From positions 1 through 37,022 of IMG/VR virus record IMGVR_UViG_3300048136_000075: 37,022 nucleotides of DNA; one strand, 5' to 3'. The position numbers and the translations under genes were made by a program. Of the stretch, positions 1 through 37,022 are shown piece by piece. The notes under the pieces are model-generated. The model made no database searches. It was not told where the DNA came from and worked only from the letters and a program-made list of their open reading frames with translations. Positions within the stretch are counted from its first letter, which is position 1. The number at the start of each line of letters is the position of its first letter. The DNA is from a virus.

Positions 1-368
1 CAGATACCACCACGCCATACACTAATACATCGGCAAAGGTTTTGCCTTCTATGGTATTAGTGAATGACTCTCCTTTCGAGAAAGGTAAAGAGATCGTAGG
101 TGCACAATCTGGCGCACGTGCATACGTTGATGATAGCGTAGGTGCGGAAGTGTTCTATCACCAGAATCTATCTACTGGATTCGAACTGTTCCAGATCGGT
201 GAAGCTGTTACGCAGGTTGGTGTTGTTTTGACTGGCGAGATTTCTGATCTAAACCTTAAGAACGTCATCGATCGTTCATATGGCGACGTTCTATATATTG
301 AGAACCGTGCGCGTATTCGACGTGACGAAGAACAACAAGAAGACATTAAGATAGTTATTACTGTATAA
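1..368 (+). CDS. Baseplate wedge protein, gp8-like, C-terminal part (gene begins before the window)
   Basis: The frame is open from the first bases of the window (codons start at position 3) to TAA at 366-368, so only the last about 122 residues are visible. The TTG at 42 is internal, not a real start. The visible end contains the motif [12 protein letters not shown] and finishes in DIKIVITV. This resembles the C-terminus of the gp8 baseplate wedge subunits of marine T4-type phages as I remember them; that is a recollection, not an alignment. In T4, gp8 is a wedge component of the baseplate, and in marine relatives a DUF4815 protein commonly follows it, which is the order seen here. Only 8 bases separate its stop from the next start, so the two genes are probably co-transcribed. 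It could be another wedge protein; the family call is moderate. Confidence 0.5.
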
Positions 369-376
369 GGCATATC

Positions 377-3300
377 ATGATAGATTTTACAAACAAGACG
401 TTCAGAGAAACATACCGCGATTTCTATGACGCGAATGACGGTTACTATCGTGTTCTATACAACTCCGGTCGTGCACTTCAAGCTCGTGAACTAATCGAAC
501 AACAAACAATCATTCAAAAAGAGATTGCGCGATTTGGTCAGAACATCTTCAAAGAAGGTGCGATGGTCAATCCAGGCGGTGCGACTGTTGACAATAACCT
601 AGAATACATCAGGTTGACGCCTAGTAGCGACATTACAAGCGCTTCCGTTGGTGACGTGTTGACTAATGGAGAAATAGAATTTAAAATTCTAGAGATACAT
701 GCTCCTGTTTCCCCTAGCGAACTGGTCCCTTATGGCGAACCGGCAACGTTATATGTACAATACACAAACACTCTAGGTGTAACCAACACTACTAAATCGC
801 CCCGTGTTGATGCGACAGATATTCTTTCTTTCGCTGATGGGGTTGGTGGGGTTAATATGGTCGTGGGTCCGGATACGACCGTTACTGGACCCGACGGCTC
901 GGACTCAGTTATTTTTGCTTCTGGAAAGGCAACTAAAGCACATTTTTCATCGGGCGATTTCTTTGTACAAGGTCATTTTGTTTACTTATCGGCCGAAAGC
1001 GTTTTTATTGACAAGTATAGTGGCACTCCTACAGTAGACTTTGGCTTTAAAATTGAACAGAAAATAATCACCGAGGGCGAAGACGAAAAGTTGTATGATA
1101 ATCAGGGAGAAATCCCTGATAAAACCGCCCCAGGCGCACATCGTTATCAGATTAAACTAATTCCGTCTTCGCGTGAACAGGCGGGAGAAGATAACTTTGT
1201 ATTCGTTGCCCGTATCGTTAACGGTGTCATTACCCGCGAAATCAGCACGTTCGACGCCTACAATCGAGTCAACGACTTACTAGCTCTACGCACCAAAGAA
1301 GAATCTGGTGACTATGTTGTAGAAGAGTTCAGAGCAATCTTTGAAGATATGGATGACGAAACAAGCCTAAACTTAGACGTTACAGAGGGTGTCGCGTACG
1401 TAGACGGATATCGTTTAGAGGTGGGTACTACTGACATCACCGTACCGAAAGCGCGTGAGACGCGAACACAGACTCTAGAGTCGGTGCCTGCTGTATATGG
1501 TAACTGGATCTATATCGACCCAGACCGTACTCAAGGGTTTGGTCAATTAAACACGTTCGGTCTAGTTAATCTATTTGGAGTTTATCAAGGTGTTTCTCAA
1601 GTCTTGGGTTCTGCTCATGTTAGAGGCGTTCAACGAGATGGCGTTGGATACCGTTTGTATATCTTTGACATTAATATGTCAAAAATTGAGTATACTGACA
1701 GCGACGGTCAGACTGTCGTAACTAATGTCCGATTCCCGTTCTCAAGTGTACGTTACCTAGAGGATGAATTTGGGAATGATATCCCACTAAGACCTTTATC
1801 TTTCGATACAGATTCAGATCAAACGCCTCTTACATTTGACACCACACTATATGGAACATCTAATAACGACCTGTTATTCGCATTGCCATATAAATCTCCG
1901 GAACAAAACAGTATTCAATCCGCTTCTTATACATCACAAAAATTTAAAACAGAACAGCCAGTTGGCGGGATAATTACTACTGAAGGTGTTGAATCTTCTA
2001 GTTGGATAATTTCAGAAGTAAACGGACCAATTCTTCAAATCACCCCTACAGAAAATTCTGATAATACATCAACGTATTCCGGATTAGACGACAATAAGAT
2101 GTATGCGATCGCATACTTTAAGCAAGAGTCTATCTCCCCTAAAACAAAAAAAGTCACTACGGGATCGAAAATAATAAATGTGACTCAAGAAACAACGCAT
2201 ATTTCTTTGTCAATTGTCGACGCGATTTCAATAACATCTGTTCAACTAACCGCCGGCGGTACAACTACAGACATCACATTTCAGTTTGATTTAGATGGCG
2301 GTCAACGAGACAACTATTATGATATCGCAAAAGCTTTTGTAAAAGAAGGATACACTATCCCACACGGAACTGGCGTATCAATAGAAATTTCTTTTGAGTA
2401 CTACGAACGTATAGATGGTGGCAAATTCTTTGCTGCGAGCTCATACACTGGACTAGAATATGAAGACATTCCTTCACATACCACAATTAGCAGTGGAGAG
2501 ACAATCTCTTTACGTGACGTGATAGATTTCAGACCAGACCGTCTCTCGAATGGTAACTTTAGTATTTCCGAGCTACCGCAGAACGCCTCCTCAATTATAG
2601 TTGATGAAGTCGATTACTACCTACCGCGTACGGATATTCTTGTAGTGAACGCTACAGACAGTCGTGGAGACATCGGGTTTGGTGAGTTACAAGTTATACA
2701 AGGTCAGTCTGATATCGACCCTCGCGAACCAGAAATTCCCGCAGGATCACTACCATTATACAAGTTTACCTTGAACGCATATACATTTGACCGTTCAGAT
2801 GTCGTAAGTACATTCATTCCTAACCGTCGATTCACGATGAAAGATATCTCTAAGTTATCTGATCGTGTAGAGACTCTATATGAATTGACTGCGCTAAGCT
2901 TCCTTGAGACTAATACAAACGTCTTACAGGTATTAGATGCAAACGGAAACCCTCGTACTAAGGCAGGTTTCATCGCAGACAACTTCAGCACATTAAACTA
3001 TTCTGACGTACATAATCCAGCATACCGCGCATCGGTAGATCCAGACGGACTATTAAGACCGTCATTTGTTGAAAATTCTGTACGATTAAGGTATGATGCG
3101 ACTGACTTGAATAATAAAGTCTCTAAGAAAGGAGACCTTATTACCCTACCACATTCGGATGTGAATATAGTTTCTCAATTGTTAGCGACCGGAACAGACA
3201 ACATCAACCCGTTCGCAGTAATTACTCAAAATGGATTCATGACATTATCTCCGTCTTCTGACGAATGGGTAGAGACGAAACGACTTCCAGATATTATGCA

Positions 3301-5914
3301 GAATGTTGTACGTCGTATCACAACATACTTGCCTACTTTCTTCTCTCGGCCTAATAATAAAATTAGATCGAAAGTCACATCAAAGACGATTCAAGAATTT
3401 ATTGGTGAACGCATCTTAGACGTAGAAATTATTCCGTTCATGCGTTCACGCAAAATTTCATTTAGGGTTCAAGGGTTGAGACCTAACAGTCCTATGTGGG
3501 CATTCTTCGGCAACAAAGACGTAAATGATTGGGTGCGACCAGAGTCTACCTACGTCAACTTCTCTGACGACCCTACTGAATATGGAAATCAGTATGCTAA
3601 CGCGACAGAATATCCTTCAGAGTTGGGCGGTAAAGGTTCTCTAGTGACCGACGATAAAGGTGAGTTGATCGGTTCGTTCTTCTTACCTAATACACCAGAG
3701 ATTAGCTTCCGTACAGGACGTCAAGAATTTAAGTTGCTTGATATCAGTGTAAACAACGAAGAAGACTCTACGGCAGTCAGTCGTGCAGGATACACTTCAG
3801 TTGGTACAATTGAAACCATACAACGCACCATGCGTACAACGCGTGTCGTAGAAACAACTTACTGGCGCGATCCTCTTGCACAGACATTCTTCGTTGATCA
3901 AGTAGAAAACCCTAATGGAATTTTCTTAACGAAAGCACGAGTCTTTGTAGAGAGTAAAGACTCTGTCATCCCTATGCAGGTCCAAATTAGACCAGTAGAA
4001 AATGGAGTACCTACTAATCGAGTTCTACCAGGCTCATCAACGTTTGTTGATCCATCGAATATCAATGTAGTCCCGTTAACAGAAAATACAGATATCGAAG
4101 AAGTTAAAGAATCTCCGACTGAAATCACATTTGAAGAACCGATTTACTTGACACCAGGCGAAGAATATGCTATAGTGCTTCTTGCAGAATCAGTAGAATA
4201 TAATGTCTACACAGCACAGACTTATGAATTTGTCATCGGACCTTCACGTGAGAAACGAGTTTCGCGCCAACCTACGTTGGGTTCTTTGTTCATGTCGCAA
4301 AATGGTTCTACATGGACTCCAGACCAAACAAAGGATTTGATGTTTGAATTAGATCGCGCTGAATTTGACGCTTCGGGTGTGCTGCACCTAGAGAACGCAG
4401 AACTACCAAAGGTCACTTTAATTCAGAGTCCGTTCGAAACTACTGCGAATTCAAATAAAGTCAAAGTACAGCATCAGGGACATGGATTCAGTGCTGGAGA
4501 CTTTGTTACTTTCTCCGACGTTTCTAGTGATGTGGGTGGCATTTCAGCTTCTTCGTTGAACGGTTCGTTTGTTGTGGAAGATGCTGGGTGGCAAGGGTAT
4601 ACTATCACGACATCCGTATCCGCAAACAGTTCCGCTCAAGGTGGTGGTAACAACGTCACTGCAACTCAACAGGTTGTTTATGATCAGTACATTCCTCAAG
4701 TACAATCATTCTCTCCTAACTCCACAAGTATTCAGCCTACAGTAATCAAATCGTTGGCGGGTTCTTATGGAGGCAGTCGTGCATATCAACGGCATTCCTA
4801 TACCCAAGACCCACCTGTATCTAAAGTACAGAGTGTATCACTAAATGATTTAAATGTCAACACTAAACCAAATGTAGTTGCCACATCGGAAAACTCATCA
4901 GAAAAGACATTAAAGTTTAAGTTAGGTATGACAACAGGCGATCCTAAAGTATCCCCTGTGATTGACCTACAGCGTGTTTCGGTTGTTGCCCTAGAGAACG
5001 TTATTGATAACTCAAACGCAACTCAGCACATCACGACGCCTGTGATTATTGATGAACTGTCAGAAGGTCTAAAGATCATTTTTGCCGCCAACCGCGCAAG
5101 AGGCGCAGGTTTCAAAGTTTATGCGAAAACTTCTCTGGATGAAAATGAGTTCTCAGAAGCGGGGTGGTCGTTGATCGAAATCGACACGCCGATGCCTACA
5201 GATGAGAATCCAGATATCTTCCGAGATTACGAGTATACTCTAGACGCAGATCCGTTCACTGTTTTCCAAGTCATGATCGTTATGACATCTGATAATTCAT
5301 CTAAGTCTCCGATGATCACCGACCTCCGTGCACTTTCATTAATTACTGCAAGTGGTCTACAAAAGTTTGGTGTTCCAGTAGATCTCGATTTGAATCCTGC
5401 ACCGGCTCCGGCACCAAGTCCTGAACCAGAACCACAACCAGAACCGGAACCAGAACCAGAACCTGAACCACAACCGGAACCAGAACCTGAACCACAACCA
5501 GAGCCAGAACCGGAGCCAGAACCGGAGCCAGAACCTGAACCAGACTTCTATTCAAGGTCATCTCCGCAATATTACTTCTCTATCGCTCAGGTAGTAGATC
5601 AAGGGACAGAATATAATATCGCTTCAATTTACTGGGACGGTATCTATAAACCTTATGACACAAGTCAAACACAAGGTTTGGATGATACGCAGATCGTTTC
5701 TATTGACGCCAATGATGGATATACCTATTTCAAGGGCGCTCTAGAAGAATTAGATCAAAGCAATCCAGGCATCGCTATATTCTACCATCGCATCTCTAGA
5801 GAGTTGACTCCAGCGCAAAGTTCCGGAACCAGTTCTGAAACTTCAGGCGCAGGTGGTAGCGGGGATAGTACAGGCAGCGATTCTACTCATGGTACCGATG
5901 TGGCGCAACACTAA
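377..5914 (+). CDS. DUF4815-type virion structural protein, large baseplate/tail protein
   Basis: This encodes 1,845 residues from ATG at 377, with AAGG at 367-370 as a reasonable ribosome binding site. The N-terminus ([20 protein letters not shown], then [20 protein letters not shown]) is the signature I associate with DUF4815, a domain of large structural proteins of marine T4-type phages that sit at the baseplate periphery. The body is long, beta-rich and without obvious membrane segments. Near residues 1674-1723 there is a Pro-Glu/Gln dipeptide linker, then a separate C-terminal domain of about 75 residues (starting [15 protein letters not shown]) and a Ser/Gly/Thr-rich tail. Codon use shifts locally around 640-1120 and 1680-2400 (more GGG, ATA and TTA), which hints at exchanged internal domains. 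It probably anchors fibres or acts as a gp9/gp10-like adaptor; the exact role is unknown. Confidence 0.8.
5396..5545 (+). repeat. Pro-Glu dipeptide repeat linker inside the DUF4815 protein
   Basis: About 50 codons alternate proline with Ala, Glu or Gln (first APAPAP, then runs of EP and QP), encoded by repeated cca-gaa, ccg-gag and cct-gaa units. Synonymous proline and glutamate codons are mixed, so it is not a perfect microsatellite. Such PE/PQ stretches form stiff extended rods in proteins such as TonB (established knowledge). Here the stretch would hold the C-terminal domain away from the body of the protein. Confidence 0.9.
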
Positions 5915-5919
5915 ATCTT

Positions 5920-6153
5920 ATGAATAAACATTTAAAAGTAGAAGGGCATAGTAATTTGGTACGAGACAGTCGTACTGGAGCTATACTAAATACAAACAAA
6001 TCCGAAATAGAAAACGCAAGAAATCGCGATAGAATACATCGAGAGAGACAAAATCAAATAGAATCTCTTACGAAAGATGTCAAAGGATTAAAAGAAGACA
6101 TGAGTCAAATAAAAGACTTGCTCTTAAAATTAGCAGGTGATGCAAATGAGTAA
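5920..6153 (+). CDS. Small coiled-coil virion-associated protein
   Basis: This encodes 77 residues from ATG at 5920, five bases after the preceding stop. No strong Shine-Dalgarno is visible, so translation may be coupled to the upstream gene. The N-terminus carries VEGHSNLVRDSRTGAIL, a motif I recognise from small conserved proteins encoded beside structural genes of marine T4-type phages. Residues about 30-75 are highly charged with heptad-like spacing (IESLTKDVKGLKEDMSQIKD) and should form a coiled coil. The stop at 6151-6153 overlaps the next gene by 8 bases. The function is unknown; a small structural or assembly protein is likely. Confidence 0.75.
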   Translation: MNKHLKVEGHSNLVRDSRTGAILNTNKSEIENARNRDRIHRERQNQIESLTKDVKGLKEDMSQIKDLLLKLAGDANE

Positions 6154-7642
6154 CATACAAGTAGTTAATCTTGCGGACAATATTAACGCAGCTGTTTTGA
6201 AAATAAATCAGAACTTCGATGGTATTGTGACGGGAGATATCCCTTTATCTGGCGGTGTTGACACTGGAGAGACAAATAACATCATTAATAATTATTTGGA
6301 TTCTTCGGTCTTCAACAACTTCATGGAGACGTTCCTAGATTCGAATTATTTCCTAACAGTAATCAACGAAGATTACCTTCAGCAGTTTACGATCAATACA
6401 AACGTAAATGATTCTGATATTCAAGCAAACGCTTCTGCTATCTTTGCATTAGAGTCTCGTATCGATAATACCGACTCTGGGATTCTTGTTTTATCTCAAG
6501 CGCTCATTCAGACACAAGCTTCTTTAGATAGTATGGTTCTCGGTGGAATAGACTCCGACCTTCTCGCGTCAGCTATTGCCAGTGCTAATACTTCAATCAT
6601 CTCGCGTATCGAGGCGAACAGCGATCAACTCGTTTCTTTTGCTGGTATTATCGACAGCGTTGAAAATGACCTATTACTAATCAATTCCGATACCAATGAA
6701 AGAATTGATATTAACACCACTGCAATCTCTGCATTGACTTCTAGGATTGATGTGAACTCAGATGGTCTGAGTGTAGTTCTAGAATCGGTCGACTCTCTAG
6801 GACTTACCTTAGATCAGTTCATTCAGGACGGTATCAACATTACTCCAGAGATGATCGACTCTGCTATGGCAGGGGCAGGAGATACGTTAACGATTCGCAT
6901 GAATGCGGATAGCGACAAACTAGTAATTGAAGCGGCAAAGATTGTAACCTTACAGACTGGACTAGCCGTTGTTGATTCAGATCTAAACACAAGAGTTGAT
7001 GCTTTATCCGATGCGCAATCAGAATTAGTTTCTCGTACAGAGTTTGATTCTTCTGAAAATAGAGTCACTGCACTGGCATCGGACATAACAACTCTTAATA
7101 ACAATGTCTTCGTGACAGATGAGAATGGTAACGTAACGACAGCGGTTGCTGAAGCAACGAGTGCTTTAGAAAGTCAGATCACCACAGTCGATGGTCGAAT
7201 CACTTCAGTTACCAACCAAATGCAGACCGACTTAGTTGCTAAAATTGATAGTGATATCTCACAAGCAACGGAAACGCTTACTGCGTTGATTGACTCGGCA
7301 GGTAATACCACAGCAACGTGGGGTATTGATCTTGTTGCAGGGACTGAGAGCAATCCAAAGGTTGCGGGTATCAAGTTCGGTAACAATGGTACTTCAGCGG
7401 ACTTTGAAATTACTGCTGACACATTCAAGATTCTACCTACAGGTGCGGATTCTGCTTCTGCTGGAGTTGCTCCGTTCAGTGTTACTTCTGAAGGTGTAGA
7501 ACTTTCAGATGCAAAAGTGACGGGTGAAATAGATGTTACCACGTCTGACGCCGACGGGTCTATGAACATCAAAGGAAACTTGATTACGATTAAGGACGCG
7601 AACGACACAACTAGAGTTAAACTTGGTAAATTGACGTTATGA
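6146..7642 (+). CDS. Tail tip/fibre protein with lambda gpJ-like C-terminal region
   Basis: I place the start at ATG 6146 (MSNIQVVNLADNINAAVLKI), because AGGTG at 6135-6139 lies six bases upstream; GTG 6137 and ATG 6140 are also in frame. This gives 498 residues. An N-terminal adaptor of about 90 residues precedes a long coiled-coil region rich in NSD, DSD and IDS motifs (about residues 90-390). The last about 110 residues (NPKVAGIKFGNNGTSADFEI, then FKILPTGADS) resemble the domain at the end of lambda-type host specificity protein J (DUF1983-like), which in siphophages forms the central tail tip. The overlap with both neighbours (8 bases upstream, ATGA downstream) shows tight operon packing. 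It is probably a fibre or tip subunit. The adaptor region looks like those of T4-type marine phages, while the tip domain is of siphovirus style. Confidence 0.65.
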   Translation: MSNIQVVNLADNINAAVLKINQNFDGIVTGDIPLSGGVDTGETNNIINNYLDSSVFNNFMETFLDSNYFLTVINEDYLQQFTINTNVNDSDIQANASAIFALESRIDNTDSGILVLSQALIQTQASLDSMVLGGIDSDLLASAIASANTSIISRIEANSDQLVSFAGIIDSVENDLLLINSDTNERIDINTTAISALTSRIDVNSDGLSVVLESVDSLGLTLDQFIQDGINITPEMIDSAMAGAGDTLTIRMNADSDKLVIEAAKIVTLQTGLAVVDSDLNTRVDALSDAQSELVSRTEFDSSENRVTALASDITTLNNNVFVTDENGNVTTAVAEATSALESQITTVDGRITSVTNQMQTDLVAKIDSDISQATETLTALIDSAGNTTATWGIDLVAGTESNPKVAGIKFGNNGTSADFEITADTFKILPTGADSASAGVAPFSVTSEGVELSDAKVTGEIDVTTSDADGSMNIKGNLITIKDANDTTRVKLGKLTL

Positions 7643-7941
7643 GTTACGGCGTAGAGATTTTTAATGAGTCTGGTCAAACTAGGTTAGGTGTAGACACTTC
7701 TACTTTGGTTTTGGTTGCAAGTGGTTCGGCTACATATGCAGGAACCACTGTGGTTAACGTGACCGTTCCTGCTATCAGTGGATCGGGAACATCTTATGCC
7801 ATACGAACTGGTGGATCAGAAAATGGACTTGCAGGAGAAGTTGTTAAGTTGTCTATGTCAACTCAAACAAATTTGCGTATCGAATGGTTTGCGGGTGCAA
7901 ATTCTTTCGATTATATTTCTTATGCAGTATATCATAGGTAA
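7639..7941 (+). CDS. Small YGxExF-module tail protein
   Basis: This encodes 100 residues and starts at the ATG of an ATGA overlap with the preceding stop. It begins MSYGVEIFNESGQTRLGVDT, the same module that opens the next protein (MGYGLETFNSSGVVQFSTQS). The remainder is beta-rich and ends FDYISYAVYHR. Proteins of this kind are often found beside gpJ-like genes in siphophages and marine phages and are annotated as hypothetical; I know of no established function. The position right after a gpJ-like gene suggests a tail-tip accessory or decoration protein. Shortness, lack of charged clusters and lack of a signal peptide fit a virion component. Confidence 0.7.
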   Translation: MSYGVEIFNESGQTRLGVDTSTLVLVASGSATYAGTTVVNVTVPAISGSGTSYAIRTGGSENGLAGEVVKLSMSTQTNLRIEWFAGANSFDYISYAVYHR

Positions 7942-7946
7942 TTGAA

Positions 7947-8906
7947 ATGGGATACGGTTTAGAAACATTTAATAGTTCGGGAGTGGTTCAGTTCAGTACC
8001 CAATCTGCTACTTTGGTCAAATTTTCTCAGTTTACTCCAACTAATAATCACCCTTTTATGGGTGGTCAACACGTCACGACTTCTGACGGTTTTTTTCTAT
8101 ATGGTTGGGATGGTCCTAATAGTCCAAGTCCTTATTGGACGGGAGATTTTGATATTCCTATTGGATACGACAACACAAAAGTTTTAGTGTTTGCAAGACC
8201 CGTACTTGGGGTTGGTTCAACACAACAAATTCAGGACACTTTGTTAGCTATTAGTGCAGAACCAATTGCACCCCAAACAAACATACCTAGAAGAGTTAGA
8301 ATTTATGCGGCATCCAAAGTCAATGGCAATATGACAGGTAAGTGGGAGTTTTTAATCGCTGCAAAACCCTCAGATGTGACACCACCAGAAACGTCAGACT
8401 ATGGTCTTGAAGTATATGATGGAAATGGTACCGCAGATACAAACCTCACATTTAGTAGTAGGTACCCATTGTTACAAGTGCAACAAGCAGGAACTGTCAA
8501 TTCTTATAATGTAAGCACTTTAAATTTTGATCGTTCGTACATACAAGAGGGTACAACTATAGCGGGCGGTTCCGATTATGCTAATGATGACCCACCTTTC
8601 TGCCTTATATCTAATACAGAATTTTATGGTGAATTTGGCGGCGGTTTAAATCAAAATCCTTCTGGTGCAAGACCCGATCCTAGAAATCCTAGCAGCCCTA
8701 GTGATCCCTTTGACGATGATGGCGGTAAATTTACGATGGCAATGGTTTGGAATATTCTACCGGATGATGGTTCGGGTTCAACTTGGTCTATAAGTACAGG
8801 GTTCCATTTAAGAGAAGTAAATAACGATCCGAATGGCAACACGATTGATTACTATGGTGGCACTGCCTTAGCTCATGACTACCTAACAGTTTTGGAAGGA
8901 AATTAA
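7947..8906 (+). CDS. Two-module YGxExF tail protein, paralogue of the preceding gene
   Basis: This encodes 319 residues from ATG at 7947, five bases after the preceding stop. It contains two copies of the module seen in the 100-aa neighbour: one at residues 1-30 (MGYGLETFNSSGVVQFSTQS) and one near residue 150 (DYGLEVYDGNGTADTNLTFS), each followed by about 120-170 mostly beta-type residues. An Asn/Pro/Asp-rich loop (QNPSGARPDPRNPSSPSDPF) lies near residues 233-252. Codon use is less biased than in the flanking large genes, with AGA, GGG and TTT runs. The next gene begins directly at the following base (TAA then ATG). The role is unknown; it is probably part of the tail-tip cluster. Confidence 0.7.
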   Translation: MGYGLETFNSSGVVQFSTQSATLVKFSQFTPTNNHPFMGGQHVTTSDGFFLYGWDGPNSPSPYWTGDFDIPIGYDNTKVLVFARPVLGVGSTQQIQDTLLAISAEPIAPQTNIPRRVRIYAASKVNGNMTGKWEFLIAAKPSDVTPPETSDYGLEVYDGNGTADTNLTFSSRYPLLQVQQAGTVNSYNVSTLNFDRSYIQEGTTIAGGSDYANDDPPFCLISNTEFYGEFGGGLNQNPSGARPDPRNPSSPSDPFDDDGGKFTMAMVWNILPDDGSGSTWSISTGFHLREVNNDPNGNTIDYYGGTALAHDYLTVLEGN

Positions 8907-9377
8907 ATGTTAAAATCAAATACAAAATGTTTTGTCAATCAACACGGACAGATTGTTAGTCTTATAGAAGTTTATTCTTCTGATGACAATTATGTGGATG
9001 GGACGGTTGACTCTAACGGAATAACTATTCAGTCTTGGGACGAATCTTTAAATGTCGCTAGTGCTCATGAAGCCACTCAAAATTATTATTGGGACGGATC
9101 TTCATGGCAGTCCAGAACCCCCTTTCCTTCTCCGTATCATGTCTGGGAAAATGCATCATGGTCTTTTGACACTGATAGATTCTTTGATAAAGTGCGAAAA
9201 CTAAGAAACGAAAAATTAATGGCATCTGATTGGACGCAGACTGTGTCGGATTCGCCACTAGATTCTGATCAAATAGATACATGGGCAATTTATCGACAAG
9301 AATTACGTAACATCACAGACGTTCTAGAAGGAATTGAAAGTCTGGACGATGTCCCTTGGCCTGATACCCCATCATAA
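8907..9377 (+). CDS. Phage tail assembly chaperone-domain protein (Phage_tail_APC type)
   Basis: This encodes 156 residues from ATG at 8907, directly abutting the previous stop. The C-terminal 60 residues carry the hallmarks of the Phage_tail_APC family: RNEKLMASDWTQTVSDSPL, then TWAIYRQELRNI, and a Trp-Pro pair close to the end. In that family the region is about 60 residues and is often fused to or encoded beside tail fibre genes. The N-terminal 90 residues (SIIEV-like strands, YYWDGSSWQSRTPFPSPYHV) form a small unknown beta domain. It is the last gene of the run, since a terminator follows within 25 bases. A chaperone for folding or trimerising the upstream tip proteins is the most likely role. 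Confidence 0.75.
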   Translation: MLKSNTKCFVNQHGQIVSLIEVYSSDDNYVDGTVDSNGITIQSWDESLNVASAHEATQNYYWDGSSWQSRTPFPSPYHVWENASWSFDTDRFFDKVRKLRNEKLMASDWTQTVSDSPLDSDQIDTWAIYRQELRNITDVLEGIESLDDVPWPDTPS

Positions 9378-9400
9378 ATAATTGTCATAAATAAATTTGT

Positions 9401-9438
9401 AAAATGTGCGAAGACTTCGGTTTCCGCACATTTTTTTT
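9401..9438 (+). terminator. Rho-independent terminator after the baseplate/tail-tip gene run
   Basis: AAAATGTGCG at 9401-9410 pairs with CGCACATTTT at 9425-9434, giving a 10-bp stem around a 14-base loop that may itself fold a little (it contains CTTCGG). A run of eight T residues (9431-9438) overlaps the 3' arm. This is a textbook intrinsic terminator, closely followed by a new promoter. Confidence 0.9.
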
Positions 9439-9440
9439 AT

Positions 9441-9448
9441 TATAAATA
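9441..9448 (+). promoter_or_regulatory. T4-type late promoter (TATAAATA)
   Basis: The octamer TATAAATA is an exact match to the T4 late promoter -10 consensus, which is read by RNA polymerase carrying gp55/gp33 and the sliding clamp. It lies 48 bases before the GTG start at 9497, just behind the upstream terminator. Nearby CATAAATA sequences at 9373 and 9386 lie before the terminator and do not match exactly. Confidence 0.8.
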
Positions 9449-9457
9449 AAGTACGTT

Positions 9458-9475
9458 ATTAACCGTTAATTTCAA
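9458..9475 (+). promoter_or_regulatory. Leader motif ATTAACCGTTAAT-TTCAA (copy 1)
   Basis: A near-palindrome (ATTAAC, C, GTTAAT) followed by TTCAA lies in the presumed 5' leader of the tetrad-repeat gene, 22 bases before its start. A closely similar sequence precedes the fibre gene at 18409. The function is unknown. It could be a small stem, a protein site or a shared translation leader. Confidence 0.4.
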
Positions 9476-9496
9476 CTTTACAAGAGAGCAATTATT

Positions 9497-12400
9497 GTGT
9501 CAGCATCTAGTATCCCACTAAAAATTAAAAATACTAATGGTGACCTACAGGAATTTACACCGTCAGAAGAATTATATCTTTCTTATGCGGTGGGACAAGC
9601 ATTGGCAGAGGCATCTGCTGGTGAAGTCGGAGATATCAGTTTAACTGGTGATGTTAATATTGGTTCATTTACGGACGCGTATTTTAATGAATCAGCGGGT
9701 ACTCACCCTATATCTAACATTACCTCTACTACAGTAACCACACCCCTACGACAGGTGGGTGGTGCTGCAGATGAAACTGGTGCAGACTTTGTTCGTCCTG
9801 TGGGTTATTATGAATCTGGCCCAAATCCAGGCTTCTACGAAATGGTAGACGGAGATTTGGATAATCTTGCAAGTCGTGTACTCAGTAACATGGTCCAGAA
9901 TGACTATGTCGGTACATTCAAACTTTCCAGTACATCACCTGGCGCAGACTATGCCGTTTTTATTGAGAATGTTTTCTCAGACACGCATGGTGATGGAACA
10001 GTAACTAATTACAACATTTATCAACGTGTGACGATGCCTGTGGTTAACGCAGTGCGCCCAGTTGCTATTTGTTACGATGGATCATCTAACTTTGATGGTT
10101 TCAAAGAAATGTCGGATGCACAGATCAAGTACACACTTGGTCAACGTATTAAGACACTCCGTGGCACTTCTGGTGCGATTGGTTCTTATCAACTTCGTTC
10201 GGCTGCACAAGGTGTACCAACACTGCCTGGTACATGGGTATCTGTTGGTGACGCAACGAACACGCGTCGTACTATTGTTAATAGTTCATACTCTCGCACA
10301 CGTGCTTCTTCATATGCACGTACACGTATCTCCGCATACACACGCGATCGAGTTTCAACATACACACGCAATAGTGTAAACACTTTCTCTCGCACTTTTG
10401 TTGGAGACTATGTAGGTACATACAATAGAGATTTCGTTGGAAACTATTCCCGCGATTTCGTCGGCGAGTACACACGCACACGTCCATCTTCATATGAAGG
10501 GACTTATATTCGCAACCGTGTTTCTACTTACTCGGCTGATTACACTCGTACACGCGTCTCCTCTTATACAGGAACCTACTCACGCACTCGTACATCCGCG
10601 TATTCGGACACTTATGCAAGAACCCGTGTCTCAACATACGTTGGAACATATTCGCGCACACGCACTTCTGCGTACTCTGGCGCATATGCTCGTAATCGTG
10701 TCTCAACATATACTCGCAATCGTCTAACTGCATTTACTGGTTACTTTGCGGGAACTTACTCACGCGCACGTGTTTCAGTTTATACACGCAATCGCGTACA
10801 GAACTTTACGGGTACATTCACTCGTTCTCGTTCTTCTGCATACACTCGTGGCCGTGTTTCTGCTTATGCAGGAACTTACTCACGTACTCGTAACTCTGCC
10901 TATTCAGGCGTTTACTCTCGTACTCGTGTATCTTCATACACTGGCACATACTCTGGTACATATTCACGAAACCGTGTATCAGCCTATGCAGGAACTTATT
11001 CGCGTACCCGTAACTCTGCTTACACAAGAACATCAACACGCACACGTACTTCCGCATACTCTGCAGATTACACACGAACCCGCATCACTAACTATACTCG
11101 CGACCGTGTGACTAACTTTGCAAATGCCTACGCTCGTGCTCGTGTTTCTACTTACACACGCAATCGTGTGACTAACTTTACAGGTGCGTTTACTCGCGGC
11201 CGTGTTTCCACATATACACGTGATCGTGTTACAAACTATGCTGGAAACTTCATTGGAAACTATTCGCGTAACTTTGAAGGCAACTATTCACGTAACTTTA
11301 CCGGAAACTACTCTCGTGGTTTTGCAGGTAACTTCGTAGGAAACTACGCAAGGGTTTCTACTCGCACATCGGCACGTACTCGTTACTCTGCTTATGCCCG
11401 TACATCAACACGTACTCGCACATCAGCATACACTCGCGATCGCGTAACTAACTTCGCTGGTAACTTTATCGGCAACTATGCTCGCAACTTCGTTGGAGAT
11501 TATGTAGGTAACTACAGTCGTACATTCGTAGGCGACTTCGCGGGTAACTATACCGGAAACTACGCAACGACATTTACTGGCGACTTTGTTGGTAACTATG
11601 CTCGTGGTTTTGCTGGGGATTATGCTGGCAACTACACAGGAAACTATACTACAACATTTGCAGGTAACTTCGCAGGTAATTATGCTCGAAACTTCGTTGG
11701 AGACTTTGTAGGAGATTTCGTAGGTAACTACGCTCGTGCATACGCTGGCAACTTTGCTGGCGACTACGTAGGTAATTATGCGACCACATTTACTGGTGAC
11801 TTCGTAGGCAACTATGCTCGTGGTTATGCTGGTAACTATGCTGGCGACTTCGTCGGTGAGTATACTCGCACCTCAACGCGTACATCTACTCGTACACTGA
11901 ACTACACACGAACATTGTACTATGTTGGCGACTTTACAGGCAACTATGCTCGTAACTATGTTGCAGACTATGCTCGTACTCCAGCCTACACTCGTGAACT
12001 TTATTACGCAGGAGATTTCGTAGGAAACTATGCTCGTACTCGTACTGGTTCATATGTGGGCGACTATGCACGAACACGTGTTACTAACTATGAAGGCAAC
12101 TTCGTAGGAAACTACGGTCGTACTCGTACTGGCAGCTATCTTGGTGACTACACTCGTGGCGTAACATATACTGGTGACTACACAGGTAATTTTGCTGGAA
12201 CTGCAGACTATACTAGAAACAGTACTGCTGGATTTACACGTAACGTCTCATCAACTCGTACCTCAACACGTGTATCAACGGTCGACTTCACTCGTGACTC
12301 AACTCGTGTTTCTACTGGGTCTGGTGGTACCATAACTAACGCATATTCACAACCAACATTTGTTAATCCCACCGCCCCGTGGACAGCTTGGAAGGTAATA

Positions 12401-14686
12401 TACGAGGGAGGGGTTGGAACTTCGGAAATTTGGATAAATGATGTCTATAAAGGTTCGACCTCAGCCACAGCTACATCGGTAACTCTTGGTGGTGTTTCAT
12501 ATACACGAGGCACTCAACAGGGAGGGATGGGCCGGGCGCCTAATTATCAAACTTATTATGGAGTTACTTACAATGGATCAACGGACTACACAGGTAATTT
12601 TACCGGCAACTATATTGGTGGTAACTACACTGGCGACTTCGTAGGAAACTACGCTGGAACTGCGACATACACTGGTGATTTTACCGGAAACTACACTCGT
12701 AATGTTACTTCTACTCGTACATCCACACGTAATCGCGCTTCAACATTAAACTATCAACGCAACCGTGCATTCTCATATGCCGGAGATTATTCTCGTACAC
12801 GTGTTACCAACTATGCAGGTGACTTTGTTGGAAACTATTCTCGTAGTCGTCCGTTCTCGTATGAAGGCAACTATGCACGAACATCAACACGTACTCGTGT
12901 AGCGACAGGTTACTACACTCGCACATTATACTACACTGGTAACTATGCGACGGCGTACACTCGTAATCGTGTTCAGACATTTACTGCGACTGGTAACTAT
13001 ACGCGTACTGGATACTATGCGGGTGATTATGTAGGAAACTATGCACGTACATCTACTCGTACTTCTACACGTACGCGATACAGTGCATACAGCCGAACTC
13101 GTATCACAAACTACGTAGGTGACTTTACTCGTACATCTACTCGTACGTCTACACGCACACGATACAGTGCATATGCTCGTACTCGTGCGACAAACTATAC
13201 GCGTACTCGTGTATCCGCTTATGTTCGCGATCGTGTAACAAACTACGTAGGAAACTTCACACGCGTTTCTACAATCACGTCCACTCGTACACGTTACAGT
13301 GCATACGCAAGAACACGCATCACAGACTACATAGGCGACTTCACACGCGTTTCTACTCGTAACTCTACTCGTAATCGTGGATCTGCATACGCTCGCACAT
13401 CAACGCGTACAAGAGGTTCTGCGTACACTCGCGATAGAGTAACAAACTTTGCTGGTAACTTTGTTGGCAACTATGCTCGCAACTATGCCGGTGACTTTGT
13501 AGGTAACTATACACGTGGTTTCGCGGGTGAATATGCAGGTAACTTTACGGGTGAGTACACGCGTACTTCTACTCGTACACGTTATTCAGCTTATGTAACT
13601 ACTCGTGTTTCTGCATACATTCGCAACCGTGCTTCAACATATGCACGTGATCGCGTAACTAACTATGCAGGCAACTTCGTAGGTAATTACGCAACGACAT
13701 TTACCGGCAACTATACTCGCGACTTCGCTGGAGACTTTGCAGGTAACTATGCTCGTACATTTACTGGCAACTACTCACGCAACTTCGCTGGCAACTTCAT
13801 CGGTGATTTCGTTGGAGACTTCGCTGGTAACTACGTAGGCAACTACGCCCGTGACTTCGGTGGAAACTTTGCTGGAAACTATACTCGTGGATTTGTTGGT
13901 GAGTACGCTGGTACTTACAACACTACATTCACTGGTAATTACACTGGTGCATACTCTGGTACTTATTCACGCGGATTTGCGGGTAACTACACAGGTGCAT
14001 ACTCAAGTGGATTTGTTGGTAATTACGCAGGAACATATAATACCACATTTACTGGAAATTATGCAAGAGCATTTGCTGGTAATTATTCACGCGACTTTGC
14101 TGGAGACTTTGCCGGTAACTACGCACGAACATTTGCTGGTGAATACACTGGTGCTTATGCAAGTGACTTCGTAGGTGACTTCGTCGGTAATTATGCTCGT
14201 GGATTTGCGGGTAACTACACTGGTACATACTCACGCGACTTCTCCGGCCAATACGCAGGTAATTATGCTCGCGGATTTGCTGGTGAGTACGTAGGTAACT
14301 ACTCTCGCGGATTTGCTGGTGAATACACTGGCGCATATACTCGTGACTTCGGTGGCAACTATGTGGGCAACTACTCTCGTACATTTACTGGTGAATATAC
14401 AGGAACATACTCACGTGACTTCGTAGGTAACTATGCACGTGTCCGCGTCTCTGCATATGCACGTGTACGTAACTCAGCTTACTCTGGTGCATACTCACGT
14501 AATCGTGACTCTGCATATGTCGGTGATTTCACAGGTAACTACTCACGCACATTTGGTGGTAACTACTCGCGTGATTACGTAGGCAACTATGCAAGATCGT
14601 TCTTGGGTAACTATGTAGGTGCGACGATTTCAGATACACTTACAGAGGTAACTGAAACATATACATTATATGTACGTGTTGCATAA
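9497..14686 (+). CDS. Giant Tyr/Arg/Gly tetrapeptide-repeat virion protein (fibre-like)
   Basis: This encodes 1,729 residues from GTG at 9497, with GAGAG at 9484-9488 as the ribosome binding site. Residues 1-263 are a normal globular N-terminus (SIPLKIKNTNGDLQEFTPSE) of a type I associate with fibre-like proteins of T4-type marine phages, so attachment to the virion is likely. Residues about 264-1708 are tetrads such as YTRT, RVST, STRT, FVGD and YAGN, in constant four-residue register apart from one inserted residue and a unique island at about 941-1030. Lys, Cys, His, Met and Trp appear to be absent from the repeats. The last about 20 residues (SDTLTEVTETYTLYVRVA) are ordinary sequence. The gene sits alone between a terminator/late promoter and a second hairpin. 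A glycosyltransferase and an oxygenase-like gene follow downstream. The function is unknown: a long adhesive fibre, a solenoid or a multivalent sticky chain are possible. Confidence 0.85.
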   Translation: MSASSIPLKIKNTNGDLQEFTPSEELYLSYAVGQALAEASAGEVGDISLTGDVNIGSFTDAYFNESAGTHPISNITSTTVTTPLRQVGGAADETGADFVRPVGYYESGPNPGFYEMVDGDLDNLASRVLSNMVQNDYVGTFKLSSTSPGADYAVFIENVFSDTHGDGTVTNYNIYQRVTMPVVNAVRPVAICYDGSSNFDGFKEMSDAQIKYTLGQRIKTLRGTSGAIGSYQLRSAAQGVPTLPGTWVSVGDATNTRRTIVNSSYSRTRASSYARTRISAYTRDRVSTYTRNSVNTFSRTFVGDYVGTYNRDFVGNYSRDFVGEYTRTRPSSYEGTYIRNRVSTYSADYTRTRVSSYTGTYSRTRTSAYSDTYARTRVSTYVGTYSRTRTSAYSGAYARNRVSTYTRNRLTAFTGYFAGTYSRARVSVYTRNRVQNFTGTFTRSRSSAYTRGRVSAYAGTYSRTRNSAYSGVYSRTRVSSYTGTYSGTYSRNRVSAYAGTYSRTRNSAYTRTSTRTRTSAYSADYTRTRITNYTRDRVTNFANAYARARVSTYTRNRVTNFTGAFTRGRVSTYTRDRVTNYAGNFIGNYSRNFEGNYSRNFTGNYSRGFAGNFVGNYARVSTRTSARTRYSAYARTSTRTRTSAYTRDRVTNFAGNFIGNYARNFVGDYVGNYSRTFVGDFAGNYTGNYATTFTGDFVGNYARGFAGDYAGNYTGNYTTTFAGNFAGNYARNFVGDFVGDFVGNYARAYAGNFAGDYVGNYATTFTGDFVGNYARGYAGNYAGDFVGEYTRTSTRTSTRTLNYTRTLYYVGDFTGNYARNYVADYARTPAYTRELYYAGDFVGNYARTRTGSYVGDYARTRVTNYEGNFVGNYGRTRTGSYLGDYTRGVTYTGDYTGNFAGTADYTRNSTAGFTRNVSSTRTSTRVSTVDFTRDSTRVSTGSGGTITNAYSQPTFVNPTAPWTAWKVIYEGGVGTSEIWINDVYKGSTSATATSVTLGGVSYTRGTQQGGMGRAPNYQTYYGVTYNGSTDYTGNFTGNYIGGNYTGDFVGNYAGTATYTGDFTGNYTRNVTSTRTSTRNRASTLNYQRNRAFSYAGDYSRTRVTNYAGDFVGNYSRSRPFSYEGNYARTSTRTRVATGYYTRTLYYTGNYATAYTRNRVQTFTATGNYTRTGYYAGDYVGNYARTSTRTSTRTRYSAYSRTRITNYVGDFTRTSTRTSTRTRYSAYARTRATNYTRTRVSAYVRDRVTNYVGNFTRVSTITSTRTRYSAYARTRITDYIGDFTRVSTRNSTRNRGSAYARTSTRTRGSAYTRDRVTNFAGNFVGNYARNYAGDFVGNYTRGFAGEYAGNFTGEYTRTSTRTRYSAYVTTRVSAYIRNRASTYARDRVTNYAGNFVGNYATTFTGNYTRDFAGDFAGNYARTFTGNYSRNFAGNFIGDFVGDFAGNYVGNYARDFGGNFAGNYTRGFVGEYAGTYNTTFTGNYTGAYSGTYSRGFAGNYTGAYSSGFVGNYAGTYNTTFTGNYARAFAGNYSRDFAGDFAGNYARTFAGEYTGAYASDFVGDFVGNYARGFAGNYTGTYSRDFSGQYAGNYARGFAGEYVGNYSRGFAGEYTGAYTRDFGGNYVGNYSRTFTGEYTGTYSRDFVGNYARVRVSAYARVRNSAYSGAYSRNRDSAYVGDFTGNYSRTFGGNYSRDYVGNYARSFLGNYVGATISDTLTEVTETYTLYVRVA
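10285..14623 (+). repeat. Tetrapeptide (12-nt) repeat array in the coding sequence
   Basis: About 340 consecutive four-residue units are encoded, interrupted only at 12317-12586. Position 1 is Tyr or Phe in most units (Arg in RVSx units, Ser in STRT units), position 2 is a small residue (A, V, T, S), position 3 is Gly or Arg (Ser in RVSx units), and position 4 is N, D, T, S or A. Octads YxRx-RVSx dominate some blocks and FVGN/YAGD units dominate others. Synonymous codons are freely mixed between units, so the amino-acid pattern is better conserved than the DNA. Confidence 0.9.
12317..12586 (+). other. Non-repeat island domain inside the tetrad array
   Basis: About 90 residues (about 941-1030) interrupt the array. 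They contain Trp, Lys and Met, which appear absent from the repeats (PWTAWKVIYEGGVGTSEIWI, then GTQQGGMGRAPNYQTYYG). Codons such as GGG, CGG, CCG and ATA are used here but rarely in the repeats. It looks like a small beta domain inserted in frame. Tetrads resume at DYTGNFTGNYIG. Confidence 0.75.
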
Positions 14687-14710
14687 TCAACCGTACTGTG
14701 TTATAATATA

Positions 14711-14744
14711 GGAAATGCGGGTCATTTTGACCCGCTTTATTTCC
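14711..14744 (+). terminator. Hairpin terminator after the tetrad-repeat gene
   Basis: GCGGGTC (14717-14723) pairs with GACCCGC (14729-14735) around an ATTTT loop. The stem can be extended by GGAAAT (14711-14716) pairing with ATTTCC (14739-14744) across a TTT bulge. The following T-tract is short and broken, so termination may be partial. Its position 25 bases after the stop at 14686 fits a terminator. Confidence 0.65.
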
Positions 14745-14789
14745 TTGATATATACAAGTGAATTGAATTGAACTCTTTGGAGATACTTA

Positions 14790-15251
14790 ATGAGTTATAA
14801 GCGTTGGATGGACAATGCGTTCTGGGAAACGGACGAAAAGAAAGAACTGAACTGTATCCTAGAACTTGAAGATGATGTTGGTCGTGTTACACGTCAACAA
14901 ATGTTTTTATCCCGTCATGATAAGGACGGTAGTGAGAACGAACTGTTTAATGAAGTTGTTGAAGCATTAGGCGAACAACGTATTGATGAAGAAACAGAAG
15001 CCCGTGTCGTTCGTAAGAAGGCAGAGGCAGAAGAAGATAAGATACGTGAAGAAGAACATCAAAAGGCACGTAAGTTAGAAAAACTGTTCAACTACAAACT
15101 AGAAGCGTTTGAGGTTGAGGAGATTAAAAACTCGAAGAACCGCAAGTTAAAGGCAAAACTGCGTCGGGCGAAGTCAAAGATTGAAGTAGATATGTACTCA
15201 ATCATGATTCTGCAAGAACAACTAGAGGCCGAAGACAGTGGAGAAGAGTAA
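14790..15251 (+). CDS. Charged coiled-coil protein of unknown function
   Basis: This encodes 153 residues from ATG at 14790, with GGAG at 14779-14782 seven bases upstream. The first about 60 residues include MSYKRWMDNAFWETDEKKEL and look compact. Residues about 65-145 are very rich in Glu, Lys and Arg, with long helical runs (EEDKIREEEHQKARKLEKL, NSKNRKLKAKLRRAKSKI), so an extended coiled coil is expected. I do not recognise a named family. It opens the short run that carries the glycosyltransferase and oxygenase genes, and its end overlaps the glycosyltransferase start by 14 bases, so translational coupling is likely. It could be an assembly chaperone, a scaffold for the modifying enzymes or a virion component. 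Confidence 0.75.
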   Translation: MSYKRWMDNAFWETDEKKELNCILELEDDVGRVTRQQMFLSRHDKDGSENELFNEVVEALGEQRIDEETEARVVRKKAEAEEDKIREEEHQKARKLEKLFNYKLEAFEVEEIKNSKNRKLKAKLRRAKSKIEVDMYSIMILQEQLEAEDSGEE

Positions 15252-15966
15252 AGGATTTTTATTAGTTGCGTCCAAGAAACGCAACTTTTATTTGTACGCA
15301 CTAAATCTCGCAGAGTCCATTAGAGACTACTATGAAGATTGCAAGATTTGTTTGGTGACCGAAGAACGTTTTATTGACGATCGTGGTCGAGAAGTCGCGG
15401 ATGATATCATCTTTTGTGATGATCACTACCGCGCCAAGTTGTGGGGAATGGCTAAGTCTCCATACGACTTGACAATGTACATTGACGCTGACATGGAATG
15501 TGAGCACGAAGACATTGTGAAAGTTTGGGATGAAATGAAAGACCACGATGTGGTGTTTTCTGCGTTAACAGATGATAGAGATTACATCTACGCAGAACGC
15601 GACTTCTCTACACCAGAAGGTATGGCGAAGTTTACATTATGTGGTGGTGTCTGTTTATATGATATGAGCAAACCGATTGTGCGTGAGTTCATGGACGATT
15701 GGTGGGACTTGACATTCAGACAGATGAATGATTCTTGGTGGCCAGAAGGGTATGCAGACAGTCTCAAGTCTTGGGATCAGTTTTCACTCTGGTGGTTGAC
15801 CGAGAAAGAAGAAAAGTATAAGGACCTCAAGGTTGGTATCTTTGATGACGACTTGAGGTGGAATTATTACAATGCCCTCAATTGGGCACGAACGAGACCT
15901 GAGACGGGACCGGTAATTTTAAGACACTTCTCGGCTGGGTTAAACAAGGATACTCCAATCGTATGA
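15238..15966 (+). CDS. Glycosyltransferase, GT-A-like
   Basis: This encodes 242 residues from GTG at 15238, inside the end of the upstream gene. Later in-frame starts would remove the first beta strand (KGFLLVASKKRNFYLYALNL), so GTG is preferred. The fold signals are an N-terminal Rossmann-like strand, then LTMYIDADMECEH at residues 78-90, where D83-A-D85 is the DXD-type nucleotide-sugar/metal site, then LCGGVCLYDMSK, which resembles the acceptor-side segment of GT-A enzymes. A Trp-rich stretch (DDWWDLTFRQMNDSWWPEGY) is unusual and may bind acceptor. Such small GT-A enzymes are frequent near fibre genes in marine T4-type phages. The substrate is unknown: virion proteins or host surface sugars are both possible. 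The ATGA overlap with the oxygenase gene downstream suggests a joint role. Confidence 0.75.
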   Translation: MEKSKGFLLVASKKRNFYLYALNLAESIRDYYEDCKICLVTEERFIDDRGREVADDIIFCDDHYRAKLWGMAKSPYDLTMYIDADMECEHEDIVKVWDEMKDHDVVFSALTDDRDYIYAERDFSTPEGMAKFTLCGGVCLYDMSKPIVREFMDDWWDLTFRQMNDSWWPEGYADSLKSWDQFSLWWLTEKEEKYKDLKVGIFDDDLRWNYYNALNWARTRPETGPVILRHFSAGLNKDTPIV

Positions 15967-16667
15967 CACAGGTAAACGATCAATATCTAAAGCATGTAGA
16001 TGTAAACAACCCAGAGTTGTTAGAGGTTTTAGACCAGTATGCCAAATTGCATACTATGCAGGGTTTTGAAAAGAACTGTCACTTGACTGCAGCAGAACAT
16101 ATTCGTCAGCGTTCATACTACGTTGGCGAAGGTTATATGAATGACATCGTTGCGATGGGAAAGGGTCATGACGGATTCCCTGAAGAGATGGTTGGATATA
16201 ATTTCAAACTATCCGATCGTGCGCACAAGATGTTTGAAAAAGATGCAGACCCTATCTTTAAGCGTGACATGACACATCACCTACGTGATCTGAACGACAA
16301 GATGATGAATTTCTTGTCGGTTAAGCACAACGCACTTGCAGCAGTCTATCCGCCAGGCGGATTCATCTCATGGCACAACAACGCAAATGCGCCAGGTTTT
16401 AATCTAATCTTCTCTTACTCAGAAGATGGTTCTGGTTATTTTGATTACATTCATCCAGAAACTAAAGAAGTCATTCGTTGTCAGGACAAGCCAGGCGTAT
16501 GGACTTGTAAGGCAGCATACTTCGGTCACTATGACGAACCGGAAAAGTTAATGTATCATGCTGCTTCTACGGATGACTGGCGTGTTACTGTTTCTTATGT
16601 TTTTGATTGGTCAGAAACATCCGAAGAATTTCGTGAGATGGTACTTGACGATATTTCTGCGGTTTAA
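15963..16667 (+). CDS. 2OG-Fe(II) oxygenase-like protein
   Basis: This encodes 234 residues; the ATG is fused to the previous stop as ATGA, a mark of translational coupling. The C-terminal half has the layout of a double-stranded beta-helix oxygenase: GGFISWHNNANAPGFNLIFS (H138-N-N140) for the first metal ligands, SGYFDYI, WTCKAAYFGHY, then H199 in YHAASTDDWRVTVSYVF with R207 eight residues later as the 2-oxoglutarate anchor. The second canonical ligand (Asp/Glu of HxD/E) is Asn here, so activity or metal binding may be altered. I recall the same HNN motif in cyanophage relatives, but that is memory, not a search. The substrate is unknown; hydroxylation of a virion protein before glycosylation is one possibility. 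Confidence 0.7.
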   Translation: MTQVNDQYLKHVDVNNPELLEVLDQYAKLHTMQGFEKNCHLTAAEHIRQRSYYVGEGYMNDIVAMGKGHDGFPEEMVGYNFKLSDRAHKMFEKDADPIFKRDMTHHLRDLNDKMMNFLSVKHNALAAVYPPGGFISWHNNANAPGFNLIFSYSEDGSGYFDYIHPETKEVIRCQDKPGVWTCKAAYFGHYDEPEKLMYHAASTDDWRVTVSYVFDWSETSEEFREMVLDDISAV

Positions 16668-16685
16668 GTTTTAGGAATAGGCAGA

Positions 16686-17036
16686 ATGGCGACTTACGAA
16701 GATTTTACAATTGATCAAGGTGCAGACCTAGCTCTACAGTTAGAGTTAGTGAACCCAGATGGGTCTAAAAAAGATCTTACTGGGTATTCCGCGGCCGCCA
16801 AAATGAAAAAGACATATAGAAGCACGGAGTCAATTGACTTCACTGCCGTGATTCCAGATCCTTCTTTAGAGGGTATTGTTACAATCTCTTTGACCAATTT
16901 ACAAACTGATCAACTATCAACGCGTGGCAGATATGTCTACGATGTTGAGATCAGTTTTGTAGATGAAGAAGGACACACTATAATAGAAAGAGTACTAGAA
17001 GGCAAGATAAAAGTCAACCCTTCTGTAACGAGGTGA
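16686..17036 (+). CDS. Small virion structural protein of the marine T4-type group
   Basis: This encodes 116 residues from ATG at 16686, 18 bases after the oxygenase stop, with purine-rich AGGAATAGG upstream. It begins MATYEDFTIDQGADLALQLE and contains DLTGYSAAAKMKKTY and RGRYVYDVEISFVDEEGH, ending GKIKVNPSV. I recognise this as a short beta-sandwich protein conserved in marine T4-type phages and listed as a virion structural protein, with general similarity to N-terminal domains of siphophage upper-baseplate proteins. It lies four bases before the next gene. It probably forms an adaptor that joins fibres to the baseplate; no catalytic motif is visible. Confidence 0.7.
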   Translation: MATYEDFTIDQGADLALQLELVNPDGSKKDLTGYSAAAKMKKTYRSTESIDFTAVIPDPSLEGIVTISLTNLQTDQLSTRGRYVYDVEISFVDEEGHTIIERVLEGKIKVNPSVTR

Positions 17037-17040
17037 CGAT

Positions 17041-17922
17041 ATGCCTATAAGAAGAGTAGGTGGAATAACAAACGTATCGTCAATCAGTGGCTTTGGTTCT
17101 GGCACCAAAGTCAAGCGCGTCACTGTTGGTAGACCTATCAGTAATGTCGTACAAAATATTGGTGCGAATATTAAGACCTTTGATGGTCTTGGTGATATTC
17201 CTAGCATTGAAGAGTTAAAACTAGGCGAGATCGGTATAAATACTCAGGACGGCAAACTCTATATTAAACGAGAGTATGACGGTGGTATTCAAACGATTGT
17301 AGAAATTGGCGCTGTGGGCGACGACAGTCTTGCTGCGACAACTACATTCAACGCATACATCTTTACATCCGATGGGACGTTAGAAGTTATTTCGGGCGCA
17401 GACGATGCGGGCAACATACTACAGTATGATCCAGACCCTAACAGCCCATCAAGAATTCAAGTATATCTCAACGGTGTCTTACTCCATCAAGGAATAGACT
17501 ACGTTGCGAATGACGGGAGCACGATCTCCCTAACACATATTGTAGGTGAAGAACAAGTCGTTCAAGTAGCTGCCTACAATTCAACTGGCGTTTCTTTTGG
17601 AAACGACCTCATCATAGATGATCATTTCGCCTTTATCGTAGGCACTAACGAGGAAACTCGTTTTTATCATAATGGTACTGATACTATTATTAAACACTTA
17701 GGGTTTAACGATAGTCAGTTCAAGATACAGTATCAAAATGACGACAAACTTATCATGGACGACGCGGGAGTTCAACTTCTTGGTAATTATACCTTGAACG
17801 GGCAACCAGTGACAAGTCAAACAGAAGTAGATGCACTAAACGCGAGAATAGATTCTCTAGACAGTGATCTGCAGGAAGTTATCGAACTATTGCAAGAGTT
17901 ACTTCAGTTTAGACAGTCGTAA
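17041..17922 (+). CDS. Fibre/adaptor protein with coiled-coil C-terminus
   Basis: This encodes 293 residues from ATG at 17041, with AGGTG five bases upstream. The N-terminus (MPIRRVGGITNVSSISGFGS) is rich in Gly, Arg and Val. Around residues 57-75 is LKLGEIGINTQDGKLYIKRE, a phage-fibre segment known from many tail fibre N-termini. Residues about 100-175 hold a beta domain with VYLNGVLLHQGIDYVANDGS, which recurs in diverged form in the proteins at 18000 and 18409. A segment with NGTDTIIKHLGFNDSQFKI follows, and the last about 35 residues (VDALNARIDSLDSDLQEVIE) form a coiled coil that should trimerise. The gene ends 33 bases before a late promoter. The role is probably a short fibre or connector. 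Confidence 0.75.
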   Translation: MPIRRVGGITNVSSISGFGSGTKVKRVTVGRPISNVVQNIGANIKTFDGLGDIPSIEELKLGEIGINTQDGKLYIKREYDGGIQTIVEIGAVGDDSLAATTTFNAYIFTSDGTLEVISGADDAGNILQYDPDPNSPSRIQVYLNGVLLHQGIDYVANDGSTISLTHIVGEEQVVQVAAYNSTGVSFGNDLIIDDHFAFIVGTNEETRFYHNGTDTIIKHLGFNDSQFKIQYQNDDKLIMDDAGVQLLGNYTLNGQPVTSQTEVDALNARIDSLDSDLQEVIELLQELLQFRQS

Positions 17923-17954
17923 AAATAAAAAATACTCTTTGAACTCGTTTTTAA

Positions 17955-17962
17955 TATAAATA
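17955..17962 (+). promoter_or_regulatory. T4-type late promoter (TATAAATA)
   Basis: This is an exact TATAAATA octamer in an A/T-rich gap, 38 bases before the ATG at 18000. It would drive the small fibre-domain gene and, by read-through, the two large fibre genes at 18409 and 23117. No clear terminator precedes it, so transcripts from upstream may also enter. Confidence 0.75.
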
Positions 17963-17999
17963 AAAACAGTATATTAATCAGACGTAGTATTCCAAAGAT

Positions 18000-18359
18000 A
18001 TGATCAATAATAAATCCTTCAATAGGGTACTTGCCGAAAGTCTCTTTAACTTGGCCAAACAAAAACAAGAACAAGTTACCGCAACACCCGGCCAAGAAAC
18101 TCAGTTATTCGACCTTATCGAAGGTACCTCCTCATCAACCAATGAGCGCACTGTCATTCCTGAAGCACAGTCTATCATTGCCCCAGGCGACACCGCAGTA
18201 TTTACTTTGAATGGTACCCCAACTCGTGATGATTTAATTGATGTCTGGGTTAACGATGTTCTTCAGCATCCTGAAGAAATCTATGAAACAATTGAGAATA
18301 CTATACAATTTTTTGAGATCCCTCCGCAAGGAACGGACATCTACATTAAATTTCGTTAG
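18000..18359 (+). CDS. Small fibre-domain protein
   Basis: This encodes 119 residues from ATG at 18000. The first about 30 residues (MINNKSFNRVLAESLFNLAK, then QKQEQ) are helical and polar. Residues about 58-119 carry a compact beta domain: APGDTAVFTLNGTPTRDDLI, VWVNDVLQHPEEIYE, ending DIYIKFR. The same layout (a VNxVLQ-type strand, a turn with Y, and a closing VxIxF strand) occurs in the proteins at 17041 and near the end of the 18409 product. The gene lies directly behind a late promoter and 49 bases before a giant fibre gene. It may cap or nucleate those fibres, or be an adaptor; no function is established. Confidence 0.7.
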   Translation: MINNKSFNRVLAESLFNLAKQKQEQVTATPGQETQLFDLIEGTSSSTNERTVIPEAQSIIAPGDTAVFTLNGTPTRDDLIDVWVNDVLQHPEEIYETIENTIQFFEIPPQGTDIYIKFR

Positions 18360-18365
18360 TATATT

Positions 18366-18384
18366 ATTAAACGTTTAATTTCAA
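18366..18384 (+). promoter_or_regulatory. Leader motif ATTAAACGTTTAAT-TTCAA (copy 2)
   Basis: A perfect 14-base palindrome (ATTAAACGTTTAAT, 18366-18379) followed by TTCAA lies 24 bases before the ATG at 18409. It resembles the sequence at 9458-9475, which lies at almost the same distance from the tetrad-repeat gene. Confidence 0.4.
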
Positions 18385-18408
18385 ACCACTAACCTAGGAG
18401 ATTACCTA

Positions 18409-21400
18409 ATGGCATTTAGGCAAATTAAATCACCTGCTCTGGCCGATAAGGCCGTCATCAATACAAAACTTGATGAGAGCGCGGTACAGGGGCAAGCCGA
18501 ACTACAGGGAATGGTTAACCCTGCAGATTGTTTTACCCTATTGTACGATGTAGGTTCAGACTCACTTAAGAAAATTGGCGCAGATGACTTCATCGCATCG
18601 TTCTCTACGGACGACATCGCTGAAGGCACTGAAACAAATTCATCTAAGTACTTCACTGACGCACGTGCTAAAGAAGCAGTCGCACAAGATATCGCAGACG
18701 CGGTAGCAACTGAATCTTCACGCGCATCAGCTGCTGAAACTCTACTACAACAAAACATCGACGCAGAAGAAGCGGCACGTATCGCTGCTGATGCGACTCT
18801 AACTGCGGATCTAGCTGCAGAAGTTACACGTGCTACTGCGCGTGAAGATGCAATTGAACTTGCATACCAAACTGCAGACTCAGCTCTAACCACTCGTATT
18901 GACAACATTGTTAGCAATACTGATCCAGCTGCTCTAGATTCACTTGCAGAAATCGTTACTGCGTTCCAAAACGCAGACAGCGTTCTAACTGCATCAACAA
19001 TCGCAAACTCAACAGCAATCACAAATGAAGTTACACGTGCAACTACTGCAGAAGCTGATCTACAAAGTCAGATCACTGCAGAAGTTACTGCTCGTACTTC
19101 AGGCGACACTGCACTTCAAACTGCACTTAATACAGAAGAATCTGCTCGTATCGCTGCTGACAACGCATTGGACGCTCGACTAACTACAGAAGAAGGCAAT
19201 GTAGATACTCTACAATCTGGCCTTGCTGCTGAGATCGTTCGTGCAACTGCTGCTGAAGCGGTTAATGCTCAAGCAATTCAAGACGAAGAAGATCGTGCAA
19301 CAGCGGCAGAAGCTGCAAACGCACAGTCTATCCAAGATGAGATCTCTGCACGTGCAACTGCTGACACTCAAGTCCGCACTGACATGACTGCATTGATTAA
19401 CTCTGGTGACGCTGCAACTCTAGTATCTGCAAAAGCACACGACGATCTATTGATCGGCGATGCAACTGTAGATGGTACTACAGGAAACACAGTAACTGCT
19501 CGTATCGCATCTGCAGAAGCTGCATCTAAGTCACACGCTGACTCAGGTGTTGCGGCAGAAGAAGCTGCACGTATTGCAGGCGACTCTGACCTACAAGCAG
19601 GTCTTGACGCTGAAATCGCACGTGCTACTGCAGCAGAAGGCGTACTAACATCTGACCTAGCGGCAGAAGTTACTCGTGCAACTGGTGTTGAAGCAGGTCT
19701 ACGTACTGACGTTGACGCGGTTCAGTCACAAGTTACAACAATCCTTGGTGCTTCACCAGAAACTCTAGATACACTAGAAGAGATCGTTGCTGCATTTGAA
19801 GATGCGGATTCAGACATCTCTGCACTAGTATCATCTAACACTACTGCTATTTCAACAGAGGCATCTGTACGCGCTTCTGCTGATACTGCACTACAAAACG
19901 CGATTAACGCAGAAGCGGCAACTCGTGGTACTGCAGACGCAGGTTTACAGACTCAGATTGACAACATCACTCTAGATTATGTCAATGCTGACTCAGACGT
20001 ACTATTCGCTGCAAAAGCATACACTGACCAAGAAGCAGATCTACATCAAGCGGCTGCAATCGCACACGCTGATGCACAAGATGCTGCCCTAATCGGTGAC
20101 GCAACAGTAGACGGAACTGTCGGTAACACTGTTACTGCACGTATCCTAACTGCTAAGCAAGAAGCGAATGACTTCACTACTGCACAGGTTACTGCAGAAG
20201 CAGCAACTCGTTCAGCGGCAGACGACGCACTTTCTCTACGCACTACTGCGCTAGAAGGTGAGATGGATGCGGTTGAGGCACTAGCTGCACAGAACGAAAC
20301 AGATCTACGTGCAGAAGAAGTTGCACGTGCTGCTGGCGATGCGACTCTACAGTCTAACATCGACTCAGAAGTAACTGCTCGTACTAACGCAGACACTGCA
20401 CTACAGAACAACATTGATGCAGAAGCAACAACTCGTGCGAACGCTGATTCAGACCTAACAGCATCACTTGCAGCAGAAGTTGCTCGTGCTACTGGTATCG
20501 AAGGTGGTCTACGCACAGACGTTAACACAAACACTGCTGCAATCGCACAGAACGCAGCTGACCTAACGGTTGAAGTTACACGTGCACAAGCGGCAGAAGC
20601 GGCTAATGCACAGGCAATCGCTGACGAAACTACTCGCGCTCTTGGCGTTGAGGGTGGTCTACGTACAGATGTTGATGCCGTAACTACACGTGTTGACCAC
20701 ATCGTTGGTACATCACCAGAAACTCTAGACACACTACAAGAAATCGTTGCTGCATTCGAAGACGCAGACTCAGATCTACAGAATGTTATTTCTGCAAACT
20801 CTGGTCGTTTGACTGTCAACGAAGGCGATATCGATGCTCTTGAAGTACGTGCATCTGACCTAGAAGGTCGTGCAACATCACTAGAAGGTCGTGCAACTGC
20901 TCTAGAAACAGAACAGACTCTACAAGGTGGTCGTCTAACAGTTAACGAAGCAGACATCGACGCTCTAGAAGCGAAGATTGGTTCTTCTGACGAAACTCTA
21001 GACACAACTGCGCAGACTCTAACTGGTGCGATCAACGAAGTACACGCTGAAACAGACGTTAACACTGCTGGTCTTGCAGCTGCTGTTGCACGTGCTGATG
21101 CAGACTCAGACGCACTTGCTGCTGAGATCTCAACACGTACTCTAGAAGACTCTGCAATCCGTTCTGAGTTCGCTGCGGCAGATGTCGTAGTAACTAACGC
21201 GTACATCGCGGCAGACGCTGTAGTCAAGTCAGAGGCGGCGACAGACGCTACTACTAAGGCAGACACTGCAGAAGCAAATGCTAAGACTTACGCAGACGGC
21301 ATCGTTGCAAACGAAGCTACTCTACGTGAGAACGCAGATAACGTCCTAGACGGTAAGATCGCTACAGAAACAAATGCACGTCAAGTTGCTGACAACGCTC

Positions 21401-23034
21401 TAGACTCACGTCTAACGGTTGTTGAAGGCGAAATGACTGCAACACAAACAGCTGCTGGCGTTAACGCTGACGGCACTTACGCAACTCCATCCGGCACTAA
21501 CTACATCAATCTATCTACATCTCTTGCAGATGCAGACCAGAAGTTGGACGCGGCAATCAAGGCAGTCGATACAGGTCGACTATCTGCTGAGTCTTCACTA
21601 CAGGCACAGATTGATGCAGAAGAAGCTGCTCGTATCGCTGGTGATTCAGATCTAACTGCATCTCTAGCGGCAGAAGTTGCCCGTGCAACTGCTGCTGAAG
21701 TTGCTAACGCAGGCGACATCGCAACTAACGCTGCGGCAATCGCTGCTGAATCAACTCGTGCGCAAACTGCAGAAGCAGATCTACAGTCACAGGTTGACTT
21801 CATCAAGTCAAACACTGACTCTGCTGCACTAGACTCACTAACAGAAATCGTTGCTGCTTTCCAATCTGCAGACGGTACTCTAACAGGTCTAGTATCACAG
21901 AACCAAACTGACATCGCGGCTAACGCTGCGGCGATTGCAACTGAAACTTCAACTCGTATCGCAGAAGACACTGCAATTCGTGGTGAGTTCGCAGCTGCTG
22001 ACGTAATCCTACAAGCTGCAGTAGACACTAAGGTATCTAAGGCTGGCGACACAATGACTGGTGTCCTTAACATGGGCAACAACAAGGTCGTTGCAGTTGC
22101 TAACGGTACCGATGCTACAGACGCAGTTAACAAGGGTCAGTTGGACGCAGGTCTTGCTGCACAACACATCTCTGTATTCTCAACAGATAATCTAACTGAA
22201 GGTAGTAACGAATACTTTACTCCAGCACGTGCTCGTGCTTCAATCTCTGTCACAGACGTAGACGGTGAAGGCGACGTATCTTACAACAGTTCAACAGGTG
22301 TTCTATCAGTATCAACTGGTAAGGCATTCGTTGAGTTGGAAGACGTTACTGATTCATCTCTAGGTACTGCAAAAGCAGGATTTGTTGCTCGTGTCCGTAC
22401 TGACGGTACTGGTATCGAACTTGTTGATCCAACACAACTTCAGTTCAATGACGCACAACGTCAAACACTAAACGGTGACGGTTCACAAACAGTATTTGCA
22501 CTAGATTTCGCAACTACTAACCAGAACTCGTTCGTGTTTGTTGGTGGTGTCATTCAGGATCCAACAACTCACTACACAATCGATGGTCCTAATCAGACAA
22601 TCACATTCACTTCTGCTATCCCAGTTGGCACACAGGCGGTTGTAATCGCTCAGTCTACTAACTCGGTTGGTGTCCTAGATCCTAAGTCTGTTGGTGTTGA
22701 AACACTAGCTGACGAAGTCAAGGCATTCATTCAGGGTGAAGACGTATCTGTAGGTACATCTGCAACTGTAGTATCTTCGTTCGATTCAACTGTTCACCGT
22801 TCTGCTAAGTTCATCGTAACTGTAGATCTAGGTGGTCAGCACGAAGTTCGTGAGTGCATGGTAATCCATGACGGAACATCTGCATATATAACAGAGTACG
22901 GCATCGTTTATACAGGCGCAAGTCTACTAGGCGACACCGACGTTCAAATGACAAATGGTTCAGTAGAACTAACATACACAGCTGTAAGTGCTGGTGCAAC
23001 CGTTAAGGTCACTGCTACTTACGTTGACGTATAA
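18409..23034 (+). CDS. Long coiled-coil tail fibre protein
   Basis: This encodes 1,541 residues from ATG at 18409, with TAGGAG at 18395-18400 eight bases upstream. The N-terminus (MAFRQIKSPALADKAVINTK) is a fibre-attachment type seen in marine T4-type phages, followed by FSTDDIAEGTETNSSKYFTD. Residues about 85-1210 are an Ala/Glu/Asp/Arg/Thr-rich coiled coil built of 18-residue units (LQxxIDAExARATAAExx) with four copies of the LDxLxEIVxAFxxAD motif. From about residue 1220 come fibre modules: MTGVLNMGNNKVVAVANGTD, STDNLTEGSNEYFTPARARA, FVFVGGVIQDPTTHYTIDG, and a C-terminal domain with HRSAKFIVTVDLGGQHEVRE and TAYITEYG-like sequence that is common at the ends of such fibres. It should trimerise. 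It is shorter than, and related to, the downstream giant gene. Confidence 0.85.
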   Translation: MAFRQIKSPALADKAVINTKLDESAVQGQAELQGMVNPADCFTLLYDVGSDSLKKIGADDFIASFSTDDIAEGTETNSSKYFTDARAKEAVAQDIADAVATESSRASAAETLLQQNIDAEEAARIAADATLTADLAAEVTRATAREDAIELAYQTADSALTTRIDNIVSNTDPAALDSLAEIVTAFQNADSVLTASTIANSTAITNEVTRATTAEADLQSQITAEVTARTSGDTALQTALNTEESARIAADNALDARLTTEEGNVDTLQSGLAAEIVRATAAEAVNAQAIQDEEDRATAAEAANAQSIQDEISARATADTQVRTDMTALINSGDAATLVSAKAHDDLLIGDATVDGTTGNTVTARIASAEAASKSHADSGVAAEEAARIAGDSDLQAGLDAEIARATAAEGVLTSDLAAEVTRATGVEAGLRTDVDAVQSQVTTILGASPETLDTLEEIVAAFEDADSDISALVSSNTTAISTEASVRASADTALQNAINAEAATRGTADAGLQTQIDNITLDYVNADSDVLFAAKAYTDQEADLHQAAAIAHADAQDAALIGDATVDGTVGNTVTARILTAKQEANDFTTAQVTAEAATRSAADDALSLRTTALEGEMDAVEALAAQNETDLRAEEVARAAGDATLQSNIDSEVTARTNADTALQNNIDAEATTRANADSDLTASLAAEVARATGIEGGLRTDVNTNTAAIAQNAADLTVEVTRAQAAEAANAQAIADETTRALGVEGGLRTDVDAVTTRVDHIVGTSPETLDTLQEIVAAFEDADSDLQNVISANSGRLTVNEGDIDALEVRASDLEGRATSLEGRATALETEQTLQGGRLTVNEADIDALEAKIGSSDETLDTTAQTLTGAINEVHAETDVNTAGLAAAVARADADSDALAAEISTRTLEDSAIRSEFAAADVVVTNAYIAADAVVKSEAATDATTKADTAEANAKTYADGIVANEATLRENADNVLDGKIATETNARQVADNALDSRLTVVEGEMTATQTAAGVNADGTYATPSGTNYINLSTSLADADQKLDAAIKAVDTGRLSAESSLQAQIDAEEAARIAGDSDLTASLAAEVARATAAEVANAGDIATNAAAIAAESTRAQTAEADLQSQVDFIKSNTDSAALDSLTEIVAAFQSADGTLTGLVSQNQTDIAANAAAIATETSTRIAEDTAIRGEFAAADVILQAAVDTKVSKAGDTMTGVLNMGNNKVVAVANGTDATDAVNKGQLDAGLAAQHISVFSTDNLTEGSNEYFTPARARASISVTDVDGEGDVSYNSSTGVLSVSTGKAFVELEDVTDSSLGTAKAGFVARVRTDGTGIELVDPTQLQFNDAQRQTLNGDGSQTVFALDFATTNQNSFVFVGGVIQDPTTHYTIDGPNQTITFTSAIPVGTQAVVIAQSTNSVGVLDPKSVGVETLADEVKAFIQGEDVSVGTSATVVSSFDSTVHRSAKFIVTVDLGGQHEVRECMVIHDGTSAYITEYGIVYTGASLLGDTDVQMTNGSVELTYTAVSAGATVKVTATYVDV

Positions 23035-23062
23035 TATATTATAATTTCTAAATCATAACTTC

Positions 23063-23085
23063 GGGGGGAGAATCAGTCTCCCCCC
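23063..23085 (+). terminator. Strong G-C hairpin between the two fibre genes
   Basis: GGGGGGAGA (23063-23071) pairs perfectly with TCTCCCCCC (23077-23085) around the loop ATCAG. It begins 29 bases after the stop at 23034. No T-run follows (ATTCCTCAC), so it may be a weak or factor-aided terminator, an RNA-stability or processing element, or an attenuator that reduces expression of the giant gene. Confidence 0.55.
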
Positions 23086-23116
23086 ATTCCTCACATAGCC
23101 AAAAAAGGTATAAGCA

Positions 23117-26100
23117 ATGAGTACTAGCAAAAAGTTTAGGATTCAGAACGGCGTTGACGTAACAGGTGAATTAACCGTCAATGATGTCGTTATAATCCGA
23201 GCTGATGGTACTATCGTTGCCGGAGCCATCGCAGACGCAGTCGCATCTCTAGTAGATGAAGGCGCACTCACTGGTTCAGGCAGTTCTATCATCGACTCAG
23301 ATTCACAAATTTTCATAGATGTAAACAGTAACACAGTTGCAATCGCATCTGAAACCGCTACACGTATTTCAGACATTGCAAATCTACAAACTCAGATTGA
23401 CTCACTAGGAGTTAACGCTGACACTCAAGCAGAAGTAGATTCACTACAATCTCAAATCGACTCCATCGTAGGTGCTTCACCAGAAACTCTAGACACTCTT
23501 GTCGAGATCGTTTCCGCTTTCGAAGGTGCAGATAGTGACATTCAAGCACTTCTTGCTGCAAACTCCTCATCGTTAAGTGCAAACACTGCCGCTATCGGCG
23601 TTGAAACCACTCAACGTATTGCGGGAGACGTAACTCTACAACAGAACCTTGATGCAGAAGTAACTCGTGCAACTGCGGCAGAACAAGTAAACGCTGCGGC
23701 GATTGCTGCTGAAGCTGCAACACGTGGTGCCGCTGTAAGCGCACTACAGGCATCACAGTTCACATATAACGACAGCGACGGTTGGACAGGGAATCTAATT
23801 CCATCTGCAGACAACCAGTACGCACTTGGTTCACCAGATCGCGTATGGAAAGATCTATACATCGGTCCTGGCTCTCTATACATTAACGGAACCAAGATTC
23901 TAGAAGACAACAGCGGTACAATCACTATGTACGCAGACGCAGGTCAGAACCTGTCGTTCGGCGCAACGGGTGGTGGTAATATTGATCTGAATGCTGGCGA
24001 CGAAAGTGTCCAGTTGAAGTCAGATCTTGTAATGTCTGTTGGCGAAACAATTTCTACAGTCGGCGGTGCACCAACTAAGTTTGGTGGTGATGTTGACATG
24101 GGTACTCATCAAGTTTCTAACTTGGGTGCTCCAGTAGATCCTTCAGACGCTGCAACTAAGGAATACGTTGACGGTCTAAACGCACAGGGTACAATCTCTG
24201 GCGATAAGGTGTTCGAAGATAACGTAACTATTCAAGGGAATCTATCCGTTGAAGGCACGACTACGACACTAGACACACAGACGTTGACCGTAGCTGATAA
24301 TATCATCGATCTAAACAGCAATGTTTCTACAGGTGTCCCAACACTTAACGCTGGTATTCGTATCATGCGTGGTGATGAACCTGCAGTTCAACTACGTTGG
24401 AACGAACTAGAAGATCGTTGGGAAGTATACGACGGTGTTACTGCAACTCCAATCGCAGTAGAAAGTTCAGATGTTATCCCAGAAGGTTCTAACAACCTAT
24501 TCTTCACAGTAGTTCGTGCTCGTGATGCAGTATCTCAAGACATCGCTGATGCAGTCGCTGCAGAAGCAGCATCTCGTGGTGCGGCAATCGACGCAGAGAT
24601 CGCTCGTGCGACATCTGCAGAGGCACAACTTGCAGCAGACATCGTTGCAGAAGCAACAGCACGTGCAAACGCTGATTCGGATGAAACTGCGGCACGTATT
24701 TCTGCTGACGCAACTTTACAGTCTGCAATTGATACAGAACAAGCTGCACGTATTGCGGCAGATCTGAATGAAGTTCAAACACGTCAAGCAGCAATCGATG
24801 ATCTACAAGCACAGTTGAACTCTGTAACTGGTAGTGACCTATCAAGCATTCAATCACAGATTGACGCAATCGTAGGTACGTCTCCAGAGACACTAGACAC
24901 AATTCAAGAAGTTGTGGCTGCATTCGAAGGCGCAGACAGTGATCTTACAAGTCTAATCACAGGCAACTCTTCTACTATTACAGCAGTAAACCAGTCATTG
25001 ACTCAAGAAGTCGCTGATCGTACATTCGCTGTAGCGGCAGAAAAGCAACAACGTGAAGATGCGGACTCAGATCTACAAAGTGCAATCGATTCACTTAGCG
25101 CAACAGTATCATCTAATAACGCGGCGAAGACAAGTGCAATTTCAACCGAAACTGCAGCACGTATCGCTGGAGATGAAGGTGAGGCGGCAGCACGTGAAGC
25201 GGCAATCACTGCAGAAGCGACTGCTCGTGTTGCGGGTGACGCAACAGTACAGGCAGCAGTAGACGCAGAAGTTGCTCGCGCAACAGCGGCTGAACAAGCA
25301 AACGCATCTGCAATCTCTGCAGAAGAAACACGTGCTCTAGCGGCAGAAGCAGATCTACAAAATCAGATTAACCAAGTTGAAGCAACTGGTGCAACACACC
25401 CATTGTTCTCTACATTGGCAGATCTACCAGACGCATCCGCTAATCACGGCATGTTTGCACACGTCCACGCAGAGGGTGCTGCATACTTTGCACACGCTGG
25501 TCAGTGGGTTAAGTTGGCAAACTTCTCAGATCTAGACGGTATTGATCTATCAAGCATCCAATCTCAGATTGATGCGATTGTTGGTTCATCTCCAGAAACT
25601 TTGGATACACTACAAGAAATCGTAGCTGCATTCGAAAGTGCTGATGGTGATCTACAGGCGTTGATGACTGCAAACTCGACTGCAATCTCAACACTAGACG
25701 CATTCGTTGGTGACGGTGATCCTGTAAACTTAGTGTCTATGGACGCTGGTGATTGGATCAAGCTTACTAATGCAGACGATGATGGCACATTTGAGTCAAA
25801 CAATGCCGCAAACAATCCTTCGCCTAACATTCTTGAACTAACAAGCACTCAAGCAAGGTTTGGATATCAAACAGTCCATCTTTCAGCAAATACAACATAT
25901 ACACTTTCATTTAAGGTTAGTGGAACCAACTTCCAAATAGCGGGAGAAGGTGGATTTAATATTAATATAATGAAAGAAGGAACCCCAGTATGGCCAGCCA
26001 CTTCGTCAAACTACATTGATAATGCAAGCTTTGATTTTTATTTGGGTGGAGAAGGCGAGCAGACCTATACTTTCTACAATGATGTAGAACAAGACGCTAG

Positions 26101-29100
26101 TATTGCATTCTATATGGGGAGTGGTAATGGCAGCGGAACTTGGGTCTTTGAGGACATGTTCTTAGGCGACCCGTCAGAAGTGACTTCTCTAGACACATCT
26201 GCTTCAACAGTAGTTGGTGCGATCAACGAACTACACGCTGAAATGGCAGATAATAGTGCTATAACTGCAACCGTTCAGGCAGAAACAGACGCACGTGTTG
26301 CGGCAATCTCTGCAGAAGAAACTGCACGTATCGCTGGTGATGCAGTCAATGCAAATGCAATCGTTGACGAAGCAAACGCTCGTGCAGCAGCAGATACTGC
26401 TGAAACACAAGCGCGTATCTCTGCAGACAACTCGTTGCAGACACAGATTGATGCAGAAACTGCTGCTCGTGAATCTTCAATCACTTCACAAGCGACACTA
26501 ATCTCTGCTCAAAGTACTGCACTTAACACAGAGATCTCAAACCGTACATCTGCTGACGCAGATCTACAAACACAGATCGATGACATCGTTGCAGACAACG
26601 CGGCACGTAGTGCAAGTGGTGCAACAACTGCTGAAGTTGACGCAGTACAGTCTAACCTAGACGCAGAAGTTGTTCGTGCTCAGTTGGCAGAACAGGCTAA
26701 CGCAAGTGCAATCGTCACAGGTGACGCGGCACTACAAGCACAACTAGACGCAATCGTTGGTACGTCTCCAGAGACACTAGACACTCTACAAGAGATCGTA
26801 ACTGCATACTCAAATGCAGATAGCACTCTACAGGGTCTAATCGACGCAAACAGTGGTGCACTTCAGCAACTACAAACAACAATTGGTGCAGACAACGTTC
26901 CTCTAATTACTCCAGACATTGGTGAGACAATCACTTATGACGTAGAGTATGCGGGTCGTCAGTACTATGCAGTTGCCGATAACTACAATATCCACATATA
27001 TGATAATCTTAACCCTTCAACTCCATTGGCTAACATTTACCGAAGTAATCAATATCTTAGTAATATGGATGTTAATAGTCAAGGTGTGTTTGCTGTATGG
27101 TCAGGAGCAAATAGCACCGTTAAGAGATACGACTGGGCGGATTTGGCTTTAGGTATAGTTTCGGAAACAGACTATTACACTGCTGAAGGACGCACAATAA
27201 ACACACTTGCGGTTTCTGAAGATTATATTTTCGCACAAGAAACATATAGCACAAACTCTATATGGAGTCAACCTATTTCAAGCTCTGGATCAACAGGTAG
27301 AACTAGGGTATATGATCTTGATTCTTTGTATTCGTTTAGAATGCGAGTTTTGGGCGACAAGTTATATGCTCTAAGAACTACAGGTAATGACACTCTTTGG
27401 ATTTGGCAGATTAACTCAGATGGTTCGTTGACGCTTCTAAAGTTACTAACTTCTTTGGACCAAGGTTCTGATCATATTGGTTGGGGTCAAGGTACGGATC
27501 ACGGTGGATTTGACGCATCTTCTACTATTATCGCAGTAGGTGCTTATTCAGATGAGGACGCTAACAGTGGTTCTAATCAAAATGCGGGTTCTGTTTATTT
27601 GTACAACCCAGATAACCTAGAAGAACTAGCGACCAAGTTATACCCACCTTCAATGTTTAGTAATCTTGATCACTTTAAGTTTGGTTGGTCAGTAGCAGCT
27701 ACAGACACTCGATTGATTGTTTCTGCTTTGGATTCAGGGTTTAATAATAACGCAGTTTCTGGATCAAACGGTATCATTTTAATCTACGATGCGATCAACA
27801 TGTCGCTTCCTCCTTTAGTTGTTCATCCACCTGTATCAGGTATCAATGACTTCGGTTACAGACTACATGAAGAAAGTAATAGATTATTTGTAGGGACCAG
27901 TGATCAAACTGACGGGGTTTATGTTTATGATCTAACAAATATGGATCAATCGCCTGTACATCTAACCGAACCTAATGTGTCAACACAATCTGGTGTATAT
28001 GGTAGATTGCTAGGTATCTCGCCAGCGGCAACTGTTACGCAGACAATTACTGACACAATCATTCCAGCACAAGGTCTAGGTAACTCGATCAACTACTTGG
28101 AATCTCAACGTCAGAAATTACGTGCAGATCTAGATGCAAACTTGGCAGCAATTCAGTCAAATGATGCGGACATCGCTTCAATCGCAGCAGACGTTGCAAC
28201 TAACACTGCAAACATTGCAACTAACGCAGCTGCAATCGTTGCGGTAGACGCGGACCGTACTGCATTCGAAACATCTGTTCAGGCGCAAGTTGATCAGGTA
28301 AATGCTGATCGTACTGCATTCGAAGCATCTGTAAATGCAGGTCGTGATTCTCACGAGGCAGCAACTCTAGCACTAGCAACAGCGTTTAGAGATTCTGTTG
28401 AAAATGATGTAATCAACCTAACATCGTCATTCCAAACAAGTGTCGATTTGGTTAACCAAACAGCGGCAGAAATCACAGCAAGGCATGGTGATGGTGTACT
28501 TGACTTCCCTAACGAAGCAACTACTATCACGTATGATAAAACCGTACCAGATCAGTTCTGGTCTGTAAAAGCGGGTGATGACGAATTCTTATTCTATAGT
28601 TCAGTAGACTTCTCTTATAGTAGTTCGGACACATTGAATAAGGGTATTCGAGTTCCTATGCCAGACGGATTGACTGGAACTTACATGAACGAAACTACTG
28701 TACTGACAAGAGAGTACTTCATTGCAAGTAACAACTCTGTTGGTGGTAAGTTCTACGTTTATGATATGTCTAACATCGGACCTGCTTCAACACCTATTGC
28801 AGAAGTTACTCACGATGGTTTCTCGCACGATCTAACATATGATCATAAAGATGGTCGATTTATTGCTAGATACGGAAACGCTATTCGTGCATGGGATATT
28901 GCATCTCTAGCTGCGGGCAATAAAGTCTACATTGAAGCTGATGATACTGTTGTACCAGAAGGTCATGATGTTTCTTCTTTCGCTGGATACGGCGTTGCAA
29001 TGAACACAAATCATGTATTTGTTTCAAGTAGCAACAATGTGATTACAGTGTTGAATAGATCAGACCTATCGTTTGTCACTTGTATAACAAACTCAGATAA

Positions 29101-32100
29101 TACAGGACAGGGTAGTCAGTACTTCGGTAGATATCTAAGTGCTTCTGATACTATGCTTGTTTCTTCCGGTAGAAGTGGATATGACGGTGGCTCATACGGT
29201 AATGATTATAGTGGTGGCAGTAACTCTCATATCTGGGTATACGATGCCAACGACTTTACGAACTACGTAAAAGTTAACGGAAAACTGACAGACAATGACG
29301 GCATGTATGACGGCCCGAACTCAGAGTGGAGAATGACTTCTATTTCCAACTTTAACAGTAACAGACAGATTGCGGTTAACGATGATCTAGTCTTTGTTAG
29401 AGTTTGGGGAAGATGGGCAGGTCGCGCACGTTTAGTGGGTCTAAGAAGAACTGACATCTTTAACGGATCTTGGTATAATAACTACGCATTCTTGGAATAC
29501 GATTCTTATCCTGCATATCGTTCATGGTATGTATTCCCAGATTGGCAAGTGACTCAGAATTTCTGTTCTCACATGTCTATCACCAATGATAAGTTATTGG
29601 TTGAAAGTAGAGATACCCACTTAAATACTACTGACGATGGCGGGTCTATGCTCGTGGTTTATGATTTAACTGCTACTCCAGTAGAAGAATCAGATTCAGG
29701 TTTAGTTCGTATCGATAGAACAAGTGGTGCGCAAATCCCTCAAATACTAGAAGAAGCAAACGACGGATCTTGGGTTTCAAATCCAGAACTATCGCCTTCT
29801 GCAAATCTAGTAGTGAGTGTCACTGAAACATTTACTCCAGATGAAAACTTAACTTCTGCAATCAACTACATTCATAATAAGAATCAAGAGCTAGAAACTC
29901 TGATTGCTAATATGAGTGGAACAGAGTACGGAACTCTACTTTCAGACCTGCAAGCAATTGAAGGTACAGTAGACTTCAAACTACTTGCACAGGATCAACG
30001 TTTCGATTCTGATAAAGCGGAACAGACTGCGATCTACGCTGCAGCCAATGCAGAACAAAGAGCAATCTATGATAGTGCAAACGCGGCACACGTAGCATAC
30101 TTTGAACAGTATACTTCTGGTGAAACTTTATCTCGCCAAAACGCAGATAATAACTTACAAACTCAAATCACCTCAAACGACGGCGATATTGCGAGTTTAC
30201 AGTCACAGATCGACACTATTGTAGGAACGTCTCCGGAAACTCTAGACACTCTACAAGAACTTGTATCTGCATATGAGAATGCTGATCATGACCTGCAAAC
30301 TTTAATCAGTGGAAATGATTCTGACATTCAATCAATAAAAGATATTATTTCTCAAACAAAAGTTCCGAAATATTATCAAACAGAACATGGTATGGTAAGT
30401 TTCGGTGGCGGTTCTAGTACTGTAAGCGCTAGTGGGTACAGTACGACATCATTATATTTTACTAATAGTCAGAGTTATGCTACAATTCCAAATACTGTTG
30501 CTAATAATATAAATGGATATCAGGTATATGCTTTAGAGATTCTAAACGGTGAAAATGTTATGTACCGCATTGAATCTCCTACGAGAATTACTTTAGGTTC
30601 CGGTGGAGCTCAGTTTAGTTCTGGTTATTGGAATACTATGATAGTACCGCTCCACACTAACACTGGTGCCCAACAGATAATAAACCACACAGGAACTTGG
30701 GGGTCTGACTACAATATTATACCAAGTAATACAATAGCACCAGCTCCTGGCGGCCGAGCCTATGATGAACATTTAACTGGTAACAATTACTCATTTGATG
30801 CGATTCGATTTTATGGTTCCAATGGCAGTCTCCTTACCGAATATGATCTAAGAAGCACCCGCACGGGATCAGCTGTTCTAGAAAATGGTCAGGTGGTTTC
30901 ATCGGATTATAATGAATTAGATACTACAGTAGGAACTACCGCAAAAACAATATATGGTGCAATTAACGAGTTGCACAGTGAAATCGGAAACGATACATTA
31001 TCAACATCAAGTCAGACTCTATCTGGTGCAATCAACGAGTTGAAGAGTGATTTAGATCCTCTTTCAAATCCAGCACTAGAAACTGCTGCTACCGATGTTG
31101 TTGGTGCAATCAACGAGTTGAACACATCTCTACAGTCAATCACTGGTTCTGACACACAGTTCCTAGACGATATCGCAACAAACCAAACTGACATTGCAAC
31201 ACTGCAAACAGACCTTGGCGCAATCGATACTCGTGTAACTACTGCAGAAGCCGCGATCAATACTAACTCTGGTAATATTGCTACTGAAGTTGCTGATCGT
31301 ACAGCAGGTGATGCGGCACTACAAGCGCAGATCGACAACATTGTTGGTACATCACCAGAAACTCTAGACACTCTACAAGAAGTTGTGGCGGCGTTTGAGG
31401 GTGCTGATGACGATCTACAGGCGTTGATTACCGGTAACACGTCAATCGTATCAACGCATACAACACAGATCGCGACACTTGATGATCAGATTCATGGTGG
31501 TGCGGGACTAAACGTTCCAAACATGCCTACTCAAGTTTCACGTTGGGTTTATCAAGATCAGTATATTGTTGCTATTAGTAATAGAACTGACGACTTGCCA
31601 TATGGAGGCGTATTAGTATTTGACGCTAATAATCCACTATCGGCACCAACAGTATTATCTCCTGAAGGAGTTAATGGGCCAGGAAGTGCACAATTATTCC
31701 AAGATATGAGTATTCCAAGAACGGCGAAAATTGTCCGAGATAAAGTTGTCGTTGGATATCCATATGCAGAACCAGGCAATAACACTAACGCAGGTCAAGT
31801 CTATGTTTGGGATCTAAACGATCTTAGCGCAGATCCTGTAGTGTTGAACAGATATAACTTTGGAATAAGTTCTTATGACTACTTTGGTTGGTCCGTAACT
31901 GGTTCTTCCGATCACAACTACATCATTGTAGGTGAATGGGGTCAAGAAAACACAGGTGGTTTCGATGCCGATTCGGGTAGGGTTTATTTGTATGACATTA
32001 ATGATCTAACAAGTCAACCTATTATTCTAGATCCGCATGGAATGCCTTCATTCTACAGAAATACAAGTTACGGTGATGATAATATTAGATTCGGTCGTCA

Positions 32101-35100
32101 AGTAAACGTCGATGGAGATTACCTGTATGTAACTGTTGAGGGTTTCCGTTACTATGGAGGCAGCAACTACAATCCTTTCATTGCAGTATATGATCTCAGA
32201 AACATTCAGCAGGCTCCTACCTTCTTGATGCCTTCTCGCACAACATGGTCCGATGATCAAGACAACAATCAGTTCGGTACCTATTCGAACTCAGTTGCGT
32301 TCAACGATAACTATGTCGCTGTAGGCGCGTCACAGGGGCCTTACTATAGTTTCGACGGTTTGACCCAGTATCATGGTACTGTTTATGTTTGGGCTAAGAA
32401 TGCAGATGGATATGCTGAAGGAGAAGGGACTCACGTTTACGCTATACAGTCTCCAGATTCACAACAACATGACTACTTCGGTAGATCTGTTGATATGGAC
32501 GACACTCGACTATACGTAGGATCTTATGGTTGGGACGGTGTACAGGGCAATAGTGTCGGTAAAGTTGATGTCTTTGATCTGTCCGATGGAAGTTACATTC
32601 AGACAATATATGCATATGACGGAAACGCTAACGACTATTTCGGTTATAACTTAACTGTAAATGGTGGTAAGCTAGTTGTCTCTGCACACGGAGATGATGA
32701 TTCTACTTCAGATTCTGGTTCGTTGTATATCTACGACACTTCGGCTTTGTCAGGAATTCCTATTAAAGTCAGTGAAGCGTTCGCAAGTATCGACACTAAC
32801 CAACTTGGAACTATAGATCTAGATCTTACAGTCGCTTCTGGTGCTGTTGAAATCATCGAAACGATCTTGCCTAACGCAAGTCTGTCCGATGGTATTAACT
32901 ACCTAGAAAGCAAGACTGAAGAACTGAAAGTTCAGGTTCAGAACGTCAATAACTCTGGTGCGTTGACAGCAATGTCTAACTCTAACCGTCTAGATGTTGT
33001 TGAAACAGAAATGGATCTGTTAGAAAGTGCAGACAGTGCAGAACAAGCGGCTCGTATCGCTGGTGACGCAAGTCTACAAACTCAGATCGATAATCTAACC
33101 ATCTCTGCAAGTGGTGACGTTTCAGTGGAATCAGCGGCACGTATCGCTGGTGACTCAGATGAAGCGGCGGCACGTGTTGCAGGTGATGCAACTGTACAAG
33201 CTGCAGTTGATGCGGAAGTTGCTCGTGCAACTGGCGTTGAAGCTGGTCTACAGTCTCAGTTGGATGCGATCGTTGGTACATCTCCAGAAACACTAGACAC
33301 GTTGCAAGAAGTTGTTGCTGCGTTCGAAGGTGCGGATGGCGATCTACAGACATTGATCACTACAAACACTTCTGAAATCGCAACTCTGAGTGCTTTTGTT
33401 GATGGCGTATCAAGTTCAGGGCCATCTACAGTTACATACGGCGTTGTTCAAGATAATAACATTGACCCAGCTTGGAAAAATCAAGATGGTCATAGTTGGA
33501 CCGGATCTAATGTAGGTTATGGTCATGGTATTGATATGCACATGTCTTCGGATTCGAAGGCGTACATTGATCTACCAGCAGGATCACACTCGTTCACATA
33601 TTCGTCTATTGGAGCATCTGGTATAGGTGTCTCTTTCTTCGTTATACCTCAGGCAGGCGATCCGAACGGAAACTTAGTGTCTCAGGCAATCGTTAAGAAC
33701 GAAAATACTCTTGAAATCTCTACATGGGAGTATACTGTAGACGAACCAGTTAAACTGGTTGTTACTATTCCAATATTGAGTGACGCAACGGGCAATCAAT
33801 ACAGAACATTTAACAACATGTCTATTGAAGTAACTAATGCCGTATCGACACTAGAAACAACCGCCCAGACTGTTACAACTGCGATCAACGAAGTACACTC
33901 AGAACTAGATGCAGAGGTGCTACGTGCACAAACTGCAGAAGGTGCTGAAGAAGTACGTGCTCTTGCTGCAGAAGCAGTACTACAGTCTAATATCAACACT
34001 GAGTCTTCTGCTCGCCTAGCGGGTGATGCAGGTCTACAGTCTCAGATTGATACATTGTCTGGTACACAAACTTCTGATAAGAGTGCTCTAGAAGTATCGA
34101 TTGCAGCAGAAACTGCTCGTGCAACTGGTGCTGAGAACACACTTCAGTCTAACATTGACGCAGAAGCTACACGTGCTCAGACTGCAGAGGCTGCAAACGC
34201 TGCCGCTGTCGTAACTGAGAAAGTACGTGCAGAAGCAGTAGAAGCGGGTCTTGCTGCGGATATCGCGGTAGAAACTGCTCGTGCAACGGCTGCAGAAGCT
34301 CAACTTGCAAATCATCTAGGTGCGAACTTCACTGACGGATCTATCACAGTTGACGGTCTAGCGACATTCAACGGTGGTCTATACTTCGGTGACGGAACAG
34401 GTACTATTGGATTCAACTCATCTGTTGATCATCTACAGGTACTATCTGACCTAGACATGATGTCTAACAGTGTTATCAATGTTGCTGCTCCAGTAGATTC
34501 AGCAGATGCCGCGAACAAGGCATATGTTGACGCAACTACTCAGGTGGTAAGTGATCGTGTTGACGCAATCTTGAACGGTGCTGGTGAATCACTAGACACA
34601 ATCGTTGAAGTAGTTGCGGCATTCGAGAACGCGGATAGTGATATCCAAGCATTGATTACATCTAACAGTGCAAGTGTAACTGCTAACACTAACGCAATCA
34701 ATGCGGAAGTGGCGGCACGTCAACAAGCAATCATCGATGAAGCAACTGCCCGTGCAAATGCTGACTCTGACTTGAGTGCTGGTTTGTCGAACGAAACATC
34801 TCGTGCTCTATCTGCGGAAGGCGTACTAACGTCTGACCTTGCTGCTGAAGTTGCTCGCGCAACGTCTGCAGAAACAGGTCTTGCGGCAGACATCGCTGCT
34901 GAAGCGTCACGCGCAACAGCCGCTGAGGGTGTTAACGCGACTGCAATCTCTGCAGAGACAACACGTGCGACTACGGTCGAAGCGTCACTTGCTCAAGATA
35001 TTGCTGATGAGGCACTACGTGCACAGGGTGCGGAAGCAGTACTAACTTCTGACGTATCTGCAAATGCGACTGCGATTTCAAATCTGCAGACACAGGTTGC

Positions 35101-37022
35101 TGGTGTAAGCACATCTTCAGGTTCATCTACTATTGAGATGACTGCTGAAGTTGACATGAAGAGTAATAAGATTACTGGCATGGCTGATCCAACTGCCGCA
35201 CAAGACGCTGCAACTAAGTCATATGTTGACGCATCTGTCGCGACAGAAGCAACTGCTCGTACAACAGAAGACACTTCACTACAGTCTAACATTGACGCTG
35301 CAAATGCTCGTATCGACGCGATTCTAAACGGTTCTGTCGAATCACTAGACACCGTCGTTGAGGTTGTAAGTGCATTTGAAGGTGCGGATAGCGATATCCA
35401 AAACCTAATCACTGCGAACGCATCAACAATTTCGCAGAATGCTACTGCAATCGCAAACGAAGCAACTGCTCGTGCAAATGCTGACTCAGATGAGGCTGCA
35501 CTACGTACCGCGGCTGACGCAGTACTAACTGCTGATCTTGCTGCTGAAGTTGCTCGTGCAACAGCTGCTGAGACTTCACTACAATCTCAGATTGATACTG
35601 CTGACTCAGATCTAACAGCATCACTTGCTGCTGAAGTTGCTCGTGCACAGGCTGCAGAATCTGCAGAGACAAGTGCTCGTATCGCTGCTGACTCTGACTT
35701 GCAGACACAGATTGACTTCATTAAGGAAAATACTGACCCATCCGCATTGGATTCATTGACTGAACTAGTCTCTGCATTCCAAGACGCAGATAGTGATGTT
35801 ACCACAATGGTTGCCTCAAATGCAAGTGCGATCTCAGCTGAGACGGCACGTGCAACATCTGCAGAAGGTGTGTTGACAACTAACTTGGCAAATGAAGTAA
35901 CTGATCGTGTTGACGCTGACTCTGATCTACAATCTGCAATCGACGCTGAGGTCGCTCGTGCAACATCTGCTGAGGCTTCACTACAATCTCAGATTGATAC
36001 TGCTGACTCAGATCTACAATCTGCAATCACTGCAGAAGAAACTGCACGTATCGCTGCTGACGCAACACTGACAACAGACCTTGCAAATGAGATTTCACGT
36101 GCTCAGTCTGCAGAATCTGCACTTGATGTACGTATGACAACTGAAGAAGGTAATGTAGATACTCTACAATCTGACCTTGCTTCAGAAATCTCTCGTGCAA
36201 CATCTGCGGAAGGTGTGTTGACAACTAACTTGACTAACGAGATCTCTCGTGCAACATCTGCGGAAGCGGCACTTGCATCTGACATCTCTGCAGAAGAGAC
36301 ACGCGCTCTAGCGGCAGAAGCTGCAGAAGCAAGTGCTCGTGCTGACGCTGATTCAGACCTACAGTCTGCAATCGATGCTGAGGTTGCTCGTGCAACTGCG
36401 GCAGAAGGTGTTAATGCACAGGCAGTCGCTGATGAAGCAACAGCCCGTACGGCTGCTGATACAACTCTACAGTCTAACATCGACACAGTAAGTGGACGTG
36501 TTGACGCGATTCTAAATGGTTCTTCGGAGTCACTAGATACAATCGTAGAAGTTGTCGCTGCATTTGAGAACGCAGACTCTGATCTACAAACACTAATCTC
36601 ATCTAACGCAGGATCACACACAGCGAATGCTGCTGCGATCGTTGCAGAAGAGACACGTGCCCTAGCTGCTGAAGGTGTACTACAAAGTGCAATCGACGCA
36701 GAAGAAACTCGTGCAACTGGTGTTGAATCAAGTCTACAATCTCAGATCACTTCAGAGATTGCGGCACGATCTGCTGCAGATCAGTCAATGAAGGACGAAC
36801 TAGACTCAGACATCGCTGCTGAAGCTGCACTACGTGCCGCTGGTGACGCATCGCTACAGTCTGGACTAGATGTAGAAGTTGCCCGTGCAACTGCTGCTGA
36901 AGGTGTTCTACAGTCTCTACTAGACTCAGAACAGTCTGCACGTCTTGCATCTGATCAGGCACTACAATCTGCGGTCACTGCTGAAGAGAACGCACGTGTT
37001 GCTGCTGACGCGGTACTACAAT
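23117..37022 (+). CDS. Giant modular tail fibre/adhesin (runs off the window end)
   Basis: The frame is open from ATG 23117 (AAGG at 23105-23108 upstream) to the last base, at least 4,635 codons with no stop found while reading it through. The N-terminus is MSTSKKFRIQNGVDVTGELT. Modules in order by residue: coiled coil; LGSPDRVWKDLYIGPGSLYI (about 240) and TLDTQTLTVADNIIDLNSN (about 380); HPLFSTLADLPDASANHGMF (about 763); beta-sandwich-like insert 870-1018; blade repeats 1257-1645 and 1792-2245; beta insert 2414-2598; blade repeats 2792-3255; beta insert 3430-3572; LDMMSNSVINVAAPVDSADA (about 3780); then coiled coil to the edge. Between the inserts lie 18-residue coiled-coil units and eleven LDTLQEIVAAFE-type motifs. 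This fits a trimeric fibre with receptor-binding heads along its shaft. The true C-terminus lies outside the window. Confidence 0.85.
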   Translation, partial: MSTSKKFRIQNGVDVTGELTVNDVVIIRADGTIVAGAIADAVASLVDEGALTGSGSSIIDSDSQIFIDVNSNTVAIASETATRISDIANLQTQIDSLGVNADTQAEVDSLQSQIDSIVGASPETLDTLVEIVSAFEGADSDIQALLAANSSSLSANTAAIGVETTQRIAGDVTLQQNLDAEVTRATAAEQVNAAAIAAEAATRGAAVSALQASQFTYNDSDGWTGNLIPSADNQYALGSPDRVWKDLYIGPGSLYINGTKILEDNSGTITMYADAGQNLSFGATGGGNIDLNAGDESVQLKSDLVMSVGETISTVGGAPTKFGGDVDMGTHQVSNLGAPVDPSDAATKEYVDGLNAQGTISGDKVFEDNVTIQGNLSVEGTTTTLDTQTLTVADNIIDLNSNVSTGVPTLNAGIRIMRGDEPAVQLRWNELEDRWEVYDGVTATPIAVESSDVIPEGSNNLFFTVVRARDAVSQDIADAVAAEAASRGAAIDAEIARATSAEAQLAADIVAEATARANADSDETAARISADATLQSAIDTEQAARIAADLNEVQTRQAAIDDLQAQLNSVTGSDLSSIQSQIDAIVGTSPETLDTIQEVVAAFEGADSDLTSLITGNSSTITAVNQSLTQEVADRTFAVAAEKQQREDADSDLQSAIDSLSATVSSNNAAKTSAISTETAARIAGDEGEAAAREAAITAEATARVAGDATVQAAVDAEVARATAAEQANASAISAEETRALAAEADLQNQINQVEATGATHPLFSTLADLPDASANHGMFAHVHAEGAAYFAHAGQWVKLANFSDLDGIDLSSIQSQIDAIVGSSPETLDTLQEIVAAFESADGDLQALMTANSTAISTLDAFVGDGDPVNLVSMDAGDWIKLTNADDDGTFESNNAANNPSPNILELTSTQARFGYQTVHLSANTTYTLSFKVSGTNFQIAGEGGFNINIMKEGTPVWPATSSNYIDNASFDFYLGGEGEQTYTFYNDVEQDASIAFYMGSGNGSGTWVFEDMFLGDPSEVTSLDTSASTVVGAINELHAEMADNSAITATVQAETDARVAAISAEETARIAGDAVNANAIVDEANARAAADTAETQARISADNSLQTQIDAETAARESSITSQATLISAQSTALNTEISNRTSADADLQTQIDDIVADNAARSASGATTAEVDAVQSNLDAEVVRAQLAEQANASAIVTGDAALQAQLDAIVGTSPETLDTLQEIVTAYSNADSTLQGLIDANSGALQQLQTTIGADNVPLITPDIGETITYDVEYAGRQYYAVADNYNIHIYDNLNPSTPLANIYRSNQYLSNMDVNSQGVFAVWSGANSTVKRYDWADLALGIVSETDYYTAEGRTINTLAVSEDYIFAQETYSTNSIWSQPISSSGSTGRTRVYDLDSLYSFRMRVLGDKLYALRTTGNDTLWIWQINSDGSLTLLKLLTSLDQGSDHIGWGQGTDHGGFDASSTIIAVGAYSDEDANSGSNQNAGSVYLYNPDNLEELATKLYPPSMFSNLDHFKFGWSVAATDTRLIVSALDSGFNNNAVSGSNGIILIYDAINMSLPPLVVHPPVSGINDFGYRLHEESNRLFVGTSDQTDGVYVYDLTNMDQSPVHLTEPNVSTQSGVYGRLLGISPAATVTQTITDTIIPAQGLGNSINYLESQRQKLRADLDANLAAIQSNDADIASIAADVATNTANIATNAAAIVAVDADRTAFETSVQAQVDQVNADRTAFEASVNAGRDSHEAATLALATAFRDSVENDVINLTSSFQTSVDLVNQTAAEITARHGDGVLDFPNEATTITYDKTVPDQFWSVKAGDDEFLFYSSVDFSYSSSDTLNKGIRVPMPDGLTGTYMNETTVLTREYFIASNNSVGGKFYVYDMSNIGPASTPIAEVTHDGFSHDLTYDHKDGRFIARYGNAIRAWDIASLAAGNKVYIEADDTVVPEGHDVSSFAGYGVAMNTNHVFVSSSNNVITVLNRSDLSFVTCITNSDNTGQGSQYFGRYLSASDTMLVSSGRSGYDGGSYGNDYSGGSNSHIWVYDANDFTNYVKVNGKLTDNDGMYDGPNSEWRMTSISNFNSNRQIAVNDDLVFVRVWGRWAGRARLVGLRRTDIFNGSWYNNYAFLEYDSYPAYRSWYVFPDWQVTQNFCSHMSITNDKLLVESRDTHLNTTDDGGSMLVVYDLTATPVEESDSGLVRIDRTSGAQIPQILEEANDGSWVSNPELSPSANLVVSVTETFTPDENLTSAINYIHNKNQELETLIANMSGTEYGTLLSDLQAIEGTVDFKLLAQDQRFDSDKAEQTAIYAAANAEQRAIYDSANAAHVAYFEQYTSGETLSRQNADNNLQTQITSNDGDIASLQSQIDTIVGTSPETLDTLQELVSAYENADHDLQTLISGNDSDIQSIKDIISQTKVPKYYQTEHGMVSFGGGSSTVSASGYSTTSLYFTNSQSYATIPNTVANNINGYQVYALEILNGENVMYRIESPTRITLGSGGAQFSSGYWNTMIVPLHTNTGAQQIINHTGTWGSDYNIIPSNTIAPAPGGRAYDEHLTGNNYSFDAIRFYGSNGSLLTEYDLRSTRTGSAVLENGQVVSSDYNELDTTVGTTAKTIYGAINELHSEIGNDTLSTSSQTLSGAINELKSDLDPLSNPALETAATDVVGAINELNTSLQSITGSDTQFLDDIATNQTDIATLQTDLGAIDTRVTTAEAAINTNSGNIATEVADRTAGDAALQAQIDNIVGTSPETLDTLQEVVAAFEGADDDLQALITGNTSIVSTHTTQIATLDDQIHGGAGLNVPNMPTQVSRWVYQDQYIVAISNRTDDLPYGGVLVFDANNPLSAPTVLSPEGVNGPGSAQLFQDMSIPRTAKIVRDKVVVGYPYAEPGNNTNAGQVYVWDLNDLSADPVVLNRYNFGISSYDYFGWSVTGSSDHNYIIVGEWGQENTGGFDADSGRVYLYDINDLTSQPIILDPHGMPSFYRNTSYGDDNIRFGRQVNVDGDYLYVTVEGFRYYGGSNYNPFIAVYDLRNIQQAPTFLMPSRTTWSDDQDNNQFGTYSNSVAFNDNYVAVGASQGPYYSFDGLTQYHGTVYVWAKNADGYAEGEGTHVYAIQSPDSQQHDYFGRSVDMDDTRLYVGSYGWDGVQGNSVGKVDVFDLSDGSYIQTIYAYDGNANDYFGYNLTVNGGKLVVSAHGDDDSTSDSGSLYIYDTSALSGIPIKVSEAFASIDTNQLGTIDLDLTVASGAVEIIETILPNASLSDGINYLESKTEELKVQVQNVNNSGALTAMSNSNRLDVVETEMDLLESADSAEQAARIAGDASLQTQIDNLTISASGDVSVESAARIAGDSDEAAARVAGDATVQAAVDAEVARATGVEAGLQSQLDAIVGTSPETLDTLQEVVAAFEGADGDLQTLITTNTSEIATLSAFVDGVSSSGPSTVTYGVVQDNNIDPAWKNQDGHSWTGSNVGYGHGIDMHMSSDSKAYIDLPAGSHSFTYSSIGASGIGVSFFVIPQAGDPNGNLVSQAIVKNENTLEISTWEYTVDEPVKLVVTIPILSDATGNQYRTFNNMSIEVTNAVSTLETTAQTVTTAINEVHSELDAEVLRAQTAEGAEEVRALAAEAVLQSNINTESSARLAGDAGLQSQIDTLSGTQTSDKSALEVSIAAETARATGAENTLQSNIDAEATRAQTAEAANAAAVVTEKVRAEAVEAGLAADIAVETARATAAEAQLANHLGANFTDGSITVDGLATFNGGLYFGDGTGTIGFNSSVDHLQVLSDLDMMSNSVINVAAPVDSADAANKAYVDATTQVVSDRVDAILNGAGESLDTIVEVVAAFENADSDIQALITSNSASVTANTNAINAEVAARQQAIIDEATARANADSDLSAGLSNETSRALSAEGVLTSDLAAEVARATSAETGLAADIAAEASRATAAEGVNATAISAETTRATTVEASLAQDIADEALRAQGAEAVLTSDVSANATAISNLQTQVAGVSTSSGSSTIEMTAEVDMKSNKITGMADPTAAQDAATKSYVDASVATEATARTTEDTSLQSNIDAANARIDAILNGSVESLDTVVEVVSAFEGADSDIQNLITANASTISQNATAIANEATARANADSDEAALRTAADAVLTADLAAEVARATAAETSLQSQIDTADSDLTASLAAEVARAQAAESAETSARIAADSDLQTQIDFIKENTDPSALDSLTELVSAFQDADSDVTTMVASNASAISAETARATSAEGVLTTNLANEVTDRVDADSDLQSAIDAEVARATSAEASLQSQIDTADSDLQSAITAEETARIAADATLTTDLANEISRAQSAESALDVRMTTEEGNVDTLQSDLASEISRATSAEGVLTTNLTNEISRATSAEAALASDISAEETRALAAEAAEASARADADSDLQSAIDAEVARATAAEGVNAQAVADEATARTAADTTLQSNIDTVSGRVDAILNGSSESLDTIVEVVAAFENADSDLQTLISSNAGSHTANAAAIVAEETRALAAEGVLQSAIDAEETRATGVESSLQSQITSEIAARSAADQSMKDELDSDIAAEAALRAAGDASLQSGLDVEVARATAAEGVLQSLLDSEQSARLASDQALQSAVTAEENARVAADAVLQ
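25725..26170 (+). other. Beta-sandwich-like insert 1 in the giant fibre
   Basis: About 150 residues (about 870-1018) without coiled-coil character: DAGDWIKLTNADDDGTFES, then SANTTYTLSFKVSGTNFQI, then SFDFYLGGEGEQTYTFYND, and SGTWVFEDMFLGD at the end. The TYTLSFKV strand and the closing WxFEDMFLGD strand are typical of carbohydrate-binding-like jelly rolls (inference). AT-rich codons set it apart from the shaft. Confidence 0.6.
26885..28050 (+). other. Candidate beta-propeller 1 (FG-GAP-like blades) in the giant fibre
   Basis: Residues about 1257-1645 contain about seven blade-like units, each a hydrophobic strand, a turn, a second strand and a closing VYxYD-like strand. Examples are GRQYYAVADNYNIHIYDN, FGWSVAATDTRLIVSALDSG and RLFVGTSDQTDGVYVYDL. 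FG-GAP repeats of this kind build integrin-alpha type propellers (established knowledge). The unit leaves through IPAQGLGNSINYLESQRQK. Confidence 0.65.
28490..29850 (+). other. Candidate beta-propeller 2 in the giant fibre
   Basis: Residues about 1792-2245 show about seven looser blade-like units, including REYFIASNNSVGGKFYVYDM, GYGVAMNTNHVFVSSSNNVI, YFGRYLSASDTMLVSSGRSG and a final SMLVVYDL strand. The exit motif is FTPDENLTSAINYIHNKNQE, parallel to the other two inserts. Blade spacing is less regular than in insert 3. Confidence 0.55.
30355..30910 (+). other. Beta-sandwich-like insert 2 in the giant fibre
   Basis: About 185 residues (about 2414-2598), from VPKYYQTEHGMVSFGGGSS to DYNELDTTVGTTAKTIYGAI, rich in Ser, Thr, Gly, Asn and Tyr, with strands such as YQVYALEILNGENVMYRIES and NYSFDAIRFYGSNGSLLTEY. 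Codons (ATA, TTA, AGT, GGA) differ from the shaft. A receptor-binding beta domain is likely, but the family is not recognised. Confidence 0.55.
31490..32880 (+). other. Candidate seven-bladed beta-propeller 3 in the giant fibre
   Basis: Residues about 2792-3255 give the clearest blade series. Five units open with FG (YFGWSVTG, IRFGRQVNVDG, FGTYSNSVAF, YFGRSVDMDD, YFGYNLTVNGG), after two earlier blades ending GVLVFD and GQVYVWDL. Strand ends are VYLYDI, AVYDL, VYVWA, VDVFDL and LYIYDT. Acidic loops (FDADSG, HGDDDSTSDSG) resemble the calcium-binding loops of FG-GAP repeats. The exit motif is ILPNASLSDGINYLESKTEE. Confidence 0.7.
33405..33830 (+). other. Beta-sandwich-like insert 3 in the giant fibre
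   Basis: About 140 residues (about 3430-3572): QDNNIDPAWKNQDGHSWTGS, HGIDMHMSSDSKAYIDLPAG, SIGVSFF-like strands, and a Pro/Val-rich run near EPVKLVVTIPILSDATGN. It is flanked by coiled coil and followed by the AINEVHSELDAE motif. A small jelly-roll binding domain is plausible; no family is recognised. Confidence 0.5.
35925..37022 (+). repeat. 18-residue (54-nt) coiled-coil repeat, clearest stretch
   Basis: Consecutive units such as DLQSAIDAEVARATSAEA, VLQSLLDSEQSARLASDQ and ALQSAVTAEENARVAADA are each exactly 18 residues. Shorter steps of 11 (SLQSQIDTADS, AEASARADADS) and 14 residues also occur. The same units fill most of 18660-21850 and the shaft segments of the giant gene. An 18-residue step equals one heptad plus one hendecad. 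Confidence 0.8.

Follow-up and report, generated by a model that had tools for sequence, protein, structure and literature searches.

The best described counterpart of the protein considered here is the tip of T4 gp37, a six-stranded antiparallel needle that carries a receptor-binding head at its turn (PMC9659904, PMC7291167). The base domain of gp37 is formed by residues 811-881 together with residues 1010-1026, a core contact between G921 and F970 is made between subunits, and in T4-like phages the known long tail fibres are trimeric (PMC6957217). A different architecture is that of the triple-stranded beta-helix of T4 gp5 and VgrG, in which an octad repeat (VxGxxxxx) is carried by three interdigitated chains that wrap one way and do not fold back (PMC4576200).

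We analyzed a stretch of viral DNA of 37,022 nucleotides (IMG/VR record IMGVR_UViG_3300048136_000075, positions 1 to 37,022; hereafter the window) that encodes a protein composed largely of four-residue units, or tetrads. An initial annotation had placed this protein in the virion as a fibre which no sequence family fits, and that part of its reading stands. Its view of the protein as one uniform repeat structure does not, and its statement that there was no described structural class for such a protein leaves out of account T4 gp37, the needle of which folds back and has the same architecture on a small scale (PMC6957217, PMC7291167). Based on the analyses below, it is highly probable that the protein is a phage tail fibre in the form of a fold-back hairpin, likeliest a trimer, with a variable distal knob that is probably receptor-binding. 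A search of the literature for tetrapeptide or four-residue repeat fibres found none.

The tetrad protein and its relatives

The tetrad protein is encoded by a single ORF on the + strand (9497-14686, GTG start, 1729 aa). Its non-repeat N-terminal domain (aa 1-263, 9497..10285, +), presumed to be a base or attachment domain, is followed by arm A, which we read as the outward tetrad arm (aa 265-939, 675 aa; 10289..12313, +), a central island at the putative turn (aa 940-1029, 12314..12583, +), arm B, the candidate return arm (aa 1030-1708, 679 aa; 12584..14620, +), and a C-terminal tail, ATISDTLTEVTETYTLYVRVA (aa 1709-1729, 14621..14683, +), which is presumably the last strand of the base domain. 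The arms are rich in Tyr, Arg and Gly, and where they are paired they lack His, Cys, Lys, Met and Trp.

Autocorrelation analyses supported the initial description of a tetrad register with an aromatic residue at a fixed position. Between residues 263 and 930 the autocorrelation of the aromatics was +0.55 to +0.65 at lags of 4n and about -0.2 at all other lags, there were lag-12 peaks in the DNA of the fibre gene, and the N-terminal 263 residues had no lag-4 signal. The accompanying claim that the register does not slip before residue 940 did not hold, as the aromatics are out of phase at about residues 800-900 (as in 'TLNYTRTLYY') and scrambled at about residues 901-1040. The deeper period of the arms is two: identity at lag 2 is 0.12, compared to 0.02-0.04 at odd lags, which is what a beta strand with one face directed inward should show. 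This period of four built on two, with no five- or three-residue period and no Pfam match, does not indicate a pentapeptide-repeat or collagen-like protein.

Positions four residues apart that have the same residue share a codon at a frequency of 0.440, compared to 0.436 by chance, which implies that the pattern is old and has been held by selection on the protein rather than being the product of recent slippage. Recent slippage was also considered as the source of the periodicity itself and was ruled out by this randomization of codons together with the shortness of the exact DNA repeats, none of which exceeds 21 nt in the window gene at 12n spacings of 240 or less.

Sequence searches of Pfam, NCBIfam and the PDB with the tetrad protein returned no match, PHROGs returned a single weak match to a family of unknown function, and a scan of prokaryote genomes found no relative. 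Within IMG/VR, the N-domain (54-92% identical to its relatives there) recruited 68 loci, and those examined have tetrad arrays of varied length and a similar C-tail. Among named phages the closest is C48C1 (Kyanoviridae, 156 kb), in which no psbA is annotated. Its hypothetical protein WJE88074.1 is a homolog throughout, having an N-domain that is 77% identical and the same arms, knob and C-tail, but it differs in being 3347 aa long, with an arm A of 1028 aa and an arm B of 1958 aa that includes several inserted non-repeat domains. The window protein has the features of this C48C1-type family, namely the N-domain (MSASSIPLK..), two arms, a knob, an ETYTLYVRVA tail and the same downstream genes. 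In the C48C1 homolog (L001, 15012-25055) the inserted non-repeat domains, which differ from one another, are confined to arm B, and ~74 aa occur twice, either as a true duplication or through an assembly error.

Many more viral contigs with tetrad proteins were retrieved by a degenerate tetrad search, and the C-terminal ending ..ETYTLYVRxA is kept across the fibre superfamily. Two neighboring fibre genes of this kind are present in each of the contigs L082, L116, L121, L122, L124 and L132; in several of these two-gene contigs the N-domains differ while the C-tail, of the ETYTLYVRxA type, is alike.

Equal arms, mirror indels and paired residues

To measure the arms we used hand-chosen anchors, on the N-terminal side of the island the end of the last STRxS and on the C-terminal side the first YTGNF-like motif, as automatic detection by composition had misplaced the islands. 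The value of arm A minus arm B was -3 or -4 residues in each of the 14 relatives measured, whose arms are 419-675 aa long; the two lengths correlated at r=0.99999, with a mean difference of 3.1 compared to 53.6 in shuffled pairs. C48C1, with the inserts in its arm B, is the exception to this equality. In three relatives that have no island, the lone Trp of the arms sits -3, +1 and +4 aa from the exact midpoint. The 'extra Gly' that had been taken for a slip of the register at YIGGNY adjoins the island, and may be the reason that the arms of the window protein differ by -4 instead of the usual -3.

The length differences between relatives are mirrored in the two arms (positions are counted from the base). 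Relative to the window protein, L038 lacks 72, 20 and 28 aa at 64, 297 and 446 in arm A and 72, 20 and 28 aa (the latter as 12 and 16) at 70, 299 and 460-479 in arm B. Similarly, L039 differs from L038 by +28 and -4 aa at 431/487 in arm A and 431/488 in arm B, and L033 differs from L037 by -84 aa at 290 in both arms. In one of the +28 events an Arg-rich block was tandemly duplicated in arm A and faces a tandem duplication in arm B that is Tyr/Gly-rich; the paired inserts are partners, not copies of each other. A paired structure should give rise to such mirror indels, whereas independent repeats should not. The initial annotation had deduced that indels must occur in multiples of 12 bases. This was partly borne out, in that the net indels of the arms are mostly 4n residues (20, 28, 72 and 84 aa), but near the tip some steps are of 2 residues and there is even a net change of 13, and what is constant across indels is the equal change in both arms. 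(A mod-12 histogram of gaps from a whole-gene nucleotide alignment was dominated by the unalignable island and was not used as evidence.) In L026, relative to the 99.9% identical L024, there is a 72-nt deletion near aa 1443 in arm B only. A 41-nt exact repeat at a spacing of 72 is present at this site, and the deletion is possibly an assembly collapse or a real uncompensated intermediate.

When the arms of the window protein are placed antiparallel, residue i is opposite residue 1973-i, and every second pair belongs to a core face in which the members are unlike representatives of aromatic, Arg and Gly, or are Phe/Gly with Ser/Thr. Among the 3,691 core pairs of 12 proteins there were no R.R or G.G pairs, four Y.Y pairs and no Arg opposite a small residue. 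Of the 636 mirror pairs of the window protein, only two are of like residues and none sets Arg against a non-core residue, compared to 29.4 ± 4.2 (minimum 11 in 20,000) and 21.6 ± 4.4 (minimum 5 in 20,000), respectively, in tetrad shuffles, and to at least 15 and at least 9 at all other 4n shifts. The choice between Tyr and Phe depends on the partner as well, with Tyr found with Arg and Phe with Ser/Thr (chi2 78, p 1e-17), and the mutual information between the arms peaks at a stagger (delta) of exactly 0 in eight of nine sequences.

We also conducted a blind scan over all pairing sums, the score of which has no central anchor and hence removes the dependence on the hand-chosen ones. The predicted sum was returned exactly in nearly all non-identical relatives. 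The exceptions were L026, which has the 72-nt deletion, L068, which is shifted by 8, and C48C1, in which the inner arms pair at a sum of 2664 and the outer arms would be shifted by ~927 aa by the inserts; for L043 and L044 the sum is off by one residue owing to how the end is defined. The scan works on divergent fibres with other N-termini too. A clean sum was obtained for 19 of the 27 complete ORFs retrieved by pattern, all implying an N-domain of 261-294 aa, and a very different protein (L144, with QVPEQY-type repeats) follows the same Y.G/Y.R/F.G rule. The remaining eight ORFs gave no clean sum, which is likely due to inserted domains such as those of C48C1.

At the level of sequence comparison, then, the analyses establish equal arms, an antiparallel register, a pairing rule, mirror indels and, as described below, a replaceable knob. 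As each arm alternates aromatic and Arg/Gly residues along the core face under the pairing rule, a four-residue register results, and this register is the shadow of a larger two-arm pattern.

A putative distal knob and the neighboring genes

The central island is hypervariable and is replaced outright between relatives that are ~97% identical elsewhere. For example, L016 and L020 are 97% identical where aligned and all gaps between them fall between residues 846 and 1018. For the center of the protein as a single chain, AlphaFold2 predicted a six-strand beta-meander at aa ~964-1026 (12386..12574, +), with a pLDDT of 85-93 over most of it, and short strands just outside this knob; the pLDDT of the arms around the knob was ~30-50. 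One arm modeled with the N-domain as a single chain gave no fold (arm pLDDT ~25). A fold search of the PDB with the knob returned nothing below E 0.45. Its best viral fold match was to a Rhizobium phage protein described as 'receptor-recognising protein Gp38 domain' (prob 1.00, E 0.012), which we treat as a lead and not as proof. We consider the knob, the part that varies, to be a candidate receptor-binding domain that probably engages the receptor of the host.

The tetrad gene sits in a cluster in which the gene order is a DUF4815 protein, a tail-tip-fibre-like protein, an assembly chaperone, the tetrad protein, a 153-aa protein, a glycosyltransferase-like protein, an oxygenase-like protein and an L-shaped-fibre assembly protein, with very large fibre-like ORFs downstream of the latter. 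This location among tail-fibre genes supports the reading of the tetrad protein as a virion fibre. Such a hypervariable host-recognition cluster has been described in the pelagimyophages, which are related T4-like phages (PMC7029224). The chaperone-like gene (8907..9377, +) has similarity to PF16778 Phage_tail_APC (E 4.5e-13) and phrog_4912 (tail fiber assembly), and the product of the L-shaped tail fibre assembly gene (LtfC-like; 16686..17036, +) to phrog_3304 (E 6e-17), with a sub-threshold match to LtfC in Pfam.

The 153-aa protein (14790..15251, +) has no known function and is encoded next to the fibre gene in all loci of the family that extend far enough downstream. The glycosyltransferase-like protein (15238..15966, +), which is 82-100% identical across loci, has a DxD-like motif (YIDADME) and a Pfam match to Glycos_transf_2 at E 0.011, below the curated cut-off. 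The gene always adjacent to it (15963..16667, +) encodes a protein with no match in Pfam, NCBIfam or the PDB that we consider to be a putative 2OG-Fe(II)-oxygenase-like protein from our reading of a conserved HxN..H..R. These three genes (14790-16667) form a fixed set that follows the fibre gene wherever a family locus is long enough to contain it. It is possible that they hydroxylate or glycosylate the fibre.

Other large proteins encoded in the window have features of their own. The DUF4815 baseplate/fibre protein (377-5914) has a long Pro-Glu/Gln run near its C-terminus (aa ~1669-1737), to which Pfam gives a sub-threshold PARP match. The 1541-aa Ala/Glu-rich protein encoded at 18409-23034 has repeated AEVTRATAAEAANAQAI-like segments and resembles a long coiled-coil fibre, while at 23117-37021 an open ORF of >4,600 aa, with FG-GAP repeats in its C-terminal half, runs off the end of the window.

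A putative fold-back fibre and its described counterparts

We propose that the chain would leave the base domain (aa 1-263), extend as a single long beta strand (arm A, ~675 aa), turn at the distal end by way of a small beta-rich knob (aa ~940-1029) and return antiparallel and in strict register (arm B, ~679 aa), so that the last 21 residues would be back at the base. At 1.9-3.3 A per residue, such a rod would measure very roughly 125-220 nm. Every second residue would face the core, where facing residues would differ in type: Arg would face Tyr or Gly, an aromatic would face Gly or Ser/Thr, and like would never be set against like. The beta conformation, the trimer, the placement of both termini at the base and receptor binding are all features that we infer.

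A second set of exclusions bears on the state of assembly. In the 12 proteins, like pairs are absent at delta -4 (Y.Y 0, G.G 0) compared to 62 Y.Y and 17 G.G at delta +4, and R.R is almost absent at delta -2 (11) compared to delta +2 (398). Covarying changes of residue type between relatives have odds ratios of 8.7 at delta 0, 8.1 at -4 and 1.8 at +4, and some of these joint changes may arise from shifted alignment around paired indels. We read the exclusion at delta -4 as placing every A strand between, and in contact with, two B strands that are staggered by four residues, in a closed alternating assembly such as a ring of hairpins. By analogy to known fibres, the likeliest form is probably a trimer with six antiparallel strands.

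Because the facing pairs within a chain are indistinguishable in sequence from those between chains, and the stagger -4 contact demands only a closed alternating assembly, the antiparallel arms that face each other might instead belong to two different chains, or to an assembly with an even number of chains, such as a four-strand or domain-swapped dimer; the G921-F970 contact of T4 gp37 is, after all, between subunits (PMC6957217). We consider such an assembly improbable, since trimers are the form of the long tail fibres known from T4-like phages (PMC6957217) and a core of Tyr and Arg side chains would fit six strands more easily. We regard as very unlikely a one-way solenoid or triple-stranded beta-helix of the T4 gp5/VgrG type, in which the chain would pass through both arms on its way from base to tip, the island would be a mid-shaft bulge and the tetrads half-octads. 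Neither equal arms nor mirror indels nor the rule for facing residues would be predicted by this arrangement, and the octad VxGxxxxx is absent from the window protein, the autocorrelation of which has a lag-4 register and no octad dominance, although such shafts are frequent in known fibres and the related NVTG repeat of cyanophages has weak matches to gp5/spike proteins (E 0.07-9).

The Tyr/Arg/Gly-rich composition, which resembles that of disordered condensate-forming proteins, and the very low confidence of the AlphaFold2 monomer might suggest a disordered, low-complexity repeat that is phase-separating or gel-forming and makes no folded fibre, but the strict register, the matching of lengths to a single residue and the exclusions among facing pairs need a fixed three-dimensional register, and we find this reading hardly plausible. 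Least credible of all is that the arms no longer pair and owe their equal length and complementarity to an ancestral duplication or inversion, since tandem duplications do occur within the arms but inverted DNA gives no mirror-image protein, the arms are complementary and not similar (R-rich faces Y/G-rich), the rule persists despite randomized synonymous sites and later indels are compensated pairwise.

Returning to the fold-back hairpin, we think it fairly likely that these proteins constitute a large and as yet undescribed superfamily of marine phage fibres, each a 'protein duplex' with arms of up to ~1,000 residues, a discrete pairing code and a freely swapped tip knob. We have similar confidence that the code of such a duplex would consist of Y.R, R.G, Y.G, F.S, F.T and F.G, never pairing like with like, and it seems likely to the same degree that its length and register would change over time through compensatory mutations and through indels mirrored in the two arms, much as happens in RNA stems. 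If so, the fibres would provide a rare instance of a strand-register rule for a beta fibre that can be read from sequence, with the facing residues known over >600 residues and the fibre length, turn and receptor-binding knob predictable from sequence alone. They would also represent a natural protein case of compensatory evolution comparable to RNA stems, show how a phage alters the length of its fibre without loss of register and offer a modular rod, with steps of 4 or 28 residues, for protein design. In addition, widespread unannotated marine phage genes in the host-recognition cluster would gain an anatomy and a likely function.

Of the described systems, the triple-stranded beta-helix of T4 gp5 and VgrG resembles the window protein in being a regular repeat fibre with Gly and Asn/Asp positions. 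The structural protein of Synechococcus phage S-RIM2 (L002, Kyanoviridae) has short runs of NVTG/NLTG tetrads. These are alike in pattern ([N/D]-hydrophobic-T-G) and gave a weak tblastn match to the window protein, but differ in that the runs are short, Val/Leu are present instead of Tyr/Phe, and there is no Arg.

The likeness to the T4 gp37 tip (PDB 2XGF) is one of architecture, deduced for the window protein from its sequence: it would share with gp37 an out-and-back chain with two equal antiparallel arms and a head at the turn, and in both the large core residues of one strand face small or different ones. The G921-F970 contact and base residues 881/1010 of gp37 both give a pairing sum of 1891. 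At this sum the main core-face His residues are opposite non-His, mostly small, residues and F970 and F972 face G921 and G919, respectively, while in the middle one-residue bulges shift the face and F902 is opposite H989; our blind score over sums did not single out 1891 for gp37. The C-tail of the window protein (LYVRVA) resembles the last residues of gp37 (..NYIVRLA), a resemblance only and not evidence of homology, and the N-domain had no profile match to the gp37 collar/needle (hhalign probability of 0.1%). Consequently, we suggest that the window protein may work like the gp37 needle and make no claim that it is a homolog. The HxH iron-binding motifs of the gp37 needle are absent from its arms, which have no His, and where the core of gp37 is His/iron, that of the window protein would be Tyr/Phe-Arg-Gly-Ser/Thr. 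The two also differ greatly in scale, the arms of gp37 being ~45-50 aa compared to 419 to ~1,030 aa in fibres of the window type, with each arm of the window protein itself >10 times longer than its T4 counterpart.
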